DNA of 64,000 nucleotides from Mucor racemosus. Lineage: Eukaryota > Mucoromycota > Mucoromycetes > Mucorales > Mucoraceae. Both the position numbers and the translations under genes were made by a program. The DNA is taken from NCBI GenBank assembly GCA_027405735.1, contig JAPEHQ010000013.1:248001-312000 (forward strand). Direction: 5' to 3'. How positions within the stretch are numbered: the first letter of the stretch is position 1; every line of letters starts with the position of its first letter. Of this stretch, positions 1 to 64,000 are shown piece after piece. Under the pieces are notes generated by a model. It was not told the DNA's origin. It searched no databases and saw nothing but the letters and a program-made list of their open reading frames with translations.

Positions 1-726
1 TTCAATAACATCAGTCGACAACCCCATATCAGGTCGACTATTGGGATACATACGCATTAGCTTTTCAACAGATCTATCAAAATACAAAGCCTGGGGCGGC
101 AATAACGGTTGTAAACTGCAATTTTCATTCTTTTCCAAAGCTGCCATCTTTTTATCCATCAAATCTTTCATATCATTTTGTTCATCTTTTTTAATCAAAT
201 CTCTCCAATCATAAGCACCACTGTAATTACTGCCTGTCAGCAGCTGCACCATAGTAACAGCTCCTTTTTTTTGATCTATGGTGGACCAAGACTGACACCG
301 ATAATGTATTTTCAATCGATCTCTCAACTCAAATACAGGCATTTGATGTGCAACTGTACGAAACTCTTCAACTTGTTGCAAAAAATCAATCATCAAGAAA
401 AAAGCCATGTTTGCTTCCATTGTGCTGCGTTTTCTAATCAATTGTCCTTCGGTGCGGCCTGTATTGAGTAATAATCCGTTGAGTAGACGACCCATAAGTT
501 CCATGTTGAGATGAGGTTGTTGATTGTCTTTAATACGAAGATTCATAAGATATCCAAGTCCCTCTAATGTCTCATGAAGCAATGCAATGTCTTTTTTTAC
601 ATAAAATAAATCGTGAATGTAAATTTCGATTTGATGCTCAATGGAAAGTCGTCCATCGATTTCTATTTCTACTGATTGCTGGTATTGATATTCGCTTGCT
701 ACCACATCAGAAACAGCAATAGTCAT
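1..726 (-). CDS. 5' part of a large gene, possibly a cation-transporting P-type ATPase (runs off the window)
   Basis: An uninterrupted reading frame of 242 codons starts at the ATG at 726-724 and is still open at base 1, so the product is truncated by the window edge. No intron is visible. The visible part is mostly polar and alpha-helical-looking, with no signal peptide or membrane segment. Near the edge it reads LYFDRSVEKLMRMYPNS and then GLSTDVIE. The GLS-x-x-x-[IV]-E pattern resembles the cytosolic N-terminal segment that precedes the first membrane helices in Ca2+/Na+-type P-type ATPases. The identification rests only on this short motif and on my memory of similar long N-termini in Mucorales; the transmembrane and DKTGT regions would lie outside the window. 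The existence of a coding region is much surer than its function. Confidence 0.5.
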   Translation of the reverse strand, partial: MTIAVSDVVASEYQYQQSVEIEIDGRLSIEHQIEIYIHDLFYVKKDIALLHETLEGLGYLMNLRIKDNQQPHLNMELMGRLLNGLLLNTGRTEGQLIRKRSTMEANMAFFLMIDFLQQVEEFRTVAHQMPVFELRDRLKIHYRCQSWSTIDQKKGAVTMVQLLTGSNYSGAYDWRDLIKKDEQNDMKDLMDKKMAALEKNENCSLQPLLPPQALYFDRSVEKLMRMYPNSRPDMGLSTDVIE

Positions 727-1948
727 CTGTCTGTGAGTTTATACTATGTAGTGAAAGAGACAAAAATGAATTGTAAAGTGGACTTGAATCAAAAAGTTTA
801 ACTCAAAGTTTTCTCGGAGCATTTCCAAAATGTAGAATAAGTTTGTTGATTTTACTTGGTTTAGCTAAAGAGATAATGGCTGTGATGAGAATTGTTTGTT
901 TTTACCAAATTTTATTGTGGGTATCTTGTAATTGCTCAAACAGGATGAGTCTTTGCTTTGTTGACAATGCTGATAAAACAGGCAAATCTGTCATTTGTGA
1001 GCAAAAGTTATGTTTTTTACATGTATAATCGAATGAGGGGGAGGGAGTAGCTGTATGTCCATAATTTCATGGTTATATGTCCACAAATGGAGATATTGCA
1101 TACATCTGTAACTGCATTATTCATGGAGAAATCGATAAGTTTGTGTGATTTTTTGGAATCCGACCTACGAATGCAATGTTAGCATGCCATAGCTCCTACA
1201 TAAATCTGCTATATTATTTTTCTTAATTCAATTGATAACATTTATAATATAGATAAATTTAATTTAACATAGGCAATTGTTCTTGAGTTCACTTTTAATT
1301 TATGCACAAATTGACTAAGCTGTATGGCATTTACTAATATGATAACTACTATACTCGCAAGATTCAAGTTTTCGCAAATGCTAATGAAAAATGCCAGGAC
1401 GAGTCGACCATCAAATTTTTTGACATTTTTTTTATTTCTCCACCAAAATTTGAGATATTTTAGAAAAATAAATTACTACAGATAGATATGAATTTGGGCG
1501 TTGATCTGTGCTTTAGTTCATACACTCGATATTCAAATTTTGTGATACTTCAATATGCTATAAAGTAAACAAGTAAATCCCAATTAAAATTAACTCTGTA
1601 TCTTGATTTCAAGCAGTAAAAAAGTGAACTCAACTATTCAAAGAGTTTATACCAAAATATGCAGCAAGGTAAATAAAAACAACAAGAACTAAACTTTTCT
1701 GCAGTATCTCAAGTATAATATTATATTTTTTATTTCCAGTTTCTTGTCGAAACAAGAGAGTAAATAGCAATTACAAATCATCCCTTTTCAGACCTCGAAA
1801 TGCCGTAAATTCAATTTATAAATTTATTTGCAAATATTATGATATTGAGAATCAATTTTATAATCTTTTATATCCATTAAAATAAGAAAAGCTAAAGGGT
1901 TTTATTCAGAAATATGACAATACATTCAAATGATAATATATCTTTACA
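727..1948. other. Intergenic stretch with a short transposon derivative
   Basis: No convincing gene is present; the only open frame here (843-1028) has no recognisable domain. The stretch lies between the start of the possible ATPase gene and the 3' end of the reductase gene. Its one notable content is the 1174-1374 segment, listed separately, which matches both ends of the Fanzor-bearing element. Confidence 0.6.
1174..1374 (+). mobile_element. Internally deleted derivative (MITE-like) of the Fanzor-bearing element
   Basis: The first ~125 bp (from CAATGTTAGCATGCC at 1174) closely match the reverse complement of 34149-34031, the upstream end of the Fanzor unit. The last ~63 bp (1312-1374, ending GCAAGATTCAAGTTTTCG) closely match the reverse complement of 29888-29827, its downstream end. 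The whole ~4.1 kb interior with the nuclease gene is missing. The segment therefore has the form of a non-autonomous derivative carrying both subterminal regions. The outer ~64 bp seen at the upstream end of the full unit (34150-34213) is not recognisable here, so this copy either lost one terminus or inserted with a different boundary. No clear target-site duplication is seen. Confidence 0.7.
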
Positions 1949-2998
1949 CTAAAGGTCAGCTACATGGACAACTACTTTACCAAGGCTGCTGCCTTGCAAT
2001 ACTTGAATGAATGCTTCATGTATATTTTCAATGCCATTAAAAATGTCCTCCTTGTACTTGATAGTGCCATCAACCAACAGAGGAGTAACATGTTTAAGGA
2101 AAGTGTCTTCAAGCTCCAAATGCTCCGTTACAAGGAACCCTTCAAACTTGATTCTCTTGGTAATAATATTCATTGTGTTGTACAATGGAGTAGGTTTGGA
2201 TAGCCCATATTGTGAGCTCATACCACAAGCAATGATGCGAGCAAAATTGTTTGCCACGTTCAAAACAGCATCAAGCATTTTACCACCAACATTTTCAAAA
2301 TAAACATCTATACCATGTGGACAATGTTTTCTTAAATTTTCTTCAATATCGCCATCTTTATAGTTAAAAACTGCATCAAAACCGACCGATTCGAGGTATT
2401 TGACTTTTTCTTTGCTACCAGCAGAGCCAACCACATGTAATCCAAAAGCTTTGCCCAATTGTCCAACCATTTGTCCCACTGGACTTGCAGCAGAAGACAC
2501 GTACAAAACTTCTCCTTTCTTTGGTTTACCAATTTCTGTCAAACCATACCAAGCAGTGAAACCAGGCATACCAAGAACACCAACATAGTTACTGAGAGGA
2601 AGGCCACTGGTTTTAGCATCATTGCGTACAACATAGGCTTTTTTTGCATACTCTGCATCAACTTGTACGTAACTTTCAAAAAAACCAAAAGTGGTACGAC
2701 CTATGACAATATCATCAACCTTGTAATTGGGGTTATTTGACCTGATCACCACAGACACAGTGTCACCAGCCATTGGCTTATTGAGCTCAAAAGCAGAGGC
2801 CCATGATTGAACACTAGGATCTCTCATACGTCCACGTAAATAAGAATCAACAGCTATTTCCAACGTTTTCAATATGAAATTACCATCGGGGAGTGCAGCA
2901 TCTATATCGATAGTAGTTTCTTTGATTTTCATATGCTCACCATTGACAGGAAGAGAATCAGGGATTTTTGAAAATATAACTTGCTTGTTTGCAACCAT
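1949..2998 (-). CDS. Zinc-independent MDR-family NADP-dependent oxidoreductase (alkenal/prostaglandin reductase type)
   Basis: This single-exon gene encodes 349 aa, the usual length for the leukotriene B4 12-hydroxydehydrogenase / alkenal double-bond reductase branch of the medium-chain dehydrogenase/reductase superfamily. The N-terminal half is the GroES-like substrate fold (DSYLRGRMRD, then GDTV and FGFFESYVQV). A Rossmann nucleotide-binding segment follows around residues 165-195 (SAASPVGQMVGQLGKAFG, then VVGSAGS), and DVYFENVGG is typical of this branch. Such enzymes use NADPH to reduce alpha,beta-unsaturated aldehydes or ketones in the cytosol; the actual substrate is unknown. No zinc-ligand cysteine pattern is seen, as expected. 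The ATG at 2998 is preceded 44-53 nt upstream by a TATAAAAAGA sequence. It is a solitary gene, not part of a cluster. Confidence 0.9.
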   Translation of the reverse strand: MVANKQVIFSKIPDSLPVNGEHMKIKETTIDIDAALPDGNFILKTLEIAVDSYLRGRMRDPSVQSWASAFELNKPMAGDTVSVVIRSNNPNYKVDDIVIGRTTFGFFESYVQVDAEYAKKAYVVRNDAKTSGLPLSNYVGVLGMPGFTAWYGLTEIGKPKKGEVLYVSSAASPVGQMVGQLGKAFGLHVVGSAGSKEKVKYLESVGFDAVFNYKDGDIEENLRKHCPHGIDVYFENVGGKMLDAVLNVANNFARIIACGMSSQYGLSKPTPLYNTMNIITKRIKFEGFLVTEHLELEDTFLKHVTPLLVDGTIKYKEDIFNGIENIHEAFIQVLQGSSLGKVVVHVADL

Positions 2999-3041
2999 TA
3001 TTGTTTACACTACAAAGAATGATTTGCGCAATTCAATCACG

Positions 3042-3051
3042 TCTTTTTATA
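3042..3051 (-). promoter_or_regulatory. TATA box of the oxidoreductase gene
   Basis: TATAAAAAGA on the minus strand lies 44-53 nt upstream of the ATG at 2998. The same decamer precedes the OPT transporter start at 58541, which supports a real core-promoter element. The rest of 2999-3362 shows nothing further. Confidence 0.5.
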
Positions 3052-3362
3052 CCTGAAATCGAATATTTATATTTTTAATCAGTAATAATATGCAACAGCA
3101 TGCACTAAACTAATTCAGGTTTCAGATCAATTATAACCGAGTTTTGCGTTATCTGATGAAATAACAGAAACTACCTAAGGTTCAAAGCATTGCTCACTTA
3201 CTTAATTTTATTTGAAGTATTAATGTAGCGTTGCATTAATTGGCTTGGGAACTTCAAATAACGCCTAGTGATTATTCGATAAATATTGATTTATTTATTT
3301 TTCTGTAAAAACTAGAGTAGTTTCATTAATTTACAACATTGCAAGCATTTTCATGGAATAGA

Positions 3363-3857
3363 TTAGGTATACGATGGAGGAGGAGCAGGAGAGGAGGGAG
3401 ATGCTATTACAGGCGCTGTAACACTGATAGTTCTTTTCAATCCATTGTAAGAAGCTATTTTTTTATGGCATGATGGACATGTATGTACAGTGTGCAGAAA
3501 CCATAGAGCTACACATATTGCTATCACAATGAAAACTGGCCATTGGTATTGTGTATTTTCAATAGAAAATAAATAAGTCATAACCAACATATAGATGCAA
3601 TAGAACCAATTTAAAGAAGATATTTCAGTATAGACATACTCAAAACAGTACGGGCATTGAATGAATGCAGATTGCCTTTTCAATTCGCTTAGTGGAATGA
3701 GTTGAGGTAATGGCATTAAAAGTTTAGTTTGGTGATGATGTACTGATGAGTGTTCTTCCATAAAAGTATTGTACTGGGATACATTGATACTCCTGGTATT
3801 AAAAGTAGGAAGAGCTCTACTCTGCTCGTCATTTGTAGAAGAGTTGTTATTTCCCAT
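3363..3857 (-). CDS. LITAF-domain membrane-associated protein, copy 1
   Basis: This intronless gene encodes 164 aa. The LITAF domain occupies about residues 65-140: a first zinc knuckle (IQCPYC), a hydrophobic segment of ~30 residues (WFYCIYMLVMTYLF and IVIAICVALWFL), and a second knuckle (HTCPSCHKK). In this family the hydrophobic part inserts into the cytosolic face of late endosomal/lysosomal membranes and the knuckles join to bind one zinc. The protein begins MGNNNS, which fits an N-myristoylation signal (MGxxxS). It ends PPPSYT, which contains a PPxY WW-binding motif of the kind LITAF proteins use to recruit NEDD4-type ubiquitin ligases; in animal LITAF this motif sits at the N-terminus. 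The next gene is a paralogue in the same orientation, about 220 bp away. Confidence 0.85.
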   Translation of the reverse strand: MGNNNSSTNDEQSRALPTFNTRSINVSQYNTFMEEHSSVHHHQTKLLMPLPQLIPLSELKRQSAFIQCPYCFEYVYTEISSLNWFYCIYMLVMTYLFSIENTQYQWPVFIVIAICVALWFLHTVHTCPSCHKKIASYNGLKRTISVTAPVIASPSSPAPPPSYT

Positions 3858-4077
3858 CAGGTTTTAGAAAACTGCTATAATACCAGATTTTGGTGGATAA
3901 ATGTAAAAGAGAAAAGAGGAAATGCTAAGCAGTTATATCCTTTAAACCCCTCTGTTTTCAAAACATTTACTCGTGTAACCTTTTTCTTACCTTGCCTGAT
4001 AACAAAATCAACACTTGCACATATGGTTCAATAACACAGAAAAACATCATAAAATTAGGAGTATTTTATTTGAATTA

Positions 4078-4536
4078 TTATGCGTTAGGAGGAGGAGGAG
4101 GAGGACTCATTGCTGGAGCCGTAACACCAACAACCTTTTCACTCTTATCAAATGTTGCAATTGCCTCTTTGCATGATGGACATTTGTGAAGAGTTTTATG
4201 TGAGAATGCAAAAAAATATATTAATAATGCAACCAAAACGTAGCAAGGTAAAGGCATACTAAATGGATAAAATGTGCCTGTGATGCCAAATATTGCTATG
4301 TAGCTGTAAATGTTATTACCGTCAGATATCTTTGTATACACATATTGAAGGCAATAGGGACATTGAATAAATGCAGATTGCGTGTTGAGTTCTGTTAATA
4401 AAACAGGTTGAGGCGAGGTAGAAGTTACATTGTGATGATTATGAATTTGATACTCTTTCTGAAATAGATTCTCGGTTGCAGCTAATTTTTGAATCGTACT
4501 GTTTTCTTGTTGTTCGTATCCTTGCGTATATTCCAT
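4078..4536 (-). CDS. LITAF-domain membrane-associated protein, copy 2
   Basis: This intronless gene encodes 152 aa. The architecture matches its downstream neighbour: a polar N-terminus, then LNTQSAFIQCPYC for the first zinc knuckle, a hydrophobic membrane-inserting stretch, and KCPSCKEAI for the second knuckle. It has a proline-rich tail (PPPPPPNA). Unlike copy 1 it lacks both the MGxxxS start and the PPxY tail; it begins MEYTQGYEQ instead. The shared block SAFIQCPYC and the identical order and orientation show a tandem duplication, while the diverged ends suggest different membrane targeting or partner binding. A role on endosomal membranes is inferred from the family. Confidence 0.83.
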   Translation of the reverse strand: MEYTQGYEQQENSTIQKLAATENLFQKEYQIHNHHNVTSTSPQPVLLTELNTQSAFIQCPYCLQYVYTKISDGNNIYSYIAIFGITGTFYPFSMPLPCYVLVALLIYFFAFSHKTLHKCPSCKEAIATFDKSEKVVGVTAPAMSPPPPPPNA

Positions 4537-6269
4537 GCTCTATATCTTGATATGTAAGTAATAAAGATGAAATAATGAGAATTACAATTGCTCAGATTAT
4601 TTTTGTGGTTTACGAAAATAGCTAAGCAAAATAATTAAGGTTAGTGTTATCAGTGTGTAACTTTGATACACATACAATATTCTATATGAACGTGAGTATA
4701 ATCTTTTTCATGTTGAGAAGCAGCTGAAATAACATATCAGAGTATGGTAAAAATCCTTTTTGGTCGCATCTAATTTGAGATACTGAAATTTTGATGCCTC
4801 GCAAATAATCTTCAAAAAACCAAGGCAAGAGATCCCATAGTTTGATCTTTGAGAACATAATTAAATTTGAGTTATGCTTACAACTTGAGAATGGAAATTG
4901 CATAGCTTATTCCTTGAAAAAACTGTTTATTTTTGACGTTTGTCGCATTGTAGTCCTACTAACTGATGAACACATGATTCAAAAGCTTGAAAAGTTTGAC
5001 AAAGTCTCCTTTAGGAGGACTCCGTTATTCTTGACACAAAACAAAGTTTCATGTATATACTCTTAAGAAGATATATTTGCTGCTATGCTGAACAGACATT
5101 TTTAAGGTCGCAAAATTAATATAATTGAAGAGAGAAATCAAGCAAATCTACTCTTCGAACTTCGTAACTGGTCAGCTTGCTCTAATGATTGAAAACGCCT
5201 GGTGAGATTCTTTTTTCATTCAGGATATCACAAGTTTTAAAAATGTTCTCAAATAAATTTATTTAGAGATGATTTACTCGTAAACAACGGAAATAAGGCT
5301 ACATAGCTATCTAGATAGTTTCGATTATGGTGACAAGAATAAGATGATATCTAACAAACTGTTGATGAAGAAGCCTCGTTGGGTTCTGAAAAGAATGAAA
5401 AAACATCTGTCACCACCAGATGAGGTATTTGTTAGTGTGAAGACTTTGTTTGACACTTAAGGAAATGCTCGCAACCATAATTCAGAAGAACCTTTGTTCA
5501 AAAGAAGGTGCAAGGAAGTAGCAGAAAATGTGCTCGATTCAATAAGGAGAAGTCGAGCGTTAGTTCCTGTTGGAGTAACATGAGATTACCACCTGTACAT
5601 TTATAAATTTAGTTTTCCTGTATACAGATGTACAAGAGATATAAATTCAATCCAAGGGGGGTGCTCACCAGAACACTGTCAGAAAACTTGCTTCTTTTAA
5701 TGCTACTTCAGAATTCAAGGATTGTGCTCTTGCTGACTATCGACTGTGGCACAACGTTCAGGTACCAAGACTTATTTATAAGGTAAATAACGTTGTTCTT
5801 AAAATTGTCTTAGTTTTTTTAAGATGAGCCCAAGAATAGATATGGTCATCATCCACAAATCTCACTTCTTCCCTAGGATTTATCAAGGAATAAACTAATG
5901 CAGAGGCTAATCGATACAGCCAATATTGAAGTCGTATTCTGATCAATTTGGTAATATATTTTACTTTGCGAACGCTGAGGAAACTTTCGGTATTAGTAGA
6001 TTGTCTCCGTCTTTGGTTTGCATTTAAGAAATGGATCTGCATGATAAACAGTATGCGAATACTGAAGGTTTCTCTCGTGATGTCAATGACAAGCTGAGCA
6101 TTTGTACAAATGCTTCAATCTCGGTAACATTCAAATGTAATTCTGTTTTGGAAATATGCAGTACAACTACGTATCATTCAAAAAAATTGTAAGTCTGACT
6201 ATAACTCCATAGCAAGTCAATGAAGAAGTAGAAGTTTATAAAAAGCTTCGAAAACATTCTATGCTTTTG
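4537..6269. other. Gene-free AT-rich stretch
   Basis: Only short open frames without recognisable domains occur (for example 4842-5066 and 5776-6042). No RNA gene or clear repeat was recognised. It separates the LITAF pair from the repeat-rich region. Confidence 0.5.
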
Positions 6270-7441
6270 ATTTAGGATTATGAGATTTAGGGATTCCCAA
6301 AATCTTAAAAAAGACCATCCCTAAAACTTTAATATGTAATATAACATTCAAAAATAAGAAGATTTAGCTTAAAAACTATTATGTGCAAGCTTATAATATT
6401 GAGAAATATTTGACATCTTAGATTGAGTTTTTAAGCGGGGGGAAGCAAGCATTTCACTTTTAAAGCCTTTACACTCGCTGAGAAATTAACATGAATAGAA
6501 ATAGCTCTTTTTTAAATATTTTGTAGCATCTCAAGTATAGCCCTATATTTTTTATTTTCTGATTATCTATTGAAATGGGAGCACGCTCCGATTTTGAAAA
6601 TCACCATATAAAATTGTATAATCACATATGCACATGTATCTGAGCTTGAATCCAAAAAGTGTTCAAATGGGAAAAAAACTCAAAAAAATCCAAAAAAAAC
6701 TTTGTATGTTTAATTACTCACAGAAATGCATAGTAAGTTGAATTAGCGTATTAAATATCTTGGGTTCAGTTTTTAATTCTAAATCGATCTCTGTAGGTTT
6801 TAAAAATGTTTTTCTCATAAAATCTCTAGTAAATTTAACATTAAATTTTAACTGTTTTTGATCAAAAAGTACCCTTCATTCAAATGTAACCCTGAAATAT
6901 TTTATTTTTACATTATGCGCAACAAAATTATCTACAAAATGAGTATTTATACGTAGCTGTAGCCCCATTTTTCGTGGGGATATTAGTTTTTTTTTATCAT
7001 TTTTTTTGGTCGGCAAAAATTTACACTTGTATATCCTCGTCCAAAATGGATCCTTTTTGTCATCACCAAAAATCAATCATTCAATCTCAATTTTCTCGAT
7101 GAAAAATCAATATTTTTTGACGAGGTAAAATTCGTTGGATAGATGCTAATGAGTACTATCCTATGGTTTTAGCTTTGCATACCTGTCATTCCTTCATGGA
7201 TATCTATAACAGAAAAAGTGCTGTCACAAAATTTATAAAAAAATAAAAAAGTTTTTACAGCCATCCAAATCCTAGATATCCTGGTAGAGAATGAAAAATA
7301 AAGTAGACTTTACTTAATATCCATCATTGCAATACCTTAGTATTTTATTGACTTATTTTCATTTCAAATGCGCTTTCTCAATTTGTAAGCTGGCCATTTC
7401 TGCATCATTTAAATTTATGAAAAAATCGCTATTATAGTAAT
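6270..7441 (+). repeat. Dispersed repeat family 1, copy 1 (left part; split by the LTR retrotransposon)
   Basis: This ~1.17-kb stretch matches 17981-18711 plus 19613-20045 (copy 2) and 20408-21572 (copy 3). Shared landmarks include ccatccctaaaactttaat, tttttcgtggggatatta and gacgaggtaaaattcgttgg. No long open frame is conserved. The copy is broken at 7437-7441 by the LTR element and resumes at 15137, where the missing tail (catccttgcttcatttaat onward) continues to about 15247. Confidence 0.85.
7437..7441. repeat. Target-site duplication of the LTR retrotransposon (left)
   Basis: GTAAT directly precedes the left LTR and recurs directly after the right LTR at 15137-15141. The uninterrupted family 1 copies read tagtaaccatc here, which confirms a 5-bp duplication. 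Confidence 0.9.
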
Positions 7442-7840
7442 TATCAGGGTTATATTATATAAGGGGCAGGAGACACAGACAAAGGCTTATTTGTTATGTT
7501 AAGGTTTATTTCAGAATATATAATAAGGAAAATGATGAGGAGAACTGACGAAGAAATAAAAGGAATTATGAAAATAAGATGGTTATTTATACTAAATTAT
7601 TCAAGAGTCTAGTTCCCTTCATGAACTAGACTTCAGGGACACAGTGTTACTGAATTACTCTATAACTTGAATGCGAGTAAGTTGATATTGTAATGTGGTC
7701 ATTGGTTGTGCCGCAGTGCGGGTAGTAATAGAATGTCTTGCATAAGCTGGAGATTGATATGCAATTCGGATAAGGTAATAATGCGTGATATGTTTAGGAT
7801 AGTAGTATAATAATAGATTAAGCTTGACAGGTTCATGACA
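7442..7840 (-). repeat. 3' LTR of the chromovirus
   Basis: This 399-bp copy appears identical to 14738-15136. In element orientation it starts TGTCATGAACC and ends CCCTGATA. Confidence 0.95.
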
Positions 7841-7843
7841 GGA

Positions 7844-7854
7844 CTCCCCTCTCT
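7844..7854 (-). other. Polypurine tract of the chromovirus
   Basis: AGAGAGGGGAG on the minus strand lies three bases inside the 3' LTR and 20 bp downstream of the pol stop codon. This is the expected position for second-strand priming. Confidence 0.7.
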
Positions 7855-7873
7855 AGGTCGAGCTCCGTGAGAA

Positions 7874-10800
7874 TCAGACTTTTGGTCTATTGGGATGTTT
7901 AGTGTGGAACTTGTTAATTAACTCGCGACAGTGAGTAAGGTTTTCGACAGGTTCCCAAGTTCTATCCATGATTGAGTAGTTTTGCCAATGAACTAAATAT
8001 TGTAATTTCCTTTTGTGTATGCGTGAGTCTACTATATGTTCGACTTCGTATTCTTCGTGGTTATTGATTATTACAGGTGGCAATTCTTTTGGTTTGCGAC
8101 CTGGTATAGCATCTTCGATAAAACGCTCGAGCAGGTTAATATGAAATACGGGATGTATTTTCATTGTGTGAGGTAATTCGAGTTTGTAGCTCCTAGAACC
8201 GATTTTCTCTAGGATTTTGTAAGGTCCTAGTCGGCGATGATCTAGTTTTCCTGTTGGTCTTTGAGTTTTGATGTTTCTTGAAAGTAACCAAACTTTATCA
8301 CCAATTTTCAGTTCAGGTCCCGAGATTACTTTTCTGTTATAGAATTTAGCGTGGCTTTCTTGTGCTATAGCAATCTCAAATTGTAAGTTGCTATGTAAGT
8401 CCTTTATTAGCTGAGCGCGCTCTTCTGCCGGGGATCGGTCTTTTGTAGTCCTTGGAAGAGTTAACGAATATTGGGGTTCGTAACCATAATTTGCGAAGTG
8501 AGGAGTTACGCCAGTGGAGGTGTGTTTAGAGGAGTTATATGCAAACTGAGCCAGATGTAAAAGATTGCTCCAATTTGATTGTTGATAGTTGATATAACAA
8601 CGGAGGTATTGTTCTAAGATGGAATTGACTCGTTCTGTTTGACCATCGGTTTGTGGATGAAAGGCTGTTGACATGTTTTGTTCTACATTGAAGATTTTTA
8701 ATAATGCTCTTGTAAACTTTGATGTAAATGTAACACCACGATCTGAAACTATATTAGCTGGGAAGCCAAAATGACAAAAGACATGTCTTAAGAAAAGATC
8801 ACAGGTGCCTTCTGCATCGATAGTATTGTACGTTGGTATGAATATAGCCATTTTTGAATATCTGTCAACAAAGACACATATAGCAGTAAACTTTTCTGAT
8901 GGTGGTAATTGTGTAATAAAGTCTACTGATACGGATTCCCAAGGTTTTTCGGGAATTTGTAATGGTTGTAATAAGCCGTATGGCTTGTGGTGTGCATTCT
9001 TGTTTCGTAGGCAAGTATCGCAACCCATTACGTATTTTTTAACGTAAGCTCTTAATCCAGGCCAGTGGTAATCTCTGGCAACTTGATCGTACGTTTTCGT
9101 GATACCAAAATGTCCTGCAGCGGGGCTGTCATGACATTGTTCCAAGATTGTCTTCTTTAATTCTTGATTATCGGGAATGCAGATAGCTTGATTCTTGTAG
9201 AATAAAAGATTATCTTTGTAATGGTAATCGCTGGTATCTAGCTTCTTTTCGTTGTTTTGGATGTCTTTAAGTATTGGTCCGTAAGTTACATCTTTGGGTA
9301 GATGCTTAATTATTTCTTGCACTAGCTTATTGGATGCTTGATCTAAATTAACAGTAGTGTGAATGGAATTGATAAACAATTTTGGTGGTAAAAGAACCAT
9401 TGGAGTTGTGCCTTTACGGTAGTCACCCCCTCCCTCAAGAGGCCTATCTTTCCGAGATAGTGCATCGGCAGCAGCATTTTGTTTACCAGGGCGATAAACG
9501 ATATTGAAGTTGTAATCGCCAAGGATTTCGGACCATCGAACCTGGCGACGAGTGAGATTTCTAGTAGTAGTGAAGTATTCCAGATTTTTGTGATCTGTAA
9601 TAACCATTGTGGGTTCAGTGGAGAACTCAAGATATTGTCGCCAATGTTTGAAAGCATCGACTATAGCGAGGAGTTCTTTATCGTAGATTTGATAATTGAT
9701 TTCAGCAGGGAGTAATTTTCGGGAGTGGAACGCAATCGGATGAGCAATGCCCTGTAAATCTAGTTGACTGCAAACTGCGCCCAAGGCAAAATCAGAAGCG
9801 TCAGTTTCAATGATGCATGGAGCATCCGGGTTGTAGTGTTGTAGTATTGGATCAGCGGTGATACGCTTTTTTAGATCATTAAAGGTGTGTTCTGTTTGAG
9901 ATGTCCAAGCAAAGACGGCATCCTTTTTGAGCAGGGATGTGAGGGGAGTGCATAATTTCGAATAGTCTTGGATAAAACGTCGGTAGAAATTAGCAAGACC
10001 CAGAAAAACTTGGACATCATGAATACTCTTGGGAGTTGGCCATTCTGAGATGGATTTGATCTTTTCAGGATCCATGGAGATACCTTTGGGGCTAATAACA
10101 AAGCCCAGAAATTGTACCCTTGTCACATCAAATTCACATTTCTCGAGTTTAAGTGATAGTTTCGATTCTCGTAATCGTTGAAGCACTAATCTTACATGTT
10201 TAGTGTGTTCTTCTTGTGTTTGTGAGTATATTAAATAATCGTCTAAATACACCACAAGAAAAATATCAAGGAAATCGCGCATGACGTCATTAACAAAAGA
10301 TTGAAACGTCCCTGGGGCGGAGTTTAAACCGAAAGGCATGACGCGGTAATTAAAACTTCCGTACCTGCATCTCCAGGCAGTTTTCCATTCCTCACCAGAG
10401 GCGATGCGTACCAAATTGTACGCCCCACGCATATCTAGTTTGGTGTAACATGTAGCGTTGTGTAACCTGTCAAGGGTTTCCGAAATTAGCGGCAATGGGC
10501 AGCGATTTGGAATAGTTATTTTGTTTAAACCTCTATAATCTACACACATTCGTAAACTACCATCTTTCTTTTTGACAAAAAGTACTGGAGCACCAGCGGG
10601 TGAGTCGGATCTTACGATAAAACCCTTTTTAAGATTCTCTTGGATGTAGTCATATAACGTTTTCAATTCTACTTTTGAAAGGTTATATATTGGGCCAAAA
10701 GGGACCTCTGAATCTGGTTTTAGTGGAATAGTGTGATCGTATTGGCGATGAGGAGGTAGTTTATCTGCTTCGCTTTTAGAGAATACATCTTTGAAATCGT

Positions 10801-11785
10801 GATATTTATCAGGTAGTTTTGCAAGAATTTCTTTATCTTCTGCTAATTGATCCGCAATTGTGACTGTAGGAGATGTTTGTTTTTCCTCTGATTGATTATA
10901 GTCTTGATTATTGGAAACATTAGGGGAAGATATGTTGGAAATCACATTATTGTTGGAATTAATCTTACGACGTAGTTTCGTTGGATTCTTGATGGTTCTT
11001 GGAGGTAGCGTATTAACTTCAGTTAATATTACGTTTAGTGGGTGCATCTTTAAAGGAATCGAGTTATTAGGGTTGTTATCTAAAGGTTCAAGAGTTGGAT
11101 TTTCTTGATTAGCAAATGAATTAGATGGCAACCGTAATGAATTTTGGGTAGAATCTCTGTATAGAATCTTGTAGAGTTCGCGCTCTATCTCCAAGTTGGT
11201 TCTTCGAATGGTATCTAGGAACTTGTTAATGTTATTGTTGCATTTTTGTTCGAGCTCTCTTAATAAAGAGCATCGTTGGCGAATCAAACTCAGTAGGTTT
11301 TGTTCTATGACGTTTGAAATAGTGATATTTAAATTGCTCTTGTTTTTCTGAACAAATTTGGTGCTTGAATTGTTTTGATCCGATGCGTGGTTGTCGAGTA
11401 ATTCAGGTTTTTGTATTTGTCCGAAATTGCCAGGTCGGAGTTTGAACTTATCCAACTTAGGTGAAATTTGGAAATCCAAAAAAGGAAAGTCGTCGGTGAT
11501 TGGTTGAAAAAGTGGGGTGTAAAAGTTGCCTTTTTTGGAAATGTCGATCTTTTGATCGACCAGATTATCTTTGATCTTTCGAATCTGATATTCGTTATCA
11601 GGATCGACAAGATCAAGGTTACAAAGGTTCTTCAAACCTTTTACAGAAGTACGTAAGCAGGACAAGGTGGGATAATTTTTTGAATTTCTTCCACAAGTTT
11701 CTGTCGTGACATCACTTGAACTGGAATTGTCATCAACCCGTGGTAATATGAAAAAATCTTTTTTCGTTATCTTTTCTAGTTGCAA
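7874..11785 (-). CDS. pol: Chromovirus Pol: reverse transcriptase, RNase H, integrase, chromodomain
   Basis: The open frame covers about 1,300 codons. The order of domains is reverse transcriptase (catalytic YLDD near residue 515), RNase H (ETDASDF near 660), the integrase zinc-binding HHCC region (about 885-925, ending CDTC), the integrase DDE core (SVDF near 953, SDRG near 1016, and a glutamate near 1054), and a C-terminal chromodomain (about 1247-1290, VEHIVDSR then YLVHWQNYS and TWEPVENL). The frame has no ATG at its start: it opens in the -1 frame relative to gag and overlaps its last codons. It is therefore probably made as a gag-pol fusion by frameshifting in a G7A4 run. No protease is seen in this frame; it lies in ORF1. 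The chromodomain probably guides integration to heterochromatin. Confidence 0.93.
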   Translation of the reverse strand: MQLEKITKKDFFILPRVDDNSSSSDVTTETCGRNSKNYPTLSCLRTSVKGLKNLCNLDLVDPDNEYQIRKIKDNLVDQKIDISKKGNFYTPLFQPITDDFPFLDFQISPKLDKFKLRPGNFGQIQKPELLDNHASDQNNSSTKFVQKNKSNLNITISNVIEQNLLSLIRQRCSLLRELEQKCNNNINKFLDTIRRTNLEIERELYKILYRDSTQNSLRLPSNSFANQENPTLEPLDNNPNNSIPLKMHPLNVILTEVNTLPPRTIKNPTKLRRKINSNNNVISNISSPNVSNNQDYNQSEEKQTSPTVTIADQLAEDKEILAKLPDKYHDFKDVFSKSEADKLPPHRQYDHTIPLKPDSEVPFGPIYNLSKVELKTLYDYIQENLKKGFIVRSDSPAGAPVLFVKKKDGSLRMCVDYRGLNKITIPNRCPLPLISETLDRLHNATCYTKLDMRGAYNLVRIASGEEWKTAWRCRYGSFNYRVMPFGLNSAPGTFQSFVNDVMRDFLDIFLVVYLDDYLIYSQTQEEHTKHVRLVLQRLRESKLSLKLEKCEFDVTRVQFLGFVISPKGISMDPEKIKSISEWPTPKSIHDVQVFLGLANFYRRFIQDYSKLCTPLTSLLKKDAVFAWTSQTEHTFNDLKKRITADPILQHYNPDAPCIIETDASDFALGAVCSQLDLQGIAHPIAFHSRKLLPAEINYQIYDKELLAIVDAFKHWRQYLEFSTEPTMVITDHKNLEYFTTTRNLTRRQVRWSEILGDYNFNIVYRPGKQNAAADALSRKDRPLEGGGDYRKGTTPMVLLPPKLFINSIHTTVNLDQASNKLVQEIIKHLPKDVTYGPILKDIQNNEKKLDTSDYHYKDNLLFYKNQAICIPDNQELKKTILEQCHDSPAAGHFGITKTYDQVARDYHWPGLRAYVKKYVMGCDTCLRNKNAHHKPYGLLQPLQIPEKPWESVSVDFITQLPPSEKFTAICVFVDRYSKMAIFIPTYNTIDAEGTCDLFLRHVFCHFGFPANIVSDRGVTFTSKFTRALLKIFNVEQNMSTAFHPQTDGQTERVNSILEQYLRCYINYQQSNWSNLLHLAQFAYNSSKHTSTGVTPHFANYGYEPQYSLTLPRTTKDRSPAEERAQLIKDLHSNLQFEIAIAQESHAKFYNRKVISGPELKIGDKVWLLSRNIKTQRPTGKLDHRRLGPYKILEKIGSRSYKLELPHTMKIHPVFHINLLERFIEDAIPGRKPKELPPVIINNHEEYEVEHIVDSRIHKRKLQYLVHWQNYSIMDRTWEPVENLTHCRELINKFHTKHPNRPKV

Positions 11786-14613
11786 ATCTTTTCCCCCCCT
11801 TCAGAAAATATATTATTAATAAATTTGCTTTCTTCTATTTGGTTGTATTGAATATCAGATGTGGAAATACTTGGAAATGTCGACGAACACGCCTTGAAAT
11901 CAGTTTTATTAGAGGTTGGACGCGTTCGAGAATTTATTGTAGGGCTTTTCCTTGTTAATCCAATACAATTAATTTCTGATTGTGGAAAATCAAGTGGAAC
12001 AATTTTGTTTGAGTTAGTTTCTTTTAAGGTAAAAGAAGAATTGTCATTATGAATAGTAGACTTATGAATTGTTTTAGAGTGAAGATGAGAATTATTATTG
12101 TTTTGATCAATCGTTTTGTTAATTGAGTCAAGTTCAACATTGGAAATTAATGAGCAAGCAAATAGACAAGGCGAATAGTTGGTAAAATCATTATTATTAT
12201 TATTCGAATTATTCATATTATTGTGAGGAACAGTTAAGCTGTCATCATCATCATCGTCGTTATCAACTACATCTACAAAATTTCCAAATCCTTCACGAGG
12301 AAAACTAACAGCAGCAGGAATGATTAGTTCTTCCATTTGATCATCATCTTGAACTACTAAAGGTAAGGATACAGGAGTCAAAATATCATCTTGTTCAGGG
12401 AACATGTTGGGAGGTCCAACGAGCAGGGATATGACGCTCAAGGCGTCGCCAAAATTGTCTTGGTAATGTTCAAAGATTGGATTCATCCAGTTGTTGTCGA
12501 GAGGATCTGGAGTAATGTTGTTAATAGAATAATTGTTGATTAATAAATTTGGTAAAACTGTTTCCAGCTGTTCTGCGAGATATTGTTCAAAAGATTGTTG
12601 TTGCAATTGTTCGTCCCATTCTGGGATCCATTGTTCTATTTGATTGACGGTATCGCTCCAATTGGTATTATTGTTGGCTGTTGGTTCACCCCAACCGGTG
12701 GTAGTATTGGCGTCATTAAGAGGAGCAGGATGTTGAGGCACGGTAACCTGATTACAAAAATCTTCTTCATCCGAGGAGATTGTGATGGGAGAGGAAGCGG
12801 TAAAGGTGACAGGAGAACTATGGATGAGGGATACAGAAGTAGATGGTGTTGCGCTGGAAACGCGGAAAGGTCGTTTGCAAGAAGCAAAGCCCACGTCAAA
12901 ATCTACTGGCGTACAGGTGGTGGTGAGACATTTCATGTTGACCTTGTTGTCATGAAATGTAATGATAGGTTGATGTTTCTTCATCCATTCCATACCTAGA
13001 ATAACTGGGAAAGAGCAAGTTTCCAAAATACGAAAAATTGTTGTTTCTTCATGGTGGGTACCATTTAGTCTCATAGTGATGGCACAACAAGCCTTGCAAG
13101 TATAGGATGTACCATCGGCGAGTCGGTAAGTTGTACGGTCCTCCATAGGAAATTTTTCAATGGTTACTCCAAGGTAGTCGGCCCATTCTAGAGATACAAA
13201 ATTGTGGATCGCACCAGTATCGACGAGAGCGTCAGCACCGGTAGCATCTTCTTCATTGTCACCATGGTGGAGGGTAACAGGAAGGACGATTATAGAATCA
13301 CACTTGGATGTGGTCACCTTTTTTATCTCACCGATCTCTAAGGTTTCGAGTAAGTTAGTTACTCGTCTACGTTTTCCAGTGATGACAGAGTCATCGATGC
13401 TGCTGGAAATGGTGTGGTTGTCCCTTTCCACAATAAGAGATAAGACGTTGGAAGTAGTTTTCTTCTTGTTTGGACAGTTGTTGTTAAAATGCCCTTTTCC
13501 ACCACAGTAGAGACAGAGTTGATTATTCTTGCGGAAGTCCTTGACAGCCTGGGTCAAAGGCTTGTGCTGGTTGATTGCGCCTAATTCCATAGGGGTAGCA
13601 GTAGAGTTGTTGTTGGTTGAGTTCATGTTTGTAGAATTGGTTTTTGAATAAAGATAATTTGGACGAGAGTTGTAATTTTTATGCTGGTTTTTATAATTGT
13701 TTGAATGTTTTTGATTACCATTATTATTATTTGAATTTGGATGTTTCTGCACAGCATAAAATAAGTTGTCGATTTCAATTGAGGCAGACATTACTTCGTT
13801 AAGGGTTTTGCATTTAGGTCTTCTTGCAAGTTCCTTAATTATAAAATCCTTTAGATTTAATTTAAATTGGGAGATCAGGGCATCGTCGTTCCATTTTAAC
13901 AACATGGATAGACGTCTAAATTCAGTAGCATAAACAGAGACAGGACCGTTCTGTTTCAATGCTCGGATTGATGCTTCGGCATTGACGATTGGATTCGTAT
14001 CACCAAAAGCTTTAGTAATTGTTTCTTTGAATACTTTGAAGTTGGTTAAAATCTCAGGGGGATTTTCAGAATAGATATCTTGCAAGTACGGCTCCATGTA
14101 TGCAAATGCTACATTGGTCATATAGCTAATGGCATACAGTACCTTAGCTTGGTCTGATTCGAACCGAGCAGGGTTACTTGCAAATACCAGGATTAATTGG
14201 GAAAAGAAGGCATTACACTGGTTAGCTTTTCCAGAGAATGGATTGGGTTCCTTCACCTTCATCATGGGAGGAATATTTCGTGGAGTAGAGGTAGTAGCAA
14301 TATTTATGACAGGCGTGGCGTTAGCTTCTGCTACACGCTGCTCTTCGAGCAAGTTAGCCTTAAGTACTACATGGTTATCAATAAACTCTTGGATTTCTTC
14401 ACCCAAAGCTTTGATAGCCGTTTCAGCTTGGGAAAGTACATTGTTGATTTCACTATTAAGCTTTTCATGCAGATTATTTTCAACGAGACTTAGAGTATTG
14501 GAAAAGGTTTCCAACTGTGCAGGTATACTTTCCTGCAAGGCTTGAAATTGACTTAAAAAGTTATTTAAGAATTGGATCTGTTCTTCAGACAGATTGTTAT
14601 CAGATGAGAACAT
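11776..14613 (-). CDS. gag: Chromovirus Gag with zinc knuckle and retropepsin-like protease
   Basis: This frame encodes 945 aa from the ATG at 14613. An N-terminal capsid-like region is followed by an Asn-rich linker, a single CCHC zinc knuckle (CLYCGGKGHFNNNC, about residues 366-380) and a pepsin-like aspartic protease (DALVDTGAIHNF, active site near residue 463, with VILGMEWM downstream). A long, low-complexity Asn/Asp-rich tail of about 350 residues follows and is unusual in size. In many Ty3-type elements the protease begins pol; here it lies in the gag frame. The frame ends with TAG at 11778-11776, just after a run of seven G and four A where ribosomes could shift to the pol frame. Confidence 0.92.
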   Translation of the reverse strand: MFSSDNNLSEEQIQFLNNFLSQFQALQESIPAQLETFSNTLSLVENNLHEKLNSEINNVLSQAETAIKALGEEIQEFIDNHVVLKANLLEEQRVAEANATPVINIATTSTPRNIPPMMKVKEPNPFSGKANQCNAFFSQLILVFASNPARFESDQAKVLYAISYMTNVAFAYMEPYLQDIYSENPPEILTNFKVFKETITKAFGDTNPIVNAEASIRALKQNGPVSVYATEFRRLSMLLKWNDDALISQFKLNLKDFIIKELARRPKCKTLNEVMSASIEIDNLFYAVQKHPNSNNNNGNQKHSNNYKNQHKNYNSRPNYLYSKTNSTNMNSTNNNSTATPMELGAINQHKPLTQAVKDFRKNNQLCLYCGGKGHFNNNCPNKKKTTSNVLSLIVERDNHTISSSIDDSVITGKRRRVTNLLETLEIGEIKKVTTSKCDSIIVLPVTLHHGDNEEDATGADALVDTGAIHNFVSLEWADYLGVTIEKFPMEDRTTYRLADGTSYTCKACCAITMRLNGTHHEETTIFRILETCSFPVILGMEWMKKHQPIITFHDNKVNMKCLTTTCTPVDFDVGFASCKRPFRVSSATPSTSVSLIHSSPVTFTASSPITISSDEEDFCNQVTVPQHPAPLNDANTTTGWGEPTANNNTNWSDTVNQIEQWIPEWDEQLQQQSFEQYLAEQLETVLPNLLINNYSINNITPDPLDNNWMNPIFEHYQDNFGDALSVISLLVGPPNMFPEQDDILTPVSLPLVVQDDDQMEELIIPAAVSFPREGFGNFVDVVDNDDDDDDSLTVPHNNMNNSNNNNNDFTNYSPCLFACSLISNVELDSINKTIDQNNNNSHLHSKTIHKSTIHNDNSSFTLKETNSNKIVPLDFPQSEINCIGLTRKSPTINSRTRPTSNKTDFKACSSTFPSISTSDIQYNQIEESKFINNIFSEGGEKICN
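11789..11799 (-). promoter_or_regulatory. Putative -1 programmed frameshift site between gag and pol
   Basis: The minus strand reads GAAGGGGGGGAAAAGATTTG. In the gag frame the codons are GAA GGG GGG GAA AAG. The pol frame has a stop (TGA) immediately before this tract and no ATG after it, so the switch must happen inside the tract. It is not a textbook X-XXY-YYZ heptamer; slippage of the GGG codon by one base is the simplest route. Confidence 0.55.
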
Positions 14614-14726
14614 TACAGAATTAATTTGATAGGCAAATTAAACAAGGATAGACAGGATTGCTAGGCAAATTAACAGGGACAGACAAGATTATTCAGGGGC
14701 TAAGCTTAAGCTTTATGCGGTATTGG

Positions 14727-14735
14727 GTCAGTTCT
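14727..14735 (-). other. Candidate primer-binding site, self-priming type
   Basis: Two bases inside the 5' LTR the minus strand reads AGAACTGAC. It does not begin with TGG, as expected for a tRNA 3' end. Instead it is the exact complement of GTCAGTTCT within the LTR (minus strand 14845-14837), about 42 nt downstream of a TATAAATA box. If transcription starts there, the RNA 5' end can fold onto this site, as in Tf1/sushi elements. Confidence 0.5.
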
Positions 14736-14737
14736 AA

Positions 14738-15136
14738 TATCAGGGTTATATTATATAAGGGGCAGGAGACACAGACAAAGGCTTATTTGTTATGTTAAGG
14801 TTTATTTCAGAATATATAATAAGGAAAATGATGAGGAGAACTGACGAAGAAATAAAAGGAATTATGAAAATAAGATGGTTATTTATACTAAATTATTCAA
14901 GAGTCTAGTTCCCTTCATGAACTAGACTTCAGGGACACAGTGTTACTGAATTACTCTATAACTTGAATGCGAGTAAGTTGATATTGTAATGTGGTCATTG
15001 GTTGTGCCGCAGTGCGGGTAGTAATAGAATGTCTTGCATAAGCTGGAGATTGATATGCAATTCGGATAAGGTAATAATGCGTGATATGTTTAGGATAGTA
15101 GTATAATAATAGATTAAGCTTGACAGGTTCATGACA
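14738..15136 (-). repeat. 5' LTR of the chromovirus
   Basis: This 399-bp LTR appears identical to 7442-7840. It contains TATAAATA (minus strand 14887-14880) as the likely core promoter. Confidence 0.95.
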
Positions 15137-15247
15137 GTAATCATCCTTGCTTCATTTAATAAAATTTGTAGCCGGGACAATGTTGAATGGATGGATACTG
15201 TTACTGTTTTTGAAAACAAGTTTCTACTAATATTGACCACCAGTACA
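15137..15247 (+). repeat. Family 1 copy 1, right part after the LTR element
   Basis: The stretch begins with the second GTAAT duplication and then matches 19939-20048 (catccttgcttcatttaat, tagccgggacaatgttgaat, accagtacaaat). It completes copy 1 of the family. Confidence 0.8.
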
Positions 15248-15312
15248 AATACATATATATGTGAAAAAAAAATAATGTTGAGTCCACAGCACTGCAGCTA
15301 ATTCTTATTGAA

Positions 15313-15431
15313 TATGCAGGTAATACGCAGGTAGTACGCACATATTACTTCACAGCAGAATACGGTGCGGTAAAAGGCTCATATTACCTTGTGTAATACG
15401 GTGGTAAACAACCTCGCATATTACCTGCATA
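15313..15431. repeat. Small foldback / MITE-like element
   Basis: The 119-bp segment starts TATGCAGGTAATACGC and ends GCATATTACCTGCATA, so its ends are near-perfect inverted repeats (14 of 16). The interior repeats related gtaatacg motifs. The size and TA-bounded ends fit a tiny Tc1/mariner-type MITE, but no second copy is visible. Confidence 0.45.
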
Positions 15432-16619
15432 CTTTAACGTTTTACTCAAAATTTGATGCTTTCTACTGCCTCTCTACTCTACATTCCTAAATCTTTTTTT
15501 GTTTGCACAGTTTGGCTATATTACCATCATATTACACCGTAAATATATCACTACTACTACCACTACGGAAAAAGCAACGTAATTTTGATTTTTAACATTA
15601 TTTAACTAGGAAAGCCATGATAATATTAAATAATGTAAATAAATGAAAACACTTACGTACATTCACGTACATTTACATACATTTACGTATATATTAATTA
15701 ATGTTAACATATTTTTAGATTATTTTTCCTGTGGTTTACTATTGGTGTTTACACGAGAAAAGAATATAATTTTATTTGCTACAGTGGTAATTCCTTTAAT
15801 TTCAATACATATTCGTTTATTACTGGCCTGTATTTATTAATTGTATTATCCAGATGTTAGTGCTTCATTACCCATTTGACTACTACTTCTAGATGAACCT
15901 CAGCCAGATCCAATACACGCACTAACCTTTACAAAAATACAGACAACACAATTATTAAAGAGCATAATCATTAGATATAGAAGTAGTCGTCAGACAAGCC
16001 TTCTTTAAGAGTGGATAAACATGTAAATAAATTACTAACGTAGCACTTCAAAATAAAGGACTTTTCCTGGTAATACCAATTTATACCAGATATCCAAATT
16101 TATACAGTATATTGATAAATACATTTTTGCAAGATGTATTTTAACCTTACTACTTTCAAACAACTGGGGAAAATTAAGATATTTATCAGAGTATCAGAGA
16201 AGACGATATACACCAACCTTAAAGACTACATAATTACAGATTAATTTATTTTAATATAAAGATAATATTGTAAAAGAATATTTATTACCTTACGTAGACA
16301 GAGTTTATATGGTTTGGCTATTACAAATCAAGTCAGTTCCTATTCATATAAAACAATAAAAATTATGTACCAACTGGATAATTTTTGAAGAAATTAAGCC
16401 AACTTTTATGAACAAAAGATCTTTATGAATAAGATGAAGACAACCTAATAAAATGTTGTAAGAAGCATTAAAATTAAAAGTCGAACTGCTATCATACTTA
16501 CTTTTTTCAGCTCAACAAATTAAAACGATTGAAACTAAAAGAAAAAAAAATAGATCCACAGCTCTTTTATAAACCCCTGAGTGTGGTTTTAAAAAAAAAA
16601 CTGTTTTATTACTATAAAT
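15432..16619. other. Gene-free AT-rich stretch
   Basis: No convincing gene, RNA or repeat was recognised; only short frames occur. Confidence 0.5.
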
Positions 16620-17003
16620 TTGAATACCGTATGTGATCCACATTTTTGCCAACGGTCACTCTTCCAAAAAAAATGCCGAACAATCACCGGACGCAACCAT
16701 CTAATCATTTTTTCAGGCTGCCAATTTCTAGAAAGAATTACCGGACAGTCCGGACGCGGCGGTTTAAATATCTCAAAGAGCTGTAAGATGCAGGTATCGA
16801 AATTTCATACAAAAATTAAGTTTCGAATGTATAACTAATCATTCAAAGACTTATTTTATCTTCTATTTATGTGAAGTGTAAAATATCACGTACAGCATTA
16901 GTCTAATAATAAAACGAGGTTTATCAATTTAGGAAGTATAATAAAATGGTACGACTAGATTCGAAAAAATTCTACAAAATCAAAAATTTTAAAGGATTTA
17001 TAA
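16620..17003 (+). repeat. Dispersed repeat family 3, copy 1 (unoccupied by the hAT-like element)
   Basis: The segment matches 44226-44509 joined to 45131-45212. Shared landmarks are ggtcactcttcc, tagaaagaattaccgg against taggaaaaatcaccgg, and taagatgcaggtatcgaaat. In this copy the site where the other copy carries the hAT-like element (around 16906-16920) is empty. Confidence 0.75.
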
Positions 17004-17445
17004 AAGTAAAATATACATGATATTCATCTATTTTCAAAAAATATATATATCAATGTTGTTATTTTTATTCGAAAAGGGTTTTTTTATAAACTGTTTTCAT
17101 ATTTCTAAACGAAAAAGGAAGCGGGTATTTTGAAATTTCAAAAAAAAAAATTCATTTTTTAAAGTTTGCCCAGAGGCAAGCAAAATTTGACTATTTCTGC
17201 ACTACTTGCAACATTTACTCTCTACCATTAAAAAAAATACGAATATATAACCTACAGGGAAAACGAGGTAATACGCATTATAATCGCAGTACAGGTTATC
17301 ACAGTAATTTGGAAGATCATGAACCTTTTGACTTATAATCCTGCCCTTTGGGGCCGCGCCATGCCTATTTTGGCGTATAGTGTCGTATGAGATCAGGCTG
17401 TACAGTCAAAGCAAGACACTGGCCTAGCTGTTCGGAGCTATTTAC

Positions 17446-17980
17446 TAGCGTTCGCAAAAATTCCGAGCCTAAGCGAACGCAAGTAGTTTCAGCAAGCATT
17501 TGCCGAGTCTAAAATATTTCAAAGTTACTCAAGCAAACCCAAGCCTAAGCAACCGCTCGTCGAACAGCTGTATATCGAATATCGAGCAAATCGGTGTGCA
17601 AGCGCAAGCATTGCACTATATATTTTCTTCAGCCTGATATTGGTTCAAAATGCGATGCATTTTGACATGTTCACAGCTAAAATTGCGTAAATTGAATAAA
17701 ACTTCCCTGTGTTACTTGCTTGTTGCTTACTTGATTTGAAAGCGGACAAGCAAGCAGGTTTACATGCAAGAAAGCCTATTTCAATTTGTTGAAGCATTTC
17801 GAGCAAGTATGCAATCAAGGAGCTTTCAATGTTTTCATCGAGCGCCAAGCAGGAAATTGCTAACAAAATTTAATCAAGCAAGCCAAAGCAAGCAATTACC
17901 CTAAAAAGCGTAATTTAAGCCAGCCCAAACATAAGGCTCGCTCGCTTGCGTATACTCACATTACTCGATTGCGATCACTA
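17446..17980. mobile_element. Non-autonomous hAT-like element, copy 1
   Basis: The element is 535 bp. It starts TAGCGTTCGCAAAAA and ends TTGCGATCACTA, the same imperfect terminal inverted repeats as 44510-45122. The interior is rich in CAAGC/AAGCAAGC motifs and has no coding capacity. No clear 8-bp duplication flanks this copy: ctatttac on the left, atgtgtaa on the right. The right flank is directly family 1 sequence. Confidence 0.7.
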
Positions 17981-18711
17981 ATGTGTAAGCTTATTCAAAT
18001 GTCGAAATATTTGACATTTTTGATTGTGTTTTTAAGCGGGGGAAAAAGAAAGTGTTTCACTTTTAAAGCCGTTATACTCGCTAAAAAATCAACATGAATA
18101 GAAAAAAATCTTTTGGCAATATTTTGTAGCATATCAAGTATAGCCTTACATTTTACATTTCCTGATTATCTATTGAAATGGGGGAACGCTCCAATTTTGA
18201 ATATTACCAAATAAAATTGTATAATCAGATATGCACATGTGACTGAGTTTCAATTCGAAAAGTGTTCAAATGGAAAAAAAATCCAAAAAAATCCAAAAAA
18301 AACCTTCTATGTTTAATTGCTCACAGAAATGCATAGTAAGTTTATCTAGCATATTAAATACGTTGGGTTTAGTTTTTAATTCTGAATCGATATGTGTAGG
18401 TTTCGAAAATATTTTTCTCATAAAATCTCTAGTAAATTTAATGTCACATTTTAACAGGTTTTGATCAAAAAGTATCCTTCATTCAAATGCAACCCTAAAA
18501 TATTTCATTTTCACATTATGCGTAACAAAAATATCTACAGAATGAGTATTTATAAGTAGCTGTAGCCCTATTTTTCGTGGAGATATTAATTTTTTTGAAT
18601 TTTTTTTTGTAAAACCGAAAATTTATCCTTGTATATCCTCGTCCAAAATGAATCCTTTTTTGTATCACCAAAAATCAATCATTCAATCTCAATTTTCTCG
18701 ACCAAAAACTA
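17981..18711 (+). repeat. Family 1, copy 2 (left part)
   Basis: The stretch matches 6380-7115 and 20515-21242. It is interrupted after CTAA at 18711 by the Tc1/mariner-like element and resumes at 19613. Confidence 0.85.
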
Positions 18712-19612
18712 ACGTGCCACCAGCTTTAAATCTGTGTAAACTTTAATTTTGTTTCAATTTTTATTTATTTTGGAACTCCGTCATTTCAATATATATATTT
18801 TTTTTGGAGGCATCTCATGGCAGATAATGTAGCTCATTTGTTATTTGAGAGATTGAGAAGTATAATAAGTTTAAACAAACATTTTATTTTTATAACAAAT
18901 CTTTAGGAATTCTAAATTTTCTGTGAGATAAATATTTTTTTTGACAAATTTCTTAACTTCTTGGACAACTTCTCTACATTTGCTATAAGCTTCGATGTAG
19001 TCCATCGACCTTCTGAAATAATGTCTGATTTGAGTCAGGTTACCAGAGGTATCCAGAAAAGAATGGATGTTTTTCTCCAGAGACTTGAATGTATAGTCAC
19101 ATCGCAAACGAGCTTCCCTCTTGGCAGCACCACAGTACATTTTGATCCAATTGCATTCGCAATGGTACTTTGGGTATCAGTAAAATGATTTTATAATAAA
19201 AATAACTATTAAAGTCATAATAATTGTTCATAAAGGTTTAAATAATGATTGTTATGGCTCTGATTTATTATATCTTTATTTTTCGGAAAGTTGATAGCGA
19301 AAATGCTGATTTCACGCATTGCTTACGTAAGCTGGGTTTAAGGTAAGGAGGTTATGTGTCACAGAGTATCCTTGTTTCAAAAGTTACCCTCACCTAAGAG
19401 CACACAGCTTAAATTTTGAAATACCGTCTATTTTCAAGGGCTATCAACAGAATGATTTTATAGTAAAATTAAGTATTCGAGCCATAACAATTGTTTACAA
19501 AGGTTTAAATAATGATTGTTATGGATTTTTTTTATTGTATCGTTAGTTTTGGGTGAGTTGATAGCTCTTAAAAAAAGTTAAAATTTGTGCAGGTTTAAAG
19601 CTGGTGGCACGT
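18712..19612. mobile_element. Degenerate Tc1/mariner-like element inserted in family 1 copy 2
   Basis: The 901-bp element has inverted ends ACGTGCCACCAGCTTTAAA and a TA duplication. Family 1 copy 3 gives the empty site (aaaaactaatacttt) and copy 2 the filled one. A minus-strand remnant around 19160-18871 reads C-x-CNWIKMYCGAAKREAR and CDYTFKSLEK, resembling the C-terminal part of DDE transposases of the Tc1-like group in fungi. It is far too short and broken to be functional. Two ~115-bp segments (19187-19305 and 19452-19568) are direct repeats of each other. Confidence 0.75.
18871..19160 (-). pseudogene. Remnant of a Tc1-like DDE transposase C-terminus
   Basis: About 95 codons remain open on the minus strand. 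The order CNWIKMYCGAAKREA, CDYTF, IRHYFRRSMDYIEAY matches the pattern E/N-x-IE-x-x-WGAxKR, CDYTF, IR-x-W-x-R...MxAY that I know from Tc1-type transposases in basidiomycetes and Mucorales. The final catalytic acidic residue expected in the NxIE motif is altered here, and the rest of the gene is absent. Confidence 0.55.
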
Positions 19613-20045
19613 TAATACTTTTTGACGAGATAAAATTCGTTGGATAGACGCTAATGAGTACTATCCTGCGGTTTTAGCTTTGCATATCAGTCGTCCCTTC
19701 ATGGATTTCTATATCACAAAAAGAGCTCTCGCAAAATTTATAAAAAAATCAAAAAAGTCTTCACAGCGATCTAAAAACTAAATATCCTGGTAGAGAATGA
19801 AAAATAATCTAGACTTTACTTAATACCCATCATTGCAATACCTTAGTATTTTCTCGATTTATTTTGATTTCAAATGCGCTTTCTCAATTTCAAGCTGGCC
19901 ATTTCTGCATCATTCAAATTTATGAAACAATCACTATAGTAACCATCCTTGCTTCATTTAATAAAATTTGTAGCCGGGACAATGTTGAATGGATGGATAC
20001 TGTTTTTTGAAAACAAGTTTCTGCTAAAATTGATTACCAGTACAA
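19613..20045 (+). repeat. Family 1, copy 2 (right part)
   Basis: This part continues copy 2 after the Tc1-like insertion and includes the tail catccttgcttcatttaat that is also present after the LTR element at 15141. Confidence 0.85.
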
Positions 20046-20407
20046 ATATTCACGCTTTTTGGCTGGTTTTTTCCCTCTAAAATTGTTGAAACTAGACTTG
20101 ACGTTTAGAATCATATATAAAAATCTGCGGAATAAATTGTTCAACAACTTTTATTATGTGTTCAAGTAAGACTTTATAATGAAATTCAAGGATTGCCATA
20201 GGCGTATATACTAGAATCCAGCAAAATTTATACCACAAAAATCTCGACGAAATTGATAGATACAATAAAATAAATTGCAGATTCGTTTTTAGCAGCCAAT
20301 TTTACCCCAGAAAACTTGGTTGCCTGATTCCTAGCGATACTTTTGTAAAAAAACGTGAAAATTCTCCAAATTGTTAAAACTACAAAATAGAAAAACAAAA
20401 AAAAACA

Positions 20408-21572
20408 GGATTTACAATTATGAGGTTTGGGGGTCCAAAAAAAAACCATCCCTGAAACTTTAATATGTAATACAACATTAAAAAAACAAGGAGATTTAGC
20501 TTAGAAACTATTATTTGCAAGCTTATAAAAACTCGAAATATTTGACATCTTAGATTGAGATTTTAAGCGGGGGAAAACAAGTGTTTCACTTTTGAAGCCT
20601 TTATATTCGCTGAAAAATCAAGATGAATAGAAATAACTTTTTTGTCAATATTCTGTAGCATATCAAGTATAGCTCTACATTTTATATTTCCTGATTATCT
20701 ATTAAAATTGGGGCACGCTCCAATTTTGAATATCACCATATAAAATTGTATAATTAGATATGCACAGGTGACTGAGCTTGAATCCAAAAGTGTTCAAATG
20801 GAAAAAAAATTCAAAAAAAACCAAAAAAAACCTTGTATGTTTAATTACTCACAAAAATGCATAGCAAGTTGAACTAACGTATTAAATATTTTAGGCTTAG
20901 TTTTTAATTCTGAATCGATCTGTGTAGGTTTTGAAAATATTTTTCTCATAAAATCTCTAGTAAATTTAATATCAAATTTTAATGGTTTTTGATCAAAAAG
21001 TACCCTTCATTCAAATGCATTCCTAAAATATTTTATTTTCACATTATGCGTAACAAAATCATCTACAGAATGAGTATTTGCACGTAGCTGTAGCCCTATT
21101 TTTCGTGGAGATATTAATTTTTTTAAATTTTTTTTTGTAAAACCGAAAATTTATCCTTGTATATCCTCGTCTAAAATGAGTCCTTTTTTGTATCACCAAA
21201 AATCAATCATTCAATCTCAATTTTTCTCGACCAAAAACTAATACTTTTTGACGAGATAAAATTCGTTGGATAGACGCTAATGGGTACTATCCCATGGTTT
21301 TTGTTTTGCATACCTGTCATTCCTTCTTGAATTCCTATATCACAAAAAGTGCTCTCACAAAATTTATAAAAAATTAAAAAAGTCTTTACAGCGATCTAAA
21401 ACCTAAATATCCTGATAGGGAATGAAAAATAATCTAGACTTTACTTAATAACCATTATTGCAATACCTTAGTATTTTCTCGATTTATTTTCATTTCAAAT
21501 GCGGTTTCTCAATTTCAAGCTGACCATTTCTGCATCATTCAAATTTATGAAACAATAACTATAGTAACCATC
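20408..21572 (+). repeat. Family 1, copy 3 (uninterrupted)
   Basis: This is the only unbroken copy of the repeat, about 1.16 kb. It ends at gtaaccatc, directly against the broken gene at 21573, and lacks the ~100-bp tail of the other two copies. The intervening 20046-20407 shows nothing recognisable. Confidence 0.85.
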
Positions 21573-22494
21573 AAGTACTTGTATTGGAAGAACTGAAGAA
21601 TGGAAATGCATATAAAGTGATAGGAAAAAATCAGGCTAGATTCCTTGAAAAACCATTATTGTCTATTGTTAATCCTAATGCCAATTATGAATATATAAAT
21701 TTACCCACTCTACAAAACATTACAGATGGTATTTTACCAATTGACACCCGAGCATTAGAAAAGGCATTGAAAGCTTTAGGGCAGGTCTTCATTGAGAGTA
21801 TTATTACGAATGGCAACAATTCCGTATTGATTACACAATTGGATATATTCTTATCAAATCAAGCAGCCTTAGATGATTGTGTCTACCCAGTCCAAAATCG
21901 ATATCTTACGTCCTTTTATATCGATCTCAAGCAGAAAATTAGATTCAAAACAAGCTGGAATGAACTGATAATCCAAAATGGGCGATGTCAAATACTGGTT
22001 ACTGATGATCTCTTTGGAACTTATGGAACTAGTACTTGCCAATCTTTCCTCAGCTCATCTTTCCCTTTTACCTTTTCTAACGATATATTTACTTGCTATA
22101 AAAATATAAACGATGTTCGATTGAAAAGCCAGTAAAGATACCTTATCGATTACAAGAAAATGAGTGCCAATTTATTAGCTGGATTTATCTCACAAAGATT
22201 CTCCATTCTGGGTTTGGAAGCTGTACAGTACATCCCTTTTATTATTCAAATGCTGTTCCCGTAGGTCGCAAGCCGCATTTATCACATATTGTGTCAAGAA
22301 TAATTTGTCATTATTCCTTAGATAGTTGTACATCAAATGATGTAATCGACATATTGAATTTACTGTTGAAAACCGATACCTTTATGAAATTAATTAAAAG
22401 CAAGAGTCAGCCCAAAAGATGTCGCGACTTAAGTTTCTTACTCAATAAAGAAATATCAGATCAGACAAGAAGCATTATCAATAAGGAGAATTGA
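21573..22494 (+). pseudogene. Broken gene of unknown function, 5' end lost at a repeat junction
   Basis: Coding-like sequence starts abruptly where family 1 copy 3 ends. It reads in one frame to a stop at 22133-22135 (about 188 codons, e.g. LDIFLSNQAALDDCVYP, ILVTDDLFGTYGTS). It continues in a second frame from about 22115 to the stop at 22492-22494 (VPVGRKPHLSHIVSRIICHY, then LLLKTDTFMKLI). The two frames overlap near 22115-22135, which fits a one-base frameshift in a single gene of at least ~305 codons. An unrecognised intron is possible but no good splice pair is seen. No ATG lies near the start. I do not recognise the family. Confidence 0.55.
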
Positions 22495-23398
22495 CTTTTT
22501 CATATTTAATTTTTAATAAACAAATCACTGTTCTATGTATTATGTATTCTATCATGATGCCTTATTCTTCGATTGCTTCCTCTACTATCTTTTAAAAGTG
22601 CAAGTTCTTACAATTATAATCTATTCATACCATTGACCCTATTTAAAATACTAAACCATTTTCAAATAGCTGATTCAATCAATTTTACTTTTGAATTTTT
22701 AGGTTGTGGTTGTATTAAATTGATAAATGGACAATAGAGCGAAATGAGTCTTCTTGTAATCCTTTATTAAAAATAATGGGAAGATTCACAATCAAATTAG
22801 ATTCAGGCTGTTGTTCGATCTGATCTTTAAAGATTCAAAATGAACTATATATTGTTCAGTCTTTCGAAATAAACTTCATAGTTTTCGACTTCTATTTCTT
22901 ATTGTGCTCGTAGTAAATGTTCAGCTTCTGGATTGTATTTTATGTACTCCATCTAGTACAAAGTTAAAAAGACGTCTAAAAAATAAAGCCTAAATTTTCC
23001 AAGGCATGATCTATATTTAATTTATATTTTGTCTCAAAAAAATTTCAAAGCATCCCAAATTCAACCGAAAATACTGTTACTCTACAAATGGATCGCAATT
23101 CCACCAATTTGAACCAATTTTTTTTTGTTTTAGAAAAATTTAATTAGAATTAGATTATGCCATATGAAACAATTATAAATAAAGAAAAACTGTACATGGA
23201 AATGAAAAAAAAAAAAAAAAAAAAAAAGTTTCATTATTCGGTGTTTTACGAGTTATAGTTGAAAGGTTATATTCATGATTGGTTGATTTAAAATTTATTC
23301 CTTCTGGTTTACCTTCTTGAAAAAATCCTTTTTCTTATCTTTATATATATATTATATTTTCTATTATCAAATAGTGCCAACAATTTATCCAGTTTGAA
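22495..23398. other. Intergenic region upstream of the HSF gene
   Basis: No gene is seen. A 23-base poly(A) run lies at 23205-23227. The last ~170 bp probably hold the HSF promoter and leader, but no clear TATA or heat-shock element was identified. Confidence 0.5.
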
Positions 23399-24610
23399 AT
23401 GAATGATGGCCATACAAACTCTGTAGCATCTTTAGGAATTAATACACAATTTAGTGGAAGTTCAGTATCCTCAGGTAGTTCGCCTTTAAATTCACCACTT
23501 GTTTCACCAGCAGCAAATTCTTTTACACACGAAAACTCTTCTTGGGACCAACTTCAAAACCAATTTACACAACAAATGTCGCTTCAACCACCTTCACCTG
23601 CTCCTCCTCCTGTAGCTGCCAAACCAGGTAGCGGGAATACCTTTGTACATAAATTATACAAGTAAGTATTTTTTTTCGCTAGCTTTATATGTAAATATCA
23701 ACGTTTCAAGCAAGCTAATTGTTTCAAATAAGCATGGTTGTCGATAAACAATATCAACATTTAATTGCTTGGACATATACAGGAACTTCTTTTATTGTCT
23801 GTAATATTACTGAATTTTCAAGAGATGTGTTGCCAAAGCATTTTAAACATAATAATTTTAGTAGTTTTGTTCGACAATTAAACATGTAAGATTTATTTGT
23901 TTGTATATGATTATATGCACAGAATCCCTTATTCTTGGAACAAAATAATATAGGTATGGTTTTCATAAGGTGAACAAATCGCCAAGAGGACACCGAACAC
24001 TAGCAGAAAATCAAATTTGGGAATTTTCACATCCTAAATTTCTGAGAAATCGACCTGATCTATTAGACGAAATCAAACGAAAAGCATTAGAATCAGAATC
24101 TGTTCGAAGAGATACAAATGATATTAGTTCGCACATGGCTATGATGCAGATGTCACAATCAGATATGATGCAACAAATATCACATTTACAAGAAAACTTA
24201 AATCAAGTCATGAATGAATTATCAGAAACAAAAAAGAGACAAAGTGTACAGCAACAAATGATGAAGGATATGATGGATTTTATGTCAAAACAATACGGCA
24301 CTTCATGTGAGTTCTTTTTAGTTGCTTAATTAGAATATATCTAACAATCATCTAGTTTCGAATATGGAAATGTTTGATATCAAATCAGACCCTGATAGAC
24401 CACCACCACCAATTTTCATTACTTCAGCCGATAATAGTCAACAACAACAACAGCAACAACAACAGCCCAATTTTTACTTGAATATAAATGACCAACCTCC
24501 TTCAACACCTAATTCTCCATTATCTACCGCCTCTTCTCCAAGAATGTCCCATCCTAATATTAACAACAATAATAATCACCCACAATTATCTGTACAAACT
24601 CAAAATCTTC

Positions 24611-24650
<40 letters not shown>

Positions 24651-25008
24651 GCAACAATTAGGCCTACATCGATTTCCTACACAACATCAAAGATCTCCAT
24701 CTTTAACGCCTACTTATCAACAGGCCGTTAACACTCCTTTACCGCCGAGTCCATGCCCAAGCCCTGGGCATTTCTTAGATGATGATGCTGCAAACCAATC
24801 CATGTATAATGCCAGAAATCCAATGCTGGCATCAGGTTCTTATATAATGGATCCTCAACAGCAGCAACAGCAACATCAGCAACAGCAACATCAGCAACAG
24901 CAACAGCAACAACAACAGCAACAACAACAACAACAGCAGCAGCAACAGCAACAGCAACAACAGCAACAGCAACAACACTATAACAACAACAATGCTCACT
25001 CCTTTTAG
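23399..25008 (+). CDS. Heat-shock-factor-type transcription factor with polyglutamine tail
   Basis: There are four exons: 23399-23661, 23733-23885, 23954-24306 and 24356-25008. The introns are 71, 68 and 49 nt with GT...AG ends, and the product is 473 aa. Residues ~81-178 form the HSF DNA-binding domain (FVHKLY at the exon 1 end, [18 protein letters not shown], then VRQLNMYGFHKV across the second intron). A Met/Gln-rich coiled coil follows (about 200-255, [20 protein letters not shown]), where HSFs trimerise. The C-terminal ~215 residues are Ser/Pro/Asn-rich with three polyglutamine tracts. It is a nuclear regulator, binding nGAAn repeats if it is a true HSF. There is no response-regulator domain, so it is not Skn7; Hsf1- or Sfl1-like remain possible. 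An exon upstream of 23399 cannot be excluded. Confidence 0.9.
24850..24975 (+). repeat. CAG/CAA trinucleotide tract encoding polyglutamine
   Basis: This is a long mixed CAG/CAA run at the 3' end of the HSF coding sequence. Shorter runs lie at about 24439-24466 and 24610-24657. Mixed codons suggest selection for the peptide rather than simple DNA expansion alone. Confidence 0.85.
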
Positions 25009-25216
25009 TTTAATATAATAAGTACATTTGTGATGTTCTTGCTGCATTTTCTTGTTTAGATTGACATTTGATCCAAATTTGACTGATAAAACTCCATAAA
25101 AACGTCAAATTTTGACTGATAATACGTATTGTTTTTCCATGATTTCCATAGCAACCATTGCTCTTAGTTTATTACAGCATCTCATAATCACTTCTGTACA
25201 TCTAATGTCATATACT

Positions 25217-25224
25217 GTATAAAA
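25217..25224 (+). promoter_or_regulatory. Possible TATA box of the LSm4 gene
   Basis: TATAAAAG lies about 215 nt upstream of the LSm4 ATG, within 25009-25434. That is far for a direct core promoter unless the leader is long; a TGACGTC motif lies between. No other content is seen in this gap. Confidence 0.35.
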
Positions 25225-25434
25225 GGATCAGATCACTGACCAAGTCTGTTGTTGTGTGTGTGTGACGTCCGAAATTTACACAATCTGGCTTGATTTTTGA
25301 TTTTTCCTTTTTTTTTACGTTTTTCCTTTCTTCAAAAAGAATCAAAAAATCAAGTTGGTAATATAAAACAACTAGTAACTGCGTAGAAAAAAAAAAGCTT
25401 TATTGACAACAACAAACTAAATAGATAACAAAAT

Positions 25435-25842
25435 ATGCTTCCACTCACTCTCTTACACACAGCAGCTGGCCATCCCATGCTTGTCGAATTAAAAAGTGGC
25501 GAAACTTTTAATGGACATTTAGTTAATTGCGATAATTGGATGAATTTGACTTTACGTGAGGTTATTCAAACATCTCCTGATGGTGATAAATTTTGGAAGT
25601 TACCTGAATGTTATATTAGAGGAAATACCATCAAATATTTAAATGTACCCGAGGAAATTGTTGATATGGTCAAGGAAGATGAAAGTAGACAAAGACATCT
25701 GTCTGGTCGTGGACGTGGACGTGGTGGAGGAAATTATAACAATAGAGGAAATAGAGGAGGACGTGGACAAAATCGTGGTGGACGCGGCGGTAGTAGCAAC
25801 ATTGGTACAGTTATTGGTGCTCGAGGTGGAAATCAACAGTAA
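25435..25842 (+). CDS. LSM4: U6 snRNA-associated Sm-like protein LSm4
   Basis: This intronless gene encodes 135 aa. Residues ~1-75 form the Sm fold: Sm1 ([31 protein letters not shown]) and Sm2 ([14 protein letters not shown]). The rest is an RGG/RG-rich tail ([16 protein letters not shown]) ending in GGNQQ. LSm4 is a subunit of the nuclear LSm2-8 ring that binds the U6 snRNA 3' end and of the cytoplasmic LSm1-7 ring that promotes mRNA decapping. The RGG tail is typical of LSm4, is often arginine-methylated and supports P-body assembly. Length and order match fungal LSm4. The start ATG is the first in frame. Confidence 0.93.
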
Positions 25843-26054
25843 AGAAAAAAAAAAAAACAAAAACAAAAATTACAAATATATCAAACATCAATAAAAAAGC
25901 AAAATATATATAATAATTTTTTTTTAATAATAATAATCTAACAATTTTACAGAATGTACTAATATATAAGAGATTTTTAAATGAAATGTTAGACACGAAT
26001 GATATTTTTATTTTATTTATGTAATGGAATGCTTAAATGAAATGTTGATACAAT

Positions 26055-27224
26055 TTATTGTTTGTTGGCAGCAAATGTTCTACGAAGACCAGCAATAGCT
26101 AAATCCAAAGCAAACAATGTCTCATCACAGAATAACAGAGGATTACCAATAAATCCATGCAAAACACCCAAAATACGAGTAGTGGAAACGGGAACATTGG
26201 CATCCATCAATTTACGAGCAAAGTTTTCTGCATCATCACGCAGGATATCAGCTTCAGCAGAGATAATCAAAGCAGGAGGTAAACCAGACAATTCCTCTTT
26301 GCTTGCCTTCATAGGACATGCCAAAATATTATCACGATCACTTTGCTCAGGAACATACAGATCCCAAAAGAATTCCATATGCTTTCTAGTCAAAGCAAAA
26401 TCTGTACCAAATTCATAATAAGAACTAGTATTGAATCTTACATCAGTAACAGGATAAAACAAAACTTGATATTTAATGTTATTTTCCAAGTTTCGTTGTT
26501 TGGCAAGCACTGGATATTTTTTAAATTAGAAAAATCAGTAGATTTGATGGCATGTTGATCACTTACAAGATACTGCAATGGCTAAATTAGCACCTGCTGA
26601 ATCGCCAACAAGAGAAACACAGGTAGGATCAATCTTTAAGAAACCAGAATTGTTTGGATTGGTAGCCCAATTCAATACTGCGTAACATTCTTCGATAGCA
26701 ATAGGGAAGCGAGCTTCAGGAGCCAAGGAATAATGGACGAAAATGACAGCACACTCGGCTTGACCAGCAAGCTATATTAAGATTAGGGTTATGATTAGGG
26801 TTAGGTCTTTTTTCTTTCTCTTTCTCTTTCTCTTTTAATTGACACATTACTTTGGCACAAACATAAGAATAGGATCCTTTATTTTCTGTAGCCCATCCAC
26901 CTCCATGTCTGTGTAACAAAATATGCATCGTGTGAGCATTCATGAATAAATCTCAAAGAAATTTACAAAAACTTACATGTAGACAACAGCAGGTAAAACA
27001 GTATCATGACTCCCAGAAGGACGATAAATATGGACATTGACCATACCTGACGTACTAATGACACTCATTTGCTCAATATCAAATTCGGGACGAGGAATAC
27101 TCTTGGATAACTCAACATCAGGTTTAGCACGAATGGCTTCAATGTTTAGTTGGGATGGATCAAACTTAGGAAGAGTCTTCAAAAAGTGATTTGTCTTGTT
27201 TGTAAGCTTCAAATAAGTTGCCAT
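26055..27224 (-). CDS. HSL-family alpha/beta-hydrolase (lipase/esterase)
   Basis: There are four exons on the minus strand: 27224-26977, 26908-26851, 26771-26567 and 26509-26055. The introns are 68, 79 and 57 nt, and the product is 321 aa. The hormone-sensitive-lipase (family IV) signature is complete: oxyanion-hole HGGGW across the first splice junction, nucleophile elbow GDSAG in exon 3, and the catalytic Asp (EADILRDD) and His (VLHGF) in exon 4. It should hydrolyse short-chain carboxyl esters in the cytosol; the natural substrate is unknown. No signal peptide or membrane anchor is seen. It is transcribed divergently from the MFS gene across a 462-bp gap that probably holds both promoters. 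Intron 2 is unusual in carrying TTAGGG-like and CTTTCT repeats. Confidence 0.9.
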
Positions 27225-27686
27225 AATGTTGTTGTTTTTACAGAAAAACCAAAAGGGGGGAGGGAGGGAGGGAAAAAGGATGGTTACAATTCTAATCGAT
27301 AAACCACGCCATATCAGATAAACAAAATTTGGTTTTAAGCGGGAAATTAATAAATGAATCAGATCTGTTTGTTTCCAATTGTCATTATTTTGAATTCCAC
27401 AACTGATTTATATAAAGATAGATATAGGAGACATTGCATTTTATTCAAACTCTTGATGTGGATATAGATTTGCCTTATTGATCAATAATACTTGCTGAGG
27501 CATTATTGAAACCCACATTGCGAATATATATTCTGATTTAATGCAACATCACATGCCCTTCAGTGACGTTTTGATTATAAAACTATTATTTTCTCTTGTA
27601 GAAACAATAATAGAAAGCAAACAAATGGTGGCTGTGCTTTTTCTCTTTCTCTTCTTTCCTCATTCTCTACTTTATTCTATCAAAAA
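27225..27686. promoter_or_regulatory. Shared divergent promoter region
   Basis: The 462-bp gap lies between the divergently transcribed esterase and MFS genes and has no coding capacity. It includes a GGGAGGGAGGGAGGG purine run at 27257-27271 close to the esterase start. No defined regulatory site could be assigned. Confidence 0.4.
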
Positions 27687-29562
27687 ATGCTTTATTGGCC
27701 GAAACTGTTGATAACAGCTTTTGCAATAACCAATACATTGGAATCATTCATACCTTTATATCTTGTAAATCAGTTACAATTAACTGCTTTGCAAGCTTCT
27801 TTTCTTATAACCCTTGTTTATTTATTAAGATTATTCTCTGGTATATGGACTTCTATTGTTGATCACCGACCTCATATTTATGGATTCATCATATCGTTAT
27901 TAACAACTACATCATCAATTGCATTCATCATACTATTGTCATTGTCATCACCGATATATGCAAGTTTGGATCATATTTGGATTTGGACAATTTTAATCAT
28001 TTGCACTATTTGTAATGGAATATTTTATCAGCCATTGGGAACATTGATTGATAGTGCCATCATTAAAACTCTGGGAGATTACAGAGTACTATTTTATGGT
28101 AAATAAGGAGCTTTATCAATATGTTTTTGTTACCAGTGACGTGCATAATCACACAATCCCCCTTTCATTTATTATATATATATATATATAGGGTCATATG
28201 TGCGATGGAGCAAGACGACTACTATCATCATGACTGGAGGCATCGGTTTACTTATCAGTATGATGGCGGAAGATAGATACCTAGATATTATCCTTATTGG
28301 TGTTTATATGATTGGAATGGTATTATTGCTAGTAATTGCACTCGTATTTACAAATGTAGAGCCTGCCAATGCATCCCAATTAGATATAAGTGAAGAACAA
28401 GCTCCACTTTTATTAAAAAATGCACTTTATCTTACAGCTGATCAAAATAATCTTGTTACTTATCGACCATATAGTATATTTGGGGAACAACTTTCACACA
28501 TTTCCGAAGAAGATGCAAGTCAGTTGGATCGTTTGTTTACAAGGGAAGATTCATTGAGACCGATGGATAGCTATGACAGTAATGCTCCTTCATTTTATAG
28601 TAGATATAGCTACATGTCGGGTAGTGTTGTTGCTGCGGGTCAAGAAGAGAATGCAAATCATTTATCCATGACGCTTGTACCTACTGTACCCGCCAATGCG
28701 TTAGCTTTATTACCATTACCCACACCTACTGATCCTTTAATCGCTTTCTTTGCTTGTATGAGGTCAAATCAAGAAAATACCGACGATGAACTTGTAGGCA
28801 GTTATTATTATGGACAACAACAATCACAAAACCAAAAAGTCAATCAATGGAAAACACAGACTTTATCAGTTACAATGTTATTGTTGGGAATTTCTAATGC
28901 TCTTTTGAACACATTTTTATTTGTATATGTTTATTCTTTTATGGAAATGTCGATGTATATTATTTCTTGTTTGATAATGATTCATATGACCTGTGAAATG
29001 ATTGTTGCTTATATTATTGAAAAGGTTTGTATTCTAAAATCAAGTGATATTTTTGGTGTATATAATATAAAAATTTATTGATATATATATACTATAGTGG
29101 TTTATTCATAGGTTAAATTTGACTTTAATCACAACATCTGTACATATCACTTTGATTATTTGCGCCATCTTGTATCCATGTATGAAACCCGATAGTGTCG
29201 CAACACGTGTTTCATTATTGGTATTACAAGCTTTGCAAGGTATGCATTTGATTTTTGTATTTACGTGTATAAAATTAATCCATGGTTTCATTATTATTAT
29301 AGCTATCGCTTTTCAACTTATATGGCTTAGTGGTGCTGATCAGGTCAATTTAATTCATTGGAGTCAAAATGAAAGAATGAGGCAAAGATCAAAAATTTCA
29401 GCTCTTTATAGTAGTATTGGCCCTGCGATAGGTGTCATGATTGCTGGTTATATCTTGCAATCAGATCAAAGTATGGAAGATTATACCCTCATCTTCAAGT
29501 ACTGTGTCGCTTTATCCTCTTTAAGCTTCGTTGTTTCTTGGGGTTGGACTTCAGATGAGTAA
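27687..29562 (+). CDS. Major facilitator superfamily transporter (MFS_1-like / LacY-like)
   Basis: The predicted exons are 27687-28098, 28192-29024, 29098-29239 and 29303-29562 (introns 93, 73 and 63 nt), giving 548 aa. The N-terminal half has six hydrophobic segments beginning at LLITAFAITNTLESFIPLYL, with an MFS-type SIVDHRPHIYG loop between segments 2 and 3. A long polar central loop (about residues 190-330) follows, then a second hydrophobic half (LSVTMLLLGISNALLNTFLF onward). It is probably a plasma-membrane or vacuolar transporter of unknown substrate. The second splice acceptor was chosen at 29097 because only that keeps the frame (EKWFIHRLNLTL). The third intron is a multiple of three with no stop, so its removal is predicted from splice sites and from the hydrophobic pattern. 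Confidence 0.82.
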
Positions 29563-29826
29563 ATCCTTGTATATTAACACTCTCAAACACATTTAAATAT
29601 ATATATATATCTTTCTTTCTTTCTTTCTTTCTTTTACATAGTACCATGTTATATTTCATATTAAAATCCTTCTTTTATATCCTCTTTCTTTTCTATGAAC
29701 TTTTAATTGCGGTATTTTTGCTATGCAGGGTTGCAGTTCAATGCGTCAATAAATTTAATTTATAGTTACATGATTTTGCAGCAAGAAATCCAAGTTAAAG
29801 AAGAGGATTTCCAGACGATTTTCTGT
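29563..29826. other. Short intergenic region with microsatellites
   Basis: A (AT)n run and a (TTTC)n run follow the MFS stop codon. Nothing else is recognised before the Fanzor unit begins. Confidence 0.5.
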
Positions 29827-29832
29827 CGAAAA

Positions 29833-29854
29833 CTTGAATCTTGCGAGTATAATA
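29833..29854 (+). repeat. Left terminal inverted repeat of the Fanzor unit
   Basis: The 22-bp sequence starts CTTGAATCTTGCGAG. It matches the inverted sequence at 34192-34213 at 21 of 22 positions, and also the end of the derivative at 1174-1374. Confidence 0.8.
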
Positions 29855-29919
29855 ATTACCATATTAGTAAATGCTATACAGCTTAGCCAATTTTTACTAC
29901 AACTTACCAGATTCAAGCC
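29833..29919 (-). ncRNA. Candidate guide-RNA (omega-RNA) scaffold at the 3' end of the Fanzor unit
   Basis: On the minus strand the stop-codon region reads GGCTTGAATCTGG (29919-29907) and the terminal repeat, some 60 nt later, reads CGCAAGATTCAAG. CTTGAATCT pairs perfectly with AGATTCAAG, closing a stem-loop that ends exactly at the transposon boundary. TnpB and Fanzor guide RNAs characteristically come from the element end, with the guide taken from flanking sequence. The downstream ~62 bp are conserved in the derivative at 1174-1374 although the nuclease gene is lost. Position and structure are seen; the RNA itself is an inference. Confidence 0.35.
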
Positions 29920-32900
29920 TCCGCTGATGCAGCACCGCTGCCGTCCCCATGCTCGTTTCTTGAACAGAAAGCGTTGGTCTTGGTGAAAATACCAGTATAG
30001 GATTGACTGGGTTTAGGATTGAACACTGGTAATGACTCATTAAAAATTAAATTAGAAAGGCCAGATACAGCAATAGCCAAAGCGGATGTTTTGTCTCTTG
30101 ATTGAATTGGCTTGTGAGATCTGACAGAAATACATCTTGGATTAAGGCACCAAAAAGCACCATTTACTGTCTTTTTTGCTGATTTATCTTTACTAGTTCT
30201 TTTGGGATATGTGAGTGGACCAAAACAAAACATACAAGTTTGGGATGTCTTGTGTTCATTTGTAAAATGGATAGCAGAAGAAACAGCATGCAGTTTTGGC
30301 TTCCATTTACCTCCGTATTTTAGATGGCCTTTCAGCTTCGAACCAACACCAGTGCCTCTATCCCCAATAAACATTATAAGGGACGTTTGTGGATGTCTAC
30401 CAACACAAAAAGATCTTTCTTTGGAGGCAGCACCGGAGCGAAATCTTTTGTCATTGCATTCAGTACTTCTTGTTAAATTAGCCATTTTCTTTGAATAGTA
30501 GAATGCACGGAGCGTTTTGATATCTTCCTTACGATTAACCAATCTGCTCTGAATTTCATCAACATCCTTTGATAAATATACACTAGATTTGGACAGTTTG
30601 GTTTCAATCATCTTTACTTGTCTGCCTTCTGTGCTTTGTTTGTCTTTTTCCATCAGCTTCCTCTTTCTGAATTGACCAGAGCCGAAATCAATATCTTCGG
30701 CATACATCTTATACGATTCTGGAAGGGTCTGGAAAACGTCAGATGCTGCATCAAGATCATCGTTGTCATTATCAGAAGCAAGAGGAGAGTATTTGTTATG
30801 CAGATTTAAGCAGTATTTATACTTGTTAATGTCAACAGCAACTGTTTCAGTCATAACTTTGAGACCATTGTCTGTTCCTGAGAATATCAAATTTCCAAGG
30901 GACTCTTCGTTATGAATTTCTTCAGTCCTTGCAATAATTGGTATATTCTTATTGCGATACTGAATGGCTTTTCTTGAATAATATTGTTGACTCCTAAGAT
31001 CAGCAAGCTGTTGCTTCGTCGCTTGTAGAGCACTAAAAGCATTGAATCTATCTGCTTTCAATTTTTGGATTTCCTGATATTTACTATGATCATTCTTCCA
31101 TTGAATTTTTAAATCTTTGATTCTTGTAGAAAAATCGTCTCGTCTGAATTGTCTGCTGTGCTCTTTTAATAGTGCAGAAACATTCTGAATCTGTTGTCCT
31201 ATATCAGCAATGTCAGATTTCAATTCTTGATTGCTTCTCGACTGTAAATCTTTGACAGTGTCCCAATCAATGTCGATCAAGTTTGCGTTGGTGTTTGTGT
31301 TGGTAGCTTGGTCTTTGATAGGTCTATTTCCTAAGATTCTTGCAGATTTAAGTCCAGGTGAAATTATCACATTATGAGCAAAAGTTAATTTATATGATTT
31401 ACAAGCATTATTAATAGCACGAATGTCGAAAAAAGAGTTGAATACTGCATCTTTGTAGGTACGTGCTTTAACAACTGAGTCAATGACATAACCTTGAAAG
31501 TCGAAAATGGTCATCTGATCGCCTTCATTCTTCTGACTGCATAAAGCATAAATTGATGGAGCATCTAATCGTAAAGCACTCAAAGATGCATGGGAGGATG
31601 TGGGGCACAAGTCCATTACGAATTTATTATATCCAACTGATTGAAGCACATCATTAGCTAACAATAAGAATGGAAGTTGAAATCCAATATGACCATAATT
31701 TTCTTTGTTTGGTATATATGGAAGCAATGTGTTTGATAACATTAAACATACTGCAGTTTCAGCAGGAGTAATATCTGGAACCTCCTCTTTAAAATGATTA
31801 TCGGTAATAGTCTCATCATAATGGTTAAACATGAGGTCTTTTATAACAGCTTTCAGTGTTAAAATTCGTCGTCTTGTTACATCACGATCATCTGATTCCG
31901 CTTCCTCCATTTCTTCCTCCTCCAGAACTTCATTAAATGGGATGATTTCTTCGATCGGGACAATATTATCATTGGAGGCTGACCCAAATTCTTCTTGAAG
32001 AGGTTTATCACGATCAGGGCGTCTGAAACTTTGATGCATATTGTTGATTCGCTGTTGGCTTTTTTCAGCTAATACAAACCACTTGTTATCTTCTCCTTTA
32101 CCTTGAGCCTTTCTCTGATACTTTTTCAATTTGTGCTTCTCTGATCGAATGGCGTTGTGGAACGAATTTCGAGAAGGCTTTGAAACATCATCTTTTTCAT
32201 GATCTTCTTTTGACTTTGATTCAATGTAATCCTGATATTTTTTCTCGCGTTTGGGAGCAAGATGTATCCGGAGGAGGATTTCAATCACCTTATTCAATAT
32301 CTTATTGAATAACTTGTTACCAGACCACATATTCTTCAAGTTGACTTTATATAGGTTCAAAGCTACCTGCATCAATTCATTAGCAGATCGAGGAGTTTCC
32401 TGAGAAAATGACGATATCAACGGATGATTGCTTTCGGCCAAAGCATGAAATATAGGATTTGTGCTTTTTGATCCCTTTTTTCCATATAATGTAACATGGA
32501 GGTAGTCGATGTGTTGACTTTGGAAGAGTTGCTTCAAGTTTTTGCAGAAGAACTCAGACTTGACAGCGTCTGATGACAATGGAGGAGCAGAAAATTTGGT
32601 GTCAGATTTCATTCGAAAGTCTGATGGAAGGATATTTTCAATTGGGAAACCTTGGCACTTGTTATATTCTACATCTCCATTTTGAGCAACCACGAATTGC
32701 GATGATTTCATAGAGAGCATCAATGTGAAAACGACCAGTTGGATATCCATGAGATAATCAGATACATTATATAATGCAGAATTTACTTTGCGTAGAAATG
32801 CTTCAGCAATCTGTGGATTTACATCTTTTCGTAATATGCTTTTAAATGATACTGTACAGGTACGATATTCCATGCTTTCTTCTTCTTTTTCAATGGAAAT

Positions 32901-33500
32901 GTCTGACATTTCGGTTGGAGCACCAGAGATTGAAGATACTTCAGATACTACATCCATTGCAGAGAGCTCTCGACGAAGAGAAGGGATGAGGCTAGAAGAT
33001 TCAGCTTGAAATGGTTGCTGTAATGTTTTTTCTGAAGAACTTGATGGTTCTGATGAAAAAGATAATACAATGTTGTCAAAATTTTCTTTCACATAGTCTT
33101 GCCAATGTACAAAGTTTCGCTTAAGAGTATGGTGTTCAAGATAATCGCTTAATTCACCTTGATTACAGTTACATATTTTCTCAGCATTGCTAAGGATTCC
33201 AGGAGGGAGCCTCTTCGCTTCAGACATCGTTTTCTTTAATTCTATCAGCTTTTTATCTTTACCAATAATAGGTTTAACCTTATTTGTAATATTATCACGC
33301 ATAGATTGATAGAAGCTATCCATCAGTCTCTGAGAAGAAACTCCAGACGTCCTTAGCCGTTTTATTATGGGAGCTGCAGTGGATGATGATGATGTATGTT
33401 CTCTTTTCTTTCCACTTGAAGTGTTCCATTGAGGCGGGTAACTAGTTTGAGTGCCATCAAAAGCATCTCTCTGTTCTTTCTTCTTACGGATGCTGGACAT
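29913..33500 (-). CDS. Fanzor-type (TnpB-related) RNA-guided RuvC nuclease
   Basis: This single intact exon encodes 1,195 aa from the ATG at 33500. The C-terminal third carries a TnpB/Fanzor core: RuvC-I SGTDNGLKVMTE with catalytic Asp877; a MFIGDRGTG strand (Asp1047) followed by GSKLKGHLKYGGKW; NEHKTSQTC with Glu1082 just before the zinc ribbon (Cys1089, Cys1092, Cys1118, Cys1123); and RuvC-III SRDKTSALAIA with Asp1136. The ~870-residue N-terminal region is long, polar and contains predicted coiled coil (about residues 760-850). Basic clusters near the start may serve nuclear import. Known Fanzors use a transposon-end RNA to cut DNA. All key residues are present, so the enzyme may be active. 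Which acidic residue is the second catalytic one is not certain. No intron is visible, consistent with mobile-element origin. Confidence 0.85.
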   Translation of the reverse strand: MSSIRKKKEQRDAFDGTQTSYPPQWNTSSGKKREHTSSSSTAAPIIKRLRTSGVSSQRLMDSFYQSMRDNITNKVKPIIGKDKKLIELKKTMSEAKRLPPGILSNAEKICNCNQGELSDYLEHHTLKRNFVHWQDYVKENFDNIVLSFSSEPSSSSEKTLQQPFQAESSSLIPSLRRELSAMDVVSEVSSISGAPTEMSDISIEKEEESMEYRTCTVSFKSILRKDVNPQIAEAFLRKVNSALYNVSDYLMDIQLVVFTLMLSMKSSQFVVAQNGDVEYNKCQGFPIENILPSDFRMKSDTKFSAPPLSSDAVKSEFFCKNLKQLFQSQHIDYLHVTLYGKKGSKSTNPIFHALAESNHPLISSFSQETPRSANELMQVALNLYKVNLKNMWSGNKLFNKILNKVIEILLRIHLAPKREKKYQDYIESKSKEDHEKDDVSKPSRNSFHNAIRSEKHKLKKYQRKAQGKGEDNKWFVLAEKSQQRINNMHQSFRRPDRDKPLQEEFGSASNDNIVPIEEIIPFNEVLEEEEMEEAESDDRDVTRRRILTLKAVIKDLMFNHYDETITDNHFKEEVPDITPAETAVCLMLSNTLLPYIPNKENYGHIGFQLPFLLLANDVLQSVGYNKFVMDLCPTSSHASLSALRLDAPSIYALCSQKNEGDQMTIFDFQGYVIDSVVKARTYKDAVFNSFFDIRAINNACKSYKLTFAHNVIISPGLKSARILGNRPIKDQATNTNTNANLIDIDWDTVKDLQSRSNQELKSDIADIGQQIQNVSALLKEHSRQFRRDDFSTRIKDLKIQWKNDHSKYQEIQKLKADRFNAFSALQATKQQLADLRSQQYYSRKAIQYRNKNIPIIARTEEIHNEESLGNLIFSGTDNGLKVMTETVAVDINKYKYCLNLHNKYSPLASDNDNDDLDAASDVFQTLPESYKMYAEDIDFGSGQFRKRKLMEKDKQSTEGRQVKMIETKLSKSSVYLSKDVDEIQSRLVNRKEDIKTLRAFYYSKKMANLTRSTECNDKRFRSGAASKERSFCVGRHPQTSLIMFIGDRGTGVGSKLKGHLKYGGKWKPKLHAVSSAIHFTNEHKTSQTCMFCFGPLTYPKRTSKDKSAKKTVNGAFWCLNPRCISVRSHKPIQSRDKTSALAIAVSGLSNLIFNESLPVFNPKPSQSYTGIFTKTNAFCSRNEHGDGSGAASAEA

Positions 33501-34191
33501 TTAGCTTAAATTATAATCGAGCAAATGTTAGTTCTCGTATGTTAAAACCGAACACTACTTGTGTCATACATACTCGTAATACTTGTATATCCTGATTGTA
33601 TATGTTTTTATTAATGTATTTGTGAAAAAGTGGTAAATAGGATCAGAAAGAGAGAGAGAAAAGAAAAAGAAAAGGCGTAATAAACGTTTGATGTACAATA
33701 TCTATGGGGCTATATCCTGAGCTCAATTAATATATCATAAATGATTTCATATTCTATATGCCATTTTAGCAGCCAGTTGAAATACATTACATTCTGTATG
33801 CTGACTTGACGATGTATGTAGGTCAATTCAGCCTGGATTATAAAGAAGATACGTACAATACTGAATATGAATAATGAAGAAATTCAAGCCGACTACAATA
33901 CAAATTTCTTGTACTATCTCACTTTGATTATATTCTATACTGGCATTACTTCAATATGCACAATAAATTTATATCAATGATCCGAACACTACAGTAGTAT
34001 ACTTGATTGAGCAAATTACATAAATTGAAAGTGAGTTTAAGAACAATTATCTGTGTTAAATTAAATTTATCTATATTATAAATGTTATCAATTGAGTTAA
34101 AAATAATAATATAGTAGATCCATGTAGGAGCTATGGCATGCTAACATTGGATTGTCATATGAATTGTCCTGTAAGTTTAGTGTGTAAAATA
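33501..34191. other. Upstream non-coding end of the Fanzor unit
   Basis: About 690 bp lie between the nuclease start and the right terminal repeat and presumably hold its promoter. A subterminal block of about 119 bp (34031-34149) is nearly identical to 1174-1298. The rest (33501-34030) is AT-rich without recognisable content. Confidence 0.6.
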
Positions 34192-34213
34192 TATTATACT
34201 TGCAAGATTCAAG
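34192..34213 (-). repeat. Right terminal inverted repeat of the Fanzor unit
   Basis: In outward-to-inward orientation it reads CTTGAATCTTGCAAGTATAA, differing at one position from the left repeat at 29833-29854. Confidence 0.8.
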
Positions 34214-35379
34214 GCTTGCTTTTCTGTGCCGTCGACGTTTGAATTGTAAAAAATGCAACTGCAACATTTCAGGATCAGTTCGACATTTTAAAAAAAATTG
34301 GACATTATTAGACATTTGAGGGATTTTTACGACCATTTTTTGATAGTAATACTTCAAAGTTGCGATAATTGAATATACGTAATTAAAAGTGCTCTATATT
34401 ATGGAATTTTAATTTTACAAGTTTTTGGCACAAAATTTAAAAATATCTTTATAAAAGCCCAATTTTAGTTTTTTTGAGATATCTCAAATTTTTTGGCACA
34501 TAAGCTCAAAATAAACTTTACTGCTTGAAAAAGATGATTATTCCAGATATTTAGTTCTAATAAATAGCTTAGTAAAAAGCCTCATTTTTCGGCTCAAAAA
34601 TTGAAATTTGTGAAATCTGAGATTTTGGATGAGCAATGGTAAGGCAAAAATCGAGACGAAAAAAAGGTCAGAAAAAAATCACCAAAATGCTTCAGATCAA
34701 CTCTATTAAAAGGCAGCATTCGTTTGGTAAGCTTTTGAGCGCTGGAAGTGGCCTCAAACTATCGAAATATAGGATTATAGTGCTGATATAGGCCATTATT
34801 GCTTAATTAACGACATTACTTGCATTGACAGAATCCAATATTTAGTAGATTGAGTAAAATAAAATACGTATATAATCTTGACATCCTACAAGTACAACTG
34901 AGAGTGTTTTCACATAATTTTTCGGCTTGCAAAAATAAATGAAAATCCTTTAAAGTCTCACATTTGATGTCAAACTCTATAGCAGCTCGAAGGACATTAT
35001 TACTGGAGATGTTGCGTTTATTCTATGTTGTTATAGTAAATTAGAGTACTTTCCGGTTCTTCTTTTTGCTGACAATGATAAGTTTAAATAAAATACACAA
35101 GAGCATCCTTTGTGATGCTTCAAGAGCAACCAAAAGCAAACAGGGCATACGTCACACCCCCGCAGACAGTATGCGGTGTTCAAACGATTGACCCCTCCTT
35201 CCATCTCAAATGTAGACAGGAAACCTATCTAGCTTCACACAAATAATAAAAAAAGTAAAAGTTGGCTTTTTTTTTTGCTTATTTATATCCATTACATTAA
35301 GCGGTAAAATAAAAATAACAAAGAAATTCATACCAAAATCGATCAATCTCTAACCATCATTATAGTTTGTAAATAAAAA
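34214..35379. other. Intergenic region upstream of the Mic60 gene
   Basis: No gene was recognised in these 1.17 kb. The sequence is AT-rich with several poly(A)/poly(T) runs; the Mic60 promoter must lie near its right end but no clear TATA box is seen. Confidence 0.5.
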
Positions 35380-37347
35380 ATGTTGAGAGCTTCTAGATTG
35401 TGCAGCAACGGTGCTGTACGTTCAACAAAATTAGTACATAACCAACGAGTCCTCGGGTCCACCATTATCAAGGTAAGATCTCTATAGTAGTGACAATGTA
35501 AATGAAAGATCGACTAAATTAGTTTCATGTAAATTCAGCGTCTTGAGAGTACAGCTGCTAATGAAGCTGTAGTAGAGAAGAAATCAGGATCAATTTTAGG
35601 TAAAATTCTCGGTTTAACAGTTGTATTGGGTTCAGTCTATGGTGGAGCAACATATTACGCTTTGCAAGACCCTAAATTTCGCGATCAATTCACCGAATAT
35701 GTACCAGGCGCTGAGCAAACATTGAAATTTGTACAAGATTTGCAAAAGAATCAAAGTTTGTCCAAAGAATCAAGCAATTGGAAACAACAAGTTGAACAAT
35801 ACACCAATACAGCTAAATCTTACGGCAACAAAATTCAAGAATCTACTACAGATGCTATTGATTACGCCACAGATGCATACCACACTTTGACTGGACAAAA
35901 GGAAGCACCTAAATTGCCATTACAAAATGGTCATAAAGCAACCGCTGCCGAAACAGTTGCTGCATCTGCATCTGCTGCATCTGCTGCTGCTGCCAGTACT
36001 AAAGTTGCTGTTAATGTCAATGAAAAGCCTTCATTAATTCCAGTTCCTCCAACCACCGACACTACTACCACTGTCAAACTCACTAGCGATAAAGACGCTC
36101 AACCCACTATTGTTAATGTAGCTATTGAAAAGCCTGAACCCATCATTGTTAAATCAATTCGTTCCAACAACAATGTTGTTTGTGAACTTTCTCAAATTGT
36201 AACTGAATTAGCCTCTATTTTGAATGAAGCTGGTTTGTCTGGTTTGGGACGTACCATCATTAAAGAAGCTGAAACCAAGATCAATCAACTCAATAATGGG
36301 TTTGAAGCATTAGATGCTGAGGAAGCTGCTATTCTCAAGTCTCTCAAGGCATTGCGCGCTCAAGGCGATGAATTAGAAGGTAGCTTAGAGAAATACCACG
36401 TTGAAGCCAAGCAAGCCATCAACAAATCTCATGTTGACACTGCTGCTACTATTGTTGCTCGTGAAGCACAATTGAAGAATCAATTTGAGCAAACCCGTGC
36501 AGAGATGAAGACTAGTTTTGCTCAACAATTAGCATCTGATTTACATGCTCAACAAGAGCGTTTAGAGAAGGCCCGTGCTGATGCACTTGTGTCACAAAGT
36601 CAAGAATTACAACGTAGATTTGTTAAAGAAGTTAAATTGTTGGTAGAACAAGAACGTGCAGGTCGTTTGGCTAAATTGGATGCTATTGATAAGCGTTTCC
36701 AAGCTTTATCTACCTATGCTGTTCAAAATGCCCAACAATTAGATACATCTCGTCAAAACCACGTCATTCACGTTACCATTGATGCTTTAGCTGATGTACT
36801 TGAACAGCCCCGTCAACAACCATTTGTAGATGAATTGCAAGCATTGAATCATAATGCTAAACAAGATAAACTTATTCAAACTGTTTTGAGCGTAGTCCCT
36901 CAAGATGTAGCCAAGCAAGGTGTCAATACCATGAGCGAATTATCAAATCGTTTTGACAGTGTTTCGGATGAAATTCGTCAAGTAGCACTTGTTCCTGAGG
37001 ACGGTGGTTTTGGATCTCATATTATTAGCTTTGCCATGTCCTGGCTCATGTTTAAGAAGCAAGGTTTAGTTGAAGGTGATGATGTTGAATCTGTTTTGGC
37101 TCGTACAGATTATTACTTGAAGAGAGATAACTTGGAGTATGCTACACGTGAATTGAATCAGTTATCTGGATGGCCTAAAAGATTAGCTCAAGATTGGATT
37201 CAATCAGCTAGACGTCATTTGGAAGTGAAACAGGCATTAGAGGTAATTACAAATAGCATGAAATTAACATGAAATTAACATGAATATTTCCTTGTATTGT
37301 AGGTTGCAGAAACACAGGCTGTTTTATTAAGTCTTTTGGAAGTTTAG
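35380..37347 (+). CDS. MIC60: MICOS complex subunit Mic60 (mitofilin)
   Basis: There are three exons: 35380-35472, 35539-37242 and 37303-37347. The introns are 66 and 60 nt, and the product is 613 aa. It starts with a basic, Ser/Arg-rich mitochondrial presequence (MLRASRLCSNGAVRSTK). One inner-membrane helix follows (ILGLTVVLGSVYGGATYYAL, about residues 56-75), then an intermembrane-space region with a long coiled coil (about 270-400). The C-terminal mitofilin signature region (GGFGSHIISFAMSWLMF, YYLKRDNLEYATRELNQL, GWPKRLAQDW) is present. Mic60 shapes cristae junctions and tethers the inner to the outer membrane. The last exon is only 15 codons; without it the reading frame ends in intron 2 and loses the conserved tail. 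Intron 2 contains a tandem catgaaattaa repeat. Confidence 0.93.
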
Positions 37348-37537
37348 ATTTATTATATTTATATTATTATTATAGTTTTGCACACAAAATAAAAAAAATT
37401 ATTATACAAGATTTACATGGGATTCTTTTTTCGCATGAATCGACCCGAAACACAGCTATTTTTTTCTTTATTTAAAAATGCATAAAGTTTAGTAATCAAT
37501 CCTCTTTTTTTTTTTATTGTTATAATTATTATTCAAA

Positions 37538-39122
37538 ATGCCAGGATCAGCAGCTACTACAAAACTCAAAAAAGATATCGATAATCGCATGAAAGGTGGT
37601 GTCACCATCATTGTTCTCGGTGCTTCTGGCGATTTAGCAAAGAAAAAGACGTTTCCTGCTTTGTATGCACTTTTTCAAAACAAGTTTTTACCAGAGAAAG
37701 CTCAGATTGTTGGTTATGCTCGTACCAAGATGGATGATGCTGAATTTCATAAGAGAGTTTCTTCTAACCTTAAATCAGATGATCCCGCCAATGATCAAAA
37801 TATAAAGGATTTTCTCAACATTTGCCATTATGTTGCTGGGCAGTATGATCAAGAAGAGTATTGGGAGAAACTTGATAAATTTGTTACAGATTTAGAAACC
37901 AAGCAGTCGCTCAAAAAAGAACAAAAGAACCGCATATTTTACATGGCTTTACCTCCTAGTGTCTTTGTACCTGTTGCTTCTGGTTTGAAAAAGTATGTCT
38001 ATAGCAAAGAAGCTACTACTACTGTAGTCATTGAAAAGCCGTTTGGTAAAGACCTTGAAAGTTGCAATGCTTTGTTGGAGGACATTAAGCAATTATTCAA
38101 AGAAGAAGAAGTCTATCGCATTGACCATTATTTGGGTAAAGAATTGGCAAAGAATATCATGTCAGTTCGATTTGCCAATATGATATTTAGTCCATTATGG
38201 AATGCCACGCATATTGACTCTATTCAAATCACTCTTAAGGAACCATTTGGTACTGAAGGTCGTGGTGGTTACTTTAATGAATTCGGTATCATTCGTGATG
38301 TTATGCAAAATCGTAAGCTCTTTTTTTCTAGCTTCTGCTGCAATAGTACTAATTTAGCTCTTGTATAAAGATTTATTACAACTTATGTCACTCGTTGCCA
38401 TGGAGCGCCCAATCTCTCGTGATTCTGAAGCAATTCGAGATGAAAAGGTTAAAGTCTTGCGCTGTGTCAAACCAATCACGATAGAAGATTCTCTTTTAGG
38501 ACAATATGTTAAAAATGGAGACAAACCAGGCTATCTTGACGATGATAGTGTACCTAAAGATAGTTTATGTGCTACATTTGCTGCTCTTGTACTTTGGGTT
38601 GACAACGAACGTTGGGCAAATGTCCCATTTATCCTCAAAGCCGGAAAAGCCATGGATAACACAAAAGTTGAAATTCGCATTCAATTCAAAAAGTTGCCTG
38701 GCAGTCTTTTTTGCAATGTACCTCGAAATGAACTTGTTTTTAGAGTTCAACCTGGAGAAGCCATGTATATGAAATTCAATAACAAATCACCTGGTTTCTC
38801 TGATGAAACGATGATCACTGAACTGGATCTTACATATAAAAATCGCTACGAAAACCTTAAAATACCTGAAGCCTACGAGACATTGCTCTTGGATGTGATG
38901 CGTGGAGATCATTCAAACTTCGTTCGGGATGATGAATTAGGAGCTGCTTGGCGTATTTTTACACCTTTGTTGCATCAAATTGAAAGCGATAAGATTAAAC
39001 CTGAACCTTATCCTTACGGCTCAAGAGGTCCAGAAAAATTGGATGATTTTGTAGAGAAATATGGAATTGAAAGATTGGCTCATGATAATTACCAATGGCC
39101 ATTGCAACAACTTGAAGATTAA
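37538..39122 (+). CDS. ZWF1: Glucose-6-phosphate 1-dehydrogenase
   Basis: There are two exons, 37538-38312 and 38371-39122, with a 58-nt intron, giving 508 aa, the normal fungal length. The NADP-binding motif GASGDLAKKK lies near residue 30. The active-site signature RIDHYLGKE lies near residue 200, with its essential His, and the conserved EKPFG and DVMQNHLLQ (spanning the intron) are present. The enzyme oxidises glucose-6-phosphate to 6-phosphogluconolactone in the cytosol, the first and rate-limiting step of the oxidative pentose phosphate pathway and a main source of NADPH. The splice acceptor at 38370 was chosen because it restores NHLLQLMSLVAME. A 36-base poly(A) run starts 11 bp after the stop codon. 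The gene lies head-to-tail behind MIC60, about 190 bp away. Confidence 0.95.
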
Positions 39123-39130
39123 ACATCTAA

Positions 39131-39132
<2 letters not shown>

Positions 39133-39168
<36 letters not shown>
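39133..39168 (+). repeat. Poly(A) run directly after the G6PD gene
   Basis: A pure run of 36 A starts 11 bp downstream of the stop codon. The gene has an intron, so this is not a retrocopy tail; it is either a microsatellite in the 3' UTR or a length error in assembly. Confidence 0.8.
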
Positions 39169-39170
<2 letters not shown>

Positions 39171-39426
39171 AATGTCGGATTATGCCAATTTAGGCAATTA
39201 GTCGAAAATGAAAAATAAAGCTTTAAAATATTATTTAAGGAATAACCTCTTTCAAACCAGTGGGGCGGTAACTATATACAAATATAATAGATGAACAAGA
39301 AATTTGCAACAGGATTGGTTGAAAAAAAAATGTTGGTTCTCGTTCCCGATGGTTCTTGAACTTTCGCGTTGAAAAAGAGGGAGAGGGAGGGAGGGAGGGA
39401 GGAGTAGTCAAAGAAAAAAAATTGGA

Positions 39427-39434
39427 TATAAAAG
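39427..39434 (+). promoter_or_regulatory. TATA box of the PAS-protein gene
   Basis: TATAAAAG lies about 113-120 nt upstream of the ATG at 39547. The gap 39123-39546 also carries a GAGGGAGGGAGGGAGG run at about 39381-39402. Confidence 0.5.
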
Positions 39435-39546
39435 GGAGGCTCCTATTGTAAATCTTCTTTTTCTGTTCTTTTTGCTTCTGTAGTAATGAAGATATTCTAA
39501 AAAAAATTCCTTTTCGTACACTCACTTTCAACTACACAAAATCAAC

Positions 39547-40353
39547 ATGAAAAACAATTGGATTACTATATGGGATAATACGCAAGAAGCAATATTAATC
39601 TATGCTTCTGAAAGTGTAGCTGATCATTTGGGTTGGGAGCCAGAAGAAATTATCGGGAAAGAAGGCTATGATCTATTTCATCCTGGAGACCACGACAGTT
39701 TACGCAAGGTCCATTTAGCAAATATATTTAATGAAAAAATGTCTTCAATGGTGTCCTATCGTACGTTGGCAAAAGATGGTTCTTATGTCCGAGTAGAAAC
39801 CATCATTCATTATTGCTATGATGTCCTTATTGGCTCAAACTATGTATATGATGAAGATTCTTTAGATCACAAAGTGCGAGCAAACTCGGTGGATGAAGTA
39901 TTTATATGTTTACCAGATGGAACCCTTCAACTTGCTGGTGCCTGGAATGATAGACAGGAGTATATGCAGAAATCACTGGATGCAAAAAAAGTCTGGAAAA
40001 ATAATCGTCTTGTTTTGTCGCAAGAACGACGATTCTGTTTAATTTTAAACAGATTCTCTGCATCATTGAATATAGTTTTTGCTTCAAAATTAGCTACAGA
40101 ACTTGTTTCATTAGATACAGCAAAAGCAATTGGCACTTCTTTATATCAATATGTGCAAGAAAAAGATGCTCTTTCACTGGAAGCTCAAATAGACTTGTCA
40201 AAAGAACATGACATGGTGGTTAGACTTCGATTCGACTGGATTATAGATCGTGAAAAGGGTATTTCTGAACCAGTGGAAGCCATTGCAAGCAGTACAAATG
40301 ATGGCATAGTCATGGTTCTTCGTTTATCGCCACGACTCTTCATGGACGAATAA
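39547..40353 (+). CDS. PAS-domain protein, white-collar-like without the flavin-binding cysteine
   Basis: This intronless gene encodes 268 aa. Residues ~5-105 form a PAS domain (AILIYASESVADHLGWEPEE, then IIGKEGYDLFHPGDHDSL and TLAKDGSYVRVET). A second, weaker PAS-like region covers about 165-262 (ending VMVLRLSPRLF). The loop where LOV photoreceptors have GRNCRFLQ reads GKEGYDLFHP instead, so no photoactive cysteine is present and this is not a flavin photoreceptor of the usual kind. There is no GATA zinc finger or kinase. Short PAS proteins related to White Collar are numerous in Mucorales and could act as partner subunits in signalling; the actual partner and ligand are unknown. Confidence 0.8.
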   Translation: MKNNWITIWDNTQEAILIYASESVADHLGWEPEEIIGKEGYDLFHPGDHDSLRKVHLANIFNEKMSSMVSYRTLAKDGSYVRVETIIHYCYDVLIGSNYVYDEDSLDHKVRANSVDEVFICLPDGTLQLAGAWNDRQEYMQKSLDAKKVWKNNRLVLSQERRFCLILNRFSASLNIVFASKLATELVSLDTAKAIGTSLYQYVQEKDALSLEAQIDLSKEHDMVVRLRFDWIIDREKGISEPVEAIASSTNDGIVMVLRLSPRLFMDE

Positions 40354-41499
40354 AATAATAGAGTAAACAATACGTATACCTTCCCCCCTTACTTCCCACA
40401 TATATACACACACACACACACGCAATCTCTTTTTTTTTTTCCTTTATAATTGTACACGGATATATATATATAAAACCGCCTCTAATACATATAGACACAT
40501 ATAATGCTGCGGCTCGTTCTATTCATTATCATAATAATTTCATTCATAGTCGCAATCCAAAAATATTCAAATTGAACGCTCTATTTTCACAAATAGACAA
40601 AATATTGCGCAGTTAATTTTTTTTCACACTAATAATTTACTGCTTTTTGCTTTCTCCTTCATCAGATTATAATCCAAAGAACACGGTAATAGCTTATTGC
40701 GAAAGTAGGAATAAAAGCCATTGTATACATATATTTTAGAATCTTTCACTTTAATTCTCGCAATAAAATAGTTTCGATTTCCTACATCTAACTATAAGGA
40801 TTAAAAGAAATTTTATAAGTTTTCATCTAGAGAAATGAAGAAATATATATACAAACAATCAGTCGACTTATTGAATTGAAGATATACAAAAAGATGTACA
40901 CGTGTCGATGTAGCAAAACGAAATACCAAATCCCTTCTCTTCTCGGATATTTGTAAAAGATCGAGACTTCTTTACATTTATCTTCATCTAGGCATCTATA
41001 TATCTTGAATCAAAGCTAAAATTTCAGAATAGTACAAAGCATGAAAACGAGTATTGAATACCTTGCACTCATCATTTAAATAGGAACCTGTGGTTCGATA
41101 TTGAATTTTGTAACAACATTAAATATAATATATACATGGGTTGATCCTATCTTTTTTTTTTTTATAATTTCATCAGAAAACATATCTGTTTTGAAAGTAC
41201 ATTTCAAAATATTCATCTAAATCATCTTTACCGAGATTAATGTAATGATCTGTAGTTTTGGACTACCAACAAAGATGGATAATATGCTTATATATATTAT
41301 CCTTGTTATTATAAGTTGGTGATCACTGGATTGATGAAGGTCGGTGTTCTTATTTGTAAATTAGATATTTATCAATGAATAAATAAAAGTAAAGGGAGTG
41401 TAACAAGACAGATAAATCTACAAGGGATTATGTAATGATTTCCTTGTAGTATTTATATAAGGAATGAGGCAAGATTTTGCATGAATGAAACTGAAATGT
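40354..41499. other. Gene-free stretch after the PAS gene
   Basis: No gene is seen. A (CA)n run near 40404-40421 and an (AT)n run near 40460 follow the PAS gene; the rest is AT-rich without recognisable content. Confidence 0.5.
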
Positions 41500-42540
41500 T
41501 TGACTCATTACAATTTCCCTTAAAAACTGGGTCTCACTGTTTATTCCTACCCAACTTTTTTTTTCACCAAATAACATCAAGAAAAAAATATATGTCAATG
41601 TACCTGAGATGCTCACCTTCAATCCAAAAACAAGTATCCGAAAATATCCTATTTTTTACAGTTGGTATTAATTTTTCAGCGCTAATGTTTCATATTTCTA
41701 CGCGCATTTCACTGCTAAAGAATTAAAATCTTTGAGGCTTCATACCTCTACAAAAAATCAAGCTATACTAACACTTTCTAATAATAAAACTTACTTGTTT
41801 TAAAGTGCTCTATAACATATTTCAGTATGAAAAAATTCTGAACACTTTTATTTTTTTTCATTTTTTTTTTGGCATTTCTGTAGTTGGTTTCAAGATATTG
41901 ATTAAGTCGAACAACATTTTTTTTATATTCATGTCATTAAGCTCGTTGAGCTCTCTCGAATCCAATTTAGTTTTTTTCAAAATATTGATTTTTCGTGGAG
42001 ATATCCTTAAAAATGTGTACAAAAAGATACCTTCATTTCTAGCGTCCATTTTTCCCTTATATACCCTCATCCAAAATTCTGAATCTGAAAAAATTTTGGA
42101 CAAAAATTTCGTTTTCTCTACGAAAAATGCAGATAGAAGATTTTACAATAGCTCAATCTATAGGTAATGTTTTTGCGCATTATTGAAATTAGTTATATTG
42201 TAAATATGCTTATAAAAAGTGATGCGTATCTTCAAAAAACCTTCAAAATTTCAATTGCATTTTACGCCCAATTTAATGCGGAATGTTTTTCTGATTTTTG
42301 TCTAGATGTATGCAGAATTCAAAACTGTACAAAAGCTAATTAATACTCTAGGTCAACGTACTTTGTAGATCGTGAGCCATTGAAAATTTTTGTTTTTTTG
42401 AATCATTTTTCGTTCATTCCAACAAATAAATTTTGGAGCCCAGCTATCATCAGCTTCAAGCTGTAATGTGAATTACTATTTTGATTTTTTCGACGAAAGA
42501 TCAATATTTTTTGCTAAAACAAAGAATGCAGAGTAGCAAT
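41500..42540 (+). repeat. Dispersed repeat family 4, copy A
   Basis: The stretch matches, with clear divergence, 51300-51829 (same strand) and the reverse complement of 53475-54515. Shared blocks include aaaactgggtctca, tgtcattaagctcgtt and tttttcgtggagatatcc. There is no conserved coding frame. Parts of it also resemble family 1 in the opposite orientation, so the two families may share an ancestor. Confidence 0.75.
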
Positions 42541-44225
42541 CAACTAGACCTATCTTGTGAATACAGAAATTAGGCCCTGGATACTGAGTTTTAAGTTTTA
42601 CAAGATAATAAAGTATTATTTACAACAACTGTAGACAAAAAAACCCCCCCATCCTTGTGAATATTGATCTAATTAATCTTCAATTATACATGATGGTAGA
42701 TTTAAATATATCCTGCATAAAAATTTATATTTCTACTTTCAAAGATCACTATGAATTGAGGAAACCATCAGCAAAACATGATATTTCGATATTTCTGTCC
42801 AATAAAACCACGTGTTATATGGTATATTTTCATGTTTGATAAACAATACTTAAAAAAGAATACAATTAAAAGAGAATGAGTAATGAATCATTTCTTCAAC
42901 TGTATAATAAAAACAAGATTGCAGTAAAAAGGGGTAAAATCTATAAAAAAACTTTTAAAAAAGATACTGTTGTTTAAATCCTTCTTTATTTAATTATGGA
43001 TCATCTACAATAAAATGCTATTTCTACTTCTCTATTTATATTATTTGGTTAATGATATTTATATGGCAATTATTCTGTCGACTTTCAGTTATTCTGTGAA
43101 TTAGCTGATATAATAGCTAATAAAAAAAAATATAAAAAAACGGTAGTAAGTCAACTAGAATATAGTAATCTTTATTGACTTTAATAAACTGAAGATCTCT
43201 ATTATTTTGTCCTAAGCCCCTCTTTATATATACATTTCAAATCTATTCTAGTTTCGGTATTCATTCCTATTACAAGTGCTGTTATTTTCTATTATCTAAA
43301 CTGTTAGTGATGGTTCCATATCTCATAAGGAATGCTGTTCCAGTTTCCATATCTCTTCTAGGAATGCTATCTTGTCATGAATGATAGGAGTTGTCAACTC
43401 TAAATTAATAAATTTGTTTTAATTCAACACCAGATGAAATGGAGATCATAGTGTATCTTAACCACATATTCCGCAATTTTTAGTATATTGTTGGGTTGTT
43501 GAGTCCTTGATTTACCTGATCAAGGATGGCTCTTTAAATTGGTTTTTGACAACCTCAGCTTTCAATCATGCGTTCAGAACAGCCCTTACCTGTTCTATTT
43601 GATTCGCATGAAACTTTTAGATTTTTTTTTATTTGTAATACAACACATTATGAATGCCATTGATATCTTTGATACATTAGAATATCCTTGGTTATTTATG
43701 GTTTATATTCATAATCTTTTATTTGAATTGCATGGCATGGTTTCAAATGAGATGGCTTTTAATTTATTATGTGGGGAAATACTACCTAGTTCAGCACAAA
43801 GATGTCATTTATTTAGATATAGAAGTATGGCCTTTTATACTGATTTGACATTGAGATTTAATTCAAGGCACTATTGAACCATTAGATCTGCTTGATAGTA
43901 ATCTATGTGTGGAAATGGATCAATATTAATTTAATCGTGTTTTCAGAGCTTATGAGTTGCCTTGTTTCAATGCTGCGCTAAATGTGCTTGGATATTGATT
44001 TGATAGCTACTTGATTGAATACCCGCTGGGATAAAATAATATGGTGTCATAATTGAAGTCCAAGCGTTCTTGGTAATTACTGGATTAAACTTGGTACGCT
44101 AGGAGTTTTTGATATCGATCTGATGATATCAAGACTTTGCTCTTCAATACATGCCGTAGTCAATAGATTGTAAGATGTATTGATACTGTATAAGGTGGTA
44201 ATATATGGCACTTGATGACATAAAA
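42541..44225. other. Gene-free stretch with one unexplained open frame
   Basis: An open frame of about 112 codons at 43539-43877 lacks any recognised domain and an ATG at its start. The segment 44150-44225 resembles 49625-49710 (taagatgtattgatactg against taagatgtatggatactg), a short dispersed repeat. Nothing else was recognised. Confidence 0.4.
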
Positions 44226-44509
44226 CATAGTATATGATTCATATTTTTGCCAATGGTCACTCTTCCAAAAAAAAAAGCCGAACAATTGCCGGAAGCGGCC
44301 ATCTAATGATATTTTCAAGCTTTAAATTTCTAGGAAAAATCACCGGACAGCCGGGACGCGGTTGTTTAAATATTCCAAGCAGCTATAAGATGCAGGTATC
44401 GAAATTTTATACAAAAATTAAGGTTCGACTGTATTGCTATTAATTATTCAAAGGCTTATTTTAAGTAAAACATAAATACAACCTACAACATCATTAGCCT
44501 TCTTATAAC
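44226..44509 (+). repeat. Family 3, copy 2 (left part)
   Basis: This part matches 16620-16905. It ends with CTTATAAC, the left target-site duplication of the inserted hAT-like element, and resumes at 45131. Confidence 0.75.
44502..44509. repeat. 8-bp target-site duplication (left) of the hAT-like element
   Basis: CTTATAAC here and at 45123-45130 flank the element exactly. Eight bases is the length made by hAT transposases. Confidence 0.85.
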
Positions 44510-45122
44510 TAGCGTTCGCAAAATGACCGAGCCCAAGCGAGCGCAAGCAATTCCAGCAAGCATTTGCCGAGTCTAAAATATTTGAAAGTTACTCAAGCAA
44601 GCCCAAGCCTAAGCAGCGGCTCGTCGAGCAGTTGTATATCGAGCACTTTCAGTTTGGAAAGCAAGCAATCAAGCATAAATCAAGCATTATCTAATTTTTC
44701 AAAAAGTCAAACAAGTCCGAGCACGAGCATATAAGCAAGCGAGCAAATCCGAGTGCAAGCGCAAGTGTGGCGCTATATATTTTCACTCTAATACTGGTTC
44801 AAAATGTGATGCATTTTAACCTTTTTAAAGTAAAAATTACGTAAATTGAGTAACTTTTTCCTGTATTACATGCTTACTTGATTTGAAAGCAGGCAAAAAA
44901 TCAGGTTTACACGCAAGCAAGCCTATTTCAATTTGAAGCATTTTGAGCAAGTATACAAGCAAGCTTTCAACGCTTTTGTCGAGCGCCAAGCAGGATATTG
45001 CTAAAAAAAATTAATCAAGCAAGCTAAAGCAAGTAATAACCCGAAAAAAGCGCAATTCAAGCGAGCTCAAGCATAGGGCTCGCTCGTTTGCTTATGCTCA
45101 CACTGCTCGATTACGATCACTA
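44510..45122. mobile_element. Non-autonomous hAT-like element, copy 2, with 8-bp duplication
   Basis: The element is 613 bp. Its ends are TAGCGTTCGCAAAAT and, inverted, TAGTGATCGTAATCG; the first ten bases agree at seven positions here and at eight in copy 1. It is flanked by perfect 8-bp CTTATAAC duplications. The interior is full of CAAGC motifs and non-coding. The same host repeat at 16620-17003 is uninterrupted, giving a natural empty site. The TAG-type ends and 8-bp duplication point to hAT mobilisation; the autonomous partner is not in the window. Confidence 0.8.
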
Positions 45123-45130
45123 CTTATAAC

Positions 45131-45212
45131 GTATTTAACTTGAAAAGTATAAAATGATATAACCGGATTCAAAAAAAGTCCTAAAATCACAAATTTAAAG
45201 GATTTAGATATA
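45131..45212 (+). repeat. Family 3, copy 2 (right part)
   Basis: This part matches about 16920-17003 (aaaggattta at the end) and completes the repeat after the hAT-like insertion. Confidence 0.65.
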
Positions 45213-46483
45213 GAAGCCATTACAGCCGACCTGTGCTGCACAAGATGATTTTGTTGTCCCCAGGTGGGCTGCACACTATAGCCTGAGCTGTTGTGCCCAC
45301 TAAATATTATGAATAAAAAGATAACAAAATGCACACGGGCGCAACACAAAAAACTGCACACGAGCATAACGAAAAGCCTGTATGTGTAGAATTATAGATT
45401 CTGTCTATATGCATGACTTTAATCCCATGTGTGCATAATAGTAGAATTGCCCATAAGCATATCATTATCTCTATTTGTGCATAATAATAAAATCTGACCA
45501 TGAGAATAATGGTCTGATCGTATACGCACAAAGTGGTTTATACATGAGCATCGTTTCGTCCTCAAAATTCCATTCCATTTTTTACTGGAATGGGTTTTTA
45601 AATTACGTTTGTTTTTACTAATATAAATTATAAACAGTACAATAATACAATCCAATATGTTTTTGATTCAGAGCAATACATGCAAGAACCAATATATTTA
45701 CTACGATTATTACCATCATTTCTAAATATGTTTATTTTAGCAATAATGTTTACAACAACAATGGTTTTTGCTCGAACCTAAACTTAAATACCACTTACTG
45801 CTTAAATTTATATGCAACAAGCCAAATCTAAGATTACATATGTTTATCACTCATAAAATTTAAACAAATTAACCTTCTTTAAACTTATTATTTTAGTTTA
45901 CGATTGTCCGCTATAAAAAGATTTGTTTTCAAGTATACAGTAACTACGATCAAAATTATAGTTATTAGACAAAACATTAGATTATTCTTTTTTTTTCTAT
46001 ATCATTTGAAATTTCATCGCTTTTCTGGAACATTTCGTGGGTTTGTAGCCAGTTCTAGCTTTTTTATTGAATAGATATAAGTATCATTGCCTTCGATTTG
46101 ATTTGCTAATCAAGAAATACGTCCAACAATACAGTAGTAAATAATGCTATTTGATCTTAGAATTCAGTTAATTATAAATGAAAATATCAGTCTCTAATAT
46201 AACAACTGCTACCTATATTAAAAACATTATTAGTTCCCCCTTCTGTTAGCGTGCGTATTTAGATAAAAGAAAAGAATACCAGCTTGATAGTCTGATATGC
46301 CCTATCAAACGGTGAATAATATCCTTGGAGTATGAAAACAAAAGAAAGAAACAACACACGTAGAAAAGGATTTTCAAGGCTTTACACTATTTAGTACAAT
46401 TAAAACCCTGCTAAATTGCTCATTTCAGCCAATGTAAAAGCAGCATTACAGCGCATTAACTATAAATTAAACAAAATAGGTAG
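45213..46483. other. Gene-free stretch
   Basis: Only short overlapping frames on the minus strand (45098-45655) without recognisable domains are present. No repeat or RNA gene was recognised. Confidence 0.5.
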
Positions 46484-47415
46484 TAACTGATATTATGAAA
46501 ACATACATTTTTCTAACAGAAAAACCGTCTGCCATATCATACAGTACATTCATTAAAAAATTGTAAAAGCGAGCCCGTAGAGCACCGCCGTAGTTGAGCA
46601 TAGCAAGATCGAATGGTTAAGTATCTTATACTATCGTATATATCTAAGTTTTAAATAAAAATGAATTTTTTTTCAACTTTTCTTATATTTAACCACGTAT
46701 GGTCTGAAAATTCAGTTTTTGTAGCGGAAATTTTCGGGGCTCATTTCATCCTTACGAACACTCATGATTTTGATCAAAAAACAGAAAAAACAATTTTTGA
46801 TACCAAAATCGACGTTTAAATATACTACATTATGAGAGAAAATTGTAGCCATAGCTAATACACATTTTATAAAAGCTTAATATTAAATGTTAAATAATGA
46901 AACTTTGTACTTTTGCCCCAAAAACGGCTTTTTGATTAAAGGATTTTCGTGAAAAATTTGCAATAAAAATGTTTGTTATTTTTGATTGAGCAAATAGAGC
47001 GCTAAATGATTTATATGTGTATATTTTTTGTTTTTATAATTGGTAGTATAATTAACTCTAGATTTGCAAAACCGGAAAAAAAAATTTAAAAAATGTCAAA
47101 ATTGAGGATCTGGACAAAAATAATTTTCTAAATTAATATTCCGCCTATAAGCCTTGTAAGACTTAAAAATAAGAGATTTTATAATACTTGAGAGCTTTTT
47201 GAAGAATTTACGATGCTGTACCCACTTGATTTGAGCTTATTACTATGAATCTTTATACATTTTAATATTGCGTGGTAGTTTATTTGATGATAATATAGTC
47301 TTACTTTATAAGTGTTGCATTAGAGTTGATTTACATTGAGTTTTACTCTTATTTCTTCTGCAATATGCAATATCATAAAAATAAACATGGCCATCACTGG
47401 AACCTATTATTGCCG
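46484..47415 (+). repeat. Dispersed repeat family 5, copy 1
   Basis: The stretch matches 62038-62930 along its whole length. Shared blocks include tggtctgaaaattcagtttt, actcatgattttgatcaaaa and gatgctgtacccact. No coding frame is conserved. Near its left end is a relatively GC-rich block (gcgagcccgtagagcaccgc) that recurs alone at 62985. Confidence 0.8.
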
Positions 47416-50327
47416 CCTTTTTGCCGTCTGTGTCCTAAACCAGTTTATTCAATGCTTCATCAGAACCAACTTACGTACTTACAAATGGTTCCTCGGCATT
47501 TGCATTAAAATTTCATAAATCAAATTGACTAATTCCATCTACAACAGTATCAAACGTATCATCGGCCCGCCTTATGATAAATGCCCATCTAAAATCAGAA
47601 ACATCCTATTGTCATTATTGTTATAAGCTATGAAAAGCTTGATTTTTAATAATACAGCAATCAGTAAATAAAAAGCAAGATGATACTAATATCATATGAT
47701 GAGTATTTAACATCTAAGTAAGTTTGATAAAGTATGCTTTTAAACTTTTTTAAAAACTCTGAAGCGAACACAACATTTTGGTCCTGTAATTTCTATCCAT
47801 CAAAATTTTGCGGTTTTTACTACACAATGAATGCTCTTTTTATCTATCTTGACCTCGATGTACATTGTTGGGTACCAGCTTTTTACCAGTTGTATTTTCT
47901 CTTTTCTCTAATTCATTAATATCCAGTCATATTGAAGGATGATTTGCAACACTGTCAAAAAAAATGAATACTTCAAGGTTTTTCTGCATATCAAATTTTG
48001 TGATTTAGTAGCAATTATTGCACTTAACTATGCTTTTTGAACCTATTGATGTTAATCAGGATAATTAGTACTTTCTTTCAAAAGTAAGATTTGCTTTATA
48101 CATTTACATTCACCCATTCAATAAACGACATTACATTTATTATCAGTTATATCAATCAATGAACTTCGTCCTGATTTGATACATTTGACAACAATTAAAA
48201 GCCTAAATTACACTGGAGCCACCAGGTATCGCCACAAAAAAATCTCGTACATGTAGACGAAGCATCACAATTTGGATCATTTTTTGTGTTTATTGATCTG
48301 AGGTCTCTCACACGTTCATATATCTCTGCATTAACCATATTTCTGTATGTTTAATTCAACTGAAACACATTGAACGTCAACATTATATCTGATAAAACGT
48401 CTTTATTGCGAGTCAACACAACTAATTTGATGCCTAGTTTAGCATCAACAGTTGAATCAGATAAATTTGAGATTAGATGACCCCTTTTAATAATAGTCTT
48501 GCATATCATGAGCCAACAATGGACCGTTATTAAGTTATTATAGATACTTTAAATAAGGATGGTGAGTTAACTCTAATGGACGAAGAACAAGTCAATTAGC
48601 AGTATAAAAAAATATTAAAATCAAATAGAGATAGCAATTGAATGAGCAAAAGATTATAAACAATGTAAATTGGTATAATTGAATTGTTTCAAGCGTTTTG
48701 AACTGAATACACCTTTACTTTTGGCTTATAAAAATTGATTTATTAGTAAAATCAATTAACAAACTAATAAGTAATGATTATGATATATATACTTTTGATA
48801 GTTGGTAGTAGTGGTATACAAGGCAACACCTTGTTTTCCTCTTCTTGGTTAGTTGTTGGCCACTAAATAGAAACAAATATTTTTAGAAACTAAATAAAAT
48901 AACATGAGTTTATTAATTTATTCAAATCAAGTCAATACTATACATAATTTTATAATCACCAATTTTTTAGCAGGTGGATTTCAAATTTAGACCAAAAAAG
49001 CATTGATTATAACGAAGATGATGGGAAAAAATGACTAAGCCTTGGATGCTTTTTTTTTGAGAAAATAATATTATAGCGCGCCCTTAACATTAACAGTTAA
49101 TATTTTATCTCGAAATAAATAATAGAAAAAACATGTAATTGTACCTGCTGCTTGATTTCAGTTTAAAAAAGATATTGGTCTTTCTGTTGTAGTTTTAAAC
49201 ATAAAGAAAAGAACTGAGGAAAGTGGGGAAGAAAAAAGAAAAATAATCCTAAATCAGTCGGTTTTGTTTGCTATAAACAGAACTTTACAAAAGCATAAAT
49301 AATTTTAGTGTTGTCAAACAGGTTGTTGTCGTTGTTTCCATTTGGTCCCCGAAAGAAGAACGTGGGCAGAACTCTTTCAAACCCAAATTTCAGATTGATA
49401 TATCTCGTCAATAAGGCAATTCTATTGAATCAGAATAACTCACATCTGCTCTAAACCATTCAAATTATCTTCGTTATTAATTATATTATGATTGATATAC
49501 TTTAATAAATTGACTAAGAAACCTTGATCTCATTGCTCTGCTCATCTGTGCTGCCTGATCTGCATAAAAGTTTTTATTCTGCCCATCTGTGCAGATCACA
49601 ATTCCCATGGGAAGCATAGTTCGGCCGTAATGGTCGTCAATATATTTTAAGATGTATGGATACTGCAGAAGGTGATAAAGTATGATACTTGGTGGAATGC
49701 AACATGAATGATGATAAATAATAAATTGACGGAAGCTACATACCTTTGGGCATTACTCTTAAGTTTTTACACATAAAGTGCGTTTTGAGTGAAGAGTCAT
49801 ATGCCTTTAATAGTATTGTCATGCAGTAATAATTACCATGAAGTCCATTATTAAGGATAAACTAAAGTTGATGACAAACCGATTTCTAACTGATAATGAC
49901 TGAAGTCGGAACTGATAGAAATTTAAATATGATTAACAATGTTATTCGCTGAGCTCTTTTCAAGTCTCTCTGAAAAATGACTACCGATATTTCACTACGT
50001 ATGCCTTTATGTTGCAATTAGTAATACTCTATTTGTTACTTACTGGATGAAAACCAAAATCAAAATATACAGACAGTAGTAGACCTACAATACAGTTTAC
50101 ATTATCAAATTATTGCGTGCAGATTGTATCTCTCTTGTGCTTGTAAAATAAGATATTCATAAAGAAAATGGATTTCCGAAATAGCACTAAAAATATTGGA
50201 GTAGAGAAAAGAAGAAAACAATTGGTAATCTTTTGAAAGCTGCGCATTGAAATGTAAAACGAAAAAAAAAGGCGAGGGGATGATTAGCTGCGCTTCTAGC
50301 CCGGCAAACACAAGTTCCGAAGAAAAT
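47416..50327. other. Gene-free stretch
   Basis: No convincing gene was found in 2.9 kb. A short repeat at 49625-49710 resembles 44150-44225. Otherwise it is AT-rich sequence with only short frames. Confidence 0.5.
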
Positions 50328-50408
50328 TCGTTTACACGAGTTTTGAACCCGCAACCTCTCCGTTTAAACTAGCTGTAAAACGCATAAGTGTATCAACTAG
50401 GACAAACG
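50328..50408 (-). tRNA. tRNA-like sequence, possibly tRNA-Val(UAC) with a short intron or a pseudogene
   Basis: On the minus strand CGTTTGT at the 5' end can pair with GTAAACG at the 3' end (two G-T wobbles). A D-arm-like CCTAGTTGATAC, an anticodon-like GTTTTACA, and a T-arm with GCGGGTTCAAAACTCGT follow in order. A TTTT terminator lies two bases after the end. About 11 extra bases after the anticodon region could be an intron in the usual position. The anticodon stem pairs imperfectly, so it may be a decayed tRNA or a tRNA-derived element. Confidence 0.35.
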
Positions 50409-51194
50409 TTCCCTCTATGTCTGCTTTTTTCAATTGCTGTCCTTCTACTTATCTCTTCTTATTTTGTTTTTCTTGATTTGTGCAATGCTGAGTAATTTCA
50501 CCATATTTTTTTTCTTTGGTATATAATACTACTATTTGCTGAATATCAGCAGCAATTTGATTTACAAAAAATATTTATTCCTGACCGAAATATAAAGAAA
50601 AACCTGTCATTTTTGCACAATATCATGTAATTATGCTAGATACAATAATGCAAAGTTGACTTTATTTTGCTAGAAAATATAACTGAAGTTTCCAGTGAGC
50701 ATATAATCAATAGATATAGAATAGTGTTACGTATATATACAAAAGTTTAGTAGTGGATAAAACGTATATGTATGTATATACAATAACAAAATTTTTATAA
50801 TCTATAAAGGTTACGGTTATTGATGTTAAAAATACCAGATCTCGTCCGATCTTCATTACAGGAAAACAATATCTGCTAATACAGTGCATATATACAGTAT
50901 AATAAAAAATAATTTTTAAATTTTTTTTTCTATGTAGAAGCTAAACAATCACATTCTATAATATTTATGTACTTACTTTTCATACTAATTAATCAATAAA
51001 AAAATTACAATTTATTTTTTTTGTTCTGTCCTTCACAACCTATTTTGACTTGCTGTAGTACACGAAGAAACTACTACACTCGATAAGTTAAAATGAATTT
51101 TAATATTAGATTTGGATTTTCAAAAAAAAATTCATGGGTTCAATCTTCAAAATCGGAATATGCCTTCTTTCTATAACTAATCTCATAATGAACA
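50409..51194. other. Gene-free stretch
   Basis: AT-rich sequence with no recognised feature between the tRNA-like sequence and the inverted-arm element. Confidence 0.5.
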
Positions 51195-51830
51195 TTTTTG
51201 GGATATACTTTAGACACTACTAAACAGTCATGAACTGGTCGCACTATGTTTGCTATTCCTAAATTTATTTTATATCTCACAAAAGGCTCAAAAACGCGTA
51301 AAATTCACTGCTTTTTTCTTGAAAACTGGGTCTCATTTTTCATCCCTGCTCTACTTTTTGTTTTCACTAAATAATACCAAAACAAAATTATATGCCAATG
51401 TACCTGAGATGTTCAGCTTTAATTCGAAAATAAGTGTCCGGAAATATCCTACTTTTTGCAGTTGGTATTAATTTTTCAGTGCTAAGGTTTCAGATTTTTT
51501 ACGCGTATTTCACTGCTAAAGGGTTGAAAAATTTGAGGCTTCATATCTCCAGAAAACATTAAGCTATACTAACATTTTTTAATAAAAAAACTTACTTGTT
51601 TTAAAGTGCTTTATAACATATTTTAATATGAAAAAATTCTGAGCACCTTTATTTTTTTTCATTTTTTTTTTGACATTTCTGTAGTAGGTTTCAAAATGTT
51701 GGCTAAATTGAGCAAACTTTTTTTTGCATTCATGTCATTAAGCTCGTTAAGCTCTCTCGGACCCAATTTGGAGTTTTTCAAAATTTTGATTTTTCGTGGA
51801 GATATCCTAAAAAATGTGTACAAAAAGGTA
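51195..51830 (+). repeat. Family 4, copy B: left arm of a long inverted repeat
   Basis: From 51256 to 51829 this is almost identical to the reverse complement of 53996-54563; the outer ~60 bp is more diverged. It ends abruptly at caaaaaggta, where the Harbinger remnant begins. Confidence 0.85.
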
Positions 51831-52488
51831 ATCAAGTCGAGAAAAACCAGCATCTCCCAAAACGTATCAATAATATCAAGAAAGTTGCTTTGACTTAAAA
51901 TCCGCATTTTGCGAGAGCTTTCCATGTACCCTGTCTTTTCGAAAAGTCTAATTCTAGGTTTATCACCGCAAATTGCTAGGTTTTGTATCCCATAAATTGT
52001 TTGTCGCAAAAGAAATTCTTGTGTCTCCTCCATGTTGGAGTATATGTCAGCTTGATAACACCCCCGTCTAGAAACCCAACGCATCCAGCAAAGCCATAAA
52101 AATTATTGTTTCTTTTGTTGATAGCAATCCTTTCTTCTTCGTTAGGCCAGGTCAAAAATAGTTTCTCGTATTTTAATACAGCTTCTATGAATCTGGAAGT
52201 AAATGGATCCACAGACGCCTCTATGACAGTAATACAGTTAGTCAATTAGGTGACAACAGAGAACGTACATATATGTAGCTTTAACGTACTGAAGAATCCC
52301 CATTTTTGGGCAAGCTTTCCAAGATCACTTTCGTTTCCGTAGGAACCAAATCTTTCAAGGGCAACGCACATCTTCATTTTGACAGGCGTCGGACTAGAGG
52401 TATATTCTTTGCTTAACTTTATTAGGTTATGTAACTTTTCAAAGGAGCGATGGTTCATACGAACATAGGGTTCGGAAATCTTCATCAA
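51831..52488 (-). pseudogene. Decayed PIF/Harbinger-type transposase (DDE_Tnp_4 family)
   Basis: The N-terminal part (52488-52290; FEKLHNLIKLSKEY, ALERFGSYGNESDLGKLAQ) is followed by a good 69-nt intron (52289-52221, GTACGT...ATAG). The second exon continues ASVDPFTSRFIEAVLKYEK and YGFAGCVGFLDGGVIKL, whose Asp is the first catalytic residue of the Harbinger DDE nuclease. A frameshift near 51985 moves the frame to NLAICGDKPRIRLFEKTG, and the C-terminal half with the remaining catalytic residues is cut off at the family 4 arm. The intact splice signals suggest fairly recent decay. Confidence 0.7.
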
Positions 52489-53474
52489 TATGATTCCAAA
52501 ATAATTCGTTAAATTTTTGCAATTGAATCTCTTTTCTTATTGATTAACTAAATGACAGGCTTTGTAGGGTCAATTATACAGTATTTGCTGTTTTTTTTCA
52601 ATCCCCTAAAAGCTTCCTTCAGTTTACTGCTATCATTATCAGTTTTTCCAGGATTTTTATCACTGCTTTGAGTAGCTTCGATGTTTCTGGAAATTGCATA
52701 TTCTTTTCATCTAATTTCTATGCGTTTCTCAATGCTTTTTTAAAGAGTTAAGTAGTCTTTGCCTTGTACGAATTCTAACCATGATTAAGATGTTATATGA
52801 TATAAAATTAGACAAAAACTAATTGTATTTTTTCAACATTATTATAACATTGTGGAAGTATAACAGGCTGTGGTAATGAGGAATGTAGTCTGGTTTTCGA
52901 CCAATCATATACAAATTAACGAATATACAATACTTTAGGATTTACTTTTGAAAAGAGGTAGATGTATTTCAATATATTCATTTTATTTTAAACCAACCAT
53001 AAACGGGTAAATTTGGTATTTTGAGATTGACGCCCCTTAACAACTTGTAGTCTTTATTTTGTTGTATTGGAAATATTCCTTATCTATATATACCTCTCAC
53101 TTTAAGATCAGAGTGTCAAAGATGCGCTCCTACTTTTATGTAAAGTTGGAAGTTATTAGAATCAAAATTTGCTGAGATAGGGGGCTTCGGTTATCAAGTT
53201 TTTATGGTTGTAAAAAGTAGGTTTCAGGCGGGCTTTAAGTGGGTTTAAAATGTTTTCATCCAATATTAAGTCAAATTTCGTAAAATCTTTAAAGATCTAC
53301 CTTCACTCTATGGGCCATTGATCTCTCTCAAAAAATAGAAATACTAATATCAGAATATAAGTGCACTAGCCAGACATTGACCAAAATTGACCAAGATCGT
53401 CCTAAAATTGATTATTAAATATTGAGCACCTAGATTGAGGTACCAACTTTTTGCATTTACAAGACACCACACTC

Positions 53475-54625
53475 TAAGCTACTGTGCATTTTTTACTTCA
53501 GCCAAAAATATTGATTTTTTATCGAGATAGCCAAAATAATAGTTTTTATCACAGCTTAAAACCTATTATACCTGGGTTTCAAAATTTATTTGTTGAAATG
53601 AACGAGAAATGATTTAAAAAAACAAAATCGTTTAATGGCTGATGAGCTGAAAAGTAAGTCGGCCTAGCATATTAAATGGTTTTTGTACAGTTTCAGATTC
53701 TGCATCTATCTAAATAAAAGTTAGATAAACATTTCACATTAAATTGTGCGTAAAATGCAGTTGAAATTTTGGAGATTTTTTGAAGATACACATCACTTTT
53801 TATAAGCATATTTACAATAAAACTAATTGCAATAATGCACAAAGCAATTATCTATCGATCGAGCTATTGTAAAAGTTCCTAGCTCCATCTTTCATAGAGA
53901 AAACAAGATTTTTGTCCAATTTTTTTTCAGATCCAGAATTAGGATGAGGGTATACAAGGGAAAATTGATGTCAGAAATGGAGGTACCTTTTTGTACACAT
54001 TTTTTAGGATATCTCCACGAAAAATCAAAATTTTGAAAAACTCCAAATTGGGTCCGAGAGAGCTTAACGAGCTTAATGACATGAATGCAAAAAAAAGTTT
54101 GCTCAATTTAGCCAACATTTTGAAACCTACTACAGAAATGTCAAAAAAAAAATGAAAAAAAAATAAAGGTGCTCAGAATTTTTTCATATTAAAATATGTT
54201 ATAAAGCACTTTAAAACAAGTAAGTTTTTTTATTAAAAAATGTTAGTATAGCTTAATGTTTTCTGGAGATATGAAGCCTCAAATTTTTCAACCCTTTAGC
54301 AGTGAAATACGCGTAAAAAATCTGAAACCTTAGCACTGAAAAATTAATACCAACTGCAAAAAGTAGGATATTTCCGGACACTTATTTTCGAATTAAAGCT
54401 GAACATCTCAGGTACATTGGCATATAATTTTGTTTTGGTATTATTTAGTGAAAACAAAAAGTAGAGCAGGGATGAAAAATGAGACCCAGTTTTCAAGAAA
54501 AAAGCAGTGAATTTTACACGTTTTTGAGCCTTTTGTGAGATATAAAATAAATTTAGGAATAGATATAATAGTGCAGTCAATCCATATATATTTAGCAGTA
54601 TTAAGGTATATCCTAAAAGTAATTA
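53475..54625 (-). repeat. Family 4, copy C: right arm and extension
   Basis: The full-length reverse-orientation copy is about 1.15 kb. 53996-54563 mirrors copy B; 53475-53995 matches the downstream part of copy A (42010-42540). Confidence 0.85.
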
Positions 54626-56295
54626 ATTTGAGGCTACATATACAAAAGAGGAGAAGCTTTGATTTCGATGATTAAAATTTATAAAAATTGGGGTTTTTTT
54701 TGAAAATCATGTCATTTTTATACTTTGATTGAAAGATGTATACTATATATGATTTTCTGTATACTTATGATAAGGCAAACACTGACGTATAACATTTTAT
54801 GCTGTATATATCATATGTAATATTCTCTTTTATACGCTATGTAATCATTGACTATATAGTTTCACATCGATTTAAAAATTATATATATATATAGAAATTG
54901 CAACATGTTGATTGCACGTCCCTGCCCGTTAGCACTATAAAGATTCAATATACGATAGTACATTATGCTGCTGTGGTTGCGTATGATTTATTAGCGTACT
55001 AGGCAAAAAGAACCTTGTATCTTTTAAAAAATTACCATTTACGAAATTTATTTCAAATATATGTAATAGATCAAAATACATACTGAAATTGTAGGATGCT
55101 GTAGTTTTTTGAGATGTAATAACCAGTACTCTAAAAATACGACAAGCATAAAATATCAGTATTTTTCAAGTATATACGTGTATATACCATGTTTGAAGGA
55201 CTGTTATGGTAGTAATTCAAGCGTTTATTATCATATGCAGTAAATAACGACGTTGTTTACTAGAATAAAAAAATATAATAAAAGCGGTAGAAATACAATT
55301 ATAATCAGCTAAAGTTGTTACTACAAAAGATTTCTGAGGATATAAAATAACTGGAAAAGTATGAGGGTATTTATAGCAATTTAGAGAACTTGGATACCAC
55401 ATACTTGAATGGATTTATATTTAGTAATCTTTTAGTTTTGAGTACATTGCTATTGATTCAATATTTTAAGTGGTAAATTATGCAGAGCATTGGCCATAAG
55501 GAATTGTATGTCAAGTGTAACAATATGGACCTTTTGGAAAATGGTTGTTTATTATTATTGTTATATTTATTTTATGTAACCTTGAATTAAGAGAAGTAAT
55601 TTCTATATGCTTGAATCTTATTTATATTGATAGTGCAACTACGATACAGCTAAGTAGTTGCCTATTAAGTCGATATTTTTGTTTTTTATAATTATTATTG
55701 ATTTGAGTAGAATCCTTTTTGATGTATATGTCATTTGTGCAATTGATTGTATCGTGATCAAGGGTACTATCATCTACACGACATGTATGGTTCAAAAAGA
55801 TATCTCATATTTTAAGCATGCGTTTGTTATTGTGTTCAATTGAAGCGTTTGTTTATTATTGTTGTTCACATTTCAAGTGGCATCATATTTTTGAGCGACA
55901 CTTGAAGATTAGGCTATTTTATTATTATCAAGCTTTTTAGTATATGGTTCCACTGCATCATATACGGTATATGTAAAAATATACCCTCAATCAAAAGGGT
56001 CTGCGCCCTATTTTACAAGTTAGCAATGATGCTTTTTGAGCTAAATAATTCCACGTGGAGATACATATACTCAGTTGATTTTAAACATGATTTGAGAGTT
56101 TCTGCGTTACAACATTGCTACTTCGGTTATTGTGGTATACAAAAAGTTTAGTAATTGAATATTTTTATTAATACATATGTATATTATTATTATATTAGGA
56201 AGAGAAGATTTGTTAAATATATTAAAAAAGTGATATAATTATTAAAGGTGAAACGAAAGAGTTTTTGAAGAAAGGAATGCGTGAAAAAGAGGGAT
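54626..56295. other. Gene-free stretch
   Basis: AT-rich sequence with no recognised gene, RNA or repeat before the 3' end of the OPT transporter gene. Confidence 0.5.
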
Positions 56296-58541
56296 TTATG
56301 GGCAATTTTCAGCAAGTTTATCGATACAGGTAGCAACAACAATGTTAGGTTCGACACCACCAATCTTGAGAACAGCTTGAAGAATGGCAGCAATACCTTG
56401 ACCAGCAATCAAACCACCAGCAGCGCTGAACATAAGGTTATCATAGGCAGCAGGACTGACCTTCTTCCAAATCTTACCACCAGCCCAACCAAGGAACATG
56501 GAGAAAGGAACTTCGGGTTGAGGATTGATCATAGCAATGCCGACAGCAGAAATAGATGGGAAATATCTGTGGTATTTTTGAGGAAGGAAGAAATGACGAC
56601 AAATAGGAAGGACAACAGCGGCAACAGCGCAGACAGCAGTACAGATGATAGAACCTCTACTAAGAGGCTCACCACCACCAGTTAAAAGGAGAGTAACATT
56701 CTTCCAAGCAGTAACAGCAACTAAACCAAAGACACAGTCTTGAGGTTCAATTGCTGGATCAATAATACAAGGATAGGCATCAGCGAAAAGGATGAAAAGA
56801 CCAACGGCAACACCAATGGCAAAGAAGGAGGCAACGAATTGAGCCAAGAATTGAGAACGAGGAGAAGCGCCGACTAATTGACCAGTCTTTAAATCACCAA
56901 CCATATCAACAGCTTGAGAAGCAGCAGAAGCAGAAATGTTACCAGCCATCAAGTTGTTCTTCATGATATGGTTAATATCATCACCAGGCATTTTAGCAAA
57001 GACAAGTTGAGACATTTTACCAATGGAACCAGTAGGATTAATATCAGTTTCACCAGAAGCTTGAATACCGACAAATGAAAGCAAGAAACCGAGAATGACA
57101 GCAATCAAAGATTGATAAACAGGCATACCAAAGTATTCACCCATGATAGCACAAGTAAAGATGATAGAAACAAAAGTACCAGAAACCCACCACCAAGCAG
57201 GGACCAATTGATCTTCTGTAAAGATTTCATTTTCATCTTGAGTAGAGTTATAACGGTTGTTTTGTTCATCAGACAAAGTAGAACGAAGGACAACACGACG
57301 GAAGAAGTTGGTACCACGCATGAAAGCAAGCTTGAGTTCATAACAACCACCCTTAACACCACGCCAGAGAGTATCATAATGAACAAAGAGTTCAGTGAAA
57401 GCAGAAAGAGCCATAAGAGCAATACCAGGCCACAAGAAGAAGCGGTTAGTAGTATCACCTGCACCAGTGAAACCATAAGCAGCAACAAAAGTACCATTGC
57501 TTACAGAAAGAGGACCGATGAGACCATAAATAACGACTGAAGAAATGAAGAAGGAAAGGACAGTTGAACCGGGAGTCATGAGACCAGCACCAAAGAAGGG
57601 GAAATCCCACTTGAAGAACCAACCCCAAACAGCATCAGCATTAGCAAGAGGAGCATAACCAGCGGCATTACCAATATAATAAAGAAAGTGAACTAAATAT
57701 AATTTCAATTAATTGTCTGTGCGTTTGTATAACCTAATCCACACTATGAAACTTACGGGTATCCAAGAAAGGAAGCCAATAGGCAGCAAAAGTCCAAATG
57801 AAACAAACACCAAACCAAATAGCCATCCATTTAGCTTTTTTCATGGCATTCTTTTCACCTTCAACAGTATCATGAAGAGATAAAATAGTAATAGCAGCGG
57901 CACGAGGAGTAGGGAAGGTTAAGTCTTGCTTAATAACAAAGTGAGAACGAAGAGGAACAGCAAAGCAAAGACCGTAGAAAGCACAACTGATAGTGAACAA
58001 TAATAATGCAACAGCATCTTCACGGGGAGTAGTCATAAGACCTAATTTATACATGGCAGGGACACCTGAAACGAAACCAGCAGAGAGACCGCCTGCGGTA
58101 GTAGCGGCTGATTGAGCAGAACAGTTTTCCTTTGGACCAAAGTAACCGCCACCCCATTTAGGAGGAAGAGCTTTGGACATTGGCTTAAGGATAGCAAATG
58201 AGAAAATGGCACCAAAAAGGGAGGCACCAAAAGTCCAACCAATCTTTAAACCGAGATATGTGTTTGACGCAGCTGTAAAATAAAGAGTGAATACAAAACT
58301 CATATTTGTATTTATAAAGAATAAAAACCCTACCAACTAAACACCCAAGTAATGAACCAACAATAGCTGAACGCCATGTGAAATGAAATTCTTCTAAATG
58401 TTTGTTTACTGGGATTCTATCGTCTACAACAACTTGGCTATTATCATCTCCATCTGTAACGAATTCTTTCTTTTCATCTCTGTATGAAGATGCTGGAGAA
58501 TCCAACTCGAATTTTTCATCAACGACTACAGGCGTTGTCAT
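56296..58541 (-). CDS. OPT-family oligopeptide/metal-chelate transporter
   Basis: There are three exons on the minus strand: 58541-58334, 58272-57757 and 57692-56296. The introns are 61 and 64 nt, and the product is 706 aa. After a ~55-residue acidic cytosolic N-terminus come many hydrophobic segments. These include AIVGSLLGCLVG, NTYLGLKIGWTFGASLFGAI, AATTAGGLSAGFVSGVPAMY and SQAVDMVGDLKTGQLVGASP, plus a C-terminal AAGGLIAGQGIAAILQAVLK. This pattern fits the yellow-stripe-like branch of the OPT superfamily. The protein probably imports small peptides or metal-chelate complexes across the plasma membrane by proton coupling; the substrate cannot be told from sequence. Splice joins restore GCLVGAASNTYLG and FLDTLHFLYYIGN. 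A TATAAAAAGA box lies 70-79 nt upstream of the ATG. Confidence 0.92.
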
Positions 58542-58610
58542 TTTATTGTGCGAGAATAAAGAAATGAAAAATAAAAATAAAAAAGAAGAAAAGAACAGCA
58601 AAAAGCAGCT

Positions 58611-58620
58611 TCTTTTTATA
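58611..58620 (-). promoter_or_regulatory. TATA box of the OPT transporter gene
   Basis: TATAAAAAGA on the minus strand lies 70-79 nt upstream of the ATG at 58541, identical to the decamer before the oxidoreductase gene. Confidence 0.5.
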
Positions 58621-58629
58621 CTTGGCTAA

Positions 58630-61600
58630 AATTGATCTGTTGCAATGTAATAATCAAATAGACATATTACATTCATGTGATTTATTTTCTATTATACATT
58701 TAAAATGAATCTTTCGCACGCTTAAATGCCGTACAACTTTATTCCACCATCTTGTTTTAATCGCGTGAATTTATTGCAAATTAGGAAAACTTGTTCAAGA
58801 TTTTCAACTTGACATCCTCAAACTTTTATAGGAAATTCTTTCTTATTTTGGGTTTTTCAAATCGTACATGTATCATTTGCTTATTTTTCGTTATTGCTAA
58901 TTTTAGGATAGCACAATCATGAATCAGGGTTTCTTGTCTGTTAAAATAAAATAAAAAATAGAAAAAGAAATGTACGTTTGAAATCCATTGTTCGAATTGT
59001 GTGCATGCCTATTTTTTTTTTTTTTTTTTCTTTCGATAAATCACTTTTCATGATATTACAGTGCAAGGGATCATATCAAAAAGGGCAAGTTTTTACAAAT
59101 ACAATACTGAAAGAAACTTCATTCAATTCTTTCGGAAAACGAAAACAATAGTGGCACCTTTTGATTTCTTCTCCTTCTTTTTCTTCCCCATGTTCTTTAA
59201 TGATGACCCTAATATATACATTTTTATAGGAAATATCAGGTAATTTGATGCATTGAATTTATCAACTACAAAAGGCCCTCTATTCATTAGTTATCATTAT
59301 AGTAGCGCTGATATAAAGTATTATCTTTTATTGCTTATTTCTGTTAACAGGTTTATTGGTTATAAATGTATGTGATACAGTGTATTTTGATCCGATAAAT
59401 AAATATATAAAAAACAGATCTGCTTTCTTATTGGAAAGTTCAATGTAGCACCATATTTGCTCAGTTCGTTACTATCTTTTTTTCTTTTTCTTTTTAATGC
59501 ATAAGAAAGAAATACCCATAAGAAAAAGAAAAATACATAATTTCAATATATTGGTTTATTTATTGTAAAAATTAAAACAAAACAAGTACATTTTTACATA
59601 AAAATACGCATATTCGGTGTTATCTGTACAATCAAATTCATATTAGAGTAAGCGTAATTGTCATATTTGGGATTCTGTGCTACACTATTCCTGACTAATT
59701 CGCACATAAAAATTGCCTTATCAATTAATTCATGTAACCAGCAAAAAAAAAAAAAAAAAAAGGGGGCTCTAGAGCTTGTAATGGAGAGGAAGGATAAAAG
59801 GAATTTATCTATCCTTATCTATAATTACTACATCTAAAAGGAACTTCTAGTTTTCCACGGTTGTCTTGTTTATTTATTATTATACATTCTATCCTTCTAT
59901 CTAATGATAACACATGATAAAATAATGCAATGCAAAAACCATTATAACATAAAAATCAGAAAATAGAAACGCTTTGTTATACAGTCATCAAACAATGATA
60001 TTTGTAGCCTGCTTTTTTTTACAAGTATTATATACATAAATCAGCATACACCAAGTATATAAACTTGTCTTTTTAAAACATGTTCATTGTATACAAACTC
60101 TAATTGTATTCAAAACCAAGTGTCGGTCGAACAGTACAGAAAGTATATTAAATCATATATATGCCATAACCTGTACATCTATTGTTTATTTGGTAAAAAT
60201 TGTCATACCACATCATATGAATTACATGAATAAAAAAGTAAAATTATGATATAAAAGTAAAATTGCGGTGAGTGCGTTGGAGAATGGCCAGCCTCTTAAA
60301 CATCATACCACCACTCAAGTAACAACATCAATGTGAATATAACGTTACACTATAATTGACCTATAAACATATATTATAATGTATATACCGTTGGTTGGTT
60401 AGTGGATGATAAATGTGCTACATGGATCAAATCAGGAAACTTGGTCAAATAAAGGAAAACATCCTTATTATAACTGTCCTTAAATCCTCTTGTTCTTTTT
60501 AATGATTTTTCTAATATTTCCATCATGCTTTTTCCAAGCTGCTAATTTTATTTAGAAATTAGTCATTAATCCGTCAAGGTGATGAACGGCATTCACACAA
60601 TAGCAATATTTATATAGATTTTAAATTATAAACTATCAATGCTACAGCATTGTAAATATATTAAATATACATCTTTGAAATAATGCCTGAACCTAATATT
60701 AGAAATCTGTGCTAATGCATTGTGGCGTTTTGACAATTTCGTTATATTTTTACACATCCGATAATGAATGCTGGCTATACTTGATATGTAGATAGCTTAG
60801 CATATGTATACAAAGCTCTACTTGAAAGAATGATGCGTACAAAATCAAAGCCAATTTATGATGGCATTGCAACAATTTGGGTAGATTCTTTCAAATTAAT
60901 TGTGTGCAACATTTCCTTTTTTTTTTTTCTTCTTATTTTACAACATTGGTGAGTTATTGATCTCGTGTGTGGTTATAGGTATAAAATGGCATGAGATATA
61001 TGTATATCTTATTTAATCTACATACAAGTTGGTAATTTATATCTATATTTGATTCGGTTTATTCTTGATTGACATATTTAGTTGAGTAAAAAAAACTGAT
61101 TTAGATCAATACTTAGATTATTTACAAATTCTATACAATGTAGACTCATTTTTAATATATATATATATATTTCTCAATCTTCAAGTAACGGTTTGTCAAC
61201 AAAAAGTGTGTGTGTGCTTGTGAAGTCGCAGGTCTGAAGCTATCGGCAAATCTAAGCTGTAAACCAGATGGAGGAGACAGCTGATATATCTATTTAAAGG
61301 ATTCTTTGACAAAATTGAACTTCCAAATCAAGTGAGAACTGGCTGTTTAAAATTTTATAACATATGAAATATGTATTGCTATTTTTTTTGAAAGAAAAAC
61401 ATTATGGTAATTAAAATGACAACCTATGCATAATATTGTATTTGCATCAAATAATAATGCAAACTTTCAAAACACACATTTTTCCGATTTTTATGGTTCA
61501 TCTTTTAGAAACCATCAGTACAGGGAAACTTAAGATTTAGCACAACATGTGTTGTGTGAAGCTATTCTATTCCAACGATTATTATTAAGACAGTTTAAAT

Positions 61601-62037
61601 AGGTAAAGTAATAATTATTATCTATATTGAAAGCTAAGATTATGTTTGACGACAATCTACACAAAGCTCAAATTTACTTCTATTTGGTATGCCAGTTTAC
61701 AAATATTTCTTAAAATATGTTCGCTTCATAATCCTTGAAGATATGGATGCGTTATCCTCTTGTTAAATGTATTGGAGATATATGAAATACAGAAGGTTGG
61801 TTACTGTAATTGCCTTCTTAGCTGGAACAAAGCTGGTGTTATTTTACAAAAATATGCAGTTCATTAAAAAATAAAATAAAATGCCAATGTTATTTAGTAC
61901 TTGTTGGCCAAGTCGATTGTTCAAAGTAGAAGAAAAAAAGCCTACGTTATATAATATATACCTTCAATTACACATAAATCTGTTGAAAACATCAAAAAAT
62001 GGCATTTTTAGAGAATTAGTATTTTATAACATCGCTT
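58630..62037. other. Gene-free stretch
   Basis: In 3.4 kb no gene was recognised. Poly(T)/poly(A) runs lie near 59011-59029 and 59742-59761, and an (AT)n run near 61157. A short open frame at 59061-59243 is Phe-rich and looks fortuitous. Confidence 0.5.
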
Positions 62038-62930
62038 ACTGATATAGTAAATGTTGTTTATTTAAACTAGAAAAACTATCTGTCAAATCATATATTCATT
62101 GAAAAAAATTGCAAAACCTAGCCCGCAGGGCAACACCGTAATTGAACCTGGCGAGATCGAACGGCTAGGTCTTTTATATAATAATAAAAATTAAATCAAC
62201 TTTTTCTTATATTTAACCATGTACGGTCTGAAAATTCAGTTTTTGTAGCGGACATTCTTCGGGGCTCATTTCATCCTTACCACACTCATGATTTTGATCA
62301 AAAAATAGAAAAATCAAATTTTGATACCAAAATCAAGGCTTAAATATACTACAATGTGAGAGAAAATTGTAGCTACAACTAATACGCATTTTATAAAAGC
62401 TTAAAATTAAAAGTTAAATAATAAAACTTTGTACTTTTGTCCATAAAACAAATTTTCGGTTAAAGGATTTTCATATAATATTTTGCAATAAAAAGGGTTG
62501 TTATTTTTTATTAAAAAAATAGAGTGCTAAATTCTGTATATGTGCATATTTTTTTTTTATAATTGGTGGTATAATTAACTCTAGATTTACAAAATCAGAA
62601 AACAAAATTGGAAAATGTCAAAAATTAATGATCTGGACAAGGATAATTTTTGAAATTAATATTCCGTTTATAAGCCCTGTAAGTCTTAAAAATAAGATAT
62701 TTTACTATATTTGAAAACTTCTTTAAGAATCTACGATGCTGTACCCACTCGATTCAAGTTTATTACTGTAAATCTTTACACCTTTTAATACTGTGCAATA
62801 ATTTGTTTGATGAAATAAATATTTACCTTCTAATTATCTCGCTAGAGTTGATTTACATTAATTCTTCGACTTACCTCTATATCTCCAATGTCATAAATAT
62901 AAGCATGACCATCACTGGAGTCAATAATGA
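62038..62930 (+). repeat. Dispersed repeat family 5, copy 2
   Basis: The stretch matches 46484-47415 in the same orientation, including tacggtctgaaaattcagtt and gatgctgtacccact. Confidence 0.8.
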
Positions 62931-62943
62931 AGCGTAAAAGGGT

Positions 62944-63030
62944 AGAGCTGCCAATCATATGATACATTTATTAAAAAAATTGCAAAAGCGAGCCCAATCC
63001 CCCTAACGAAGCCGTGATTGAGCGTAGCTT
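62944..63030 (+). repeat. Family 5 terminal fragment
   Basis: The ~87-bp segment ctgccaatcatatgatacat ... gcgagccc ... gattgagcgtagc matches the left end of both family 5 copies (46525-46610 and 62080-62155). It lies just after copy 2, as if a second copy started here and was truncated. Confidence 0.6.
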
Positions 63031-64000
63031 GAGAGTTTATAAAAAATCATTTATTTGGCTATTTATTATTCATAAAATGGACTTTTGATGATAAAACCAT
63101 TATTCTGATTTTTGAAATTATGCAAATTTTTTAGTGAGATTTTTTTGATTAATTAACGACATTCGACGTAAAATTTAATACTCTACTTACAATATTTATC
63201 GAGCTTTATAGATTTGCTTCATAAGATTTAGAGAAATACTATAGGCGATCAAGGCCAAAAACCCCATGTGGTGTTTTACTTCGATTTTTCTACTGCAAAA
63301 TCATGCTTTCAGAGCTTCAAACAACTTGTATAAAAGTCAATTGCTATCGACTTAGTAGAGCAAACAAACAAAGGAGAGTGGGTCATATAAAATGTAAATT
63401 GTATTTGCACATCTGAATGATTTATAGAACAAATTCAAGGGCAATAGACATCTTTAGCACTCTCTTGCATGATATTCTGAGAATCTAAATGTCTTCAACA
63501 ATTATTGTTTATATGAAAATTGTAGCATTTTCTTGGAGCATTCTGATTTTTTTATTGCTGTTTTCAATTGTTGGAAAAAGCTTCACTTTATTTTAAAGTT
63601 TTTAATCTTTTTTAGTATCATACATGATTTTTACTCTTGAAAAAGTGCATTGATCTGCATCCTCAGCACATCATCTAAAGGAGATATCGAATGATTCCAA
63701 TATTATTATTGATAAAAAACCCAATACTCTAGTAATGATAACTTTGATATTATTAATGCCGAGTAGTACAACATGATCAATCCGAGGAAAGATTCACTTG
63801 CTCCTACTGCTCAAATGAAATGATATTTGAAATGATTGGACGACGTGGCAACTAACCAGTCCTGCTAAACAAAACAAAAAGCTATACAAATAGCGCGTGC
63901 ATTGTAAGAACTGCTCAACTTTCTAACATCTTTCAATTGCCAATGTCACAAACAGGTAAATAAATAAGTTTGTAATGCTATAATGGCGTTTGACTGATTA
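63031..64000. other. Gene-free stretch to the window end
   Basis: No gene, RNA or repeat was recognised. Confidence 0.5.

Follow-up and report, generated by a model that had tools for sequence, protein, structure and literature searches.

A 64,000-nucleotide stretch of the Mucor racemosus genome (contig JAPEHQ010000013.1, positions 248,001 to 312,000; hereafter the window) contains a transposon without a transposase, whose gene is, judging by predicted fold and motifs, a large and divergent one of Fanzor1 type; the element is present in near-identical copies and its choice of target is sharp and directional. The earlier note on this DNA described the open reading frame (ORF) and missed the transposon around it. 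Transposase-less Mucor Fanzor elements with 9-bp duplications are already known (PMC3627910); a large, sequence-divergent protein family of this kind, and a one-sided target motif, were found neither in the available portion of that paper nor in the titles and abstracts listed by searches of the Fanzor literature. The biological role of Fanzors is described as unknown in the available text of PMC10432273, where no transposase was found for the element SPu-1. Here, clean ends, a sharp one-sided motif, 11 near-identical copies and non-coding relatives with a preserved 3' end make it testable whether a Fanzor decides where its element is located.

The boundaries of the element are the ends common to its near-full copies, and the Fanzor-like ORF is its sole gene:

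29827..34219, minus strand: whole element, 4,393 bp
34192..34213, minus strand: 5' terminal inverted repeat, 22 bp, with one mismatch to the 3' repeat; GCAAGC lies outside it at 34214-34219
29833..29854, minus strand: 3' terminal inverted repeat, 22 bp; TTTTCG lies outside it at 29827-29832
29913..33500, minus strand: Fanzor-like ORF, 1195 aa, single exon, from ORF reading and genome copies
34220..34227, minus strand: left (5') copy of the target-site duplication ACAGAAAA
29819..29826, minus strand: right (3') copy of the target-site duplication ACAGAAAA
34233..34243, minus strand: target motif TTCAAACGTCG, 5 bp left of the duplication; consensus TTYAANNNCCG, with TCG for CCG in the window copy

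The termini read GCAAGC-CTTGAATCTTGCRAGTATAATA... at the 5' end and ...TATTATACTCGCAAGATTCAAG-TTTTCG at the 3' end. There are 11 near-full copies in the 53.2-Mb genome (54 contigs), eight of them with an intact ORF, and the window copy is 96.8–98.9% identical in DNA to the ten others (94.2% over 531 bp of L005). All 11 copies agree at the 3' end, and seven of them at the 5' end as well: L003, L005 and L007 are without about the first 14, 10 and 37–39 element bases, respectively, and the 5' repeat of L006 is shortened, the duplication being intact in each. Internally deleted derivatives (L013, L018, L034, L035, L037) retain both ends or nearly so, and a non-coding family of about 670 bp has the same repeat and the last ~278 bp of the element (72–77% identity, L039–L050). 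In the window, the ORF lies between other genes, for mitofilin and G6PD, on the opposite strand.

Target choice was scored in 19 copies with both junctions scorable, namely 11 full or nearly full copies, six deleted derivatives and two members of the short family; excluded from the count are nine copies for which the 5' junction alone is available, the duplicate L055, four short copies with no recognisable duplication (L040, L044, L047, L049), and L046, which lies at the site of L003, where one target is common to two elements and CTGAATAAC is present three times. The duplication is 8 bp long in five copies, 9 bp in 11 and 10 bp in three, with the lengths for L009, L034 and L061, which have one or two mismatches, set by hand and that of L006 readable as either 9 or 10. 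Relative to the start of the duplication, CCG occupies positions −8 to −6 in 16 of the 19 (CAG in two, TCG in the window copy); all 19 have A at −12 and G at −6, and T is found at −16 in 16 and at −15 in 18. At any other offset in the 35-bp left flanks of these copies CCG occurs once, and their right flanks lack the motif, with CGG or CCG present no more than once at any offset. Since the motif stands on the left flank and nothing like it on the right, insertion is directional: the motif comes first, followed by 5 bp, the duplication and then the element in 5'-to-3' orientation. Outside this count and judged by eye, most of the nine copies with the 5' junction alone likewise have CCG or CAG where expected. 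It is on the side joining the 3' end of the element that the distance from the motif is constant, and the variation in length falls at the 5' junction. That nearly all of the 19 fully readable insertions stand at one distance from the motif and in a single orientation would give a first handle on site choice by enzymes of this sort and their elements.

As to what moves the element, no transposase is encoded within it. The 22-bp repeat pattern has 89 matches genome-wide, against 0 for a reversed control, and the 13 stretches around unassigned matches mostly hold members of the short non-coding family; this reading leaves out the matches at C2:993654, C3:604807, C3:604919, C8:2081075 and C22:314658, and takes those at C12:138204/138844, C20:1001641/1002217 and C23:637196 as short-family relatives by position only. 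Two long frames beside repeat matches were scanned, giving an MFS transporter (L083) and nothing above cut-off (L084), and in the stretches examined we recognised no other gene belonging to an element with the same inverted repeat. The profiles PF10551 (MULE) and PF00872 (Transposase_mut) have no match in the genome, and their controls match in other genomes; PF21056 matched in none of the genomes, and hence says nothing about this one. There are 70 hAT and eight IS1595-type matches in the genome, 0 of them within 5 kb of the 89 repeat matches; a transposase gene inside the same inverted repeats, as expected of an hAT or IS1595/Merlin transposon, was not found. The same genome also harbors a second element, carrying a 31%-identical protein and present in 23 places at 95–100% identity over its last 298 bp, of which two loci compared over 4.5 kb are 97.7% identical. 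This element has a long 5' hairpin, no target duplication in the ten copies with both ends examined, and no terminal inverted repeat in the two loci scanned. That two related proteins go with two types of end argues for a nuclease carried as a passenger and mobilised by other enzymes, and against its being the transposase itself.

The explanation that we favor, and hold to be reasonably probable, is that of an inverted-repeat transposon carrying an RNA-guided nuclease of Fanzor1 class, moved by a transposase acting in trans and maintained by copy-back repair. Its sole gene would encode an RNA-guided nuclease that cuts DNA, the guide RNA being predicted to begin within the element's 3' end and continue into flanking DNA. 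As none is encoded in the element, we infer a transposase supplied in trans, which would move the element and pick the target motif. After excision, the nuclease, aimed by an RNA with the flank as its guide, would cut either the vacated site or the sister chromosome, and repair of the cut would copy the element back. This scheme extends the published TnpB model to Fanzors, and the non-coding relatives, in which the 3' end is retained, could be further sources of guides. Against it counts the position of the motif, 5 bp from the predicted start of the guide-matched target, the motifs recovered in Fanzor screens being adjacent to the target in the available text of PMC10432273. No transposon-adjacent motif was found immediately ahead of the guide in the 19 copies, in which information is at most 0.56 bit at −5 to −1 and at most 0.53 bit in the duplication. 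Also counted against the explanation are results given below: the absence of a sequence-level Fanzor match, the departure from a published spacing pattern, the weakness of the structural model, the interleaving of Cas12 among the Fanzors, the ordinary fold of the 3' end, the few double changes among its paired positions and the lack of third-position depletion there within the 11 copies.

The insertion pattern could also be read as the work of the Fanzor-like protein, integrating its own element as a directional, site-specific transposase with TTYAANNNCCG as a long transposon-adjacent motif; the strands would be cut 5 and 13–15 bp past the motif, yielding the 8–10-bp duplication, and the 3' end would be joined first. 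In keeping with this are the protein's standing as the only gene recognised with this inverted repeat in the stretches examined, a motif that is long, one-sided and always 5', at the other end from the 3' guide RNA, which is the arrangement seen with TnpB, and a constant 3' junction beside a 5' junction that varies (L003, L005, L007 and L006 of the 11). However, we know of no Fanzor or TnpB that integrates DNA, the element of the 31%-identical protein, with a 5' hairpin and, in the ten copies examined, no duplication, pairs a related protein with a different end chemistry, and an unrecognised transposase may reside elsewhere in the genome. We therefore consider self-integration unlikely.

Returning to the preferred reading of an RNA-guided nuclease carried as a passenger, the ORF runs without interruption from an ATG at 33500 to a stop at 29913, confirming the intact 1,195-codon gene of the earlier note, which gave no strand; we find it on the minus strand. 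An open frame of this length is not due to chance, because it recurs at full length at nine other sites in the genome and is under purifying selection (pN/pS 0.33, 55 pairs from 11 copies). The ten full-length copies of the protein comprise that of the window and nine at 95–98% amino-acid identity; the eleventh, on C2, is frameshifted. At least 17 homologues were found in a set of 5.8 billion proteins, in three search rounds in each of which the best ~8,000 word-sharing candidates were scored, the named ones coming from Mucor, Halteromyces and Thamnidium. In the resulting 19-row alignment (A4) and in the genome copies, the predicted catalytic and zinc-binding sites are as follows:

30870..30872, minus strand: codon of RuvC-I Asp877; D in 19/19 A4 rows and 11/11 genome copies
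30255..30257, minus strand: codon of Glu1082, candidate relocated RuvC-II glutamate (E-x6-CxxC); E in 12/12 A4 rows reaching the column and 11/11 genome copies
30132..30236, minus strand: zinc ribbon, Cys1089 to Cys1123, from sequence and alignment A4
30093..30095, minus strand: codon of RuvC-III Asp1136; D in 12/12 A4 rows reaching the column

Asp877 (in SGTDNGL, residues 874–880), the zinc ribbon (TSQTC with C1089 and C1092, then C1118 and C1123) and Asp1136 (the D of SRDKT) all stand where the note had placed them; the second catalytic acid, which it did not name, has its best candidate in E1082. D877, E1082, D1136 and the four cysteines are invariant in the 11 genome copies, and among the A4 rows reaching each column C1089 and C1092 are kept in 13/13 and C1118 and C1123 in 12/12. 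The E-x6-CxxC arrangement (EHKTSQTCMFC in the window) is found in 12 of the 19 rows, the other seven being without the stretch; one homologue, P0011, has the first cysteine pair and is missing what precedes it. A relocated glutamate of this form beside the zinc ribbon (E_alt) is specific to Fanzors and a narrow TnpB clade, according to the available part of PMC10711439. The strand bearing the RuvC-II glutamate in TnpB reads IGD here (D1047, 13/13 rows), and the zinc ribbon sits between E1082 and D1136, its second cysteine pair being C-x4-C rather than C-x2-C. None of the 19 rows matches the Fanzor/TnpB spacing pattern published in PMC10711439, a mining filter rather than a definition of Fanzor: the rows holding the whole region have longer spacings, and the others are too short.

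The assignment to Fanzor made in the note is supported by this glutamate, in 12/12 homologue rows reaching its column, and by matches of the predicted fold. In a structure search with the predicted model, all five PDB matches at E≤0.001 are Fanzor1; the Fanzor-like predicted fold spans residues 209–1163 and has the WED/REC, RuvC and NUC components of Fanzor1. Most other high-ranking matches are Cas12 or TnpB, with some Cas12 entries interleaved among the Fanzors. The full-length model is weak (mean pLDDT 58, pTM 0.34), and that of the RuvC half is better (pLDDT 71, pTM 0.45). PpFz1 is a Fanzor1 of a mucoralean fungus, Parasitella parasitica. It is matched in fold (PDB 9cf1, 9cf0; E 1.4e-4), yet sequence-profile searches with the window protein do not find it. 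Of the two checks that the note proposed, the structural one gave a Fanzor-like predicted fold; in the profile searches, Pfam matches are below cut-offs only, NCBIfam has none above cut-off, and PDB sequence and profile searches with the 1195-aa protein return no Fanzor. From these sequence results we take the protein to be a divergent variant of double size, about twice that usual for Fanzors, and fold and motifs together make it likely that it is an unusually large nuclease of Fanzor1 class. As no sequence profile tried detected it, surveys based on sequence could miss the family.

The RNAs described for Fanzors arise at the element's right end and extend into the flank (PMC10432273 and PMC10711439, in the portions available). 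For this element the suggested counterpart is:

29827..30005, minus strand: the final 30 codons and 3' UTR, a candidate source of the guide RNA (omega RNA); suggestive only

A near-copy of the 3' repeat lies at the stop codon and can pair with the repeat, and the consensus of the aligned stretch has three stems, with double changes in just 6 of 24 pairs. Relative to the short-family majority, third positions differ in 29 of 53 codons at 1113–1165, a coding-like excess, and in 8 of the last 30 (Fisher p 0.021, at a boundary chosen by the analyst), as expected if an RNA constrains the latter; when the 11 copies are compared with one another, these 30 codons show no depletion of third-position changes (p 0.54). 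Across 11 aligned short elements, conservation per block is 0.79–0.89 in the 3' half versus 0.51–0.81 in the 5' half, which is rich in indels at its start. The single-strand fold of the 3' end is no better than that of shuffled sequences (z −1.00, 33/200 equally good), and Rfam has no match in 29500–34500. A guide RNA from the 3' end is suggested by these patterns and stays a prediction.

An ordinary single-strand 3' fold, together with the missing sequence match to active Fanzors, the very long N-terminal part and the replacement of Glu by GD1047 in the canonical RuvC-II strand, would also suit a Fanzor derivative now devoid of nuclease or guide function that serves the transposon as a DNA-binding accessory. 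Such a role is improbable, given that D877, E1082, D1136 and the four cysteines are invariant in all rows reaching them and that E1082 stands where Fanzors keep their glutamate. The protein could instead come from a different RuvC or RNase H-like family, such as the DDE transposases, whose zinc ribbon merely looks alike. This would fit the lack of an OrfB/Fanzor profile match in Pfam or NCBIfam and the weak full-length model, but is very unlikely when every fold match at E≤0.001 is to a Fanzor and the remaining high ones are mostly Cas12 or TnpB. That an intact ORF between other genes is a domesticated Fanzor, a host gene instead of a mobile element, is scarcely tenable and is refuted by the ten further near-identical copies elsewhere, each with its own duplication.

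The transposon reading places the element among known ones. Ten Fanzor1 families are reported from Mucor circinelloides, and MCi-4, ROr-4 and PBl-3 combine MuDR-like repeats and 9-bp duplications with the absence of a MuDR transposase (Bao & Jurka 2013, PMC3627910, in the part available). The window element, with inverted repeats, duplications of ~9 bp and no transposase gene, resembles these in having a Fanzor-type protein in a mucoralean fungus; it is of the same kind as the MCi-4 elements, and one of the families in that paper may be the same; the available part mentions no one-sided target motif for them. With SPu-1/SpuFz1 of Spizellomyces punctatus (PDB 8gkh, 9cey) it shares the predicted fold, the inverted repeats, the lack of a transposase found for the element in its genome and non-coding relatives ('ghost loci') (PMC10432273, in part). 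SPu-1-1p, however, has 633 aa and putative TA duplications (PMC3627910, same part), as compared with 1195 aa and 8–10 bp here, and SpuFz1 has no similarity to the window protein by sequence profile. The PpFz1 chain has 726 residues and its own RuvC insert of ~100 aa in the available text of PMC11423790, against 1195 aa. The protein, described in the earlier note as much longer than bacterial TnpB, has 1195 aa, and TnpB of IS200/IS605 and TnpB-only IS elements is given as 400–500 aa in the text available of PMC10432273; and whereas TnpB elements have neither inverted repeats nor target duplications according to the same portion of PMC3627910, the window element has both.

Elements related to the window element, a 4,393-bp transposon encoding a predicted large Fanzor, or sharing a short sequence with it, occur both in the window and in its own genome assembly, G000 (C numbers are contigs, L numbers loci):

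Window 1170-1374: relative of the window element, deleted and with a shortened 5' end
L003, G000:C5:920290-926874: tandem pair at one target, one element from each related family
L015 (G000:C7, locus 587-5197), L020 and L063-L080: second Fanzor-like family
L094 about 150-1400 (G000:C19:930500-931750): conventional Fanzor, matching PF07282, that survives as a relic

In the near-full copies L003, L005, L006 and L007 the 3' end is exact, in contrast to the 5' end, which is shortened or lacks up to about 39 bases, with the duplication intact; it is as if the 3' end had been joined first. At the L003 tandem pair the 9-bp duplication CTGAATAAC occurs three times. The deleted relative in the window, too, has a CCG upstream of its left end.

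The second Fanzor-like family, whose protein is 31% identical to that of the window element and whose gene is split, presumably by introns, occupies 23 places in G000, with 95–100% identity across its last 298 bp. Its 5' end reads AA/CAGTA (the slash marks the boundary), followed by a palindrome (hairpin) differing in length, and its 3' end CTCAGTA/; no target duplication was found in the 10 copies examined with both ends.

The L094 relic has a 24-bp terminal repeat unlike that of the window element. Directly internal to its 3' end lie 19 bases, TATTATACTCGCAAGATTC, also found in the window element's 3' repeat, which could be a guide-RNA part common to both.

Two other features lie in the window:

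7874-14613: Ty3-type retroelement (Pfam)
24364-25008: ORF containing long CAA/CAG repeats

The retroelement's gag/protease and pol ORFs are both open, and Pfam places RT, RNase H, an integrase and a chromodomain in the pol ORF. The hAT dimerisation domain has 70 matches in G000; many are identical in score and frame length, which suggests that the genome houses several recently active hAT families.
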